In this document: positions 1 to 64,000 of the stretch, one piece after another
Layout: each line of letters opens with the position of its first letter
Position numbering within the stretch: the first letter of the stretch is position 1
Assembly (NCBI GenBank): GCA_029582265.1
Contig: CM055837.1
Location: 15,394,777-15,458,776, forward strand
DNA: 64,000 nt
From: Zoroaster sp. YZ-2022
Lineage: Eukaryota; Echinodermata; Asteroidea; Forcipulatida; Zoroasteridae
Direction: 5' to 3'
Program-made: the position numbers and the translations under genes
Notes under the pieces: generated by a model
What the model was told of the DNA's origin: nothing
The model's database searches: none
The model's input: the letters and a program-made list of their open reading frames with translations, nothing else

Positions 1-2
1 AT

Positions 3-262
3 GTGTCCATTCTAAGGGTTATAATTACCGTCAGATGCAACTTTGTTAACAAGAGTGAGTGGTCTAGTGGAAAGACTCAGAACTCTTGTTCCAGAGGTCT
101 TGGGTTCAAATCCTACTTGTAATTTTGTCTTTTTATATCTGCCTGTGTCCATTATAAGGGTTATAATTAATGTCAGATGCAAATATCTTAAGAAGAGTGA
201 GTGGTCTAGTGGAAAGACTCAGAACTCTGGAGGTGGAAGTTGTGGGTTCAAACCCAGCTGAA
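3..262 (+). repeat. Tandem pair of tRNA-like SINE heads
   Basis: Two head-to-tail copies of about 140 bp (3-145 and 146-262). Each holds an A-box-like segment (GAGTGAGTGGTCTAGTGG) followed about 45 bp later by a B-box-like segment (GGGTTCAAATCC or GGGTTCAAACCC). These are the internal pol III promoter elements of tRNAs. The acceptor stem does not close, so this is a tRNA-derived SINE head or pseudo-tRNA rather than a working tRNA. Confidence 0.6.
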
Positions 263-387
263 TGCAAGAGAGGATTTTGTTTTACCAAATGGGTTATTTT
301 AAATAAAATAAATGCAAAACTCTTATTCAAGCTTGCTTATTAAGCTAGCTTGCTAGTTCTGGTTGACTCAGGACCTGGGTGGATTTG

Positions 388-483
388 TCATGCCTGGGGC
401 TTGAACCCTTCTGGGGAGATGGACTCAGGTTCCTTGGATCTCAATCGCACAGGCTAACCTGTTGAGCAATCGGGTCCCCCCAT
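388..483 (-). repeat. tRNA-like SINE fragment
   Basis: On the minus strand there is an A-box-like stretch (TTGCTCAACAGGTTAGCC) and, about 45 bp on, a B-box (GGGTTCAAGCCCC). The order and spacing suit a tRNA-derived head. It differs in sequence from the pair at 3-262, so it is a separate family. Confidence 0.5.
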
Positions 484-515
484 GAAAATGTGTTCGTTTC
501 TAATATATAAAGCTT

Positions 516-800
516 AAATTTGTACTTAGAAAATTTAGCTCACTCCAACACTAGGCTCAAGGTATTGGACAATAAAAGGCAAATGAGTATGGAGACTTGG
601 ACACCAGGCTGGGAACATCTTACATGTGGAATTCTATACTTAGTAAATTTAGCTCTGAAAATAGGCTCAGGGTACTGGCCAATAACATGCAGATGAGTAT
701 GGAGACTTGGACACCAGGCTGGGAACATCTTACATGTACATGTAGAAATCTATACTTAGTAAATTCAGCTCTGAAAATAGGGTCAGGGTACTGGATGCAG
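516..800. repeat. Tandem repeat, about 115 bp, 2.4 copies
   Basis: The block beginning AAATTTAGCTC recurs at 531, 645 and 761. It carries the phrase ATGGAGACTTGGACACCAGG in each full unit. The small ORFs seen across it are by-products of the repetition. Confidence 0.75.
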
Positions 801-889
801 GGAGGGTCCCTGGCTATGTACATGTATCACAGATTAGAAACACATGTGTGCATACATGTCATGTGCTTGCTTTACTACTCAAGGATTTT

Positions 890-1023
890 GGAGGATTCAG
901 GTTATGTGTAAGCAAATGGGCCTAGGGAGTTAGGAAGGATTCAGGTTATGTGTAAGCAAATGGGCCTAGGGAGTTAAGGAAGGATTCAGGTTATATGTAA
1001 GCAAATGGGCCTAGGGAGTTAGG
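890..1023. repeat. Tandem repeat, 44-45 bp, 3 copies
   Basis: GGATTCAGGTTATGTGTAAG recurs at 893, 937 and 982, each followed by GCAAATGGGCCTAGGGAGTT. The copies are nearly identical. A related phrase (TAGGGGGTTAGGG) appears again near 1600. Confidence 0.8.
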
Positions 1024-1755
1024 GTAAAATTATTCTGTCTCAAATGCTCTCATTTCGACAAAACACATACAAATATACACATTTCAGGAAATTGCCAGTG
1101 CAAAGTGTTTTCTATTCAAATTGTGAATTCTTTTTTTACACATTTCTCGTGACTTACATGTATGACCGTACACTGAGATGAAACTTTCGCAGGATGGTTG
1201 TTTATCTCGATTCAAAGACAGCGCCATACTTGAGAGCAAGCATTTTCAGTCTGTTTCTACTTCGGTCATTTTCCTAGGTTTTGGCACTCTTATGTGTGTC
1301 AAGTAGACATCGCATTAGTGTGGTGTTTATTGAATTTTTCTGTATTTACCCTAACCACCCCAAATCCTGCAAAATCCTCCAAGGGACACTTTTGGGGGAA
1401 AATTCAGCACTGTTGGAAACTGGTACTTTCACCTGTTCAAATGGGGCAGAAATTACAACCTGGCAAGAAGTACAGGCCATAAGTGCTGAATATGAAAGAT
1501 CAATGAAAATGCATGGTGCATTTTGAAGATAAGGGCATGTTTCCAAAAGTGCACTGATGGATTGTGGAGGATTCAGGAAGGTTCCTAGCCAGAATACCTA
1601 GGGGGTTAGGGTTAAGCATGGTACCCTGCTGAATTCAACAAATTGCAACAGCAGAAAAGTGTGGAGGCTGGCTCAATGCAACAAGATGCAACAACTTTTT
1701 ACATTTTTTGCGTTGAGCACGGCCAGGGTTTCTGTACAGTATAGACTCACAAAAT
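1024..1755. other. No gene or clear element seen
   Basis: AT-rich sequence with short ORFs that show no recognisable domain. Apart from a faint echo of the 44-bp repeat near 1565-1615, I see nothing in it. Confidence 0.4.
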
Positions 1756-1802
1756 GCAAAACGAGGGCGCTATCTTACAAAACTAAACGGGGGGGGGGGG
1801 GT

Positions 1803-1850
1803 AGAGCAGTTTTGCCAACATTGCCAATGTTGTACCTTCCCTTTAACTAG
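1803..1850 (-). repeat. Single diverged copy of the 81-bp repeat unit
   Basis: Read on the minus strand, this matches the start of the unit arrayed at 48061-49020 (AAGGGAAGGTACAACATTGG, then GCAAAACTGC). It sits directly after a poly-G run. It shows that the 81-bp unit also exists as a dispersed single copy. Confidence 0.6.
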
Positions 1851-3690
1851 CATTTGGCTAGAGGATGACTGATTCCATTACAGATGACTCTCCTACTTTT
1901 AGTACAATAACCCAGCGAGTTGACTGACCACTCAAAATTAGACAACTGTCTGTTTATGAATAATGGATTAGCTGTGTGGACAAGGCCATTTTTTTAATGA
2001 CTTGGATTACAGCAAATTCTCCCGAATTTGGGCAAGAAATGAAAACAAAACACCCCCCCCCCCTAAAAAAAACCACACCGTTTGAGGGTTCTCTACCATT
2101 AGGAAGGTGCCCTCAATCAAAGCTTTGTTCATTGTCTGTACATGGACTCACAGCTCACTGAGTGACAAACATATTTTTGGTTTTTTTTGGTTGGTGGAAA
2201 TTACCAGGCAAGGCGGAAGCGTGTTACAGCAGTAAACGCATTCAGTGTACACGGTTTATACACAGTAAAAACACATGTGTATGGGCTGCATTTACGGAAA
2301 GTCACAACAGAGCCACTGTGCTGTATTTTTATTTATTTTTGTTACCCTTCGGAAATTGTGGTTTTGCAGCGTTGATTTCAAAAAAAAAATCCAAAATCTC
2401 AGATTTTTGGGCAGCAGGTCCAGGGAACGATTTTGTTCAAAAATTTTGCGTAGCAAAACCGCGATGCTAAAAATTAATTTGCATAGCAAAATACTTTTTT
2501 TGTATAGCAATCTGTGACTTTTGTGTAGCAAATTTTAAAAGGCTTAAAATTACAGTATGTAGTGTGCATAGGTAAAGGTTTTTTTTTTTTTTTTAGGCTT
2601 TACTGTCGTTTGGTTCATAATATGAATGTCCAAATTTTACCAGAAATAATCATTTTTAGTGTCCGGAAATAGAGCCACAGGTGGTAAAAAAATCACGTGT
2701 AACTATTTTCGCCAAATTGCAGTTATTCATGAAAGTTAGTCCTCCGTCCACTTTCTTTTTTGTTTACATTATATCGATCGCTAAAACAGAGGCAATATCA
2801 CGAAAACAAATTACCGACTGCGACATGTTCGGGTGCTTTTCAAAGTGAATTTCGCCGAGTGTAACGTTACTTTGTGGTATGATCAAGCTTGATTTTAATT
2901 ATTAAAAATTCGTCAGGAAAATGAGTGCTCAACTTGGTTGAAAGCGCGATCATATTGTGTGCCGAAATGATTCCAAATCTCACCACTACATATACAAATG
3001 AATGCTCATTTTGTTAATTTTCAAAAACTTTTATTATAAAACGAAGTTAGTAACGTTTCTAGAGTTCCTTTGTTGAATACGGCCGTAGTGATCGTATGAA
3101 AGCGCACATGTGAACTGAACATGGTACTATTGTGTATAGAGGGTGGCTCAATTGCTCAATGTTCTAACCCCCAAACTCAGGAGAAGAAAAAATAAACACG
3201 TGCGAAGCTAAAAAAAACTGGGCGGTTGTTGCGTGTTTTCCATTTCGGGAATTTCGCCCGTAGTTAATTCATCAGCAGAAAAATATTGCATGCACATAGA
3301 ATTTTAGGCATTGCGGATAAAATCTTTACGGATTGCTGGGAAATAAAGTTGCATGTACGGATTCACATAGGTAAAACAAGTGCACATGTTCACTGTTGCA
3401 TCAACACCGTCGCGTCGTGAAGTCATCGTTGACCACATACGTCGCACGGACGTACCCCCTGGCGTGGTCTGGACACACGGAAACAAACCCAGTCGGGATG
3501 GATCCCTTGATATTTTTTGGTCGGAAATATACGTGTAAACGTTATTTCGGGAAAGGTTTGTGAATATGATTTCAAAAATGTTTATAAATCTGTCGAAATT
3601 CAATGTATCGCAAAATCTGCGATGCATTGTTTGAAATTCCATCGCAGCTTGTCCAAATTACGTCGCATTTTGTCCAAATTACGCTGTGCC
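1851..3690. other. AT-rich intergenic sequence
   Basis: Several homopolymer runs and weak ORFs (for example 2162-2470 plus and 3304-3642 minus) without recognisable domains. No splice-consistent exon was found. I see nothing I can name here. Confidence 0.4.
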
Positions 3691-3694
3691 GTGC

Positions 3695-4390
3695 CGTGCC
3701 GTGCCATGGACTAGGTTAGTACACGAGTGGCACACTTCACATAGGTAATAGACTTCTGGTGCTGTGCCATGGACTAGGTTAGTACACGAGTGGCACACTT
3801 CATGTAGGTAACAGACTTCTGGTACTGTGCCGTGGACTAGGTTAGTACACGAGTGGCACACTTCATGTAGGTAACAGACTTCTGGTACTGTGCCGTGGAC
3901 TAGGTTAGTACACGAGTGGCACACTTCATGTGGGTAACAGACTTCTGGTACTGTGCCGTGGACTAGGTTAGTACACGAGTGGCACACTTCATGTGGGTAA
4001 CAGACTTCTGGTGCTGTGCCGTGGACTAGGTTAGTACACGAGCGGCACACTTCACATAGGTAATAGACTTCTGGTGCTGTGCCATGGACTAGGTTAGTAC
4101 ACGAGTGGCACACTTCACATAGGTAATAGACTTCTGGTGCTGTGCCATGGACTAGGTTAGTACACGAGTGGCACACTTCATGTAGGTAATAGACTTCTGG
4201 TACTGTGCCGTGGACTAGGTTAGTACACGAGTGGCACACTTCATGTGGGTAACAGACTTCTGGTGCTGTGCCGTGGACTAGGTTAGTACACGAGCGGCAC
4301 ACTTCATGTGGGTAACAGACTTTTGGTACTGTGACTAGGTTAGTACACAAGTGGCACACTTCACATAGGTAATAGACTTCTGATGATATT
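3695..4390. repeat. 63-bp satellite, about 11 copies
   Basis: The unit contains GGACTAGGTTAGTACACGAG and GGCACACTTCA, and repeats every 63 bp with few substitutions. Because 63 is a multiple of 3, the minus strand stays open for 241 codons and shows a Cys-rich 21-residue period (EVCHSCTNLVHGT). That ORF begins about 75 bases past the RCAN stop codon with stops in between, so I read it as a by-product and not as a protein. The array probably lies in or just past the RCAN 3' UTR. Confidence 0.85.
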
Positions 4391-4479
4391 GAATGATCAA
4401 TCAACAGGAGGGTTTTTAAATATTACTTAAAATTTGAAATTAAAAAAAAATGAGACATTATTTCAGTGTGTTAAGGTGA

Positions 4480-4607
4480 TTAACTCGGCTCTGGTCTCCT
4501 TGTATGCTGTATTCTCATCTTTGGACCCTTAGGGGGTGGATCTTCACAAGGGAGAACAAAAATGCCCGGCTTGTCCTCATCGGCAGCATGTAACTCATGG
4601 GCTTCCC
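4480..4607 (-). CDS. RCAN: RCAN terminal coding exon
   Basis: 128 bp, starting after acceptor CATTTCCCAG and ending at TAA (4480-4482). It completes the Gly codon and encodes EAHELHAADEDKPGIFVL, a linker with PPPKGPKMRIQ, and HTRRPEPS. This matches the family's ELHAA and Q-T-RRPE C-terminal blocks. It is too short to show as an ORF by itself, and the match in phase with exon 3 is what identifies it. Confidence 0.9.
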
Positions 4608-7600
4608 CTGGGAAATGGAACATAAAGGTACAGAGAATTAATTTGATTTGAAGAAGAGCTTGTGGTTGAAATGGGAGCTACTGATGTTAAGGGGAAAACA
4701 TTAGTTAGGCCATAGAGGTAGCTCTATGGTTAGGCCAAACGAAAATCTCTGGTCAAACAAGTGTCTCTGTCCAAACAAGTGTCTCTGGTCAAACAAGTCT
4801 CTGGTCAAACAAAAGTCTCTGGTCAAACAAGTCTCTGGTCAAACAAAAGTCTCTGGTCAAACAAGTCTCTGGTCAAACAAAAGTCTCTGGTCAAACAAAA
4901 GTCTCTGGTCAAACAAATGTCTCTGGTCAAACAAAAGTCTCTGATCAAACAAAAGTCTCTGGTCAAACAAAAGTCTCTGGTCAAACAAAAGTCTCTGGTC
5001 AAACAAAAGTCTCTGGTCAAACAAAAGTCTCTGGTCAAACAAAAGTCTCTGGTGATACATGTTAACATGTATACGCGGTTATTGGAACCAGACCAAATTT
5101 CCCCTATGCAAAGTACGGTGGCTAAGAGAGGCCTCACAAATCAAGCAAACGTTCATACCCCTATGTGAAAAAAGGCTTTTAAAACACAGCGCAGCAGAAT
5201 TCCAATCCAGAAATTTTGGCTGCAATTGGACATCGTTTCATAATCGACATTTTCACATAGGGGTATGAACGTTTGCCCCATTTGTGAGGCCTCTCTTAGC
5301 CACCACTTTGTGTATTTTTGGCCAATTTGATTTGGTTTGATTTGGTTCCAATAAACGCGTATACATGTATCACATGTTGGTAAAAAAAAACTGTCACCGC
5401 ACCGAATTGAAGTCGACCTATGACCAGAAACTGGAGATTTTTTTGGGGGGGGGCCAAAATAGTATTCTGGCTTTAACCAGTTCACGTCGGAGGCCGTGTA
5501 TACACGCAATCTTATTTTGGACAGCGGATCGGAGAGCGTCTAAACACGCCACAGGATTCTTGGGAATATTTGTATAGATTCCCGGTCGACGTGGCAACGA
5601 GCCATAAGCATACGGTGGAAGACGCGGTCTCCCCGGTCACGCTCTGGTGAGCACCGTTGGTCGTGTTTGTGCGGTAAAAATAAACCCGCCACGGGGTTCG
5701 GAAAAACTTTTTTATTCCCGGTGCGAACTGGTTAACCCACCTACTTACAGCTGCACTTTAGTGGGAAGTAGCTATAGAGGTCAAAATCAGTCAACTGCCT
5801 GTTTTGACTGTTGACCCAAATGTGCACAAAGGGGCATTTGTGACTGGTTTTTACTGTCATTTTGACCACCCTGAACAATACAAGACAATGCTTTTACCAG
5901 TCAAAAACGGTCGACTCATTTTGACCAGTAAATGTACTTATTACACGTAAGGTTTGACAATGTTTGACTTTTAAGTGCACTAGATATACCTTGGCAAGTA
6001 TATCAACATTTTGACTGATTTTGACCCTTGCAGTAGTAGGAGGGTTAATCAACTGTGCACACACAACCCTTGTTACTGGTTTCAAAATAGAATATAATTA
6101 TACATCATTAAAACAATCAGTGGAGGCTCACCTGGGGCGAGACTTGCTAATGCTGCCAGGACGTCATAGTCAATGACTGGCTCTGATTCTTGCTTCGGTT
6201 CCCATCCGACTGGTGGTGACGCTGGTGGAGATAAAAGATGCTGCTTGTCTGGTATTGGGGGTTCCAGAGAGGAACTGTTGGAAAATTTGGCTGGCTGTTT
6301 GAAATAACGGGAAAACATAACATTATCAATCAACCAAACAGAGTAATATCATAAATCTACATGAAGTACGCCAGGCGATTAATCACCCAGTCCATGGCAT
6401 AGTACCTCAAGAACAACGAATTTGGGACGATCTGTCGAATAACTGAAGTAACGAATCAGCTGTTTTGGTGGTTTTTAGATATTAACTGTTTTAGGATTTT
6501 AACCCTCCCACTACAGCTGCACTTTAGTAGCAAGTAGCTAGAGGTCAAAACCAGTCAACTGCCTGTTTTGACTGTTGACCCAAATGTGCACACAGGGGCA
6601 TTTTTGACTGCTTTTTACTGTCATTTTGACCACCCTCAACAATACCAGACAATGCTTTTTTACCAGTCAAAAACGGTTGACTCATTTTAACCTCTAAATG
6701 TACTTACTACACGTAAGGTTCCCCCATGATTGGTAGGGGGTGAACTACTTAATTTTCAAAATTGTTTGCAAAAGTTTGCTGTCTTGGGGAAACATAATGA
6801 CGGTCAAACGGTGTAAAGTAGTCACCAGAATAGACCAATGAAAAGTAGCCACAAGGCACACTTTTGTTTATCCATTAACTCTCCTACAATCAGTGCAATT
6901 TTTGAAACAACCCATTCAGGCCACTCCAAGCCATTAGCTGTTGCCAGTTGCCTCCTATGGTTACCCTTCTGTGCACTGTCACACCACTGAGATTGCAGGG
7001 TAAAGTGGTCTCCCATTGATACATTGCAGGCCATATTAATATGTTCAAACAACCAGCTGTATACCTGACCATGTATATTGACTGTAAACACACCTATATA
7101 CAAAACCACTAAAGACTGGTTTGTAATGGCCTTCAGTGTGTGTTGAGTATGTAATCAGAGATGGTCTTATTTACAGTGGCTTTGGGTGGCACTGGGTTGA
7201 TTTTGTAAGATTACTTGGAAAGGACAGTAGTGGCTTGTATACTTTAAAGGATGGTGAAGAACATTAAGTGGATCGGAGTGATCTCCATAGAAGCAGGGTT
7301 AAACATGCAAAAATTTCCCCATGAGACAGCAAACTTGTCACATCTGTGAATGCCTTGGGGGTGGGTAGGGGGGGGTTTGGGTCTGGACAGTGGGCCCCAT
7401 GCTCTAGCCTTTCTTCATTCCTTCCTTCCCACCCCCGAAATTCACAACGGATTTTAACCACTGCTCGTAGGAGTGGGGAAAACACTTAACCACGCCCTGC
7501 CCGGCAACCCCACCCCATTTAACCACGCTCCGCCCGGCAACCCCACCCCATATAACCACGCCCCGCCCAGCAACGACACCCTATTTTTTTCCTTTGTACA

Positions 7601-10600
7601 AACCTGTAAGAAGTACAACTTGATAGTTATTCCGTATAATTCTTTCTTATGCATCCCTATTCTAGCATGGACAACTTGTTCAGGTTTCTCATAACCAATT
7701 CGTACTCTACTAAAGCTGGACAGGTACACAAAGTGGACGTTTTCTCCGAATGCACAAAACAAGTCTTCAAAGGATTTCTGTTGAGTGAAACAAAATGAGG
7801 AGAATGTTATCATTACAACCATTGTCAGCATGGATAGAGGGTCACCCAGACCCTTGTTGTTATTCAGTCAGTGTAATAAATAAAAATCAGTGACTGTATT
7901 CATCATCATCATCATCATCATCATGCTGCTCACAAATCATTCCTGAAACCATCTCAGCTCCCTGGGGAGTATACAGCTAAATTGCTGTCATTTCGGCCCT
8001 CACCTATACCCATTTACTCCAGGGTGGAGAGAAGCAATTATGGTAAAGTGTCTTGCTAAAAGACACAAGCCATCAGAAAACAAAAATCCGATGCACTAAA
8101 TCGATGCACTAAACCACTCGACCATGGCACACCCTCAGGCTGGGAAGTGGTGGGGGCAATGCTTAAATGCATACATTAACCCTCCTACTATTGTTGCCCT
8201 TTAGTGGAAAGTTGCTGTAGAGGTCAAAACCAGTCCACTGCCCATTTTGACTGTTGAACCAAAGGTGCACACAAGGGCATTTTTGACTGGTTTTTACTGT
8301 CATTTTGACTACCCTGAACAATACCAGACAATGCTTTTACCAGTCAAAAACGGTCGACTCATTTTGACCTGTAAATGTACTTACTACATATATGGTTTGA
8401 CAGTGTTTGACTTTTAAGTACACTAGATATACCTTGGTAAGTATCAACATTTTGACTGATTTTGACCCTTGTAGTAGTAGGAGGGTTAACTAAGTAAGAG
8501 TTTTGTGTATGTTATCCCCATTCTAGGGCCAATACACTGGACCCCCTCCGTATCCTTGGCCCTAACCCCACATGTACAAAAATGGAGCGATTTTTCAACT
8601 TTTGATCTGCTAATTATTACAATCTAAAATTTTGTGATGTAGGTAAGCTTGCCCAAGCAGACACATTTGACATGAAGTTCACTATTGTGAGATCGGTAAT
8701 TTTGGTGAAATTTAAATTTTATTTATTTTTATTTTTTTAAACTTCAAAAATGTTTCGAAAATTTCATGAAAGTGAGATATCCCAGATTTTATGCCAATAG
8801 TGTCTGCTTGGGCAAGGTTACCTAATTACTAAGTTTTAGGTTGTAATAATTAGCAGATAAAAAGTTATCAGATAAAAAAAAATTTTTTTTTTTTTTTTAA
8901 ATAAAAAAAATAAAAAAAAAAATAAAAAAAATCGCTCCATTTTTGTACACGTGGGGCTCGGGCCAAGGATACAGAGGGAGTCCAGTGCATTGGGCCGGAT
9001 AAATAAAAGTTAGCAATTGCTTATCTAGTAAAAGCTCAAGCAATAGCAATTGCTTAACAAGTAAAAGCTCAAGGTTAAGCAATTGCTTAAAAATGTATAA
9101 ATAACCTTCTTCTTTGACTAGCACCTGTTGCTTATGGGTATAACAATGATGGGAGGTCAGTTCCGATTAGCCTAGTGGTTGTATATGAGGCATGTGTTAG
9201 CAACATGGATGCTGCCGAAGAATTGGGGAGTGGTACAAATAGTGAGCAATCTTTGAACGAACTGTTCGTTAGTATAATCAAAGAGTACCCTGTTCTAATC
9301 TAGAAAAGTCAGTTGCCGGGGGTAAAAGACATGAAGGCAAATGCACTTAAAAAAGCACAAATGTCAATTGCTACCAACACAGGTAAAGCCATGGATGAGA
9401 AGCAAATTTTGAAAAAGATAGCAAACATGAAAAGTCAAGTGAAGAAGAAAACAGATGGAATGCAAACAGGAAATAGGAAGATTGTTTTGGTTCCATGGGA
9501 ACAAGATCTGTACAACATCTTCAAAGGGGATGAAAACCCGACTATTACGAAGATGCCATGTGCCATTTCTGCTGGTTTCAAACCAAGTACTTCGACTGCT
9601 GCTAGCCACTCCAAATTTTCAAAATTGAACCGAAATAATTTCCGGTATCTGGTAGGATTGACTTCATCATGATTTATTCTTTCATTGTACACCTTTTCAT
9701 GTTCCCTTACATGCATAAACTCGGCCATGATGGCAGGAGTAATGCAACATGCAAGTGTTAGCAAATGCGTAAGCTCCTCATTTAGTATCTTGTAAAAATA
9801 TTAGCAAGTGCTACAAGTCATTAGTAAAAGGTCTGGTTTATTTATATGCTTCCAAGCAAGTGCTAATCTCTCTAGTAATTGCTTACAAATCATAGCAATT
9901 GCTTTTGCTAACTACTGGAAGCAATTACTTGCAAGTAATTGCTCACTTTTATTCATGAAGATTTAAGAAAATGACTAGTAAAAGCAATTGCTACTTTTTA
10001 TTTATCTGGCCCATTGGCCCTAGAATGGAGCTATAGGGCCTATCTGTGTGTAAATAAGGATGCATGTGCATGACCGGTAAGGGTAGAATGTCAAACCCAA
10101 CTGCCACTTTTTGTCGCTCATTATAACCAAGGAAAGAACGTAGAATACAACTGCCACTTTTCTATCCAAATATGACAAATATCACAGATTTTCCTTTAAA
10201 AGATGATTGAGGACACACTTAAGGAGAGGAAAGTGTAGTCAAGTAAGGATCCAAGATTTTGAGCAATTAATGTGTGCACATTCAGTGAGATGTTGGCCAT
10301 TTTCTCATCTGCTAAAATAAAAATACATACATGGGGCTATAATAATAGTAATAATACTACTTTACTAGGACATTGTGCACAAGTGGCAGTTTACATTCCT
10401 TCCTCCATGGTTCAACAATCTTTCCGCATTAAACAATCCCCACAAATGAGTTAAATAACACGTTATCAAAAAATGGGTGATTCAGATTCTAACGTTAATG
10501 TTTAAATTAAAATAAAAACAAAAATCGCCTGGAAAAGTGGAAGTGGAACCTTTTTCTCTGCATCAGTGAAAATTGCATCGGGTATGTTTGTCGCAATAAG

Positions 10601-10831
10601 CGCCCTTGGTAAGTCCTCGTATGGTATCTCCCCCGTACTAGACGACCGTCTCGCTGCCGTGGACGAACCCGCTCGCCCCTCAGTCGTGTCACTGTCAGCA
10701 TCGTCCGCTGAAGTATTTCTGTACTCCATGTGTTCCCGTTGTAATGAAGCTACGGTGGCCGCCATGTTGTTTTCAGTATCGTTCTTTGTCACTGAATTAG
10801 CACCCGGCCCCTCGCCCTCTGCTGACCTCAT
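4480..10831 (-). CDS. RCAN: Regulator of calcineurin (RCAN/calcipressin), four coding exons
   Basis: The exons are 10550-10831, 7604-7777, 6132-6294 and 4480-4607 on the minus strand. They join in phase (0, 0, 1) to 248 codons plus stop. Seen: an acidic, Ser/Thr-rich N-terminus; an RRM-like fold (residues about 71-152, with ALIATNIPDAIF, then RVRIGYEKPEQVV and IKLYF); the hallmark LLSPPASPPVGW (172-183); VIDYDVLAALASLAPG; and a C-terminal PKMRIQHTRR (235-244). PKMRIQ aligns with the PxIxIT-like calcineurin-docking site of the family. Known of the family: these are cytosolic proteins that bind calcineurin and modulate its signalling to NFAT, with the SPPxSPP serines as phosphorylation sites. 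Length is close to that of animal RCANs, with a longer N-terminus. The introns (2772, 1309 and 1524 bp) are largely transposon sequence. The donor after exon 1 (AAG|GTTCCA) is weak. Further 5' exons or alternative first exons cannot be excluded. Confidence 0.93.
4737..5052. repeat. 18-bp minisatellite (TCTCTGGTCAAACAAAAG), about 18 copies
   Basis: Mostly 18-bp units with some 14-16-bp variants in the left half. It lies in RCAN intron 3, and ORFs run through it on both strands only because the unit is a multiple of three. Confidence 0.85.
5056..5437. mobile_element. Harbinger-like MITE (family H1), two inverted partial copies
   Basis: Plus-orientation sequence (TATACGCGGTTATTGG to GACATCGTTTCATA, 5066-5245) meets an inverted copy (CACATAGGGGTATGAACG to GACCAGAAACTGGAGA, 5252-5437). 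Together they form a long imperfect hairpin. The other H1 copies in this window are at 16929, 27318, 28706, 35783, 38801 and 59229. It lies in RCAN intron 3. Confidence 0.7.
5732..6048 (+). mobile_element. TTAA-flanked piggyBac-type MITE (family P1), copy 1
   Basis: Bounded by TTAA at 5732-5735 and 6045-6048, with termini CCCACCTACTTACAG and GCAGTAGTAGGAGGG. TTAA duplications with a CCC terminus fit the piggyBac superfamily. No transposase is present. Internal phrases such as AGTCAAAAACGGTCGACTC are shared with the copies at 6499, 8176 and 63340. It lies in RCAN intron 3. Confidence 0.8.
6132..6294 (-). CDS. RCAN: RCAN coding exon 3 with LLSPPASPP motif
   Basis: 163 bp (residues 153-206 plus one base). 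Acceptor TTATTTCAAACAG and donor CAG|GTGAGC. It encodes PDKQHLLSPPASPPVGW, the most diagnostic RCAN signature (FLISPPASPP in vertebrates), then EPVIDYDVLAALASLAP. It ends one base into a Gly codon, which the next exon completes. Confidence 0.95.
6499..6720 (+). mobile_element. piggyBac-type MITE P1, copy 2, 3' truncated
   Basis: The left end TTAACCCTCCCACTACAGC is intact. Homology to copy 1 stops after CACGTAAGGTT at 6720, so the right terminus is lost. It lies in RCAN intron 2. Confidence 0.75.
6725..7600. other. RCAN intron 2 remainder
   Basis: Mostly unique sequence. A run near 7480-7580 repeats ACCACGCCCYGCCCRGCAAC about three times (roughly 33-bp period). ORFs at 6822-7109 and 7264-7485 (minus) show no domain I recognise. 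Confidence 0.4.
7604..7777 (-). CDS. RCAN: RCAN coding exon 2
   Basis: 174 bp, 58 codons (residues 95-152), phase 0 at both ends. Acceptor TTTCACTCAACAG and donor CAG|GTTTGT. It encodes KSFEDLFCAFGENVHFVYL and then RVRIGYEKPEQVVHARIGMH, ending in IKLYFLQ. This lines up along its whole length with the RRM-like core exon of vertebrate RCANs. Confidence 0.92.
7899..8140 (-). repeat. tRNA-Leu-like SINE (family S1), diverged copy
   Basis: Minus-strand copy that starts in a (TCA)n tract and carries the S1 body (AGCTCCCTGGGGAGTATAC, GGAGAGAAGCAATTATGGT). The tRNA-like head is degraded. It lies in RCAN intron 1. Confidence 0.7.
8176..8489 (+). mobile_element. piggyBac-type MITE P1, copy 3, complete
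   Basis: TTAA at 8176-8179 and 8486-8489 with clean inverted ends (CCCTCCTACTA and TAGTAGGAGGG). At 314 bp it is the best-preserved P1 copy and serves as the reference for the interrupted copy at 63340. It lies in RCAN intron 1. Confidence 0.85.
8992..10012 (+). mobile_element. 1021-bp Harbinger-like transposon carrying a Myb-like ORF
   Basis: Terminal inverted repeats GGGCCGGATAAATAAAAG (8992) and its near-complement ending TTATTTATCTGGCCC (10012). Both ends are flanked by ATT (8989-8991 and 10013-10015), a 3-bp duplication as made by PIF/Harbinger elements. Many AAGCAATTGCT motifs lie subterminally at both ends, as expected for transposase or Myb-protein binding sites. No transposase is encoded. 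It is inserted in the right arm of the palindromic MITE. Confidence 0.75.
9204..9672 (+). pseudogene. Transposon-borne Myb/SANT-like DNA-binding protein, broken
   Basis: A frame from ATG near 9204 (MDAAEELGSG) to the stop at 9670-9672 is broken by one TAG near 9301. The downstream open part begins at 9313. It is basic and helical (KANALKKAQMSIATNTGK, KKIANMKSQVKKKTD) and continues IVLVPWEQDLYNIFKGDENP. The layout resembles the small Myb/trihelix DNA-binding partner encoded by Harbinger transposons (known of the family: it binds terminal repeats and helps the transposase). The function is inferred from context and composition, since I cannot confirm the domain by search. It is not a host gene. 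Confidence 0.5.
10030..10549. other. RCAN intron 1, 5' part
   Basis: Mostly unique. 10085-10165 contains two repeats of a phrase ending CAACTGCCACTTTT preceded by GTAGAAT, related to the terminal repeat of the MITE at 42270-42785. A lone half-site of the CATGGAGG micro-element (TTCCTTCCTCCATGG) is at 10396-10410. Confidence 0.4.
10550..10831 (-). CDS. RCAN: RCAN coding exon 1
   Basis: Residues 1-94, from ATG at 10831 to AAG at 10550. The N-terminal 65 residues are low-complexity (Ser, Thr, Ala, Asp, Glu). The final segment EIPYEDLPRALIATNIPDAI is the first strand and helix of the RRM-like domain. I placed the 3' end at AAG|GTTCCA. It is a poor donor, but it is the only nearby GT that joins in phase 0 to the next exon and gives the family's AEKKKSFEDLF junction. 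An upstream start in an unseen 5' exon is possible. Confidence 0.85.
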
Positions 10832-11556
10832 GTTGTAATTGAGGATCCCCTGGCGTCCAGTCTATTATTATTGTGATTAACTAAACCTGGAACCCGAGTC
10901 AATGAACCGATTAAACTGGCTCTGTTTGTGAACGGGGAAGCAGCGCTTTTGTCATTGACATTGTTGACACTTGCAATCGCTTACAGATCGGATGGGTGAC
11001 GATAGCCTTTATTCAAGGCACACATGCACCTTGCAGCGACTTTGGACATATCAAACATGCTGGACCAGAGACCAGCGCGTGCAGCTTGCGGCTGGTTTCG
11101 TTTTATTTATAAATAAAATTATTGACTGTTCGTTTGCATGAAAAGTAATCATTTTGATTAATGAATAATTTATGATCTTCTATTGCCATCCTACGGAATG
11201 AAAAAATGCGAGTGGCTGCATATACCACTAGACTAGACTTGAACCGGTGACGCGCCCAGGCTTTTCCCTTGTACTTGGAGGGGGCGGGAGGAGGCCCTCA
11301 CATTCTCATGAGATCCCTGGAAACATAATTATATATGGGGCGTATACCCCTCCCCACAATTTTGTTGAGCCACTGAACACAAGTACATGACCCCGTTCCG
11401 AGTCTCATAATGTTGTTTAAAGATGTACTGCCCCGTTTCTTGCTATTTTTCCTAACCGTAAGGAAAACAAATAATTTGAAAGTAAGTATTTCATTTTTAG
11501 GGGTGTATTTTTTGTATTTTTGGTATGTTCCCCCAAAATAATAGACAGAAGCTAAC
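10832..11556. promoter_or_regulatory. Region 5' of RCAN exon 1, probable promoter or 5' UTR
   Basis: Directly upstream (minus strand) of the RCAN start codon. I see no TATA box or other clear motif. Poly-purine runs near 11275 and 11330 suggest decayed repeats. The assignment rests only on position. Confidence 0.3.
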
Positions 11557-11757
11557 TTAAAGAGACAATGTCATCACGACCAACAGGGCATGGAATCAGA
11601 GTACTAGTGTTAGATTAACTCAGTGACTGAAAATAATACCCCCGGCCACATGATAAGGTTATGTTACCGAAGTTGCTGCTGCATCATGAACCAGTAATTT
11701 TCAGTCACCGTGTTCACAAGGTCACTGATTCCATGCTCTGATCGAGCCGATATTTAA
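11557..11757. mobile_element. TTAA-flanked MITE (family K1), copy 1
   Basis: TTAA at 11557-11560 and 11754-11757. Inverted ends are AGAGACAATGTCATCACGA and the diverged TGATCGAGCCGATAT. The phrases CAGGGCATGGAATC and GATTCCATGC are shared with the copies near 17829, 24138 and 24672. The TTAA target and AGGG-type terminus suit the Kolobok or piggyBac superfamilies. Confidence 0.6.
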
Positions 11758-12653
11758 TAATAATAATAATAATAATAATAATGAACATTTGTAATGCGCC
11801 GGTATCCGTCAAAAGAGACGCTCATGGCGCAGTGACACATTAGAGTAAACAATAAAACAAAATACATGGTAAGAACAATGCAATAAAATTACAAGGAACA
11901 ATGATTGTAAAAAGGCTGACTGGCCCTGGTCAGGATATGCTAGAGACGATATTCTGACAACAAGGAAAAACCCTGCATACACAACCATGCAAACAAGGTT
12001 GATTTGCAAAATATATAAAAATATAAACACCGTAGCGATACTCTTGACATATTAAACCAAAAAAAAACCTTATAAATACATCATCATAAAAGCCAATAGT
12101 TAAACATAAGTAAATTATACATTAATTTTCATCAAATGAGTTTTGAGAGCAGTTTTAAATGAAGCAAGAGATGGAGATTGTTTGACATGCTCAGGTAAAT
12201 CATTCCACAAAGAAGGAGCAGCAGCAGCAAGAACGTTTTCCCCAGGATCTCTTTGTCAATTTCTTACTCAGAAGAAGTTTATGATGTGATCTCATGAAAT
12301 CACGATTTGAGTGATACGGTTGAAGTAATTCTGATAAATATGATGGTGACATATGAATGGAAGAGCGGTAAACATACATTAAGATTTTGAAAACAATCCT
12401 GTCCTTAATCGGGAGCCAATGAAGATCTCGCAATATTGGTATAATGTGTTCTCTTGGTTTAGTCCGGGTTACAATTCTAGCAGCTATGTTTTGAAGACGG
12501 GACAGACGATAAATTTGTGTATCTGGTAGACCATATAAAAGTGAATTGTCCAGGCGGGAGGTGACATACGCATGTACAAGTTGTTCCGTAGCCTCTTGAG
12601 AGATGTAAATAAAACGTTCCTCAATGAATTTATGATGGGACCCAACATACATA
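11757..12653 (-). mobile_element. CR1/L2-like LINE, 3' end with RT C-terminus
   Basis: The minus strand encodes the conserved tail of CR1-group reverse transcriptases: LVHAYVTSRLDNSLLYGLPD, RLQNIAARIVTRTK, LRDLHWLPIKDRIVFKILM and SYLSELLQPY (12653-12240). After a frameshift near 12240 it continues with APSLWNDLPEHVKQSPSL and KTALKTHLM to the stop near 12120. The element ends at a (TAA)n tract (11757-11781 on plus), the usual short-repeat tail. The catalytic core lies upstream and is missing, so this is a 5'-truncated dead copy. Confidence 0.85.
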
Positions 12654-13365
12654 CATTTTTAGGGCATATTTTGGTGTGAAACCATAATTCTCATGATTAT
12701 TTTGAAAATTGTATAATTTTCAGAAAGCATTTATTATTCTTTCCTCATGAATGAAAAAGATGAGTTTAAAAAAGGAAAACAAAAAGACAACAAACATCGT
12801 GTGTGTGTGTAGGGGGAGGGGGATACTATAGAACCCCCAAGACCCAACCCACATCGCCTCCCCTTGGATTCGCCACTATAGGCCCGAGAGTGAACTGGAA
12901 ACCCGAGTGTTTTTGGATTTGGGTAAACCCGCATGTCTTCTTTTGTCCAATTGCAACTCAAAATGGGAAGCTCTCAAGTCATTCTATGGGGTCGTTTAGA
13001 CCTTTATATTTATACCTCAATTGCATAGCCCTCAAAACTTGCTTTTAAACACAAAAATTGTTACTCAGGCTAGGCTGTCAGAAATACAAAGTTCAATTTG
13101 ACATGTGCTGTAGTTGTAGGTAGAGGGCGCTATATTCTTTTTCTCAGTAGAGTTTGGTTTTGAACCACCTATGGGGTAGGGCTGGGGGCGCCGTGAACGT
13201 CGGAAGTAGCACATTGTAGCAGTAGCAGTCAGCGAAACTAATAGTACCGAAGTATTTGTATTGGCAAATTGACTACGTTTATTATTCTTAACAACTCTAA
13301 ATATAAATCGACCTACATTCATTTCGCTCATGAGTATGGTCTGAAAAATTGAAATTGCGGTGCAC
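12654..13365. other. No gene seen; possible decayed MITE
   Basis: A GT tract and a G-rich stretch near 12800-12880 with GATTCGCCACTATAG look like remnants of a hAT-type MITE. The remainder is unique with no supported exon. Confidence 0.35.
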
Positions 13366-13368
13366 ATA

Positions 13369-13553
13369 CACTCTTAAAACTAAAGTGTTGAATCATCCTT
13401 TTAAGAGTTCGGTGAGTCAACACTTTGTAACGTTAAATTCCACTCAAAGAAAGTGTTGAATTAACACGGAGTCAAGTTAAGTCTAACTTTATCGATGTTA
13501 ATTCAACACTTTTAAAAGTTAAATGTAACTTTATAAAGAGTTGTCACTGACCG
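13369..13553. mobile_element. MITE (family M1, CACTCTTAAAAC ends), copy 1
   Basis: Starts CACTCTTAAAACTAAAGTG and shares internal phrases with the complete copy at 36398-36614 (AGTGTTGAATTAACA, CTTTATAAAGAGTTGTCACTG). The right terminal repeat is missing. Confidence 0.65.
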
Positions 13554-13554
13554 A

Positions 13555-15060
13555 ATTTCATTGTGTTCCAGGAATCTTAGGATTTTTTTTAGAGGATTTC
13601 GGGAGGGGGGGGGGAGGTCTGTTAACAATAGAACAACAGTGTGTTAGTGTATATGGACATTTGGGGCCGGTGGGGGTGGCACTCTGCCGCATATCGAGCA
13701 TGGTATAACGATATTGTCCTTTTGACTTTCGTATCAGGTAATTATAACATTGGTTTTTGGTAATGTACCATACGTGTATTACCAAAAACACTTGTATAGT
13801 TTACGAGAAGTAGGCCATATCAAAAAACTAACATGTGAAATTTTCAGATATTATTAGCTTTCATATATAATTTGCTCAGCTTCTTTTGGGGGGGGGGGTA
13901 TGGCCCTCCAATGGTGCTACCCACTTTTATTAACAGAATGTTCACTTGGTCATAAAATTAAAACTTAATTGATGTGATGCATTTTGGTGCATGATGGCTG
14001 GGAAAACAATTTGAATGCAATTTCACTGTTTTCTCGTTAATGACACAATAACATGATGTCAGCTAAAACTTCCAAAGGTTGTGACGATACTCACCGAAAG
14101 TCTCGGTTCCTTTAAAACAAGGTCAATGTTCCTTTATAACAAGGTACTTATATCCTGGGGGACGCTGCACAATATCTTCAGGGAAGGGTCCATGGGGGGA
14201 ATGGGTGCACACTATATTAATAGGAGTGGCTAACATGAGAACATAATTATGGACAATGTACATGTATGGTCCCCCTGGGTTCCCTAAAAATGAATATCTT
14301 CTGAAATACGCTGGTGCGTATACAGATAAAATAAAAACAGCTGTCCGTGAACAATTCTGTAAAGGTCAACCTTAACTTGCATGAGGTATACATTTACTGA
14401 ATTAAAAATGTATACTAAGGGTGACCTTTCTGTTAACGGAAGGCGTACAGTGACTTTGCTCATGTTGCGGATGTCCTGAATTATTTTCGATTTTTTTCCC
14501 CTGGGTGAGGTTTCAGGGCAGGCGATCAAATTCCGCTTGCTCATACATTGCAAATTACAAGAATAATGTATGTACATCTTTTCCTGTTTAACTTTTCCCA
14601 AAATGAAACCAGCATATCGGCAGGGCCTGCTCCATGTGGCAGGCAGGAATTGTGCCATATTCTTAGCTTCGTCTCACCTCGTCTCCTGAGAGAGGGCTTC
14701 TAAGTTATTAATTTTTACGTTACAGTGTCACAAACGCATAGTGCACAGCAAAAACCGATCCGCCTTCCGAGCCCCAAGGGCTTGAAGAGACTTACTGTAC
14801 CCATAGAGCAACGGCACTCAACCCAAAACATGTCACATTTTGATATGTCAACTGGATCACAAATTATTATATACGATGGGTTCTGGTGATAAGGAGAAGA
14901 AGTTGGCACCGAATACATGCAGAGACCTGGCTTTCTCCAGCTTTACAACACGACTCTAGAACTCGTTGCCTGAGGAGTTGAGGGACTTATCAGCAATCTC
15001 AGTCAATTCAAACATCATCTCAAGACACGCCCTTTCCACGATTTGAACCCACATTCGTCT
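13555..15060. other. No gene or clear element seen
   Basis: Contains poly-G runs near 13605 and 13890 and ORFs such as 14284-14658 (minus) without recognisable domains. Nothing here can be named. Confidence 0.35.
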
Positions 15061-15061
15061 G

Positions 15062-15140
15062 GAGTCGTCTGGATGACAGTTCGAATCCTGGCAGCCCGTG
15101 GTACTTGTGTCCTTGAGCAAGACAATTGCTTCTCTTCACC
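15062..15140 (+). repeat. SINE S1 fragment
   Basis: Begins in the B-box region (GTTCGAATCCTGGCAG) and runs through ACTTGTGTCCTTGAGCAAGA to CACCAGG, where it is cut off by the inverted full copy that follows. Confidence 0.6.
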
Positions 15141-15142
15141 AG

Positions 15143-15513
15143 GAATAATAATAATATTAATAATAATAATGTGTGGACTTATATAGCGCACGTATCCACC
15201 AACTGAGTGGTGCTCAAGGCGCATTATATTATTACCCCTGCTCATAAGGCTTATAAGGCTCATAAGTCATTCCTGAAACCATCTCAGCTCCCTGGGGAGT
15301 ATACAGCTCAATTGCTGCCATTACAGCGCATATAGGGCTAATCAACCAACTGTGCCCTCACAGGTACCCATTTAACCCCTGGGTGGAGAGAAGCAATTAT
15401 GGTCAAGTGTCTTGCTCAAGGACACAAGTGTCACGGCCGGGATTCGAACCCACATTCTGCTGCTAACACCAGAACTTGAGTCCGGTAAGCTAGACCGCTC
15501 GTCCATGACACTC
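15143..15513 (-). repeat. tRNA-Leu-like SINE S1, near full length
   Basis: Minus-strand order: tRNA-like head with A box (GACGAGCGGTCTAGC) and B box (GGGTTCGAATCCC), a central body (GCTTCTCTCCACCCAGG, ATTGAGCTGTATACTCCCC), and a tail GTGCGCTATATAAGTCCACA followed by (ATT)n. The head resembles tRNA-Leu. The GCGCTATATAA plus ATT tail is the type borrowed from a LINE partner. Sister copies are at 7899, 18129, 40009 and 55900. Confidence 0.85.
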
Positions 15514-15734
15514 CAGGAAGTATAAATGGGTACATCTGAGGATAGAGATAATTATTATTTTTGATTAGCTCTGTAGCGCCAACAAAGGTTTTCACATAAT
15601 GGACTGTATTTTTCATCCCTTTGATTTAGATATATTAGCCCAGTGACCAGGGGAAATAATGTAAAGTGCATTGGGATATTATCTGAAATGTGATAAGAAT
15701 TAAATACATTATAATTGCTATTATTATCTTGAAG

Positions 15735-15897
15735 AAATTCTTGCGACGGGCAATAAACAATTTTCCCCTTACACCGACGTAATGTATGATGTTTCATGTT
15801 TAGGCCTACCCATGCAGTGCACCCGAGTTGTCTATGATTTTTTCACAGACACTCAGAAAGCGCTGGGTATACAGTACTTCATATAATTATACGTCGG
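15735..15897 (-). repeat. SINE family S2 fragments
   Basis: Pieces of the S2 tail (GAAGAAATTCTTGCGACGGG, TACACCGACGT) at 15735-15780 and, in the opposite sense, ACAGACACTCAGAAAGCGCT and ACGTCGGTGT at 15845-15897. Rearranged and incomplete. Confidence 0.5.
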
Positions 15898-16192
15898 TGT
15901 CATATGGGCAAAAATCAATTATTATCTTTCTTTCAATCAAGTGACTCATCCTTGGCTGGCGCATTGGATGTTCCTTCCCTCCCAGATTCTGAGCACCCTA
16001 CAAATGCTCCAATGTGACTGTTATTATTTCACAGCGCTTGTAGCGTTGACAGTACATGTACACAAGTGAATTAAATAATATCTGTTAGTATACGTTATAT
16101 TATTCGAGTTAACCCAATCCACTTCGTGCACATCGTAGCCCTCTAGCGGTGAAAATCTCCGTGTTCGGGGTATTCGCGGCGCCATTTCTATC

Positions 16193-16459
16193 TACACTGT
16201 AAAAACGGTGTGTAGAATTTAAACACACGCAAAATAAACGCGTTTTAGGAATGCGTTTAAATGCTAAACGGCAATCATCTGTACTGTACATGTCGCAAAG
16301 CTAAACGTGCTTAGCTTTTTGACTTGGTTTTTAGCATTCAAACACACATCACAGAAAAAGCACAATCTAAACGTGTTTTAGGCTGAACATGTGAAAAAGC
16401 GAGTATAAGCTAAGTGTTTAGAAATGTGTTTGTAGTCTAAACACCGTTTTTACAGTGTA
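16193..16459. mobile_element. TA-flanked MITE (CACTGTAAAAACGGTGT ends)
   Basis: Perfect terminal repeats CACTGTAAAAACGGTGT and ACACCGTTTTTACAGTG, each flanked by TA (16193-16194 and 16458-16459). This is the signature of Tc1/mariner-type insertion. No coding capacity. It interrupts a dispersed repeat whose CGTAGCCCTCTAGCGGTGAA phrase also occurs at 21885 and 31245. Confidence 0.8.
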
Positions 16460-16579
16460 CGCTCCGTATTTACATAATAGCAGTGGCATCGCCTCAGTTA
16501 TGTTGCTTGAAAGATTAAATAAAATCATATACAACATGGAAATGCGTGCTACATCCCATCCTCTCACCTACCTTATTCC

Positions 16580-16759
16580 CAGCGGCGTAGCCACAGGGGG
16601 CCTGGGGGGCACGTGCCCCCCACGAAAAATCCTCATAGTGCCCCCAAAAAACAGAAAAGAAAAAGAAAAGGGAAAAAACCCATACCCCTGGGCCCCCCCC
16701 CCACTGAAAAGCAATGCCTCCCTGTGCCCCCCACTGAAAAAGTCCTAGCTACGCCGCTG
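16580..16759. mobile_element. hAT-type MITE with 8-bp TSD
   Basis: Ends CAGCGGCGTAGCCA and TAGCTACGCCGCTG. Flanking 8-mers are CTTATTCC (16572-16579) and CTTAATCC (16760-16767), 7 of 8 matching. A CAG terminus and 8-bp duplication are typical of hAT elements. The interior is poly-G/poly-C rich. Confidence 0.75.
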
Positions 16760-16928
16760 CTTAATCCAAATATCATATAATTATACCCTTCCTAGGTTTT
16801 TGAATATTTGGCTTCACTTATTGAGTGTGGGGAGTTTATACACATGAAAACATTGATTGTCATCGGCCATTGTAACTTCAAACTCCAACGTAAATCAAAT
16901 CGGGATATAATTGAACTCATTTTTATGA

Positions 16929-17275
16929 GGTCAACAAAAATGTCACCGGTTTCTGGTCTCCGCGCGCGTCGCCTCAGACCCGCGCGTCTGAATTTTTAAT
17001 TTTCTTTTTTTGTTTTGCTATGAAACGATGTCCAATTGCAGCCAAAATTGCTGAATCGATTGGAATTCTGTCGCGCTGTGTTTTAAAGGACTTTTTCACA
17101 TAGGGGTATGAACGTTTGCCTGATTTGTGAGGCCTCTCTTAGCCACCATACTTTGTATATGGGAAATTTGGTCCCCGCTTAAAACAATATATCACATATT
17201 TCCCTGAGTGTTAGCAAAAAGAAGAAGAAGAAAAAATAGCCGACTGATGACCAGAACCAAAGATTTTTTTTGGCC
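16929..17275 (-). mobile_element. Harbinger-like MITE H1, near complete
   Basis: Carries the family's ordered blocks (CACCGGTTTCTGGTCTCC, GATGTCCAATTGCAGCC, CACATAGGGGTATGAACG, AGAGG-type GGCCTCTCTTAGCCACC) and a right end TTTTTTTTGGCC followed by TTA. The left terminus is degraded (GGTCAACAAAAATG). Confidence 0.75.
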
Positions 17276-17355
17276 TTACCAGACTGAAATATGTCAAGGG
17301 ATGTTTTAAACCATCATAAACTTTACGCTAGTGTTGGGACGTATACACACATACA

Positions 17356-17615
17356 CATGGGCGGATCCAGAACATTTTTAGGGGGGGGGGCTGAGAATCA
17401 AAAACAATTATTTTTCAGTACTACAAAAATTACAATGAAATAATCAAAGGGAGAGAAAAACAAAGCACACTGTGGGAATGGGAGTACGTTCTGCCCTCCC
17501 CTCCCCCCTCTCTCTCTTTTTCTCTCCCTTTTTTCTTTCTTTCTTTATTTTTTTAAAACGATTTTAGGGGGGGGGGGCTACAGCCCCCTTAGCCCCCCCC
17601 CTGGATCCGCCAATG
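17356..17615. mobile_element. 5-bp-TSD MITE (family G5, CATGGGCGGATCCAG), copy 1
   Basis: Ends CATGGGCGGATCCAG and CTGGATCCGCCAATG, flanked on both sides by ATACA (17351-17355 and 17616-17620). The interior holds poly-G, GCACACTGTGGGAATGGGAG and a CT-rich tract. Other copies are at 24347, 45236, 61139 and 62351. Confidence 0.85.
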
Positions 17616-17828
17616 ATACATGTACATGTACACGTGTACACGATAATAAATTGAACGTTTTCAAACTCACAAAACGTGTAAACGAATCCTACATTTTAAA
17701 AAATAGAACCTTCCATCTTCACAATATTTATTATTTTGGCCGGTCTTTTATTTTGGGCCCGCTTTTATTATATTACGACGAAGTTCAAAACAACCAGAAC
17801 ATTCTGAGGATGCTTCGTGCCAGGCTTG

Positions 17829-18038
17829 GATTCGTCACGATCAGAGCAGACTTTCAAAAGGGCATGGAATCGGCATTCTTATTTAATAAGATGATGCAGT
17901 GGTGAATGAAAAAATGAATGCCTCATTTATGCAGCAGCAATGGTACGACCTTATCATGTGGGGTATTATTTTCAGTCACTGAGTTAATCTGAAACTGGCA
18001 CTCCGATTCCATGCCCTGTTGATCGTGACGATATTGTC
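17829..18038. mobile_element. TTAA-type MITE K1, copy 2
   Basis: Inverted ends TCGTCACGATCAGAGCAGAC and GTTGATCGTGACGATATTGT with GGGCATGGAATCGG and CCGATTCCATGCCC inside. The flanking TTAA has decayed to TTAT on the right. Confidence 0.6.
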
Positions 18039-18128
18039 CCTTATATCTGTACTATTTTTCTGAATCAGTATTATTGCCGTATTTTGGATTACTTTATATG
18101 GACAATCCATTTGCATCACATGTAATTT

Positions 18129-18476
18129 AATAATAATAATAATAATGTGTGGACTTATATAGCGCACGTATCCACCAACTGAGTGGTGCTCAAGGCGCAT
18201 ATTATTACCCCTGCTCATAAGGCTCATAAATCATTCCTGAAACCATCTCAGCTCCCTGGGGAGTATACCGCTCAATTGCTGCCATTACAACGCATATAGG
18301 GTTAATCACTACTTTGCCTTCACAGGTACCCATTTAACCCCTGGGTGGGGAGAAGCAATTATGGTTAAGTGTCTTGCTCAAGGACACAAGTGTCACGGCC
18401 GGGATTCGAACCCACATTCTGCTGCTAACACCAGAACTTGAGTCCGGTAAGCTAGACCGCTCGGCCACGACACTCC
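18129..18476 (-). repeat. tRNA-Leu-like SINE S1, full length
   Basis: Same structure as the copy at 15143: (TAA)n, GTGTGGACTTATATAGCGCA, body, then a tRNA-like head with B box GGGATTCGAACCC (plus-strand view) and A box CTAGACCGCTCGGCC. It is the best-preserved copy in the window. Confidence 0.85.
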
Positions 18477-18609
18477 ATTATTAGTGATAACAATATTCAT
18501 TTACACGTGTACACGGTCTGTGTCAAAACGTGTACACGTTTCACAAAATTAAACATAAATGCCAAGCCTATTTTACACCATGCTTACACCAAGTAAGTTT
18601 TATGCAAAA

Positions 18610-18867
18610 TCGTCCCTAATTGGCCATAGTGACCAATCCCGAATTAAGTTGGCATAGTGACCAATGCGGTATTGGTCACTTTGCCAAATTACAAAAATAG
18701 CCAGTTAGAGCATTCGTCATTTGAATGCATGCTGTATCTCCAAAACTATAAGGAATACATGTATGTGGATTAGATACAATGGTAGGTCTCTTGCTGAATG
18801 TACTAATGGGCGGGAAAACTTAAAATTGAAAAAAGTCGGATTGGTCACTATGGCAAATTAGGGACGA
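18610..18867. mobile_element. Palindromic MITE (TCGTCCCTAATT ends), copy 1
   Basis: Starts TCGTCCCTAATTGGCCATAG and ends CTATGGCAAATTAGGGACGA. It contains two units of the 28-bp CATAGTGACCAAT-type motif near the left end. The copy at 53643-54007 is in the opposite orientation with that motif amplified. Confidence 0.75.
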
Positions 18868-18884
18868 AATGTGATCGTCATTTC

Positions 18885-19187
18885 GGTTACATCATGTGTT
18901 TATCTCAACTATCGCAAAGCTGAGGTACAGGTTCTGAAAAGAACCTTGTCGCACAACTCGCATCTTGACTGTCGCTAAGTCAGATTATGGTTCAATGGAG
19001 AGCCAATATAGGCAATTCATTTCTCAATTATGGTTCAGTGAGAAATATGGTTCAGGGAGAACCATGGGGACGTCACGGGTTCTTCTCAGAGAGATGAACC
19101 CGTGAAGTTGTGCGATAAGGTTCTTTTCAGAACCTGTACCTCAGCTTCGCGATAATTGAGATAAACACATGGTGTTACCGCAAACCG
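18885..19187. mobile_element. Palindromic MITE with arms of about 65 bp
   Basis: Left arm CATGTGTTTATCTCAACTAT ... GAGGTACAGGTTCTGAAAAG is mirrored by GAACCTGTACCTCAGC ... GATAATTGAGATAAACACATG. The centre has repeated TATGGTTCA motifs. It abuts the preceding MITE. Confidence 0.7.
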
Positions 19188-19189
19188 AA

Positions 19190-19620
19190 ACGATATCGAT
19201 ATGCCATTATGCAAAGCCTTAGATCTTATTCTTATGTAGTTTTATTTTATTAAGAATACTGTGCAAGCCTAGTGACTTTACACTGCAACAACTTGGGTGT
19301 TAAACACTACACCCCAGTAATTGCAGTTAATAGATCACATGAGGGTTTATTTATTTTTAGTAACAACTCACCAGACATGTGAATTCCCAAGGGAGGAAAA
19401 CCCCTAAACATTCTCCCCATGGCCCCATCCTTTAGGAATAGCCGACCTCACTCTACATCCAGACATAACAACATGGGCAAAATATTTATATTTGGTCGTC
19501 AAGCTGTTAGCCCCGTCTCGAAAATTGAGAGCGGATGCCGGAGTGTGACATGTACCGTTAACATGAGCTGAGGGCCGGGGGAGTAAAATGCGATCATCCG
19601 CTAATGTAGACTGTACCATG
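19190..19620. other. No gene seen
   Basis: Unique AT-rich sequence. An ORF on the minus strand (19404-19799) runs into the MITE that follows and shows no domain. Confidence 0.35.
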
Positions 19621-19627
19621 ATAGACA

Positions 19628-19786
19628 CTGGCGGATACAGGGGAGGGGGGTGGGTGGTAGCTAGCCCCATCTTTTTTATCACCGTGAGTGTAAATTTACC
19701 ATACGTTTTTGGGTGTTCCTCCCTTTTTGCCGTGTGCCCCCCCCTTTTTTTTTTAGAGAACCTTGATCCGCCCCTGCTGAAGGGCC
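19628..19786. mobile_element. Short hAT-like MITE
   Basis: Inverted ends CACTGGCGGATACAGGGG and CCTTGATCCGCCCCTG around a poly-G/poly-C interior. I see no clear target duplication. It is distinct from the G5 family despite the shared GGCGGAT core. Confidence 0.5.
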
Positions 19787-19964
19787 GATGATGGCGCACT
19801 GAGTATAATCATTTTCATTTTTTTGCATGATCGTTTCTCTTTTATTTTTATAATGAGCAAATCGGGATTGATAGGACTTTATCCACCCACTGAGGCTTTT
19901 CTCCATAATTTATAGACCTTTGCGCGGCCTTTGCGAGTACCTGGGAGATTTCCCACCGGGCAAA

Positions 19965-21365
19965 ATAGTATGTATTTGTATGCAGAAATTGTACATTTTG
20001 TGCTTCCCATAACATCAAGAATGTTTTTAATTTTCAGATGAATAAGATTTGAGATGTAATGTTAGTGCCTAATTAAAAGTAAATCAAATTAAACATTTTT
20101 CTGATATTTCAAAATATCATATTTGATGGTTTCTTGTCATAGACCAGTGTACATTTGATGGTTTCTTGTCATAGACCAGTGTACATTTGATGGTATCTTG
20201 TCATAGACCAGTGTACATTTGATGGTTTCTTGTCATAGACCAGTGTACATTTGATGGTTTCTTGTCACAGACCAGTGTACATTTGATGGTTTCTTGTCAT
20301 AGACCAGTGTACATTTGATGGTTTCTTGTCACAGACCAGTGTACATTTGATGGTTTCTTGTCATAGACCAGCGTACATTTGATGGTTTCTTGTCATAGAC
20401 CAGTGTACATTTGATGGTTTCTTGTCATAGACCAGTGTACATTTGATGGTTTCTTGTCATAGACCAGTGTACATTTGATGGTTTCTTGTCATAGACCAGT
20501 GTACATTTGATGGTTTCTTGTCATAGATCAGTGTACATTTGATGGTTTCTTGTCACAGACCAGTGTACATTTGATGGTTTCTTGTCATAGACCAGTGTAC
20601 ATTTGATGGTTTCTTGTCATAGACCAGTGTACATTTGATGGTTTCTTGTCATAGACCAGTGTACATTTGATGGTTTCTTGTCATAGACCAGTGTACATTT
20701 GATGGTTTCTTGTCATAGACCAGTGTACATTTGATGGTTTCTTGTCACAGACCAGTGTACATTTGATGGTTACTTGTCAGAGACCAGTGTACATTTGATG
20801 GTTTCTTGTCACAGACCAGTGTACATTTGATGGTTTCTTGTCATAGACCAGTGTACATTTGATGGTTTCTTGTCATAGACCAGTGTACATTTGATGGTTT
20901 CTTGTCATAGACCAGTGTACATTTGATGGTTTCTTGTCATAGACCAGTGTACATTTGATGGTTTCTTGTCACAGACCAGTGTACATTTGATGGTTACTTG
21001 TCAGAGACCAGTGTACATTTGATGGTTTCTTGTCACAGACCAGTGTACATTTGATGGTTTCTTGTCATAGACCAGTGTACATTTGATGGTTTCTTGTCAT
21101 AGACCAGTGTACATTTGATGGTTTCTTGTCATAGATCAGTGTACATTTGATGGTTTCTTGTCATAGACCAGCGTACATTTGATGGTTTCTTGTCATAGAC
21201 CAGTGTACATTTGATGGTTTCTTGTCATAGACCAGTGTACATTTGATGGTTTCTTGTCATAGACCAGTGTACATTTGATAGTTTCTTGTCATAGACTAGT
21301 GTACATTTTGTGCATGGCACAGTCTGACCTTTGGGGCTCTTTTGTAAACATGTTATGTCATAGAT
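19965..21365 (+). repeat. Dispersed element with internal 32-bp array (about 37 copies)
   Basis: The unit ACATTTGATGGTTTCTTGTC + ATAGACCAGTGT repeats every 32 bp from about 20117 to 21310 with very low divergence; the main variants are CATAGACC versus CACAGACC. Its left flank (CATAACATCAAGAATG ... GATGTAATGTTAGTGCC) and right flank (CCTTTGGGGCTCTTTTGTAA) both match, inverted, a compact element at 49030-49290 that has only one unit. The array therefore grew inside a dispersed repeat. Confidence 0.85.
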
Positions 21366-21876
21366 CACATCGTGTACAGTACACATAAGAATCATCCTGA
21401 GAAATGAATCTATCTGTGATCTATCTATAAGTGTTTTCCTCTTAAAGAAAACAGGAATTGTTGTGTTGAATTTACAAAGAAATGCCTAACGGCAACTTTT
21501 TTTAAAGCAGTAAAAAACATCTAACACTTTTTCGCTTTTTCCTCAAAAACGTGAGCCCCTGTTTTGATGATAACCCAGGATGATTGGTTTTCTCTTACCG
21601 ACGTATACATGAAACACTGCATACATCCGCACCGTGCATGAGCTGTTGAGGGCACATGTTGTTAGACCACTGTGGGCGAAAGGGCAGCGATAGTGCGTCG
21701 CGTTTGGCGTATTTTGCAGTTGATGTGCGTACGCGCGGAATATCTCCAGTGATCATTGGCTGGTAGAAGTACACGCGCGTTTAGTGCCATAACATACGCA
21801 CATAAAGTGTACGCACATGAAGTGTATGCACAACGCTCACACGACGCAAAAGTGACTTTCATCAAGACACTGGGTG
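21366..21876. other. Unique sequence with CpG-rich block
   Basis: 21655-21850 is rich in CGCG and GTACGC motifs, unlike its surroundings. I see no exon or promoter motif strong enough to name. Confidence 0.35.
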
Positions 21877-22745
21877 CAAATTCACCGCTAGAGGGCTACG
21901 ATGCGCACTGAGTGAATACTCTGCGCTTTCCGAGCGTCTGTGAAAAAACTCCACAGTCGACTCGGGCGGGATTCGAACCGACGACCTCCTGCTTATGCTA
22001 TGGTCCCACAGGAATATTTCGATCTTTCTGTCGAAATATATTTCGATTCCTGTTTTTTTTGTTATTTTTAATAATTTCGTCAAAATCTCGTATAAATATC
22101 GACAAAATATCTGTTTTCCGTGAGGAAATTTATATTTTTGTATTTTCTCGACAATTTCGATTCATTTTCGATTTTATTTCGACGACTTTCGACTGTTTAG
22201 ATAATTTCGACTGGCATTTCGACAAAATTCGACTGTTTAGATTGATTACGATTTTTTTTCGAATAATTTTCGATTGTTTTAAAAAATTTGGACAAATGTT
22301 CCGATTTATTTCGACTGTAACGATTGTTTAGACTATTTAGAGAGTTCAGATTTATTTCGACTGGTTTTCGAACTTTTAGACTGTTAAGACTATTTCGATT
22401 TCATTTTCGATAGTTTCGATAAAATGTCGACAAAATTTCGATAAATTTGATCGAAACTTTATCGAAAAATATTGGTCAGGTTTAATAATTTTCGATTAAT
22501 GATTTTTTTCCCCGACAAATATCGACAAATATCGACAGTTTCTATTTTTTTTTTGACTCTTTAGACTATTTCGACTTTTCTCGAGAAAATTTTGTAAAAA
22601 ATCTAAAATCTTGACGAAACACGATCTAGAGAGTCGAAATCTCTGTGGGACCATAGCATTACTGGTGCAGATGTCTTAAACCTTTCGACCACCGAGCTTG
22701 CCGGCCCGATGACGATTGGCTGGCTAGAATCCTAAAGCAGCGGGT
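21877..22745 (-). repeat. tRNA-like SINE S2 split by a MITE
   Basis: The left part (21877-21995) has the S2 body and B box (GATTCGAACCGACGACCTCC, plus view). The right part (22662-22745) has the A-box side (CTTTCGACCACCGAGCTTGC). The two halves join cleanly across the 663-bp insertion if one TTA is removed, matching uninterrupted copies at 23505 and 31396. Confidence 0.75.
21996..22658. mobile_element. 663-bp TTTCGA-rich MITE with TTA duplication
   Basis: Ends TGCTATGGTCCCACAG and CTGTGGGACCATAGCA, flanked by TTA at 21993-21995 and 22659-22661 (Harbinger-type 3-bp duplication). The interior is almost wholly made of degenerate TTTCGA and TCGAAA motifs spaced 8-20 bp apart (for example TTTCGACTGTTTAGA). 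The plus ORF at 21912-22331 is a by-product of this composition. Confidence 0.8.
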
Positions 22746-23504
22746 TCTAATTTTTGACAATTAGAGGGTTTAAATGAACGTACGTTACCAAATACCAATG
22801 ATTATTATTGTCATTCCCATGGGATTTTATTTTTCTTTTGTCAGCAAATAAACATGGACAGTTTAAACAAAATGGGAAGTCGATTTTTGACGCGAAGTCA
22901 AGATTGAATGAATAAACTATTAAATTTGAAAAATGTTCATGCTTATCCTTGACACACGAGGGCGCTGTTTTGAGAGCACACAACAGGAAGTCAGTGCCAC
23001 AGCAGTGCTGAAAGTGCACACAATCAAACTGTTTACATGTAACAAAACAAAACAAAAGATTAAGAGAACTGACTTTTGAAAAGACGAAGAGTTCTGTCAA
23101 CGTTTATGCGCAGATCAGCTCTGACGTCACTGATTTGTCATGAATATGCACATGCATTGCTATTGTCATACAGTGCATTCCCCTTTTGCTTGGAGGATTG
23201 GAATGTGTCTTGAGTAACCGATTTTGAGATAATCATTGTACTTCCAAACAACTCCTAACAGCAAGAGTCAATACACTTTTGACAATAGCAATGCATTTTG
23301 CAACATTTCACTTTACACCCACCCCCATATTCAGCTGTGCTGCACATCCCCCAATTGTGTAATCATAACAAATGGCACATCATTGTAAAGAGGAATAACA
23401 GGGCTTTCCAATGATACCAAATGCAAGGAAAATGAGTTGGTAACAAGAGAGAAATCGTCAGTCAAACTTGAGTTTCCGAACTTTTTTTGAGGAGTTTAGA
23501 TTGG
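22746..23504. other. Unique sequence; possible regulatory block
   Basis: No supported exon. 23118-23130 contains CTGACGTCACT, a perfect CRE-like octamer. CAATAGCAATGCATT phrases near 23150 and 23285 are inverted relative to each other (bounding about 150 bp), hinting at another MITE. Confidence 0.35.
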
Positions 23505-23738
23505 TGAAATTCTTGCGTCGGGAGATAAACAATTGATTTAATTTTGCCCTACACCGACGTGTGTATAGCACTGTATACTCAGTGCTCTCTGAGTGTCTGT
23601 GGAAAAAAAAACTTCACAGGCGACTCAGGTCAGGCGGAATTCGAACCCACGACCTCCTGCTTACTAGTGCAGACGTCTTAACCTCTCGACCACCGAGCTT
23701 GCCCGATGACGATTGGCCGGCTAGAATCCTATACAGCA
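23505..23738 (-). repeat. tRNA-like SINE S2, full length
   Basis: Minus-strand order: tRNA-like head (GGTGGTCGAGAGGTTAAGAC as A box, GTGGGTTCGAATTCC as B box), body (ACTTCACAGGCGACTC complement, ACAGACACTCAGAG), and tail (CACGTCGGTGTAGGGC ... CCCGACGCAAGAATTTCA). It meets a second copy head to head at 23735. Confidence 0.8.
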
Positions 23739-23900
23739 GCGGGTGGTCGAGAGGTTAAGACGTCTGCACTAGTAAGCAGGAGATCGTGGGTTCGAATCCC
23801 ACCCAAGTCGCCTGTGAAGTGTTTTCCACAGACACTCAGAAAGCACTGAGTATACAGTGCTATACACACGTCGGTCTACGGCAAAATTAAATCAAATGTC
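23733..23900 (+). repeat. tRNA-like SINE S2, head-to-head partner
   Basis: Starts at the A box (GGTGGTCGAGAGGTTAAGAC), with B box GGGTTCGAATCCC near 23788, and continues to ACACGTCGGTCTACGGC. With the preceding copy it forms a large inverted repeat with almost no spacer. Confidence 0.8.
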
Positions 23901-24137
23901 TACATACGTTTTAACCCTCTGGTGTTCAAGATTTTGTAATGTTTTATGTTTTCCCAAAGGTTACAAGGCTGCATATTTTGAAACTTCATTATAACAATTC
24001 TTCCCACTTCTCTAAAATTGAAACACTTCAATCGGATAATAATTTCTCAGAATGATTTAATACTTGTAACTTTCCACAAAGTAAAGGTTTTAGATAATAT
24101 TTCCTTAATTTGATAAGCTGGTAATTACCGAGGTTAA

Positions 24138-24495
24138 AGGGACACTATAGTCACGATCAGAACAGACTTTCAACAGGGCATGGAATTGGTGTCCTAGTTT
24201 AAGACGAACGCAGTAACTGAAAATTACTGGGTGATTTATGCAGCAGCGACGGTAATATGACCTTATCATGTGGGTATTATTTTCAGTCAGTGAGTTAACC
24301 TAAAACTAGCACTCCAATTCCATGCCCCGTTAGTCGTGACGATATGCATTGGCGGATCCGGGGGGGGGGGGGCTAAGGGGGCTGTAGTCCCCCCTAAAAT
24401 CGTTTAAAAAAAATAAAAAAATTGTAGCACTGAAAAATCGTTCTTGATTCTCAGCCCCCAAAAAAATATTCTGGATCCGCCCATGATATTGTCCT
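24138..24495. mobile_element. TTAA-type MITE K1, copy 3, interrupted
   Basis: TTAA at 24134-24137 and 24496-24499. Ends AGGGACACTATAGTCACGA and TCGTGACGATAT | ATATTGTCCT, the right end split by the G5 MITE at 24347. The K1 copies at 17829 and 24672 show the empty site. Confidence 0.75.
24347..24485. mobile_element. G5 MITE, copy 2, internally deleted
   Basis: Ends CATTGGCGGATCCGG and CTGGATCCGCCCATG. Flanks ATATG and ATATT (4 of 5 match). At 139 bp it lacks the central GT-rich and CT-rich parts of the 260-bp copies. Confidence 0.75.
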
Positions 24496-24671
24496 TTAAA
24501 CCTTCCCATTAAACATCTTTAATAGCTTTCCATTGCTTTTTTCCTAAAGTACAAGTAACAGGAAAACCAATAATTGATGGGCGCCTTGGTCTGTTTCTAT
24601 TTGATTCAATTATCTCTGCAGTCATTATCAGTAAATGTAAGCAGGACTGTTGAACTTGTGAAAGATGACGT

Positions 24672-25295
24672 TCAAAGGGACAATACCGGCACAATCAACA
24701 GGTCATGGAATCGGCGGAGTGCTATAGTTTACAGTGACTGAAAATAATACCCAACATAATAAGGTCACATTACCGCCACGGGCGTAAACCCAGGTGGATG
24801 GGGAGGGGGTGTATATCTCCTCTACTTTTTGGCCCAGGGATGGTTCATAGGATCACCCCTCCCCCAGAATTGTTCATGCCGTACAGTGACGGTATAACAA
24901 AAATTGTCATAATAAGTGAATAATTCTTGAAAAACAAGCAAAAAAAAGGGGAAAAATTTAGTTTGTTTAAATATGTTTTGTTTCTTTGTTCGTTTGGGTG
25001 TCATCTTAATTATATCCATGGGATTATGATTGGTTGCGCGCTGTAGTACTTCGTTGTACATGCAAATAATTTCAATACCATACCCCCGCTCCCTGCACCC
25101 CCCACCAATGTTGTTATCTCCAGCCGGAGCACAGACCGCGCAATGAGAGCCAACATTGTCCGGGGGCCGGGGGGGCCCAGCGAGATTTGGCCGGGATTGT
25201 AGGTTTGAAACGTAAGGCAAACTTAACCTTTACTAGGACACGGATTTAGCCCAATTGAAAGTTCATTATGATCGTGACGATATTGTTGCTTTAAA
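24672..25295. mobile_element. TTAA-type MITE K1, copy 4, with a decayed insertion
   Basis: Left end AAAGGGACAATACCGGCAC at 24672 and right end ATGATCGTGACGATATTGTT near 25265-25295. The middle (about 24777-25215, starting CACGGGCGTAAACCC) is unrelated sequence, probably a second element whose ends I could not fix. Confidence 0.5.
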
Positions 25296-25313
25296 TATGT
25301 TTATATCTTCACC

Positions 25314-25460
25314 CAGGAGTATAAAAGTGGGTACATGTGCAGGTAGTATCGATAGCCGCTGTAGTGCTGAATACGGCAACACAGAGCTGTCTACGTATGT
25401 AAGAAAGTGAAGGATTGATATTGGCCCAATGACCAGGGGTTAATGATGTGATAATATCGT
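25314..25460 (+). repeat. Decayed SINE-like repeat
   Basis: CACCCAGGAGTATAAAAGTG ... GCCCAATGACCAGGGGTTAA resembles 15515-15660 (GGAAGTATAAATGGG ... GCCCAGTGACCAGGGG). It looks like the body of a third SINE type. Confidence 0.4.
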
Positions 25461-25529
25461 GATAAATTTCAAGCTATTTATAAGACTCCAATAAATACTA
25501 TCAGAAGTCATATGGTAACCATAAAGGGA

Positions 25530-25780
25530 CATTAAAGTTAGTATATTCACGTCAAAATTCATGATATAGACGTGAAATTTCGCGATTTGGACCCAAAAGT
25601 CGATCAATTTGACGTGAATTTGACGTACGCGTATATACACTTTCATTTGTGGCAAGGTTGTGCATTTTGACGTCAATATTGTAATGAAATTCCGCGTTTT
25701 GGAGGCTGAACCGTGAATTTTTACGTAAATATTGACGTCAATATTGAAGTGTATATAGTGTATAATGTAACTTCAGGGAA
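25530..25780. repeat. GACGTCAATATTG-rich dispersed repeat
   Basis: Repeated TTGACGT and ACGTCAATATTG motifs and CGCGTTTTGGAGGC are shared with the sequence around the Kolobok-like element (57490-57585 and 58750-58985). This appears to be one dispersed family that includes inverted copies. Confidence 0.5.
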
Positions 25781-25787
25781 AACAGAT

Positions 25788-25880
25788 CAACTCGTACCCA
25801 AGTCAACTCGTACCCAAGTCAACTCGTACCTAAGTCAACTCGTACCCAAGTCAGGTTGTATTAGAGTCAACTCGTACCCA
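25788..25880. repeat. 16-bp minisatellite (AACTCGTACCCAAGTC), about 5 copies
   Basis: Four near-perfect units, a diverged unit and one more full unit. Confidence 0.85.
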
Positions 25881-26870
25881 AGTTTTATAACAAAATTTTG
25901 ATTATTCAAAAAAAACCGACAACAATGTACAAAAAATGTTATCAAATACAGCAATGAATACACACAATATTTGAAACTGTAATAACATTTCTGGAACATC
26001 AAAAAGAGTTAAACATTTGTTTTGTAATAAAATTTTGAATAGCAACAGACGGCAATTCAACAGCAAATGAACGAACGAATGATGCTATTTTAGTGTGTAG
26101 TTATCTATACGCACCATATGCTAACTGCCTGAGGCATTTTTGTTCAGGTACCGATATACAGGTACAGGGATAAATAGGTCAGAGTATAATAAATCAAAAA
26201 TTAGAAAGGGTTTTTGTTTTCATAACTCACTTACGTGCGTAGAAGCAAACATCCGTATAGTGATTAGTGAGCAGACGGCTATTTATAGTTTGCAGAAGAT
26301 AGCTCCTATTATACACACTTTTGATAACACTGGTCAACAATTTTTTTAAAGTTGTCTGCTTCGGAGATAAAAATGTGCTATTTATTATGGATTTTGATGT
26401 GCTGAATTCAAATATGACAATTAAAATTGCTGATTGGCTACTGTTTCCAAGATATTTAAGTTTACATTTTATGTACTATGTATATGGTGTACATAGCAGA
26501 TTTTTAATCATGAATTATCATACGCATGTACATGTAGATCTTGAAAACTAGAGCCAATCAACAATTTTAAGCATCATTTCCATTCTCAGTGACCCATAAT
26601 TAGTCAAGTTTGACTTCATTTGTTTCGGAAGCATTTTGGCTGTAGACCAGTGTAATCTAGAAAATTTAATGATCACAGTTTGACATGAAACTTCCCGGAT
26701 GTCCAGTTGGTGCAAGCATCAAGTATCCTAGGACATTAATCCATATGAAGTGCTTTCATTTTACAGAGGAATTATACTGTCAAAATGAGTTTCAAAAAGT
26801 TGATCACATTTCACAAAAGGTTCAATGTGAAGTGCTGTCGTTTCAGAAATTTCCTGAATAATTTTCTGTA
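25881..26870. other. AT-rich sequence without recognised features
   Basis: Short ORFs (26140-26349 and 26321-26551) with no known domain. I see nothing else. Confidence 0.35.
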
Positions 26871-26878
26871 ATCCAAAG

Positions 26879-27118
26879 CAGTGGCGTAGCCTGGATTTTT
26901 AGAGTGTGGGGGGGGGGGGGAGGAACCAAACATTTTTGGGGGGTAAATTTACCGACATAAAACTCCTATGAACAGAAAAATATACTTAATTGTTCCCCCC
27001 ACAAAATGTACGACTCAAAAATCGCTTTTTAGACAGATAAGTTCAGAAAGACCAACAAGTTTTTGAATTTACCGACAAACACTATTTTGCCAACAAGTTG
27101 GGGGTGGCTACACCACTG
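26879..27118. mobile_element. hAT-type MITE with 8-bp TSD
   Basis: Ends CAGTGGCGTAGCC and GGCTACACCACTG, flanked by ATCCAAAG (26871-26878) and ATTCAAAG (27119-27126), 7 of 8 matching. Interior phrases (AAATTTACCGACA, ACTCCTATGAACA) recur in the hAT-like element at 31813. Confidence 0.8.
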
Positions 27119-27317
27119 ATTCAAAGACAGTAGAGACCATGTTTGGATGAACACAAACCTCGTTAACTCGCGGAGACCCCTAGCGTTGTGACAAGATCCC
27201 ATGGTATGAGAGTACAACAGCTGCGGACCTACCGATCCAGGAAACATCTTTTGAAACAGCTGTAAGGAAATCTCATGTCATTCAAATGAACACAAGATCC
27301 GATTGAAATACTGTTTA

Positions 27318-27675
27318 GGCCCCCAAATAGTCTTCGGTCGGCTTCAGAATCAGTGCGGTGACGCGCTTTTTTCTGGGGTTTTTTCGGCCATTTTTTTTTT
27401 TTTTTGCCAACAGGGAAATACGTGATACATTGTATACGCGGGGACCAAATTTCCCATATACAAAGTATGGTGGTTAAGAGAGGCCTCACACATCGGGCAA
27501 ACGTTCATACCCCTATGTGAATAAGTCATTTAAAGCACAGCACAGCAGAATTCCAATCGATCCAGCAATTTTGGCTGCAATTGGACATCGTTTGATAGCA
27601 AAAAACATTAAAAATGCCGACACGTGGGTCTCAGACGAAACGCGCGTAGAGACCAGAAACCGGAGACCTTATGGC
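27318..27675 (+). mobile_element. Harbinger-like MITE H1
   Basis: Runs from GTCTTCGGTCGGCTTCAGAA through AATACGTGATACATTG, AGAGGCCTCAC and GATCCAGCAATTTTGG to GACCAGAAACCGGAGACC. Terminal GGCC is blurred at the left. It is directly followed by an 81-bp-family unit. Confidence 0.75.
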
Positions 27676-27682
27676 CGTATGT

Positions 27683-27775
27683 TTAAGGCTAGGTATAGCA
27701 TTGGTAATGTTTGCAAAACGTCTTCTATAAGTATGCTGAATTTCTTTGAATCAAGATATACAATGAACAACCAAC
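27683..27775 (+). repeat. Single copy of the 81-bp repeat unit
   Basis: AGGTATAGCATTGGTAATG ... CTTCTATAAGTATGCT ... TTTGAATCAAGATATACA matches one full unit of the array at 48061-49020 with several substitutions. Confidence 0.75.
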
Positions 27776-27779
27776 TTGT

Positions 27780-28700
27780 AAAGTTTTAATTTAAACTGGT
27801 CAACACGTTTGGAAGAAAATTAGAAACATTATTTTGTTTAATTTCACAAACACTAGTCAAAATAGGGTAATATTAATTCCCATAGTGAACAGTACTGACT
27901 TTAGGACTCAGGACCAAGTCTTCAATAAAATTTATGGGCAATAACTTTTCTAAAATGAGCGCACCTCAGACAAAATCTATTTCAATGATACTGTCTAAGA
28001 TCGATACTATCAGTTTATTACCAAGTAAATTTGTCAAAATAATGATTATTGGCCTTACGTACCTTTCGAACCTAGTAGGTTAATTCTCAAAGGCAAACTG
28101 AGACAGAAAAACAAACATACACTCATATGTGAACACAAGAATGAGCAGAAGTTAGCCAAGTGTGAAATGAACAAAAAAGAAAGAAAAAATATTTAAAAAA
28201 GCAGAGTCCTGGTCCTGCGACCGGACAAAAGAGGGATTACGCATGAATAGAAAGAAATAGCAGGAGTTTTTAACTGAGAATAGAAAAGTTGAATTCATGC
28301 GTTTAAAACTGAACCAACAAAATCTCAGGCCCAGCAGCGTAGCCAAATGCGTGTCCTTGGCGCCCAAATTTACCCCTCGACTTTCGAATTCTGTTCGGAG
28401 TACAAAACCGAAGTGTTTTGCTTATGTGAGGAAAACACAAAATGTGACACTGTCACAACAATTTTACGAATTCAATCATTGATTAACAGACCGACAGGTG
28501 ACTAAACGATGTACATGTACATAATCAAAAATAGCAATGCATCGGAAATTAAAAATAGCATTTAGGTTTAGGCCCTGAGCCTAATTAATTTGATTAATGA
28601 CAAATTATACATGTTAGCATCAGTTAATGAGTCAGGTGCATGTTATTGTTAGCGAGTGATTACCAAGAAACAGCTGTAGGTCTATGTCGGCCTACGTGCC
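27780..28700. other. No gene; part of a hAT end
   Basis: CAGCAGCGTAGCCAAATGCG near 28331 is a lone hAT-type terminus. The rest is unique AT-rich sequence. Confidence 0.35.
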
Positions 28701-28705
28701 GGTTA

Positions 28706-28983
28706 GGCCAAAAAAGTCACCGGTTTCTGGTCATCGGTCGGCTTCAAAATCGGTGCGGTGACACGTTTTTTTTTTTTTTTTTTTTTTTAAATACGTGATA
28801 CATTGCATACGCGAGGACCAAATTTCCCGTATACAAAGTATGGTGGCTAAGAGAGGCCTCACAAATCGGGCAAATATTCATACCCCTTTGTGAAAAAGTC
28901 GGCAGAATTTAAATCGATCCAGCAATTTTGGCTGCAATTGGACGCGCGCGGAGACCAGAAACCGGAGACTTTTTCTTTTGGCC
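28706..28983 (+). mobile_element. Harbinger-like MITE H1 with TTA duplication
   Basis: Ends GGCCAAAAAAGTCACCGG and GAGACTTTTTCTTTTGGCC, flanked by TTA (28703-28705 and 28984-28986). Together with the TAA-flanked copy at 38801 this fixes the 3-bp TWA target of the family. Confidence 0.85.
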
Positions 28984-29455
28984 TTAATGATATTGTTTCT
29001 GCAGTCCAGACTTGTCCCCTCCCCCGTCCCCCCCCCCCCACTGTCCCCCTCCCCCGCCAATATGCTTCTGTTTCTAAAATATAATCTGGATTCTGGAACA
29101 ACACATCATTTTCACAGCCGTGAATAACTGTTACACAGAAAAGCTTTGATTCTGAGCTTAATTAATTGTGTAATGAAAAAACAAACAACATACAACAATT
29201 AATCAGCTTTTAATATGAACTTTTGTGAATTTTGTGAGAGGAGAGTTTTCTAATCACTTTCCTATCAAGCAACTCAAATAATTCAGTAATGCCATTATAC
29301 AAGCACCGGTATCTTTTTAAAAACAGTTTAATATGTAAGATAATGGCAATTATATGCGGCAGACAAATTCACAGTGGTAAGTATTTCTGCAGGTGCACGT
29401 GATGTATCAGTTATTTCTGCTTCGCGACCCGAAGAATATTGACCAATACACTTAA

Positions 29456-29822
29456 GGCCAAGTAAAAAAAATACCAGTTGATCGTCCCCGCCCGCATCCT
29501 TTTTTGAGGCCGCATCCTTTTTATTATTATTTTTTATTTTTTATACTTGTCAACAAAAAGAGTAAATTTTCATGTATTTTAACTTGTGTTTAACAAAATA
29601 CATCAAACATTGTTTAACATGAATATTTTTACTCAACTACGTGTTTGATAGCTATAAAAAAAAAGTTGGCGGTGATTTCAAACTGAAAAATTGGTGGCCA
29701 TTTTGAATTTAAATGCTTGGCGGCCATCTTGGAAAAAAATAAAAAATAAAAAATAAAAAGGCCCTCATCCTCCTCTTTTTGAAAAAACCAGGACGATCAA
29801 CTGGTATTTTTTTTACTTGGCC
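29456..29822. mobile_element. Harbinger-like MITE (family H2), copy 1
   Basis: Ends GGCCAAGTAAAAAAAATACC and GGTATTTTTTTTACTTGGCC with arms of about 35 bp, flanked by TAA (29453-29455 and 29823-29825). The inner part has TTGGCGGTGATTTCAAACTG. An inverted sister copy is at 56459. Confidence 0.85.
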
Positions 29823-29829
29823 TAATGGA

Positions 29830-30215
29830 TTAGTCACAATAAGTATATATGAGTTGTAATACTAACTAGATATTTTATAGCCTATCTATCGATCTGCCTG
29901 TGCAACTCTCAATGCAAACTATTTATAGAACAGGCTTAGGTTTTGTCTATCTGGTCAAACAGCGGCTAGATTGATAATAATCTATGCTTGGTCAGTAATG
30001 GTATAACCTACACTGCTTCGAAACAGGATATAAATCATCACTAGATCAAATGTTGTTATTCATTTTTAGAAATTGAGCAACTCAACTGCCATTTGTAATG
30101 TCGCCAACAGCACTGTGGAGCGTTTACAAATATTGTCAAATCAGCAGGGTACCATTTTGCTGTTAAACTAAAAAAAACTACTTTGCAGAAGAGTTTTCTT
30201 GGCAAAATGAGTTGG
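29830..30215. other. No gene seen
   Basis: Unique AT-rich sequence with no exon or repeat that I can name. Confidence 0.3.
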
Positions 30216-30221
30216 TTACCA

Positions 30222-30380
30222 GGGGCCAATTAGAGCTAAGCATAAAAATGCTTACCAGTCAAATTTGCTAAACATATTTCTTTGGTTACCAGCCAAACTT
30301 TCATATTAAATGTATGCATTTTGGCTGGTTGTCTGTTTTATATTGCTTAGCAAACCTCTCTGCTTTATGAGATTGGCCCC
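30222..30380. mobile_element. MITE (family L1), compact copy
   Basis: Ends GGGGCCAATTAGAGCTAAGC and GCTTTATGAGATTGGCCCC. It contains two units of the TGCTTAGCA / GGTTACCAGC / TTTTGGCTGG motif set. This is the unexpanded relative of the large array at 46545. Confidence 0.65.
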
Positions 30381-30669
30381 AACCAAGTTTCCATACAAAA
30401 CGTACATAATTGACCAGTCTTCTATTTCTTATGGCCCCTGATTGGTTATTTCCCTTCATATCACAAGGACGACAATGAACCGACTAGAACAATGGATTTG
30501 TTGTCCTTGGAACAACCCCTCCACCACTTTGTCGTCGCTATCCAATTTTGAGAGGCTTTGGTTCAATTAGGTAACCTAAATAGACACACCCAATTTCGGA
30601 GTGGTCCATTAAAGCCAAGATACCTCTATCTTATTCAAGAAAAAAAAATCAGCAGAAATTTTGTTTCAA

Positions 30670-31082
30670 TTCATCAACATTTATTTTCATACACCTAGGA
30701 TATACCGGTACAATACAATAATGTAAAGAAATAAGGAAAACATTGTATGGAAGAATGGCCCAAGAACGCAGAAGCTTGTTGATATGCATGGGTGCTAAAG
30801 TAGAAGACTTCAATTACAATAATTATCAAATCAAACAAATTAACAGAGTTACAAAACAAAACAGAACAAGAAAAGTGAAACAAACAAAGAACAAATAAAG
30901 AGAACAAACTAGATGAATGCAGAAATAAAAGACGATGAATTGGAGTAAAAACTATGTTACATATGGTGGGAGACAAGATTTTTTGAAGGTTTTAAACCGA
31001 CCCACAGCGGACTGTGTTCGAATACCCTGATCAATAGCATTCCAAAAAGGTGATCGTTTATGATAATGGTGAGTTTCAATAA
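30670..31082 (-). mobile_element. LINE 3' fragment (RT C-terminal tail)
   Basis: The minus strand from about 31080 reads ETHHYHKRSPFWNAIDQGIR, SAVGRFKTFKKSCLPPYVT and then stop near 30956. The PFWN...I...F+ pattern is the end of many non-LTR reverse transcriptase proteins. An AT-rich 3' UTR follows to about 30670. Only the last 40 codons survive, so the clade is uncertain. Confidence 0.55.
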
Positions 31083-31120
31083 CTGATCTAATCAATAAAT
31101 ATGCTCATATACCTACTCTA

Positions 31121-31215
31121 TACATTCTCCTGAGGACGATCAGAGCATACTGATCGAAACGTCGAGTTGTAACTAAGTTCTTTTCAATTGACAATTTCAC
31201 ATGGTGTCACCGCAA
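31121..31215 (+). ncRNA. Penelope-like terminal motif with hammerhead-like hairpin
   Basis: CTGAGGA (31130-31136) is followed by a perfect 7-bp stem (CGATCAG / CTGATCG) with a 6-base loop, then AAACGTC (31157-31163). This mirrors the CUGANGA - stem II - GAAA - GUC order of the hammerhead ribozymes found in Penelope-like elements. However, the closing C-G pair uses the G that should begin GAAA, so activity is doubtful. It may only be a Penelope-type or LINE 3' conserved end. Confidence 0.35.
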
Positions 31216-31234
31216 TTAGTCTTACTTATACCTC

Positions 31235-31395
31235 CTTTATGCACATTGTAGCCCTCTGGCGGTGAGAATGCACACATTCTTCAAGTACAGGGCATTGTTT
31301 TTTAGATTGATCTAATTTTGCCCAACACCGACGTGTGTATAGCACTGCATACTCAGTGCTTTCCGAGTGTCTGTGAAAAAAACTTCACAGGCGAC
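31235..31395 (-). repeat. SINE S2, partial copy
   Basis: Contains GTAGCCCTCTGGCGGTGAGA and the tail/body phrases CACCGACGTGTGTATAGCAC and TTCACAGGCGAC. The tRNA-like head is missing, and the copy runs directly into the next one. Confidence 0.6.
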
Positions 31396-31650
31396 GGTCG
31401 ATGAAATTCTTGCGTCGGGTGATAAACACTTGATTTAATTTTGCCCTACACCGACGTGTGTATAGCGTATACTCAGTGCTTTCCGAGTGTCTGTGGAAAC
31501 AAACTTCACAGCCGACTCGGGCGGGATTCGAACCCACGACCTCCTGCTTATTTGTATAGACGTCTTAAACCTCTCGCCCATCACCGAGCTTGCCCGATGA
31601 CGATTAGCTGGCCAGAATCCTATATAGCAGCGGGTTCCACAATATATATA
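31396..31650 (-). repeat. tRNA-like SINE S2, full length
   Basis: Tail GAAATTCTTGCGTCGGGTGA, body, B box GGGATTCGAACCC and A-box side CTCGCCCATCACCGAGC (plus view). It sits in tandem with the partial copy before it. Confidence 0.75.
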
Positions 31651-31812
31651 GACAGAACCCAGCGAAACTCTCCCCTTGTAACCTGTTACACTGGAACGGA
31701 TTGAAGTAAATAAAGAGAGTATACAACACTGGTTGGGGGCAAGCTTTGTGATAGGCAGCGGCGTTTCTTGGGGGGGGGGGGGGTGAAAGCCAGCCAATTT
31801 GCCGACTGACAT

Positions 31813-32112
31813 CAGTGGCGTAGCCATGACATTTTTGGGGATAAATTTACCGACACAAAACTAATATGAACAAACAAATTTACTTTGTTTATCCCCCCCC
31901 CAAAATGGACAATCTCTAAAGTCGCTCAACGGGGGATCTTCAGTGCTTAGAAACACGATACATTTGCAAACCCATACTTCTTTTGCTGACTGAAAATTTA
32001 TTCTGGACCAACCCTTGTTCTAGTACCTTTGATACTTCATTTGCCGACTGAGAAAAATTATTGGGGGGTGTCACCCGGCCCCCCACACACCCCCGCTCGC
32101 TACGGTCCTGGT
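31813..32112. mobile_element. hAT-like MITE, diverged
   Basis: Starts CAGTGGCGTAGCCATGAC and ends near CGCTCGCTACGGTCCTG. The interior (GACTGAAAATTTATTCTGGA, CCAACCCTTGTTCTAGTACC) is shared with 59030-59233. I see no convincing target duplication. Confidence 0.55.
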
Positions 32113-32860
32113 GTAGGTGTCCCTTGTCTATTCAAGGCACAGAGATTGATTTCATTTTAATTTGAAGAACAGCTGAGAATGTGCACTCATAATAAGGATA
32201 ATGAATGGTACATCCACCTATACGACACCATATCACAAAGCTTTCCCCAACCTCGTGGAATGACCCATTTTGATTGTTTGTATTCCTATGCTGATGATCC
32301 TTTTCAGATTTGAATACACTTATTTTCCCCCCTAAAATGACAGCATGTCTGAAGGAATAACTTAGAGGATATTTGGTACCACAGCCTACCATCTAAAAAC
32401 CAAATTCACTCAGTTTCTTATTACATATAGTCCACCCCGGGTTCCTAATTTTCTGAACTCCCTCTAGAGCCACTAAAACCAGGATTAAACCATGAGCTTT
32501 CTCGTCTCCTGTTTGCATTACACTTTAATCTTTAACATAATTGAGTAAAAAAACTATTATTTTCTGCGAGAACGTTACATGAAACAGTCGTCAGTGCCCA
32601 ACTGTCAGTCATAATATCCCCTATCGTTTTAGGAGCGTAGAAGGAGGTGCCTCAGATGAAGTAAAAAATAGTCACCTGGAAACTTCTCATCAGCATTCAT
32701 ATATTCGTGTGCTCCCGAGACGGCGCAGAACGTAAGCCCCGCGATCAGCTACGTCCTGTCAGATGGTTGATCGGTCGTTAGTCAAGTAGGGTTCCTCTTG
32801 AGTCCTGTATGTACGCACCATAGCGTAATATGATGCAGTCTCACCCAGCGGAAGTTTTTG

Positions 32861-32867
32861 TATAAAT
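32861..32867 (+). promoter_or_regulatory. Candidate TATA box of the Ig gene
   Basis: TATAAAT lies 441 bases upstream of the start codon, giving a predicted start of transcription near 32890. It is the only good TATA-like match between 32500 and 33300. A 5' UTR intron is possible. Confidence 0.35.
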
Positions 32868-33301
32868 CTGGACTTCGGTTCGCTTCGAGATGTTTACAAA
32901 GACGTAAATATACACGGTGGTGAGCTCATTGACTGTTTTACCACGCCCCTGTTTAACCATACTGTTGTTAGTTGGAGCAGCACAATGTTGAAAGCACACA
33001 TCACCTGTGATTTCAGTTCAGGTTGTGAGTCTGCAGTATAGGCATCGAAAACACATCGCCATCGAAAGCACATCATGGAAATGATTCGTCACAGGTGATA
33101 CACGTCTGCTACTGGAAGGACAGGTCGGGATTTAACGAACACTTCATTCTGTTCGACGCCCCTGGGAGCCATTACATGCAGGCATACTCGTAGATTTTGA
33201 AATGTGCTTGTTTAACTCCGTGTTACAGAGGTGCAAACCGAATGGATTCTATGAAATCTTAGGAGTTAGTTAGCATTCTGTAAATTAGAACTGAACTAAC
33301 A

Positions 33302-35122
33302 ATGGCCTTAGTGTTGCTTATCTTCTTCCTGATTGCAGGGTCCGTCACCTGCCTGTTAGCCCAGTCCATCTCTTCCCTCCCCCGGTTTGTCGTTGAGCCA
33401 AACGACGCTACCGTGCAAACGGGACGCACGGCGCGGCTGGAGTGTGAGGTTTCGTCCCTTGCCGATAACCAGGCCGTTGCGTGGATGAAGGAAACGATGT
33501 TCCAAACGAGTGGCCGGTCATTGCTCTCCACAGACCCGGATAAAATGTCGAGAATTACCGTCGAGGACAGTAAGTCCTACCAAGACCTGCATTTCAATCT
33601 CTTCATTCATAACGTGCGAGCAGACGACGCGGGAGTGTACCACTGCTACGTCGTGGAGTTCTGGGAGTTGAACCAGAGACGATGGTTGCGCTCGCGTCCG
33701 GCGAGACTGACCGTCGTAGATGTGCTGAGACCGTCTGTTCACTGCGTCCAACCCACGGTGAATCAACTTAACCTGACCGCTCGCAAGGGTCAACCAGCCC
33801 CTGTTGGCTGCGTAGTGCATACCAACCGCCAAGGTACGACAGTTGAATTACTAAATGAACACAGGACAGTGTTGGTTGAAAACAAAACAGATGATTCCGA
33901 TGTGTACAATCTTAATTATTTGATGGAGGTAGCAGACACGCAGACGGGGAAACTAACATGTCTGATTGGATTTAAGGACGAGACGAGCCCGAATGGAAAG
34001 TCCACACGGAGCTGCTCAATGGGCCCATTCATGCTATATTTGGCACAAAACCGGACACGTACAGTGGTAAGTTTGGTATCAGGCATGGACGGACACATTG
34101 TGTGTCCTGTTAACAGGGAGGCCCGGGGACTTGGTGTGTCCACAACGGAGAGTCCCACTTGGGCTTTTAATCCGGAGATATCACCTTCTCGGTACACCCT
34201 TAGCTCTAACGGGATTAAGATAAATATTTCACACATGAAACCACAAGATGATGGCTTAGTTGTTTCCTGCAGTTTTACCTCTCCTAGTGGTGGGCAGCAT
34301 GCGGTGGATATAGAGGTCCGAGTGAGGAACGCTTCATCGAGTTCACCCAGGAACGGAAGCCTGTTTGATACCCAGGAACAGCGGTATCACGAGGCAGGTG
34401 GGAGCCGAGACCGTGCGGCGCCGAACCCCGTAATCGGCCAAGCCGTGTGGCGTACATTGAGGGGAAGGGTTAGCAGCGGAAGACATCACCCGTCAGCAAG
34501 GCCACATGACTCCAATGTGATCCATCTCACTTCTGAACATTTACTTGGAACAACTTTGGCGCCAACGACGTCATCTGTATCTAGTAATAGCAGCCATAAT
34601 ATTGTGAACGCAACATCAACACCTTTACCAACCAAAGATAGCTTAACTACAAACGCAACTACTCCACTAACGGAAGGTGAACATTCAGTTATTCTGAGCC
34701 CACTAATCATCGTTGCCATCTGCGAGGCGGGCATGAGTTTGGTGATACTGATAATCGCATTTGCCGTCCTGTGTCAGTGCTGCTGTCGTAACCAGACTAA
34801 GACAACGGTCCGGGGCGACAAAGACCTGACACTAGCAACGGCGTCATTTGGTAAACAGTCCACAGTTCCGACTCTGCTGACATACAAGTCCACCTCTAGT
34901 GTCCCCAACCCAGAATTACCGCAGAAAAAGCCGCCAAATAAACCGGCACCTGACGATATTTACGCGAGACCAGAGAGTTTGATCGGTACAAAGACAGTGT
35001 TTAGCAAAGCGGATTTGCAAGTTCCGGGTAGCTGGGTGTTTTCGTCGGTAAACTCAGAGAATGGAGAGGCAGAACCAACGTCAACAGAGGTGGGAAACGA
35101 AATATACGTAACCATGGTTTAG
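33302..35122 (+). CDS. Ig-like type I membrane receptor, 606 aa, no introns in the frame
   Basis: Start context ACAATGG. Seen: signal peptide (about 1-20); a V-type Ig domain (about 28-138; C48, W61, DDAGVYHC with C115); a second Ig-like region (about 145-247; C148, C170, C220, C238); a third (about 255-342; C268, W287, DDGLVVSC with C323); a Ser/Thr-rich stalk (about 343-460); one membrane span (463-490) closing with CQCCC, a possible palmitoylation site; and a 110-residue tail. Nine N-glycosylation sequons are outside. The tail holds a proline-rich stretch (PELPQKKPPNKPAP), IYARP (Y554) and IYVTMV at the C-terminus (Y602). YVTM is a YxxM motif (PI3K SH2 ligand in CD28-type receptors) and TMV fits a class I PDZ ligand. 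Role inferred: cell-surface recognition or adhesion with tyrosine-based signalling. I do not recognise an orthologue. Confidence 0.85.
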   Translation: MALVLLIFFLIAGSVTCLLAQSISSLPRFVVEPNDATVQTGRTARLECEVSSLADNQAVAWMKETMFQTSGRSLLSTDPDKMSRITVEDSKSYQDLHFNLFIHNVRADDAGVYHCYVVEFWELNQRRWLRSRPARLTVVDVLRPSVHCVQPTVNQLNLTARKGQPAPVGCVVHTNRQGTTVELLNEHRTVLVENKTDDSDVYNLNYLMEVADTQTGKLTCLIGFKDETSPNGKSTRSCSMGPFMLYLAQNRTRTVVSLVSGMDGHIVCPVNREARGLGVSTTESPTWAFNPEISPSRYTLSSNGIKINISHMKPQDDGLVVSCSFTSPSGGQHAVDIEVRVRNASSSSPRNGSLFDTQEQRYHEAGGSRDRAAPNPVIGQAVWRTLRGRVSSGRHHPSARPHDSNVIHLTSEHLLGTTLAPTTSSVSSNSSHNIVNATSTPLPTKDSLTTNATTPLTEGEHSVILSPLIIVAICEAGMSLVILIIAFAVLCQCCCRNQTKTTVRGDKDLTLATASFGKQSTVPTLLTYKSTSSVPNPELPQKKPPNKPAPDDIYARPESLIGTKTVFSKADLQVPGSWVFSSVNSENGEAEPTSTEVGNEIYVTMV

Positions 35123-35152
35123 CCGTAGGGCTTTTTTCTAGTGGATGCAGTC

Positions 35153-35472
35153 ATTAAAGTGTTCAACATTGAAACCACGGCCACCCCTGGCCCTCATTAT
35201 TAATAACAATACTAAAAATCGTTCTAGAGCCAAATCTAAACACGAGTGGTAATATAAAAAAAAAAACGAAAATGTTCACTAAACTCACTTAATGATGGTA
35301 TCAAACATCATTTTAAATATTTATGTCTCGTGTTATTATTTAAGTAAAATTAGTGGAATAATTTTCAAAATTAATTTCTGTCATCCGTGGACAGAGATTC
35401 CCACGTTGGAATGAATACGCACCATCTGAATGCATTTTCACAATTTTCTCATTAACGACATAATGAAATAAA
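35153..35472 (+). terminator. Candidate polyadenylation signals
   Basis: ATTAAA at 35153-35158, 31 bases past the stop codon, and a canonical AATAAA at 35467-35472. The second is the stronger match and would give a 3' UTR of about 360 bases. Confidence 0.4.
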
Positions 35473-35782
35473 TTTAAACTTTTGCATGTTGGTTTTATAC
35501 ATATATCATGATTCTTATAAAGTATGAATACATTTACAGATATTAAAAAAGTGTAACACTGGCTTTAAAGGGAGATAAAACGTGTGGGAAATGTCTGTAA
35601 ATTTGTAAGAAATAAGAGATAGTGTACAAAAACCTTTCAGCTTCAACGGTTTCAGCTTCAACGGTCATCTCCAATTGTTTCTGAGAAAGTTGTGGAAGTG
35701 CCTTTAAACTTTTCGATCGGCAAAAATGGGCACCCGGAAAAACAGAACGCACTGTACATTATGTTTGGTATGACCACGATAA

Positions 35783-36388
35783 GGACAAAAAAGTCTCCGG
35801 TTTCTGGTCATTGGTTGGCTTCAAAATCGGTGCGGTACGGTAATTTTTTTATTTTTTTTATTTTTTGCCAACAGGGAAATACGTGATACACTCACTGGCC
35901 AAAAGTATTGCAACATGAATTTGTACGAGACATTGCCTAGACGGATGGCCGCAATTATCAGGTCACGTGGTTACCCGACAAAGTATTGATCGGACTTTGT
36001 TTCCGAGCAAGAACAGTAAAAAAGAACATTGACTTCAAAACACAGGCACTTTCAAGAAGTCTCAAGTAGTGTAAATAAAATAAAATAAATTATTGTAACA
36101 CAGTTCTCCAAACTGAACTTTGGTGTGAATTTCAATGTTGCAATACTTATGGCCAGTGAGTGTACATGTATACGCGGTGAACAAATTTTCCATATACAAA
36201 GTATGGTGGCTAAGAGAGACCTCACAAATCGGGCAAATGTTCATACCCCTATGTTAAAAAGTTGTTTAAAACACAGCAAGGCAAAATTCCAATTGACCCA
36301 GCAATTTTGGCTGCAATTAGACATCGTTTCATAGCAAAAAAAAATGCCGACGCGCGGGTATGAGACGACGCGCGCTGAGACCAGAATC
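35783..36388 (+). mobile_element. Harbinger-like MITE H1, interrupted and 3' truncated
   Basis: Starts TAA-GGACAAAAAAGTCTCCGG, then is split at GTGATA|CATGTATACGCG by the element at 35887, and stops at GAGACCAGAATC where MITE M1 begins. Its right terminal repeat is lost. Confidence 0.8.
35887..36164. mobile_element. Tc1/mariner-type MITE nested in H1
   Basis: TA plus CACTCACTGGCC at the left and GGCCAGTGAGTG plus TA at the right. The inverted similarity continues as AAAAGTATTGCAACAT versus ATGTTGCAATACTTAT. The TA duplication and CACTCACTGGCCA terminus fit Tc1/mariner. The other H1 copies supply the empty site. Confidence 0.85.
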
Positions 36389-36397
36389 ACTCTTAAT

Positions 36398-36614
36398 CAC
36401 TCTTAAAACAAAAGTGTTGAATCAACATTTTAAAGAGTTCAGCCAGTGACAACTCTTTATAAAGTTGGATTTAACTTTTAAAAGTGTTGAATTAACATTG
36501 ACTAAAATAAGTTCTTAATTCAACACTATTTTTGAGTTGAATTCAACTTTATAAATTGCCTTGTCAGTCACCGAACTCGTAAAAGGTCGATTCAACACTT
36601 TAGTTTTAAGAGTG
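36398..36614. mobile_element. MITE M1, complete copy
   Basis: Ends CACTCTTAAAACAAAAGTG and CACTTTAGTTTTAAGAGTG with internal mirrored AGTGTTGAATTAACA and TTAATTCAACACT. Immediately before it CACTCTTAAT repeats the terminus, as if two ends are stacked. Confidence 0.75.
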
Positions 36615-36919
36615 AACCATGTAAGACATTTAAAGCCAACTGCGCCATTGGGAGCTATTTTGAACAATATGAATCACTGAGTTAGCGCACGGTCTCAATT
36701 GCATAGAAGGATATACATTAATAAGTCACTGGGTTTGCTCTGGAAATGCATGTTTCCACAGATAGGGACCAGTTTGGAAATGACTTTTAGGCATTAATCA
36801 CTGTAATCTAATGTCAAATCAGTAGTTAGTGAACTCACATTTCGACGATAGCACAGTATTTTTTTAATGCTATGATGGTAAGAGTTTGTACCAATCACAA
36901 CCTTTGAAAGGAGTCAAAA

Positions 36920-37238
36920 CTAGTGCTGCAAGTTTACGGTTAATATTGTAACCGAGTAACCGAACATGATATATACGGTTAATCGGTTAACCGAACCGAA
37001 GATTCGAAGATGGTAGGAAAATAATGGATTAGCTGTTACATTTATGTTATTAACTATATCTGGTAAATTTTGTGGATTGATTGAAGAGTTGTTGACGGAT
37101 TTTTAATGGTATGGGGTTATCGCACAAAAAAGGTAGTATCAATAAAAGTAGTTTTCGAATAACCGACCGTAAAGATTAACCGAGTAACCGTATAAACATT
37201 CGGTTAACCCAGTAACCGAGTAATCGTTGCAGCGCTAG
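36920..37238. mobile_element. hAT-like MITE rich in GGTTAACCGA motifs
   Basis: Ends CTAGTGCTGCAAGTTTACGG and CGTTGCAGCGCTAG. Subterminal blocks are repeats of GAGTAACCG, CGGTTAATCGGTTAACCG and their complements. The TAG-GCTGCAA terminus fits hAT, but I could not find an 8-bp duplication. Confidence 0.6.
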
Positions 37239-37239
37239 T

Positions 37240-38440
37240 CGGCTAACTAATTATTTTTTGGCATTTACACTGCAGATTCATTTGGTTGGTAAGCAGTAGG
37301 CCTACACAACATCTTGTTCTTTATTTTATTATATGTATGACAATTTTAATACAAAGTTTTCCGATGTTCCTATATTTGTTGTTACAATTTAGATACTACA
37401 ATTAACATTATCCACAAATATGCAATATTTTAATATGCAACATTTTTATAGAATCTGTGAAATTGTCGTTGGAATCATGGTTGCCTAGTCTTCACAGCAA
37501 ATGCAATGTTGTAACACCCAGGTCGAGTTGTCGCAGTCGATTTGTCGCAGTGGTGGAGTTGTCTTAACCCCCGCGCTGTACCGTAGATTGCCTCTCAGAA
37601 TTAAGAGAGAGAGAGAGAGTTTAAGTTAAAGTTCACTTGGAGGTCAGACGTGTTCGTGCCCTATAGTCATTCATTCATTCACCAATGAATCAACGGACTT
37701 GCTGGATGTGTATTGCGGATGCACATAATTACGGGACGGGGATCAGCTGACGGGGATACAGGTGTACATGAAAATGCATGACATAAGTCATAAATAGACA
37801 GGTCTCTTACGCTCATATGGGCCTATATACTATAAGCATAAGATATACGGATGTAAGACGGACGACGGACGGACAAATACACAGCACAGACAACAGACAT
37901 ATGGGCGCGGAGTGTCTGACACATTTGTCACATGCACTTGGTCCAATTCTCACGCTCCCACACAATGTGCCCCAAATTGTACAGTGAGAAACTGATTGAA
38001 AATACGGTTACAGACATCATTTTGTACATACCGCACAAGACTATCTTTCTTCATGAATATTTATGCATGATCGATTATACACATCAGACCGAGAACGAGG
38101 CTCTGGGCGTTATTTGTATTCACGCATTATACTTTGAACATCAACAAGTCAACAGAGATGAAGTGTCACTGAATGGGATTGCACCATCATTTTTCACTCA
38201 AAGGCGTGTCTTTATGAATATGTATTATGCAGAGTACCCAGAACGAGGCTATGGGCGTCATTTTTTCATGCATTATACTACAAAAGGCATGTCTTCATGA
38301 ACATTTATGCATGGCTATACACATCATACAGAGAATGAAGCTATAGACATCATTTTTATTCACGCATTATGAAAGCCCTGTCTTCTGTTTTTAAGAGTAC
38401 GTGACGCGGTATTAAACCAATGAAAGTGTAAACATTTGTA
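37240..38440. repeat. Mostly unique; three degenerate repeats at 38047-38370
   Basis: A (GA)n tract lies at 37604-37619. Between 38047 and 38370 the block TTCATGAATATTTATGCATG ... GAGAACGAGGCT ... CACGCATTATA recurs three times with heavy divergence, so the 122-codon ORF there is not convincing. Confidence 0.45.
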
Positions 38441-38454
38441 TTCGCGTCTCAGGG

Positions 38455-38765
38455 GACGAGACTCATGAGTTAAGTTGGAACTTCATCCGTCCTCAAATGT
38501 GGATTTAGTGTCAGGCTTTTTGACTCTTTTGCAATACAAATGACTGAATATTGTCTTTTTTTTAAACGAAATCGAGATTGGCATTTCTGAATGGGGATTA
38601 AAGTTCGACACTGTCTTTTCCTCAGGATTTCGGGGTCGTGGCAACGGAGGATTAAGGATCTTACGTTCAACTCAGTCCTTTAATGCCCGTACCCAGGATG
38701 TTTATTCTACAGTAACGACCACGCAACGATCTTTTATTCCCTTATTTATGACTTATTTATGACTA
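38455..38765. repeat. Dispersed repeat, relative of 40745-41025
   Basis: Shares an ordered set of phrases (GTTGGAA, CTGTCTTTTCC-type, CCTTTAATGCCCGTA versus CCATTATCGCCCGTG, TTTTATTCCCTTAT) with the later block. The two copies are old and of unknown type. Confidence 0.45.
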
Positions 38766-38800
38766 AAGTTTAACTTTAGCTGGTTATTTTAAAACTGTAA

Positions 38801-39134
38801 GGCCAAAAAAAAAAGTCTCCTGTTTCTGATCTCCGCAAGTGTCGCCTCAGACCCTCGCGTCGACATTTTTTATTTTGTTGTTGTTGCTATGAAACGATGT
38901 CCAACTGCAGCAAAATTGCTGGATCGATTGGAATTCTGCCGTGCTGTGTTTTTCACAGAGGGGTATGAACATTTCCCTGATTTGTGAGGCCTCTCTTAGC
39001 CATCATACTTTGTATAATTATGGGAAATTTGGTCACGTATTTCCCTGTTGAAAAAAAAAAACAAAAAAAAAACTGCACTGCACCGAATTTGAAGCCGACC
39101 GATGACCAGAAACAGGAGACTTGTTTTTTTGGCC
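38801..39134 (-). mobile_element. Harbinger-like MITE H1 with TAA duplication
   Basis: Ends GGCCAAAAAAAAAAGTCTCC and GGAGACTTGTTTTTTTGGCC, flanked by TAA (38798-38800 and 39135-39137). The most complete H1 copy. Confidence 0.85.
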
Positions 39135-39139
39135 TAATA

Positions 39140-40005
39140 AGTGGTTTAAGATAAATCTACTGACATTTCAAAGTGACTGTTGCAGTGGGATTTATTCTGA
39201 TGGGCGTCGAGTGGTTGACGCCTAGTATCTTTAAGGAAGCCTATTTCCGGGGCGGATCAAGATTTCAAATTGGGGGATGGCGCATCTCCAGAAGAAAATC
39301 AGAAATCTCACATTTCGGAAAATTCTTTTGTTTGTGACGATCCTCTACATTAGCATAACTATTTTGAAAATATCACTGTTGTTTATTTTTCCTTCTTCTT
39401 CCCTTTTTAAGTTGCTCCTTTTCTGTCTACTTTTGCTTGGAAGGGGAGGTGGAGTGTGGGGACAATTAGTCACCCCCTGCATCTGACACTGCATGATGTT
39501 CCTTTCTCTTACAAACTGTAAAATCGATTGAGGCAGATTCAAACCACTGTAGAACAATATTGTATATATGTAGATAAGTAAATTCAAATATGACCTATTG
39601 TACATATTTTTATAACTATTGTTTAAACATGTTTGTGAACTGTCAGATTATGCCAATAAAACCATAAAACCAGCCAAGATTACTAAATATACCACTTATA
39701 ATAACCTCATTTTTAAGGATAAGGTAACTGGCCGTCCAAACTTGGCAACATTTTCACAGTAGTACAAAGCATACTTCCTGGGGAGGGAGGTCGGCGGCCA
39801 GGCATACTACTTTAAAAAGTGTTTTAAAATGTTGATATTAATTTTATAAACAACGGGAAAATTTTATTCGAAAATAGAAACATATCACAGGCATTCACTT
39901 CACTTTGTACCAACAAACAAATGCTAAAATGAATTGCTCATATAAAATTACACTTTTATCATGCGAACAGCTATCGCAAGCCTACCGGTACTCTTTTCCC
40001 GGCCG
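39140..40005. other. No gene; hAT-like remnant
   Basis: GGGGCGGATCAAGATTTC near 39249 and CACCCCCTGCATCTGACACTG near 39470 look like the two ends of a diverged hAT-like MITE. The rest is unique. Confidence 0.35.
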
Positions 40006-40008
40006 TGA

Positions 40009-40291
40009 CACTTGTGTCCTTCAGCAAGACACTTAACCATAATTGCTTCTCTCCACCCAGGGGTTAAATGGGTACCTGTGAGGGCAGAGTTGGTTGATTA
40101 GCCCTATATGCGCTGTAATGGCAGCAATTGAGCTGTATACTCCCCAGGGAGCTGAGATGGTTTCAGGAATGATTTATGAGCCTTATGAGCCTTATGAGCA
40201 GGGGTAATGATATAATGCGCCTTGAGCATGCACCACTTAGTTGGTGGATACGTGCGCTATATAAGTCCACACATTATTATTATTATTATTA
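40009..40291 (+). repeat. SINE S1, 5' truncated
   Basis: Starts just past the B box (GGCCGTGACACTTGTGTCC) and runs through the full body to GTGCGCTATATAAGTCCACA and (ATT)n at 40275-40291. The head is missing, the usual result of incomplete reverse transcription. Confidence 0.8.
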
Positions 40292-40294
40292 CTC

Positions 40295-41180
40295 GTTTTA
40301 GGGGTACTAAATGTATTTACTTGACACGTACATGGTCACATTCATTAATATCAATTGAGTCGTAAAATAACATGTTGGTAAGTACTACTTTGAAGGGGGA
40401 GTGGTCTTGAAAAGTAGTAGGCCTATTCTCTGCACTACCTTGAAAATGTTGACTTTGGATAGCCCCTAAAAAACAAAACTGGTAATTTAAGAAAAAATAA
40501 CGAAACGGTCGAATTGTAATGTAAAACGTATTTGGTGTCAAGTTAATTTATAAATACTCAAGACAGTTAAGACAATCTGATTGGACGAAACGTGACCACG
40601 TGGGGGTGTATTAATGTCCGGTAAAAGACCGGTTGCAGATGCATTATCGGCTATAATACCGAACGAGCAAGTATGCGCCAAGTATGCAAGTATGCGCCAC
40701 GTGGGAATAAGCCAATCAGAGTGTTGTATGTTGCGTCACGCGGACTGCCGGACCAAGTTGGAATATCATCCATTCTGAAACGTTGAATTTGTCAGATTCT
40801 TTCTGGCTCTTTTTCAGTACAAATGGGCACCTGATATTGAAACGTTGAAAACGAAATCAAGGTGGGCATTTATGAATGGAAATAACGAGTGGTCTTTTCC
40901 GCAGGCAATAAAAGAGTTCGCCCTCGGCTCGGTCCATTATCGCCCGTGGCCACGACCCTCGGTATTTATCATTCGGTAAAGACCGCGCGATGAATTTTTT
41001 ATTCCCTTATGTTATCAATCTTCCCCAAAATAATGTTGTCTGATATCCTGTCGCTTCAGAGCTGCTTCAGTGAGATTGCTTACTCCAGTACTTTATGTGA
41101 ATCAAGATATACGTTAAACAATTAACAGACATATGAAAGTTTCAGCTCAAAGCATGAGTCTAAGTCATGTGAATAGTGAA
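40295..41180. repeat. Mostly unique; dispersed repeat at 40745-41025
   Basis: Contains a short duplication CAAGTATGCGCCA (40670-40700) and the partner of the 38455 repeat. GTGAATCAAGATATACGTT near 41098 faintly resembles the 81-bp unit. Confidence 0.4.
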
Positions 41181-41450
41181 AAAAAACACTGTTTATCACC
41201 CGACGCAAGAATTTCATCAAACTATAATATCGCGGAACCCGTACCCGCTGCTATATAGGATTCTAGCCAGCCAATCGACATCGGGCAAAATCGGTGATCG
41301 AGAGGTTAAGACGTCTGCGCTAGTGAGTAGAAGGTTGTGGGTTCGAATCCCGCATGAGTCACCTGTGAAGTGTTTTCCACAGACACTCGGAAAGCACTGA
41401 GTATAGTGCTATACACACGTCGGTGTAGGGCAAAATTTAAATCAATACAA
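41181..41450 (+). repeat. tRNA-like SINE S2, full length with tail of a preceding copy
   Basis: 41181-41215 is an S2 tail (ATCACCCGACGCAAGAATTT). The full copy follows: A box GGTGATCGAGAGGTTAAGAC, B box GGGTTCGAATCCC, body, and tail ACACGTCGGTGTAGGGCAAA. This looks like a tandem dimer, as at 31235-31650. Confidence 0.8.
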
Positions 41451-41970
41451 AAAAATATGTTTATATGTTTTCGTGTTTTCTCTAAAATGAGAGCACTACA
41501 GACGAAACTTTATTTACAGGATGTTTTGTATCTTTTCCAACTTCGCATCAAGTTTGGTTTTGGATAATTATTCGGTATTTTTGTGATCAGGTAATTACTA
41601 AGGAGGTATCTTCTCTTTAGTAATTTTAATACCTAGGGCTGACATCCATAAAAAATCCTGTAATAGTCCAATGGGTATAATATCAACAAATGTAAACTTC
41701 TATTACGTCATCCATTCCACACTTCAGTGACCAAGCACCAGGTACCAGTGGCTTTAGCGAACCACAGTCTTTTGACAGAGGATCACGTTGTGCTCCCAGC
41801 TCTGTCAAGTGTAGCTATAGATTTGCGTTGATCATCATACAAGGGACTTGTATTTTATATCTTTGCTATTCGACGCGACAAGCCGTAATAATAATAATAT
41901 ATTAATAAAGTTGGGTTGTAACGTAATTTGAAAATTGCACGTCGTATAGTGTGATTTTTCACTGTTTGCA

Positions 41971-42276
41971 ATGGCGGAATATCCACCATTAGAAGCGGGC
42001 AGACTGAAACAATTTGTTAGCAATTGGCGAGAAATAACGTCAGATGTCAATATAATTGACATAGTGTCTCATGCCCATATTGAGTTTATTGATAAACCAC
42101 GACAAAATAAACTACCATGGCAAAACACCGGTAGTATTTCAGAACAAAATGTTATTAATTTGGAAATAACAAAATTGCTGTATAAAAAGGTGATTGTTAA
42201 ATCACAACACTGTCCAGGGGAGTATATATCTCCAATATTTACACGACCAAAAAAGTATGGCACATCCACACTGTAA
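41971..42276 (+). pseudogene. DIRS reverse transcriptase, N-terminal fragment
   Basis: Open for 101 codons: PPLEAGRLKQFVSNWREITS, HIEFIDKPRQ, EQNVINLEITKLLYKKVI and GEYISPIFTRPKK. This is the typical lead-in of DIRS RT (gag-pol junction and first RT block). The frame is then cut by the MITE at 42270. About 180 residues of RT, including the catalytic motif, are absent. Confidence 0.8.
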
Positions 42277-42785
42277 AAATAATGGGTAAATTATCTATGG
42301 GCAAAGTAAACTACTTAAATGGGAAAGAATGTCGTATCCGACCGCCACTTTTTTAGGTTTTATTTTTTGAATTTTTTTGAAACCACTAACAAGTTATAAA
42401 ATGATTCTATCGATATTTGGGGATACAGAAAGCGAAAACTATCTTTAAAATTCACCTTTATGATGGTTTTCGGACTTTATTTCCCTTCTAAAAAATCCCC
42501 CCTTCAGAAAATAGAAGGATCCTATTACAGTTGCCACTGCGCATGTATAATGACCGTGTTGGAGGAGTTGACAACATCAGACTGACATGACTGAGGAAGT
42601 CATCGTATACCAAAAATGCCTGATTTTTCATGAAATAAATATCCAGGAATAATTTGAAGTATATGTCCATCATCATCATCCATTATGTTCTCCACCTTAC
42701 TGAGCAGGTAAGATTACATTATTGGTTATATTGAATGAGAAAAAAGTGGCGGTTGGATACGACATTCTACCCGGGCCCTACATCT
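42270..42785. mobile_element. Palindromic MITE inside DIRS RT
   Basis: Left arm GAATGTCGTATCCGACCGCC ACTTTTTT is mirrored by AAAAAAGTGGCGGTTGGATA CGACATTC. The outer ends are CTGTAAAAATAATGGG and CATCTTACAG. Fragments of the same arm occur at 10085-10165. Confidence 0.65.
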
Positions 42786-42795
42786 TACAGATTCG

Positions 42796-43191
42796 GTGCA
42801 AATAAGATCAATGGCTAAAGTTATTGGACTATTGATATCCAGCCTATCTGGTGTAGAACACAGACCTTTGTTTTATAGGTCTCTCGAAATGGCAAAAGTT
42901 GATACATTTAAAGCACACCAGGGGAATTATGACGCATTGATGAAATTAAATCACACAAAAATTGAGGATTTAAATTGGTGGATTGAAAATCTTCCTCAGC
43001 AAAAACGAGACATAACAAAAGGAAATGCAGAGATTTCTATATCATCTGATGCCTCAAACATAGGTTGGGGAGGAATTTGTAAAAACTTGAAGTGCAGGGG
43101 AAGATGGACAGCTACGGAAGCTAGTCTACATATAAACGCACTAGAACTTACGGTAGCTTTCTTTGCAATAACATTGGCTCAAGAAGGTTAG
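42796..43191 (+). pseudogene. DIRS RNase H region
   Basis: 131 open codons: VIGLLISSLSGVEHRPLFYR, DLNWWIENL, then ISSDASNIGWGG and GRWTATEASLHINALELTVA. The SDAS and INALEL motifs carry the first Asp and the Glu of the RNase H active site. The frame ends as the next insertion region begins. Confidence 0.85.
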
Positions 43192-43242
43192 AAACTCCGG
43201 GTATAATACATGTAAGGGGATCGATATCGAGGGGGTTGGTGG

Positions 43243-43618
43243 TAAGCTTGGACGATAACACGATAATATCGAATATCGCGATACCTTTCTTATTCGATTA
43301 CGATATCGAGAACCTTTTTAAGTTATCGAGATATCGGCAAATCGTGATTAAATAAAATCGCCATTGGAAACAAAATTAGGACGGTCTTTTCAGCTTTTGG
43401 AAGTGAGAAACAAAAGCGAACTACTTCAGAAGTACATACACGCTCTGCAAACGAATTTACGATTTACTGTGATGCTTGTAGAGGGGTACATACCCGTGGT
43501 TATCGGCTCTAAAACAATCATGCAGGAATGAAAAAAAATAATCGCGATACTATCGAAAATCGCGATATATGTTTACCGATATATCGTGGATGAAAAAAAT
43601 CGATATCGCCCAAGCTTA
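43243..43618. mobile_element. hAT-like MITE with TATCGCGATA-rich arms
   Basis: Ends TAAGCTTGGACGATA and TATCGCCCAAGCTTA. Both arms contain runs of ATCGCGATA, ATCGATATCG and TTATCGAGATATCG. The flanking 8-mers GTTGGTGG and GATGGTTG match at 5 positions only, so the target duplication is uncertain. Confidence 0.6.
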
Positions 43619-44049
43619 GATGGTTGAGAGAAGACCGAAATGTTAGTAGAGAGTGTGGTGGTAGCACCGAGGGAGCGGTAGCTCTAATAATGGATCAAGT
43701 TGTTGATTAAAAGCGTTCACTGCCCAGGTAAAGGTTAAACATGTAAAATTGCTTATTGATAATAGCACAGCAGTGACATTATAAATCACATAGGTTGTGT
43801 CAAATCCAAAACATGTAACGAAATTGCCAAAACAATGTGGCTTTGGGCAAGAACTAAATGATTTTGGTTAACAGGTATTTGCCAGGAACATTGAGGCTGA
43901 TCATGAATCAAGGGTATTTAATGATCGTACTGAATGGCAATTAGATAAATTTGATACTGATAAATGATTACTGATATGTTTGGACTTCCAGACATTGATC
44001 TTTTTACCACAAGACTAAACAGACAAATAACCAAATTTGTCTGATCCTG

Positions 44050-44646
44050 ATGCCTTACATATATATGCCTTTACATTATATTGGCACTCGTGGTATTTTG
44101 TTATATGCATTTCCTTCATTTAGTGTTCTTGGGAAGACACTTCAGAAGGTGGCATTGGATCAAGCAACAGGCACCATAATAGCCCCAGTTTGGACAACGC
44201 AGCCATGGTTTGCTAAAATATTGAAAATGTTAGTGAGCCACCCAATTCTACTGCCAGTGAAAGCCACGCTGCTTCAACTCCCAGGCTTGGCCCAACTAAA
44301 CCCACTCAGGAAAAAAAATCAGATTGATGGCTTGCCTGGTTTCAGGCAATCGCTTGAAAAGCGAAACATTTCTGGAGCAACGGCCGACATTATCATGTCA
44401 TCATGGAGGAAAAGCACACACATACAGTACCGTTCATATACTGAAAGATGGTTGCAATTTTGTTCTGAGATCAAAGCGGATCCATTGCATCCAGATATAA
44501 GACACTCACTGTTTCACGCTGGAAGTGGATGCAGTGCACTAAACACAGCTCGGTCTGCAGTATTGGCATTCTGCTCAACAAATGACTGTGTAACTCTAGG
44601 TGCTCACCCGCTTGTACGACGATTTATGAAGGGTGTCTTTAATTAA
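44050..44646 (+). pseudogene. DIRS linker and tyrosine recombinase N-terminal domain
   Basis: 198 open codons. The first half (VALDQATGTIIAPVWTTQPW, PILLPVKATLLQLPGLAQLN) is the conserved DIRS region between RNase H and recombinase. The second half (ISGATADIIMSSWRKSTHIQ, RWLQFCSEIKADPLHPD, AVLAFCSTND, HPLVRRFMKGVFN) is the core-binding domain of the recombinase. The frame stops at 44646, at the micro-element target duplication. Confidence 0.8.
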
Positions 44647-44652
44647 TAAGAC

Positions 44653-44675
44653 CATGGAGGTTTTCTTCCTCCATG
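44653..44675. mobile_element. Micro-element (CATGGAGG...CCTCCATG), 23 bp, with 7-bp TSD
   Basis: CATGGAGG, 7 central bases, CCTCCATG. Flanked by ATAAGAC at 44646-44652 and again at 44676-44682. It sits at the domain junction of the DIRS recombinase and is the shortest of four copies. Confidence 0.75.
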
Positions 44676-44978
44676 ATAAGACCAACAAAATCTCGCTACA
44701 GCGTGACATGGGATGTCAACAAGGTTCTTGACTACCTTCGGTCATATTTACCGGCAGAAGTGCTACCTTTAAAAGAATTAACTTTAAAATTGGTTACGTT
44801 AATTGCTTAACAACAGCGGTAAGGAGCCAAAATTTGTCAACTATGACATTAACTGATGATGGATTTAGATTTGCTTTTGATCAACTGCTTAAGCAAAAGC
44901 AGACCGGGGTATGTTACTGCAAATATAAACTTAGTCTTACACATCAGACATTCAATTGTGTGTATGTGTTACTTTGAC

Positions 44979-45016
44979 CATGGAGGAAGGAAAATAGTCT
45001 ATTTCCTTCCTCCATG
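44979..45016. mobile_element. Micro-element, 38 bp, with 7-bp TSD
   Basis: Left arm CATGGAGGAAGGAAAATAG and right arm TCTATTTCCTTCCTCCATG, an almost perfect palindrome. Flanked by CTTTGAC at 44972-44978 and 45017-45023. Removing it with one copy of the flank restores the reading frame of the surrounding DIRS recombinase. Confidence 0.85.
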
Positions 45017-45235
45017 CTTTGACAGAATATTTAGCTCACACTAAATCTTTGCGAGGGGATGTGAAACAGTTATTAATTAGCTATGTTAAATCATACAAAT
45101 CGGTTTCTACATCAACTATCAGCCGATGGATGAAAGATGTAATGAAACAGTCCGGAATTGATACTAATCAATTTAAACCACATAGTGTGTGAGCAGCAAC
45201 TACTTCTAAAGCTCAGCAAAGCTTAGTACCCATTG

Positions 45236-45491
45236 CATGGGCGGATCCAGAACATTTTTTATGGGGGGGGGGCTGAGAATCAAAAACAGTTATTTTTCAG
45301 TACTACAAAAATTACAATGAAATAATCAAAGGGAGAGACAAACAAAGCACACTGTGGGAATGGGAGTGCGTTCTCCTCTCCCCTCCCTCTCTCTCTCTCT
45401 TTTTTTTATTTAATTTTTTAATTTTTTTAAAAACGATTTTAGGGGGGAGGGGCTACAGCCCCCTTAGCCCCCCCCCCCGGATCCGCCAATG
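45236..45491. mobile_element. G5 MITE, copy 3, inserted in the DIRS recombinase
   Basis: Ends CATGGGCGGATCCAG and CCGGATCCGCCAATG. Flanked by CATTG at 45231-45235 and 45492-45496. The DIRS coding sequence reads through correctly if the element and one CATTG are removed, which independently proves the 5-bp duplication. Confidence 0.9.
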
Positions 45492-45768
45492 CATTGATCA
45501 TATTTTGAATGCAGCAGGATGGTCATCCCAAAGTACATTTGCCAAGTTCTATGACATGACCATACAAAAGGATGTTTCCTTTGCTGAAGAGGTATTAAAG
45601 TGTTCAAATCATTAAAAGAGAATTTAAGAACATAGCACTGATTGATGTACACGTACTTCCATGCATTTCTCTTAATAAACAGCATTGAATTATCAACACT
45701 GAACTCTCTCACACATCTTTGATTTATAGTCTCATGTGGTCACTGAAGTGTGGAATGATGACGTAATA

Positions 45769-46044
45769 GAATCACCAGATTAAACGAAACTTTCCTGGAA
45801 GTTGAAGTTTGATGGAGATTCTACGTAGTCATCAAGAACACGAAGGGATCTCATGCCCTCCCTTTACACTCCCAATGTGGCGTTTGTTTGGTTTTCTTTT
45901 TAAAGATGTGTTTCGTTTGGCTTTGAAGATTGAAGCTACCGGTACGTGGTGCAATCTCATGTGATCCCTTCGTGTTCATGATGACTACATAGAATCTCCA
46001 TCAAACTTCAACTTCCAGGAAGGTTTCGTTTAATCTGGTGATTC
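45769..46044. repeat. Long hairpin directly after the DIRS element
   Basis: Arms of about 88 bp: GAATCACCAGATTAAACGAA ... ACACGAAGGGATC against GATCCCTTCGTGT ... TTCGTTTAATCTGGTGATTC. It starts exactly at the DIRS right border, so it may be a MITE or part of the DIRS terminal architecture. Confidence 0.65.
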
Positions 46045-46544
46045 CTTTGGGATATTCTTTGTAACATGTTATTTTTGGGACTATAACAAACGTCATTGTT
46101 TTCTTGGTCGTCAAAAATGAACCATGGCATGAAAACAAAAGGCGTTTTTGTAACACTGAGTCAACGTAGGTATGACGTCATCATGCATAGTTTATTTTAG
46201 AATGATTGATATTTGACATGAAACAGACGAAAGTCCCATCGTTCCTATTCTTAAATGAATTCAGTCACACTTTCTCAGTGTTCTTTGTCAAGGGAAAACT
46301 GTAAATAAATTGATTTGTATAACATTTTTTAGGAGTTGTGTTAAGTTATTTTACAGTTTCAGTTTATTTCCAATAGCGAGGGTGTAGTGTTTGGGCTAAC
46401 TGTCTGAATGATGTCGAAATTAGGCGAATAAGGAATGGGCGTCACGCGGCATTGCGTTAGCACGTGGAGTTCCTGCTTGAACACATGATGTTCGTCGTAT
46501 GGTGTTAACGCACGTTGTGTCAGCACGTGCCGACGGGGGGGGGG
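46045..46544. other. No gene seen
   Basis: Unique sequence ending in a poly-G run (46536-46549). No exon or motif that I can name. Confidence 0.35.
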
Positions 46545-47691
46545 GGGGGCAATTTCATAGAGTTGCTAAGCACAATAATTGCTTACCAGAAAGATTTGCT
46601 TAGCAGATTTATTTGGTTACCGGCCAAAATGTGATACAAAAAATGTATGCATTATGGCTGGTAGTCTGTATTGCTTACCAGAAAGTGTTGCTTAGCAGAA
46701 TTCTTTGGTTACCAGCTAAACATTTGTACAAAATGTATGCATTATGGCTGGTAGTCTGTTTTATATTGCTTACCAGAAAGTTTTGCTTAGCTGAAATCTT
46801 TGGTTATCAGCTAAACTTCAGAATGTATACATGTTGGCTGGTAGTCTGTTTTATATTGTTTAGCAAACATATTTGCTTACCAGAAAGTGTTGCTTAGCAG
46901 ATTTCATTGGTTACCAGCTAAACATTTGTACAAAATGTATGCATTATGGCTGGTAGTCTGTTTTATATTGCTTACCAGAAAGTTTTGCTTAGCTGAAATC
47001 TTTGGTTATCAGCTAAACTTTAGAATGTATACATGTTGGCTGGTAGTCTGTTTTATATTGTTTAGCAAACATATTTGCTTACCAGAAAGTGTTGCTTAGC
47101 AGATTTCATTGGTTACCAGCTAAACATTTGTACAAAATGTATGCATTATGGCTGGTAGTCTGTTTTATATTGCTTACCAGAAAGTTTTGCTTAGCTGAAA
47201 TCTTTGGTTATCAGCTAAACTTTAGAATGTATACATGTTGGCTGGTAGTCTGTTTTATATTGTTTAGCAAACATATTTGCTTACCAGAAAGTGTTGCTTA
47301 GCAGATTTCTTTGGTTACCAGCTAAACATTCGTACAAAATGTAAACATTTTGGCTGGTAGTCTGTTTTATATTGCTTACCAGAAAGTTTTGCTTAGCTGA
47401 AATCTTTGGTTATCAGCTAAACATTCGTACAAAATGTCAACATGTTGGCTGGTAGTCTGTTTTATATTGTTTAGCAAACATATTTGCTTACCAGAAAGTG
47501 TTGCTTAGCAGATTTCTTTGGTTACCAGCTAAACATTCGTACAAAATGTAAACATTTTGGCTGGTAGTCTGTATTGCTTACCAGAAAGTGTTGCTTAGCA
47601 GATTTCTTTGGTTACCAGCTAAACATTCGTACAAAATGTAAACATTTTGGCTGGTAGACTGTTCTGCGTAGCAGCTCTATGAAATTGACCC
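46545..47691. repeat. MITE L1 with internal 90/112-bp array
   Basis: Outer inverted ends CAATTTCATAGAGTTGCTAA and AGCAGCTCTATGAAATTG. Between them GGCTGGTAGTCTG recurs about 10 times at alternating 90- and 112-bp spacing, giving a 202-bp higher-order unit. The units are built from TGCTTAGC, GGTTACCAGC and AAAATGTATGCATTATGG. Related compact copies are at 30222, 53610 and 54348. Confidence 0.8.
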
Positions 47692-47699
47692 AGCGCATT

Positions 47700-48060
47700 T
47701 TGTTCTCTGAACAGAATCTGAAAGTAAATGTGGGCAACGAGAGAAAAAAGGGGGGTTGCCGCCCATAATGGAACTTATTTTGCTCGGTCATGTGAAAGAA
47801 AGAACACGAAGAGATCTAATTAAATCATGAGCTTCCTCTGACCATGGAGGAAGAAAACTGCTTTCTTCCTCCATGCTCTGACTGAGGTTACCGGTGCCTC
47901 AAGGCATTATGTTACCCTTTTCTAACTAGATTCTCTTGTTATCCGGTGTTTCATTATGCCACGGTTGACTGTCTTTCCCGTGTTGGTTACTCACGTCACC
48001 TTAAAAGTCAATGCACACCTCAGTGAAAATACCCAATGACAAAATTAGCAAATAATCATC
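47700..48060. other. Spacer with a micro-element
   Basis: Unique sequence apart from the micro-element at 47843. No gene seen. Confidence 0.35.
47843..47875. mobile_element. Micro-element, 33 bp, with 7-bp TSD
   Basis: Arms CATGGAGGAAGAAA and TTTCTTCCTCCATG are perfect complements around 5 bases. Flanked by CTCTGAC at 47836-47842 and 47876-47882. It lies in otherwise unique sequence. Confidence 0.85.
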
Positions 48061-49020
48061 TTAGCGAAAAGTTGACATCAAGAGAAGGTACAGCATTGGT
48101 AATGTTGGCAAAACTGCTTCTATGAGTACGCTTACTCTCTTTGAATCAAGATATACATTGAAGTGAAGGTACAACATTGGTAATGTTGGTAAAACTGCTT
48201 CTATGAGTATGCTTGCTCTCTTTGAATCAAGATACACATTGAAGGGAAGGTACAACATTGGTAATGATGGCAAAACTGCTTCTATGAGTACGCTTACTCT
48301 CTTTGAATCAAGATATACATTGAAGGGAAGGTACAACATTGGTAATGTTGGCAAAACTGCTTCTATGAGTATGCTTACTCTCTTTGAATCAAGATGTACA
48401 TTGAAGGGAAGGTACAACATTGGTAATGATGGCCAAACTGCTTCTATGAGTATGCTTACTCTCTTTGAATCAAGATGTACATTGAAGGGAAGGTACAATA
48501 TTGGTAATGATGGCAAAACTGCTTCTATGAGTACGCTTACTCTCTTTGAATCAAGATATACATTGAAGGGAAGGTACAACATTGGTAATGTTGGCAAAAC
48601 TGCTTCTATGAGTACCGTACGCTTACTCTCTTTGAATCAAGATATACATTGAAGGGAAGGTACAACATTGGTAATGTTGGTAAAACTGCTTCTATGAGTA
48701 TGCTTACTCTCTTTGAATCAAGATATACATTGAAGGGAAGGTACAACATTGGTAATGTTGGTAAAACTGCTTCTATGAGTATGCTTACTCTCTTTGAATC
48801 AAGATATACATTGAAGGGAAGGTACAACATTGGTAATGTTGGAAAAACTACTTCTATGAGTATGCTTACTCTCTTTGAATCAAGATATACATTAGGGAAG
48901 GTACAACATTGGTAATGTTGGCATAACTGCTTCTACTTTGAATCAAGATATATATTGAAGGGAAGGTACAGCATTGGTAAGGTTGGCAAAACTGCCGTTT
49001 ACAAGTATATTAACTCTCTT
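48061..49020 (+). repeat. 81-bp satellite, about 12 copies
   Basis: Unit AAGGGAAGGTACAACATTGG ... GCAAAACTGCTTCTATGAGT ... TCTTTGAATCAAGATATACA, period 81 (for example 48241, 48322, 48403). Being a multiple of 3, it keeps both strands open over hundreds of bases. I do not regard those ORFs as genes. Single copies occur at 1803 and 27683. Confidence 0.9.
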
Positions 49021-49029
49021 TGATAATAT

Positions 49030-49290
49030 GAAAATGACATCACATGTTTACAAAAGAGCCCCAAAGGTTAAACTGCGCCGGGCTCTAAAATTACATTGGT
49101 CTATGACAAGAAACCATAAAATCTGATATTTTGAGATGTCAGCAGAACAATTCTTTGGCCTAATTTGATTTATTTTTAATAAGGCACTAACATTATATCT
49201 CAAATCTTATTCATCTTAAACTTTAAAAAATCTTGATGTTATGTGGAGAAGTACAAAATGTACAAACTCTGCATACAAATACACACACTT
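49030..49290 (-). repeat. Compact relative of the 19965-21365 element (single 32-bp unit)
   Basis: Inverted relative to the large copy: TTTACAAAAGAGCCCCAAAGG, GGTCTATGACAAGAAACC (one unit), ATTTTGAGATGTC..., GGCACTAACATTATATCTCA and TGCATACAAATACACA. It directly follows the 81-bp array. Confidence 0.75.
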
Positions 49291-50204
49291 TTGACCGGCA
49301 GGAAATCACCTTGATACTCTTAAGGTCACGCAAAATTATACCTTATCTTGAATGTGAAGTTGCAAAGGTACAAATCATCGCAAGTAATGACTCTGTCACG
49401 TGTTCTCATTTAAAACGAATGTAGGACATAGACTGGTCTCATGTCTTTATCCTATCAAGGATATAGACAGGCTCTGGCCGTACCATTCAATGGATTTAAT
49501 TGGATACGTTGCGCCGAGGCTAATGTGACACGACTACGAATGTAACACTACTACGTGTGTGCGTACTTCTGCCATCCAAATCTGGGCTGCCACTCTTGAT
49601 TTGCTGTTTCCCCCACCACGCATGCGCATTTCCCCTACATTATCCCTACATACTTTGTATAAATTTTTCCCTACAAAATTTTGTTTTCCCCGACGAATTA
49701 GTTATTAAATAAAACTTGTAGGTATGCAGGTATTCGATATTTGATCTTATCAATAAATCGATACCTCATGGACTGACGACCATGCCTTGCATAGTTAGGG
49801 GTAGATAGGGTCCTTAAACCTGTCGTAACAGGTAGCCTATCTAGTGATGGTGTCAAGAAAAAAAGAAAAAAACACCTTGGGGGTAGTGGGAGCCCGATAG
49901 CCCTGTAAGGCAATCCCCTAGTGCTGGTGACACGAACATAACACTTGGGTAGTGAGAGCCCATTAGCCTGGTAAGGCAATCTCCTAGTGATGGTGTTGCA
50001 AACAAAAACACCCCCAATTATGGGAAAATAATTGCATATGATCCTAATGTCCACTTCAAAAGTTACATACCGCATCGCTCGTCGCGCGGGTAACCAAGGA
50101 GCGCGTCCCTCAGTGAGACGCCAGGCTGGGGTCGAAAAATATGCTACTGGCTGTGACAGGTTGTCTCTGTCCTCCAAAAGTCCCATCAAGTCACACGAAA
50201 CAAT

Positions 50205-50960
50205 GTCCTCGGACCGAAGTTTCTCTAACAAGTCACGCTCAAAGCGAAAAAATGCTGTCAAATTTGTTAACATCAACATTTCAACACTAAATATACGAAC
50301 CCTATCATGCGACATTAAATTTGCAAACTCTATCCAAGAAGCAAAAACTAAATCTTGACGTTCTTGCCTTACAAGAAGTCCGTCGTTGTGGCTCTGGTAC
50401 CATTGAATTTGACTCTGATAGTTTACTAGGTTGGCAATTTGTCTGGAGTGGATATAAGTATAAGAGCAAGGATGGAGTAGGTTTTATTTTGGCACCTCAT
50501 GTGAAGTTGGTTGATACGCATATTCATCTTGAAGCGAGAATACTATCTGTTCGTGTTATCATTCATGGTTTGTTCCTAACTTTGACATGTTCTTATGCCC
50601 CTACTGAGTGCAGTGTAGAGTCTGCAAAATCTCACTTTTATGGCAAACTCAGACAAGCTAACAACGATATGCTCAAATATAACCTTTAAATCCATTAACA
50701 TGGGGATTTCAATGCATCTATCGGAATGGATTCTAAAAATAGTGGTGCTTGGGACAATGTTTTAGGTTTTAACAACTCTTCCCAATTGGAAACCAATAGC
50801 AATGGTGAATCCTTTTGAAATTTTGTTCAGAAAAATAGGCTTAGAATCATCAATAGCATCTTCCGGACAAAGAGAATTCATAGGAAACATGGGTCCATAA
50901 GCCAACAGGTAAAGCAAAACGCCTTGATTATATAACCACCAGGAAATATATATCAAGATT
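50205..50960 (+). pseudogene. LINE APE-type endonuclease, frameshifted
   Basis: Blocks in order: NISTLNIRTL (frame 1), then after a shift near 50340 LDVLALQEVRRCGSG, KDGVGFILAP, LTLTCSYAPTE, and in another frame HGDFNASIGMDS near 50700. The QEVR, SYAPT and GDFNA motifs are the catalytic landmarks of APE-like LINE endonucleases. Several stops and shifts make it inactive. Confidence 0.8.
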
Positions 50961-51482
50961 TATCACATCTTGTAGAGCATATCGTAAAACTGCATCCATC
51001 TTTGACACAGATCACTATATGGTAACAATGACATTGAAATATCCTACATCAAACAAGAAACTTTTTCAATCATTTTCTAAAAAGCAAACTCCTAAACCAA
51101 AGTTGAATGTATCTCTTCTGCGCGACAACAAAGACGCTGCTAAACTCTATTCAGATCAGCTAGACTCAAAACTCGGGTTAGAAGATATTCCAAATGACTT
51201 GGAACAAATAGCAGATGATATTACGGTAGCGATACAAGATTCGCTAGAAGCTGTTTGCCCAAAATCATCCCTAATAAATCTTCTGAACCCTGGCAAGATC
51301 AAGAATTACAAAATCTAATGAGCAAGCTGCATAAAATCCAAAAATAGGGCTCTTCAAAAGCAAATTCGTAAGAAGAGAAAAACTTTAAAGATCAATATTT
51401 TCATGAAAAAGCCGTTGCTATAAATACTGCAGCAGAGGCAAGACAAGTTGAGAAAGAATTTCAACTTGCTAAAACTAAATCT

Positions 51483-52412
51483 ATGCACTCTACCACCTCA
51501 AAAATCACCATTTCAAATGAAAAGTTAATAAAGCATTTCAAAGAGCATTTTTCTGAAAAGGTTATTGACGTACCACCTGAGTTAGAACATCCAAATAGTT
51601 ATGATTACTTGTTGGATACACAGGTTGAAGTGAATGAAGATCCACCTAACCTTGATGAAATTGCTGAAGTAGTTAAAACATTTAAGAATAACAAATCTGC
51701 TGGTACAGATAATCTTCACTGTGAAGGGCTGAAGTACCATTGTAGTAAGAATCTTCTTGTGTATTTAACTATGCTGACTTCTCTTGTATGGTCTCTAGTG
51801 GCTGTCCCAGAATCTTGGCTTGCTATGAAGGTAGTTTGTCTCTACAAAAAGGGTTTGAAGTCTCTAGCAGAAAACTACTGGGCATTGTCTATTGGTTCAA
51901 ATCTTAGTAAAATAGTTCCTCGTATAATTTTAAATAGGTTACAGGAAACCTATGAGCTGAATATTTCTGAATTTCAGTTTGGTTTTAGAAAAGGTCGGTC
52001 AACTGTGGATGCAATCTTTGTCAGCAAGAATGTTATACAAAAGCATGCTGGACCTCTTGTTTTGGTCTTTGTTGACTTAACAGCGGCATATGATTATATC
52101 CCTAGAGATTTTTTGTTTCGGGTTTTAGAACTACGCACTGGTGCCAAACTCCTTATCTACATTCTCAGAAAATTATATGATGGTACAACTGCATGTATTT
52201 CTGGGACTAAAGTAAAATTTGATATTTTATCTGGTTGTCGACAAGGAGGCCTAGAAAGTCCAACACTGTTTAACTTCTATTTTGATTTTGTCTTGAAAGT
52301 GTGTGCAGAGGCTATTGACAGAAAGTATCCATGTGGATGGGGTGTCTCGTTCGATTACCGTATTTCTAGCGAATGCACTAACCATATCATCAATGAACAT
52401 TCTGATATGTGA
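51483..52412 (+). pseudogene. LINE reverse transcriptase, truncated before the YADD-type motif
   Basis: 309 open codons. Motifs in order: NNKSAGTDNLHCEGLKY, PESWLAMKVVCLYKKG, NLSKIVPRIILNRLQE, FQFGFRKGRSTVDAIF, VFVDLTAAYDYIPRDFLF (motif A, with its Asp), GCRQGGLESPTLFNFYF (motif B). After GWGVSFDYRIS the similarity ends, so motif C with the catalytic Asp pair is lost. The GRSTVDAIF and CRQG blocks suit the RTE/CR1 side of the non-LTR tree. The exact clade needs a search. Confidence 0.85.
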
Positions 52413-53284
52413 TAAATTACGAAGATGAAAATTAACAGACTTACAAATTGATGATACATGATATTAATTAACGTTTTCCCCTACAAAATTTTGTTTTCCC
52501 CTACGAATAAGTTATTAATTAGGCCTAACTTCGAATTAAATAACTAGGCATAATGACCAGATGTGTAGGCCTTCGTGAATGAATTAAAGGGAATATAATT
52601 ATAGTCTTCCCAGATGAACGTGAAAAAGGCCAAATGGCAACCCTGGTACAGTGTGCAGACAGCATTAACCGCAACAGCATTCTTGAAGTATTGCAATAGT
52701 AGTGTGACACTCGATATTAGGTGCGCGTATTGTTAGGTGTTACCCTAACTGGGGTCAATCAGAGTTTAAACTACAAGTGAGAGCGCTTCATTTTTTCTTG
52801 ACTCACAACAAACGCACTGGACCCGAAAGAAGTTTTAAGTTTCATGTTTATTTCTACGTTCATCACAATCATGAAAACTTCAAATACATAACAATGACAA
52901 CAAAGAAAAAATGTAAACGCAATATCAAGATTGATCCTAGTCATTCAGAACAAGGTAATAGGTGGGGGGAGGGGGGGGGGGGTGGCAGAAAAAGCAAAGC
53001 TTTTCAAGTCCGGGTCCTTGAAATCCCAATAAGGCAAAATGCGCATACTTAATTTAGAACACCATAGCGATATGGCTAATAACTGCGTTATACTGATATG
53101 ATTAAAGCAGTAGGCCTATATATCACGTACATAAATATATAATTTTGTTACAATATTTGTGGATTCCCCTACTCCCCCCTACAGTATTTCTATTTTTCCC
53201 GCAGGGACCCCCTATTCCCTACACTTTACTAAAATACCCTACGGTAGGGATTTTTCCCCACGAGTGGCAGCCTTGATCCAAGTC

Positions 53285-53608
53285 GCTGGGGATATTGCAC
53301 GTGAACGCCCATCATAGCGCGCAAGGTCAAAGTTGAATCTCGGGGAACATGGCGGCCGTGCGGCCGGTATCTGGCGTAATGCACGAGCCTCACGTCAGAT
53401 CTTCAGCCTGTAGGACATTAGTAATTACCAAATTATAACATTAACGAATCAGTATCTAAACGTTAACTGGGTGTAAAGTTGGTACAAGTATTAGTCTTCA
53501 TGAGAAATTATTTTGACTGAATTATGAATTGTCTTCATCTTGGAAACCACTTTACAAGCGCGCGATCACCACAGGAGAGCGTGACTGACAGCAAACTTTC
53601 GACAGTCA
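53285..53608. other. Unique sequence, slightly GC-rich
   Basis: Contains ATGGCGGCCGTGCGGCCGG near 53349, which could mark a first exon or promoter, but I found no splice-consistent coding exon. Confidence 0.3.
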
Positions 53609-53609
53609 G

Positions 53610-54118
53610 GCGACAATTTCACAGAGCAGCTAAGCACAAAAATCGTCCCTAATTTGCCATAGTGACCAATCCAATCAATTTTTAAGTTTTCCCGCCCATT
53701 AGTACATTCAGGAAGAGACCTACCATTGTATCTAATCCACATGCATGTATTCCTTATAGTTTTGGAGATAGAGCATGCATTCAAATGACGAATGCTCTAA
53801 CTGGCTATTTTTGTAATTTGGCAAAGTGACCAATACCGCATTGGCCACTATGCCAACTTAATTCGGGATTGGCCACTATGCCAACTTAATTCGGGATTGG
53901 CCACTATGCCAACTTAATTCGGGATTGGCCACTATGCCAACTTAATTCGGGATTGGTCACTATGCCAAATTAATTCGGGATTGGTCACTATGGCAAATTA
54001 GGGACGAAATTTGCTGAGCACAGAAAAATTATACTTAGCAAAAATTGGTTACCAGCCACATCTTCACGTAATGTATATTGCTTTATGCTTAATAGCAGCT
54101 CAATGTAATTTAGACCGG
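53610..54118. mobile_element. MITE L1, interrupted copy
   Basis: Left CAATTTCACAGAGCAGCTAA, right TAGCAGCTCAATGTAATTT. It is split at AAGCACAAAAA|AATTTGCTGAGCAC by the TCGTCCC MITE. Confidence 0.65.
53643..54007. mobile_element. Palindromic MITE (TCGTCCC ends), copy 2, with 28-bp array
   Basis: Starts TCGTCCCTAATTTGCCATAG and ends TATGGCAAATTAGGGACGA, inverted relative to the copy at 18610. Near the right end a 28-bp unit (TTGGCCACTATGCCAACTTA ATTCGGGA) is repeated about five times, where the other copy has only one to two. Confidence 0.8.
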
Positions 54119-54347
54119 GGCTCAAGGCATGGTGGTGTTAATCATAGAAATCCGCGCTTACAATCACAATTTTCTGCTTAGAGGATAAGCAAAGAGGTTT
54201 TGCACTATAGCCGTGTTCGCGGTAAATTGTTGTTGCGCACAAGCAGAAAGTCCGTGCTAACCCGTGAAATAGGCTTATAGGAATTATCTGCACTACAGTC
54301 AGCGCTAGTATTTCGCTTACGGTATTGCAAAATCATATAATTGAACC

Positions 54348-54496
54348 CAGGGGCCAATATTTCAGCTAAGCAGAGAATTTTGCTAGGTAAATATGTTTGC
54401 TAAGCAACAGACTACCAGCCAGTTTGTATTTTGTATGAAGGTTTGGCTGGTAACCAAAGAAATCTTGAAAGCAAATTGTTTGCCCCTGGGCACAAT
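54348..54496. mobile_element. MITE L1, compact copy
   Basis: CCAGGGGCCAATATTTCAGC at the left, then CAACAGACTACCAGCCAG, GGTTTGGCTGGTAACCAAAG and TTTGCCCCTGG at the right. About 150 bp, inverted relative to 30222. Confidence 0.6.
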
Positions 54497-54499
54497 TTC

Positions 54500-54955
54500 A
54501 TGGTTCTGCATGGCTGCGCGCCCGTCTGCCAGCAGTGTTTTACATCGGGGTCAAATAGGCCTATCTGTTAAATTGTGCGTGTACATTATATAAACTCTCA
54601 AAAAACACAATGAGAGTACATCTTTAACCGTTATACTCTCCCGTCAGACTATTATATGGATAGAATCCTTCTATTAGTAGTTCCTTCATCTTCCTCTTTC
54701 ATCAAGGTGCCATCATCAAAGATCAGGATATAAGACATTTACGCAATTAAGTTGGGAAATTGTGATCTGGAGGGAGCTAGAGTCGACCAACGACTTCGGT
54801 TCCTTTCTCAGTTCACCCCAACCCCCAGGGACATGAATACAGAACAAATGTGTCTGCCACATCTATGATCAGGATATAAGACATTTGTGCAATATTGTTC
54901 AATTAATTTGCTCCAGAGAGCAAGCGACGATGATCGAAGTCGGTTCCCGAATCAG
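54500..54955. other. Unique sequence with a short duplication
   Basis: GATCAGGATATAAGACATTT occurs at 54721 and 54867, spaced 146 bp. No gene seen. Confidence 0.35.
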
Positions 54956-54959
54956 AATA

Positions 54960-55418
54960 CTATGGTGTTCTATAATGGACACCTACCCGGCGCCTTTTTC
55001 GCGGCGACTTTTTGTTTTTGGACGGCGACTTTTTTTTTTACGCGGCGACTTTTTTTTTACGCGGCGACTTTTTGTTTTTGGACGGCGACTTTTTGTTTAC
55101 GCGGCGACTTTTTGTTTTTGGACGGCGACTTTTTTTTTACGCGGCGACTTTTTGTTTTTGGACGGCGACTTTTTTTTTACGCGGCAACTTTTTGTTTTTG
55201 GACGGCGACTTTTTGTTTTTTAAAACAAAAAGTCGCCGTCCAAAAACAAAAAGTCACCGTCCAAAAACAAAAAGTCGCCGCGTAAAAAAAAAGTCGCCGT
55301 CCAAAAACAAAAAGTCGCCGTCCAAAAACAAAAAGTCGCCGCCCAAAAACAAAAAGTCGCCGCGTAAAAAAAAAGTCGCCGCGTAGAAAAAACACCATAG
55401 AATTATAGAACACCATAG
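54960..55418. mobile_element. Giant hairpin MITE built of GGCGACTTTTT units
   Basis: Outer ends CTATGGTGTTCTATAAT and ATTATAGAACACCATAG, flanked by AATA on both sides. The left arm (54998-55206) is a tandem of CGGCGACTTTTTGTTTTTGG and ACGCGGCGACTTTTTTTTT, and the right arm (55215-55390) is its complement. The axis is near 55211. All ORFs here are by-products of the arrays. Confidence 0.85.
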
Positions 55419-55419
55419 A

Positions 55420-55898
55420 ATACAGAACTAACTTATCACATTTCACATTTCAAAACGGACATTTGTCGTGTGCTCATTCCTAAAGATTTATACAATTTTA
55501 ATAGGGTATTAAAAACCACACAGAAAAAGAAAATACTGTAACGAAAGTACCTATAAGGGAAACGAAAATGCCACTACGGGAAGGCACCTAACCCTATACG
55601 GAAAAGCAAAGCACCGCTACACGGGAAAGCGAAATCGTGCCTGTATCCCTGTCGGGAAAGCACCCCTTTACAGGAAGAGAAAAACGTCACACTGTAGGAA
55701 AACTTTATGACTGACAGCATAATTATAGAAACCTATATATGTCTACGGCCAAGCGCTCAAATCCATTGTGAACATTGCGGGGGTAGGGGGGGTGCATGAG
55801 GTAAGCGCGCAGGGCGAAGCCAGAATGGCCCGCCTAAGTGCCCCGGAAGATTTAGGGTTGTAAATGCTCTGTAATTCACTCTGGGTCATATAATAAAA
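55420..55898. repeat. Unique with short ACGGGAAAGC-type repeats
   Basis: 55545-55700 repeats AGGGAAACGAAAAT, CGGGAAAGC and CAGGAAGAGAAA phrases at roughly 25-40-bp spacing, probably a decayed minisatellite. No gene seen. Confidence 0.35.
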
Positions 55899-55899
55899 G

Positions 55900-56175
55900 T
55901 TGAAGCGCCATGGTTGAACGGTTTAGTGCATCGGATTTGTGTTCTGATGGCTGAGTCGTCAGAATGTGGGTTCGAATCCCAACTGCGACCATGGTGCTTG
56001 TGTCCTTGAGCAAGACACTTTACCATAATTGCTTCTCTCCACCCAGGAGTAACTGGGTACCTGTGAGGGCAGAGTTGGTTGTTGTGTTTGATTAGCCCAT
56101 ATGCGCTGTAATGGCAGCAATTGAGCTGAATACCCCCCAGGGAGCTGAGATGGATTCATGAATGATTTATGAATT
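55900..56175 (+). repeat. tRNA-like SINE S1, complete head
   Basis: Head GCGCCATGGTTGAACGG ... GGGTTCGAATCCC (A and B boxes), then body CTTGTGTCCTTGAGCAAGAC, CAATTGAGCTGAATACCCCC. It stops at GAATGATTTATGAA and lacks the GCGCTATATAA tail of the other copies. Confidence 0.8.
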
Positions 56176-56458
56176 TTTATTGAAAAGTATTAAAAAAAGG
56201 TTTTCCCGGTCAATTTCAGCAAATAAGCAGCCAATTTCACTTTCATACGTTCGTATTAAAGCGATTTTGCCTCTGCAGTTGCTACTGTGTTTCGAATTAT
56301 GAATTCAAGCTTTCAATTTCATTTTTAGGCATGCGAATTCATTTAGCATTATATTCAATTTAGCATATACGTCGTTCTTTTTAGTAATGCACATTCGTTA
56401 TCCAATTTAACAGAGTTTTATCCTGTCTAGAATACATGCATATCAATTTTAGGGGTAA

Positions 56459-56801
56459 GGCCAAGTAAAAAAAATACCAGTTGATCGTCCTGGTTTTTTG
56501 AAAAAGAGGAGGATGTGGGCCTTTTTATTTTTTATATTTTTCCAAGATGGCCGCCAAGCATTTAAATTCAAAATGGCCACCAATTTTTCAGTTTGAAATC
56601 ACCGCCAACTTTTTTTTTATAGCTATCGAACAAGTAGTTGAGTGTTTGATGTATTTTGTTAAACCCAAGTAAAAATACATGAAAAATTTACTATTTTTGT
56701 GGACAAGTATAAAAAATAAAAAAATAAAATAAAAAAAAGGATGCGGCCTCAAAAAAGGATGCGGGCGGGGACGATCAACTGGTATTTTTTTTTACTTGGC
56801 C
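56459..56801. mobile_element. Harbinger-like MITE H2, copy 2 (inverted)
   Basis: Ends GGCCAAGTAAAAAAAATACC and GGTATTTTTTTTTACTTGGCC-type, flanked by TAA (56456-56458 and 56802-56804). It is inverted relative to 29456. Confidence 0.85.
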
Positions 56802-56804
56802 TAA

Positions 56805-57489
56805 TAGAGAATTAATTAGAAAATATGGCAGAATTTTTAAGAAGTGGGAAACTATTGGGAAACTATTATTACGTCATCCACTCTTGAATTATTGGAAGGA
56901 ATCTGTATCCCCATCCTCCCTCCCTCGAGATTTGAGGCCCTGCCCATGGTAGACCAAAGTCAAGAGTCAAGACGTTGTATTGCCAGCCAGTGTATATTGA
57001 ACATGGTCGTAAACGAACCTAGATTAGCTTGTTTCTATGTATTGACTCCATCTGAGAAGACAGTCACAAGATGACACTTAATTTGACATTTTCATCGTTC
57101 ATCAAAGTCCAAATCATTTTCACCTCGCATTTATTATTCATCACGGGAACAAGTGGCTTATACTTACCATCTGTTTAATTTAAGGTGTTGATCCTGATGG
57201 AACTTTGTATTTAACTGTGGTGTCCCAAAGGAGAAGGATCGGAAATAATCCAAACCCGCCAAAAAGCGCTCCAAGTGCGTTGACGTGACTGATTACTATA
57301 GTTAAGTCATCGTTTTGCATTTTCCTGTATGTGGTATTAAATCCATGTGCATTTACGTGTGCAACATTACGGCTTAACATGCCACTTCCCGAGTGCCTTT
57401 TGTCGGATTTTTGGCAATCACGGAAATGATAGTTAGAGGCATCACGTGCCATACCAGTGCACGTGGTATCTATAATAATGTACGGTAGC
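56805..57489. other. Possibly genic unique sequence
   Basis: Low repeat content compared with its surroundings. Apart from the ORF at 57180-57452 no exon can be supported. Confidence 0.35.
57180..57452 (-). CDS. Hypothetical small protein, 90 aa, one membrane segment
   Basis: Not recognised. From ATG at 57452 the frame gives a polar first half (HFRDCQKSDKRHSGSG, NAHGFNTTYRKMQNDD) and one hydrophobic segment (VNALGALFGGFGLFPILLLW, about residues 59-78), then KYKVPSGSTP and stop. Fifteen bases past the stop is a strong donor-like ATG|GTAAGTATAA (57164-57175), which would make this an exon that ends in 3' UTR or is read in another frame. The sequence around it is unusually free of repeats. It may be a chance ORF. 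Confidence 0.25.
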   Translation of the reverse strand: MARDASNYHFRDCQKSDKRHSGSGMLSRNVAHVNAHGFNTTYRKMQNDDLTIVISHVNALGALFGGFGLFPILLLWDTTVKYKVPSGSTP

Positions 57490-57589
57490 CCTGGGGAACA
57501 TCGAAGACTTCATCTCCAAAACCCGAACAATGACGTCAATACTGTATAACGTCAAATTCACGACATTGCCTCTAAAACGTGACCTTTAA

Positions 57590-58745
57590 AGGTCCTGTGA
57601 AGAGTGTGTTTACCAAACTTTATTTTTTGGTGTTGTTTTATTGATTGGTATGAATTAAAAACAATTTTAAATGTTTTTTTTGTGTCGAGTGGATTATTAA
57701 TTGTTTATCTAATAATCAAAAATTGACCCCCGAATTTTCGAAGTTTTAACGAAACGTTCGTGACGTACACAAAGGCAGAGAATTTTACACTCGCGGAGCT
57801 AGGCGGTATGGTTTGGTGCCAGACTTTGATCGGATAACAGTCTAATAATTATAGAGGGTCGAGTTGTCCCCGTCACGGTACAATGCACGCTTAGCGTTGT
57901 CATGCACACACAGACGCATTTTAGGCCAGAAGCACGGGAGAATTACTCTACGAAAAGCTAGCAGTGAAAAACATGTCCGAAAGAGAGGAGAGTTATCCGT
58001 GAAACGCAGCGCAAGCCCCCATCATGCGGTCGGAACACACACCGAAGGCAATGCTAACATTACGGTGTTATTTTATGAAATAACAGAAACAGTTGAGTCA
58101 AAGTTCTGATCATTAAAAAAACAACTCAAAACAAGCGCAGGCATAATGAAAAAGGTTTAATGTTTTTATGTTTGTCTTGCCAGGATATAAAATCAGACAC
58201 GATGTTTTTATTAATGCGGAAAATCACGGCATGTTTTCATGCCGTGAACACTGAAACGGTGAGCATGGTGTGAACATGTCGTTTTGCACGGAAGTGGACT
58301 GGGTTATGCATGGGAGTATTACTAAATGGCCACTTACCCTGAGTCTTTCTCGCTTTAAAAAAATACCTCTTTTCTTCGTTGGAGCCTTCACAGCCTTCTT
58401 ACTTAGCGGGAATATTGTTGGCATTGCATCTGGTAGCAGCATGGCCTTATATAAACTTATAAAGCCATACCGAACTGGCTGTGAAGGCCCCGTTCAAAGC
58501 ATGTCTGCTCGAAGTGTGCACTACATAAGTGGTGCGCTGTATACGACGCATACATGGGCAAGTACCGTGGATCGCGGATCGCCTCAGTGTACGTCACGAA
58601 TTTTATGTTAATGAGGGGTATGGGCGTGTCGAAAAGCACCCCTAAATTTAAAAACGTGAGGGGAAAAATTTACAAATGACAAATATATGTTTCAGTAGGC
58701 ATACTTTATTGTATACAATGAAAAAACACCTATTTCATAGGACCT
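57590..58745. mobile_element. 1156-bp TTAA transposon, Kolobok-like
   Basis: Ends AGGTCCTGTGAAGAG and TTTCATAGGACCT, each outside-flanked by TTAA (57586-57589 and 58746-58749). TTAA targets with an AGG terminus are typical of Kolobok. ORFs at 57864-58109 (plus), 58270-58611 (plus) and 58224-58442 (minus) show no transposase motif, so it is probably non-autonomous. The repeat around it (GACGTCAATAC, ACGTCAAATTTCA motifs) is the family seen at 25530. Confidence 0.75.
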
Positions 58746-59029
58746 TTAATTTCAGGTCAATGTTTACGTCAAATTTCAAGACTTTTATGCATATTGATTA
58801 AAATTTAACATGACGTAAATTGTAAATTTTGCCTCCAGAACGCGAAATTTTAAATGAGGGTCAATACTGACATCAAATTTCACGACTTTACCTTCGTAAC
58901 ATGACAATTTATACGCTAACAGTGAATTCACGAATTTGCCCCCAAAAACGCGAAACCAGTATTCAAATTACCGGTTTTAACCCGAAACCGCAGCTTATAA
59001 ATAACTTATAACAAACAAACAACTCAGCA

Positions 59030-59233
59030 AATCTTCACCGCTTAGAAACACAATACATTTGCAGTCAGCAAACCCAATAGCTCTAGGTTTGCCGACTGAA
59101 AATTTATTCTGGACCAACCCTTGTTCTAGTACCTTTGATGCTTCATTTGCCGACTGAGGCTCTAAATGCCGACTGAAAAAAATTATCGGTGGTGTCACGT
59201 CACCCCCACAAATCCCCCGCTCGCTACGGGCCT
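59030..59233. mobile_element. hAT-like MITE fragment, relative of 31813
   Basis: Shares GACTGAAAATTTATTCTGGA, CCTTTGATGCTTCATTTGCC and CCCCGCTCGCTACGGGCCTG with 31940-32110. The left end is not present. Confidence 0.55.
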
Positions 59234-59480
59234 GAATTGCAGCCAAAATTGCTGGATCGATTGGAATTCAGCCGCACCTTTTCACATAAGGGTATGAAGG
59301 TTTGCCTAATTTGTGCGGCCTCTCTTAGCCACCATACTTTGTGCATGGAAAATTTGTATCACGTATTTCACTGGTTGGCAAAAAAGATTACCCCCCCCCC
59401 CCCAAAAAAAAAGCGCATCACCGCACCGATTTTGAAGCCGACCTATGACCAGAAACATGAGACATTTATGTTCAGCCTTA
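59229..59480 (-). mobile_element. Harbinger-like MITE H1, partial
   Basis: Begins inside the family (TTGCAGCCAAAATTGCTGGA) and runs through GGCCTCTCTTAGCCACC, ATCACGTATTTCACTGG and GACCAGAAACATGAGAC to AGCCTTA. The 5' end is lost at the junction with the hAT-like piece. Confidence 0.7.
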
Positions 59481-60130
59481 GCGCCTTCACAGGCAGTCAC
59501 TGCCCAATGCTTGATTGATAGTTGGCGTGGGTGATAGTTCATAAGTAGGCCTACACGCTATAACTTTGAAAAAAAAAATCCGATCTTTATACTGCTGTAA
59601 TGAACATACAAGAACTGTATTGTTTCTGCAGGAAATTTTAAATTGGTATACATACATGGACCGGGTGTGCTGTAGGCCTGACCAACGATAGCCATTTTAT
59701 TTGAGTAGTGCACCTAACTTATAAACGGAAAAAGGCCCCAAGCACGTATGTAGCAGACACTAATGGCAATGATTATAGCCTAACGTAGCGGCAGAAAATA
59801 TCTTAGTTGTTAACTTCCCTTTTCAGGACTTTTATCTAATTCAATTAACCTATTTTCAAGGAACTGCATTTAAAAGCTCAGCTGGAATGACGTCATTAGT
59901 TAAAGGCTTATGCTTCTTTATTCACTTGAAAGTTTAATATAATTTGAAATATTAATTTAAAAATAGGAATTTTTAAAATTGTAACCCAAAATAAATATAA
60001 TGTAAGCCAAAATAAATATATCACGTCATAAAAAGAAAACACAGCTGTGAAAATAATAGAAACGGGCAGAAAATGATACAGAAGCAGAAAATTAATACAA
60101 ACGTATGGAAACAGAAACAGAAAACAGCAA
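59481..60130. other. AT-rich, no gene
   Basis: Poly-A, AAATAAATATA and ACAGAAAATGATACAGAAGC phrases lead into the satellite that follows. No exon seen. Confidence 0.35.
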
Positions 60131-60135
60131 ATAAA

Positions 60136-60661
60136 CCATGATACAGAAAAGTAATCATGACACAGAAAAGTAATCGTGACACAGAAAAGTAATCGTGACA
60201 CAGAAAAGTAATCATGACACAGAAAAGTAATCGTGACACAGAAAAGTAATCGTGACACAGAAAAGTAATCGTGACACAGAAAAGTAATCGTGACACAGAA
60301 AAGTAATCATGACACAGAAAAGTAATCATGACACAGAAAAGTAATCGTGACACAGAAAAGTAATCGTGACACAGAAAAGTAATCATGACACAGAAAAGTA
60401 ATCATGACACAGAAAAGTAATCGTGACACAGAAAAGTAATCATGACACAGAAAAGTAATCATGACACAGAAAAGTAATCATGACACAGAAAAGTAATCGT
60501 GACACAGAAAAGTAATCATGACACAGAAAAGTAATCGTGACACAGAAAAGTAATCATAACACAGAAAAGTAATCATGACACAGAAAAGTAATCGTGACAC
60601 AGAAAAGTAATCGTGACACAGAAAAGTAATCATGACACAGAAAAGTAATCATGACACAGAA
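60136..60661. repeat. 19-bp satellite (AATCRTGACACAGAAAAGT), about 27 copies
   Basis: Very regular 19-bp period. Nearly all variation is at one site, where units read either TCGTGAC or TCATGAC, and the two forms are interspersed. A looser set of ACAGAAAC-type phrases continues to about 60860. Confidence 0.9.
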
Positions 60662-60861
60662 ACTGGGCAGATCTGAAACGCAAACAGGTATAGAAATAGT
60701 AGCAGAAACGCAACCATGGAACATAAATGTCAACATGAAACACAGACAAATATGTAAATATGAAACTGAAACCGAAAAGTTATCATGACAAAAACAGACA
60801 CCGAAAAAAACCTCCCAAAACAGAAACAGATGCAGAAACGAAAAACAAAAACAGATTTCCT

Positions 60862-61133
60862 GAAAAAGAAACAGATTTACAGATGAGTTTAATCAAGGGC
60901 ATTTATTTATAAGTCGACAAACTGTCATCTGTGCTGTTTCAAGTTCAACACTGTGTTTCGTTTACTTCTTAGCAATACCTATGGAGTGTAATGGCTTTAT
61001 CGTAACAGCGTTAATCACAACCCTATGGGAATCGGTTATTATAGCCTGTGATCTGTTCCTTTCCTGATCAAATTACATAACCTGTTTACAAAATATTACG
61101 CTTGGGGGCTTATGAAAACATGGAGGGCCATTG
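60862..61133. other. No gene seen
   Basis: Unique sequence between the satellite and the next G5 MITE. Confidence 0.3.
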
Positions 61134-61138
61134 GCGGA

Positions 61139-61362
61139 TCCAGGGGGGCTAAGGGGGCTGTATCCCCCCTAAAATCGTTTTTTTTTTAAAGAGAGAGAGA
61201 GAGAGAGGGGGGGGGGGGGAGAGGAGGTGAGAACGCACTCCCATTCCCACAGTGTGCTTTGTTTTTATCTCCCTTTGATTATTTCATTGTAATTTCTGTA
61301 GTACTGAAAAATAATTGTTTTTGATTCTCAGCCCCCCTAAAAATGTTCTGGATCCGCCCATG
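61139..61362. mobile_element. G5 MITE, copy 4
   Basis: Ends CATTGGCGGATCCAG and CTGGATCCGCCCATG. Flanks AGGGC and GGGGC (4 of 5). The interior has (GA)n, poly-G and CACAGTGTGCTTTG, so it is inverted relative to copies 1, 3 and 5. Confidence 0.8.
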
Positions 61363-61586
61363 GGGGCTTATTTAAAGCAGCACACGCCATTTGAAGTGTG
61401 AAAAGACGATCTAAAATAGAAGTTATAAAGTTGGTGTCGCCGTTCATCTGTCTCAAATATTTCCTTAAAAAATATAAATATGTATCGAACACAGACGACT
61501 CTCATATCAGTGAAAATGACCTGAAACATTCAGATTGTTTTCTGTATTAGTTTCTTGTATGTATGGGTGCATTTTCAAACATTTCA

Positions 61587-61766
61587 TCATTCTTATAAAG
61601 TATGGATGCATTTACAGACATTGGTTGGTTTCTGTACACATCTCTTGATTCTTATAAAGTATGGATGCATTTACAGACATTGGTTGGTTTCTGTACATAT
61701 CTCTTGATTCTTATAAAGTATGGATGCATTTACAGACATTTTACCGAAAGCATACACAGCCTTTTT
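61587..61766. repeat. 59-bp tandem repeat, 3 copies
   Basis: TCTTATAAAGTATGGATGCA recurs at 61591, 61650 and 61709 with almost no change. A single diverged copy (ATTCTTATAAAGTATGAATACA) lies near 35511. Confidence 0.8.
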
Positions 61767-61769
61767 AAA

Positions 61770-62345
61770 CTTGATGTGAAGCCGCGGGTAACATTTTTAC
61801 CGAAATGCATTAAATGGTAAATTCAATTTCCAAGTATTCCTCATATGAGTCATTCTAAATGGTACCTATTAATACCAAGAGGGTGAGATTTTGTAATATG
61901 AACGGCTTATGTCTTGATCTTCGTACTTCTCAGAACGTAATGAATGGTGACACGACACTCTAAATTCTTCGGTTCATTTCCGATATCAACAGGCAGTTTG
62001 GTGTAACATTTCCGCCCAGGCCACTGCTTTAAATATGTAATATTCCGTGTGTTTCAATATTTCACATGCAATTTTGTGTTATCTGGTACCGCAATTCTAT
62101 TTTCTATGTCAAAGGGAAGTAAGTAATCTCAAAAAGAGATATTAATGTTTCTAGACAGATGAAGCATGGCCAGTCCCAATGTGAGTCCATAAGTGAATTA
62201 ACGACGAGCCCCACCGTACATTCATCGAGGCACCTAATTTTCTCCTAATGCTTTTGATAAATATTTTAAAGAAATATTAAGTTTACGGGGTAACACCATG
62301 TGTAAAAAATCATTTCTTGGAAGAAATTATTTCTGAACAGAACAC
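61770..62345. other. No gene seen
   Basis: Unique AT-rich sequence. GGGGTAACACCATGTGT near 62287 resembles the outer end of the palindromic MITE at 18885. Confidence 0.35.
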
Positions 62346-62350
62346 GTAGT

Positions 62351-62583
62351 CATGGGCGGATCCAGAACATTTTTTAGGGGGGGCTGAGAATCAAAAACAA
62401 TGTTTTTTCAGTACAGTACTAAGTAGGTCACCTCCTTATGTTTATCCTGCACACTGTGGGAATGGGAGTGCGTTCTCCCCTCCCCCCCTCTCTCTCTCTC
62501 TCTTTTTTTTAATTTAATTTTTTTTAAACGATTTTAGGGGGGGGGGGGCTACAGCCCCCTTAGCCCCCCTGGATCTGCCAATG
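62351..62583. mobile_element. G5 MITE, copy 5
   Basis: Ends CATGGGCGGATCCAG and CTGGATCTGCCAATG. Flanked by GTAGT at 62346-62350 and 62584-62588, a perfect 5-bp duplication. Confidence 0.85.
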
Positions 62584-62589
62584 GTAGTA

Positions 62590-63338
62590 AGGATAGTTAT
62601 TGACATTTCAAACATTGTGCTCATGTTCGTCCGTCTTCAGGAAGATGCTGGACAAATGTTCAGTGAAATATTTCGTTTGACTTAAACTTTTTATATTTTT
62701 ATATAAAATATATAATGTAGCCTAGGCAGTAAACTATGAATGAAACAATATTTAAGCTGATTTTTCTTATTATTTTGTAGTCACCAATCAGCGTTGCGGA
62801 AATCGTTTTTCCCACCAGAGTTTAGTATAGTGAGAAAAAAGTAGGCCCTTGGGACAAGGTAAAGCTCTGAGCTTGTTCAATTTACACTGTTTCCCCCAAC
62901 GAAAGTCTGCACAATAGGCCTATCCAAAAGACATGCATATCTAAAGAACGATGACTTTGTTCATTGACTTCGACATATACACCCTAGTTCAAAAGATATG
63001 TCTAACGGAATTCCTCTGAGATGGCTGAGTTTTTTGTACCGGTACATATGCTGTGAATTAAAGTTGCAATTCACTATACAAAAGTATCACTGTTTAACTT
63101 CAACAGAACATGTCAACGTTGTCACCAAAAGGTTTCCCGATTGGGACATATTGGTATCCATCAAATTGAGATACTATGTTGTTCCCGTTAGTAAACTTAC
63201 TTGATGTAAGGTTGAATGCTGATTTTCCTCGAAATCTTTCTGTCTGAGGTACTTTCATTAAAAGAAATTAGTAAGACATTTTTCAACTGAAATTTCGACT
63301 TCATGAGACGATAAATTTCATGTTAGAATACGAACAAT
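62590..63338. other. No gene seen
   Basis: Unique AT-rich sequence. The 68-codon ORF at 62998-63204 has no recognisable domain. Confidence 0.35.
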
Positions 63339-63339
63339 C

Positions 63340-63690
63340 TGAAACCCTTCTATGACAGCATGGAGGTAGAATTCTACCTCCATGATGACAGCAAAGGTCA
63401 AAATCAGTCAAAAATGTTGATATACTTGCCAAGGTATATCTAGTGCACTTAACAGTCGAACGCTGTCAAACCTTACGTGTAGTAAGTACATTTACAGGTC
63501 AAAATGAGCCGACCGTTTTTGACTGGAAAAGGCATTATCTTGTATTGTTGAGGGTGGTCAAAATGACAGTAAAAACCAGTCAAAAATGCCCCTGTGTGCA
63601 CATTTGGGTCAACAGTCAAAAAAGGCAGTTGACTGATTTTGACCTCTACAGCTACTTGCCACAAAAGTTCAGCTACAGTAGGAGGGATTG
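63340..63690 (-). mobile_element. piggyBac-type MITE P1, copy 4, interrupted
   Basis: Reverse orientation. The left end AAACCCTTCTATGACAG aligns with the family terminus (AACCCTCCTACTACTGC) and continues, after the micro-element and one 7-bp repeat, as CAAAGGTCAAAATCAGTC. The right end is GCTACAGTAGGAGGGAT. The TTAA has decayed at both sides. Confidence 0.75.
63359..63384. mobile_element. Micro-element, 26 bp, with 7-bp TSD
   Basis: A perfect 26-bp palindrome with arms CATGGAGGTAGAA and TTCTACCTCCATG. Flanked by ATGACAG at 63352-63358 and 63385-63391. It lies inside a P1 MITE whose intact copies at 5732 and 8176 show the site without it. Confidence 0.85.
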
Positions 63691-63726
63691 CCAAGTGTTG
63701 ATTTCTATTTCTATATCTCTTGATTC

Positions 63727-64000
63727 CAAGGGCGCAACCACGTGTTGAAAGTTGGGGGGGGTCCCAAGCAGCCAATAGCAACGTGATCTGCGGGCGAGCG
63801 AAGCGAGCACGCCACTAGCAGCTGGGGTGTTGGTTCAATATCACGTATTTCAGCGTGTTGATGGAAGTGTTGCATAATTGTGATGTCATGAATGACATTA
63901 CTAGGATCATGTATACATAAAATACCAAAATGTTTTATTGAAGTTGGGGAGGTCCACATAAAAGTAGGGGGGGTCGTGACCCCGACCCCCCCAGTGGTTG
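63727..64000. repeat. G-rich dispersed repeat running off the window
   Basis: GGGCGCAACCACGTGTTGAA at the left and CCCCCCAGTGGTTG at the window end may be its two inverted ends (GCAACCAC against GTGGTTG). GCGAGCGAAGCGAGCACG is inside. It resembles hAT-type G-rich MITEs. The right border is not visible. Confidence 0.4.

Follow-up and report, generated by a model that had tools for sequence, protein, structure and literature searches.

Palindromic micro-inserts with 7-bp target duplications in a sea star genome are probably excision footprints of a cut-and-paste transposon

We found that the short inserts in this window (the whole stretch of 64,000 nucleotides that was analysed) are, with a probability of about 90%, excision footprints of a cut-and-paste transposon, repaired after the element had left. 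The four inserts have the form CATGGAGG...CCTCCATG, measure 23-38 bp and lie where the original prediction placed them, with flanks that match 7/7 on both sides (Table 1). That prediction took the 23-38 bp units themselves for transposed elements or hairpin insertions, a view that finds no support in their differing insides, in arms limited to 20 nt or in a one-armed form. Its broader claim, which traces the inserts to a cut-and-paste element that has CATG ends and duplicates 7 bp, is borne out by a genome scan, by 37 of 43 distinct sites and by long elements. The inserts had also been called palindromic. This holds for the 63359 copy, which is perfect, but inserts are mostly imperfect and the 44653 copy pairs just 8 nt per arm.

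In the mechanism that we propose, a transposon whose ends read CATGGAGG... and which most likely belongs to the P superfamily would insert at GTYNRAC-like sites and duplicate 7 bp. At departure the transposase would cut one strand right at the terminus of the element and its partner strand about 20 nt further in, and through this staggered cut each end of the donor site would retain a 20-nt single-stranded tail of terminal repeat. End joining would trim both tails and seal them directly, across a short microhomology or after the addition of a few bases. In the product, the two copies of the duplication would enclose two stretches of about 8-20 nt, one from each end of the element and inverted relative to each other, so that it would resemble a tiny palindromic transposon. 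The identity of the enzyme, the geometry of the single-strand cuts and repair by end joining (with microhomology) are inferred.

Table 1. Inserts of the window, their target duplications and two further candidates
Feature	Positions	Strand	Remarks
Left 7-bp duplication, copy 1	44646..44652	+	ATAAGAC
Putative footprint 1, 23 bp	44653..44675	+	Short 8-nt arm; opposite arm 15 nt (CATGGAGGAAGAAAA)
Right 7-bp duplication, copy 1	44676..44682	+	
Left 7-bp duplication, copy 2	44972..44978	+	CTTTGAC
Putative footprint 2, 38 bp	44979..45016	+	Compared with the L095 end, arms of 16 and 15 nt, separated by 7 bases
Right 7-bp duplication, copy 2	45017..45023	+	
Left 7-bp duplication, copy 3	47836..47842	+	CTCTGAC
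Putative footprint 3, 33 bp	47843..47875	+	Two AAGAAAAC-type arms; bases at the join differ
Right 7-bp duplication, copy 3	47876..47882	+	
Left 7-bp duplication, copy 4	63352..63358	+	ATGACAG
Putative footprint 4, 26-bp perfect palindrome	63359..63384	+	TAGAATTAG-type end; putative join at AATT
Right 7-bp duplication, copy 4	63385..63391	+	
Related footprint (probable)	4704..4735	+	GTTAGGC, CATAGAGGTAGCTCTATG (4711-4728), GTTAGGC
One-armed footprint (possible)	10396..10416	-	14-nt arm CATGGAGGAAGGAA (10396-10409) adjoining GTTGAAC target

We scanned with the pattern CATGGAGGN{0,28}CCTCCATG, using the reversed pattern as control. In the window it has four matches, which are the four inserts and no others, and none of 100 dinucleotide shuffles of the window contained any match. 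The genome scan called for by the original prediction gave a large excess: the 1.0-Gb genome holds 5161 matches versus 8 for the control. In the 45-75 bp class the genome-wide count drops to 226 (control 4), and many of the cases listed there are two tandem footprints or a hitch-hiking 48-bp repeat.

Pooling 50 sampled places (L004 and L005 being one place, and four coming from the window) left 43 sites that are distinct by their flanks. Their inserts are 21-41 bp long, at most 34 bp at 37 of the 43, and comprise 39 distinct sequences, in keeping with the differing middles first noted in the window. Both arms are of one end-type in 32 of the 39 inserts (0.44 expected, p = 9e-7). The self-complementary centres of the perfect palindromes (6 cases) were dropped as evidence because every even palindrome has them.

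An exact 7-bp duplication (7/7) flanks the insert at 37 of the 43 distinct sites, and both target copies are retained. At 7/7 sites in two sampled batches the longest exact flank repeat is 7 and never longer. The six sites that depart from this are L006, L007, L015, L017 (counted as a miss: its flank reads N), L036 and L041; a paralogous copy of each of L006, L036 and L041 has the 7/7 duplication. The consensus of the 37 duplications is GTYNRAC, with T and A three bases outside; its profile is symmetric by construction, because both strands were counted, and agrees with the one-strand counts (G first in 20, T second in 30, A sixth in 29 and C last in 27, n = 37). A target preference thus exists, as had been proposed from flanks ending in GAC, but it is wider than that motif.

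Paralogous empty sites have a single 7-mer. The site filled in L040 is empty in L025-L030, that of L030 is empty in L025-L029 and L040, and that of L025-L029 is empty in L040. The last of these shows a one-sided deletion: L025-L029 have lost one arm plus flanking DNA and are left with the left duplication and a 14-nt arm at a place where L030 and L040 keep about 23-25 bp, and the counterpart empty site is seen. For the one-armed candidate of the window (Table 1), a search for the partner duplication found none.

Three long elements have the same ends as the inserts. L095 is 2072 bp long, with a 33-nt terminal repeat and a 7/7 duplication; L094 is 751 bp, with a 31-nt terminal repeat and a 6/7 duplication; L093 is 131 bp, its ends share 20 nt and its duplication is 7/7. 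The original prediction had called for a search for a long element with the same termini and a transposase; such long elements exist, but a transposase gene was not seen inside any of the three. The only end-type with a known long parent (L095) is AAGGAAAACAGA. No long parent was found for the other end-types, among them the types of window copies 1, 3 and 4; copy 2 is probably a TAGA variant of the L095 end with longer arms.

Inserts of the AAGGAAAACAGA end-type are made of the outermost bases of both L095 ends. Their arms stop at 20 nt: they retain at most the outer 20 nt, with a single possible exception (21 nt) among 13 distinct cases, and the 40-bp inserts of L096 and L097, both with 7/7 duplications, are exactly 20 + 20 nt of the end. 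Of 19 further places sampled with the 20-nt CAGA end, two continue as element ends, 15 diverge from the parent at exactly 20 nt and two at 21. After merging of apparent copies, 11 of 13 diverge from the parent at exactly 20 nt; one of the remaining two has 20 nt followed directly by its duplication. These places were selected by presence of the 20-mer and so test just whether arms exceed 20 nt. In about 100 bp each at L102, L103, L104, L105, L106 and L112, a second arm was not seen.

The joins themselves vary. Compared with the L095 parent, one of 19 shares a base between the arms, five are flush and 13 have 1-12 extra bases, which may be filler or end variants. With an arm-shared base in a single join, microhomology finds little support here.

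The element with CATGGAGG ends is probably related to the P superfamily, and the kinship that the original prediction proposed is plausible given the CATG ends and the 7-bp duplication, which falls within the 7-8 bp typical of that superfamily. P-type transposase genes are abundant: PF21787 has 150 scored matches in this genome and none in 14 control genomes, P-type domains lie in three open frames (a THAP domain was not seen in the three frames scanned), and there is a match to the solved Drosophila P transposase with E 5.4e-41. P-type genes linked to CATGGAGG ends were not found. One P family (L056/L063), traced by homology breaks, was rejected as parent, its homology breaking at CCAAAGATCGTA termini. 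At four P loci, L045, L049, L051 and L053 (L075-L078), CATGGAGG was likewise rejected as an element end, the loci also sharing the sequence beyond it. No partner end was found for the single ends L080 and L023, considered as full elements, and the ends of a second P group (L092) were not found within 5.5 kb.

Footprints of this kind would also be left by a deep-cutting cut-and-paste transposase from outside the P superfamily, which we consider doubtful. Such an enzyme would fit the lack of P genes tied to these ends and arms of 20 rather than 17 nt, and duplications of 7 bp also occur outside the P elements. Nonetheless, CATG ends and a GT...AC 7-bp target as in Galileo speak against it, as does the abundance of P-type transposases in this genome, and so deep an inner cut is not known to us from any other superfamily in animals. 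The deep cut fits a P element but its exact distance does not, since the arm ceiling lies at 20 nt and the inner cut of Drosophila P at 17 nt, and we do not class the element as a proven P element. We give about even odds to a P-superfamily variant with an inner cut at 20 instead of 17 nt, 7-bp duplications and thousands of scars far outnumbering the surviving elements (two of 19 sampled 20-nt ends are element ends).

We consider it unlikely that the inserts are extreme internal deletions from aborted gap repair, in which copying from the sister strand was interrupted. One-sided copying followed by joining is expected to give an element such as L093, which consists of about 119 bp of one end and 20 nt of the other, and L094 matches both ends of L095 without its middle. 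For these two elements gap repair and excision footprints merge into one reading. The 21-41 bp class, however, shows no arm clearly beyond 20 nt, a ceiling that plain joining of the tails explains.

Very little speaks for 23-40 bp palindromes that a transposase would excise, carry to a new site and insert as units in their own right. Perfect duplications and empty sites agree with such mobility, and so do a few identical inserts at different targets, which leave it a small chance: a 32-bp insert at L030, L031 and L032, a 26-bp insert at L018 and copy 4 of the window, and the 40-bp insert of L096 and L097. We read these as recurrent joins. A micro-transposon should place the same insert at many unrelated targets, whereas nearly every site has an insert of its own; arms are cut to varying lengths and keep at most 20 nt of the 33-nt repeat, the one-armed form comes with a flank deletion, and copy 1, which has an arm of just 8 nt, would as a mobile unit be without most of the terminal repeat. 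The only dispersed family with identical middles that we checked, a 48-bp sequence at about 21 listed places including length variants, was rejected as a micro-element: its flanks are alike in all six copies compared, so the family sits in a larger repeat. Variable insides, cut-back arms, the one-armed deletion and the placing of the 48-bp family are all features of excision sites after repair. We dismiss an origin by chance or through faulty assembly, which is refuted already by the shuffle and reversed-pattern counts and by paralogous sites that exist empty.

If the excision-footprint reading is true, end-joining events that all began from the same break geometry are archived naturally across the whole genome. 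Each scar would record one double-strand break of known starting geometry, so that several thousand of them would form a natural germline data set on end joining, covering trimming, added bases and one-sided loss in a species that is not a standard laboratory animal. From genome sequence alone, the ceiling at 20 nt would predict the position of a transposase cut. This proposed cut offset is, in our view, new, and suggests that P-like elements do not all share the 17-nt offset of Drosophila P. In annotation, such scars could be mistaken for the smallest transposons. A literature search, with most subscription journals outside it, found no title that seemed to describe natural genome-wide P footprints.

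MITEs have inverted repeats, a target duplication and no coding capacity. L093 (131 bp) would qualify as one, whereas the 21-41 bp class is without a conserved inside and without complete terminal repeats. Among P-type elements, zebrafish Pdre2 is described with a 13-bp repeat, CATACCTGTCAAC, an 8-bp duplication, a P-type transposase and demonstrated excision (PMC10983969). Its terminal repeats begin CAT like those found here, but our repeat has 33 nt and the duplication 7 bp. Galileo, also of the P superfamily, is closer in its target, with 7-bp duplications at the palindromic GTATTAC or GTANTAC (PMC4168063) compared with GTYNRAC here; it differs in its long terminal repeats, against 33 nt in our element.

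The Drosophila P element is described as a cut-and-paste element with a 31-bp terminal repeat, an inner cut at 17 bp and an 8-bp duplication (PMC7776569), and its end reads CATG in a published junction table (PMC2895639). Our element shares the CATG end, a repeat of similar length (33 nt versus 31 bp) and, probably, the deep inner cut, and differs in the probable 20-nt cut, the 7-bp duplication and three long copies without transposase (compare PMC7776569). The nearest counterpart to the inserts themselves is found in the P{wa} excision junctions of Drosophila spn-A mutants (Chan, Yu and McVey 2010, PMC2895639, Table 1). Those junctions consist of the duplication, at most 17 nt per end, short microhomology or templated filler and the duplication again, and the same join was recovered 14 times among 68. 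The build is the same as here and identical joins recur in both, but here the duplications are of 7 bp, the ceiling is 20 nt and the termini are CATGGAGG...; and while the joins of PMC2895639 come from laboratory crosses, those described here are natural and genome-wide.

All four window inserts, and the 7-bp duplications beside them, lie exactly where the original prediction placed them. A pattern search for CATGGAGG, 0-28 bases and CCTCCATG, with an upper size of 44 bp by design, returned 5161 matches in the 1.0-Gb genome vs 8 for the reversed control. A second genome search in the 45-75 bp range found only 226 sites vs 4 in the control, and many of the matches listed are either two footprints (repair scars left after element excision) with one 7-mer between them, or a single 48-bp sequence. 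The latter was considered as a micro-element and rejected: its flanks are common to 6/6 fetched copies and it therefore rides in another repeat.

The inserts mark real target duplications. We sampled 50 places, one of them counted twice and four from the window, which gave 43 sites distinct by flanks. An exact 7-bp duplication is found at 37 of these 43 (exceptions: L006, L007, L015, L017, L036 and L041, loci elsewhere in the genome). Inserts are 21-41 bp long, with 37 of the 43 sites at 34 bp or less. Empty sites carrying a single 7-mer were found for several loci: the L040 site is unoccupied in the paralogous L025-L030, the L030 site in L025-L029 and L040, the L025-L029 site in L040, and the L031 site in a window tandem repeat. 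The duplications have the target consensus GTYNRAC, with T and A three bases outside (both strands pooled; one-strand counts agree).

The reading of the inserts as one moving sequence fails, with 39 different inserts among the 43 sites and at least four end-types (AAGGAAAACAGA, AAGAAAACA, TAGAATTAG, TAAAAATAG, plus variants). Both arms, the stretches of element end within an insert, are of the same end-type in 32 of 39 inserts of at least 24 bp (0.44 expected).

A long parent element with the same termini, which the original prediction proposed to look for, does exist. The 20-mer CATGGAGGAAGRAAAAYAGA occurs at 640 places, 325 on one strand and 315 on the other (none in the control), and facing pairs among the matches listed (the first hundred or so of the 640) revealed three long elements, L093, L094 and L095, none of which resembles the P transposase frames compared. 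The other end-types, among them the ends of copies 1, 3 and 4 in the window, yielded no parent element.

Inserts, elements and neighbouring features in the window and at other loci (L-numbers) and contigs (C1, C4) of the genome
Feature	Position	Size	Observation
Copy 1	window 44653-44675		directly past the stop of the second frame at 42739-44646
Copy 2	window 44979-45016
Copy 3	window 47843-47875
Copy 4	window 63359-63384
Long element	L095	2072 bp	33-nt repeat at both ends; GTGTAAC on both sides
Long element	L094	751 bp	31-nt repeat; duplication 6/7; deleted relative of L095
Long element	L093	131 bp	flanked on either side by ATGTAAC; built from ~119 bp of one end plus 20 nt of the opposite end
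Inserts from the 20-mer search	L096, L097	40 bp each	exactly 20+20 nt of end; duplications 7/7
Likely footprint of a related element	window 4704-4735		GTTAGGC CATAGAGGTAGCTCTATG GTTAGGC; CATAGAG ends
Single CATGGAGGAAGGAA end	window 10079-10409		adjoins GTTGAAC target; three AACTGCCACTT copies nearby; either one-armed footprint or old element's end
Additional footprint outside the exact pattern	L040 1370-1409		GTGGAAG, CATGGAGGTAGTTTTATATCTCCATG, GTGGAAG
Footprints in a row, single 7-bp duplication between	L087 1326-1382		vs L023 near 9406
Footprints in a row, single 7-bp duplication between	C1:46969624; C4:39987557
Tandem repeat	window 48061-48972	~81 bp	long open frames on both strands; site empty here, equivalent repeat in L031 bears footprint
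Ig-domain protein gene	window 33284-35122	612 aa	one open frame; proteins of Acanthaster planci and Patiria miniata are 60% identical over 99%, so that the source is probably an echinoderm with close affinity to sea stars
Two open frames before copies 1 and 2	window 42739-44646		by eye resemble pieces of a DIRS-type element; no Pfam match
Reverse transcriptase frame	window 51372-52412		PF00078

For the end-type with a known parent, the arms end at 20 nt of the parent end. Among 19 AAGG-type inserts, no arm matches the parent end beyond 20 nt. Six arms attain this length; four of the six belong to L096 and L097, both recovered with the 20-mer itself. Joins are flush in 5, share a base in 1 and hold 1-12 bases matching neither arm in 13; these bases may be filler or end variants. 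From contig C1 we further took 20 places with the 20-mer: 19 bearing CAGA, in list order and not previously known, which were scored, and one TAGA variant (L098), which was set aside; because the 19 were picked by the 20-mer, they test only the upper limit of arm length. Fifteen follow the parent for exactly 20 nt and 2 for 21. The remaining 2 carry on past this point and are element ends: L117 and L109, the latter with a small internal repeat. With apparent copies of single sites merged (L099/L101/L107; L100/L111; L114/L115), 11 of 13 cases end at 20 nt. L113 has 20 nt and then directly its duplication, so that L103 is the one remaining case that may reach 21. All seven places scored as two-armed have a 7/7 duplication, with arm pairs after merging of 20+14, 20+19, 20+15, 20+12 and 20+8. 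In the L099 group the second arm is altered and the duplication lies 33 bp further on; at L102, L103, L104, L105, L106 and L112 no second arm was found in the ~100 bp fetched.

The alternative is that the short inserts themselves move. Its best remaining argument is the recurrence of identical inserts at different targets (one of 32 bp at three targets, one of 26 bp and one of 40 bp at two each), which we read as the same join used repeatedly; in Drosophila, 14 of 68 P junctions were one and the same join (PMC2895639). A transposed micro-element would not give a one-sided loss. At L025-L029, the sequence directly after the duplication ATCAGAC and a 14-nt arm is one that the empty paralogues, L030 and L040, carry only after a further ~23-25 bp, a state that a resected break would leave. 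At L087, a second footprint sits exactly on the duplication belonging to an earlier arm, and the similar L023 stretch has no second footprint. Such rowed footprints look as though a later insertion had hit the very duplication made by a previous element.

A search of the genome for the P transposase core scored 150 matches, compared to 0 in 14 control genomes. In a domain scan, three long open frames showed helix-turn-helix, RNase H and GTP-binding insertion domains of the P type; 2 of the 3 include the C-terminal RNase H piece and none has a THAP domain. For two frames, the match to the solved Drosophila P transposase has E-values of 5e-41 and 2e-37. Copies of one P-type family (L056/L088/L089 and L063/L090/L091) are ~95-99% alike in the compared flanks; the homology of the family breaks off at CCAAAGATCGTA repeats, and in both copies GTCTAGTC adjoins each end. 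No transposase gene was tied to the insert ends, and the one P family with traced ends has other ends; a P-superfamily origin of the inserts is therefore probable.

That the inserts arise in the manner of P-element excision is well supported. In Drosophila, P transposase makes its cut 17 bp into the element and leaves single-stranded extensions of 17 nt (PMC7776569), and the repaired junctions of PMC2895639 (Table 1) consist of the duplication and at most 17 nt of each end, with microhomology or filler at the join. The inserts here are built like these junctions, but with 20 for 17 nt and 7 for 8 bp, and their GTYNRAC target is of the same kind as the GTATTAC given for Galileo (PMC4168063).
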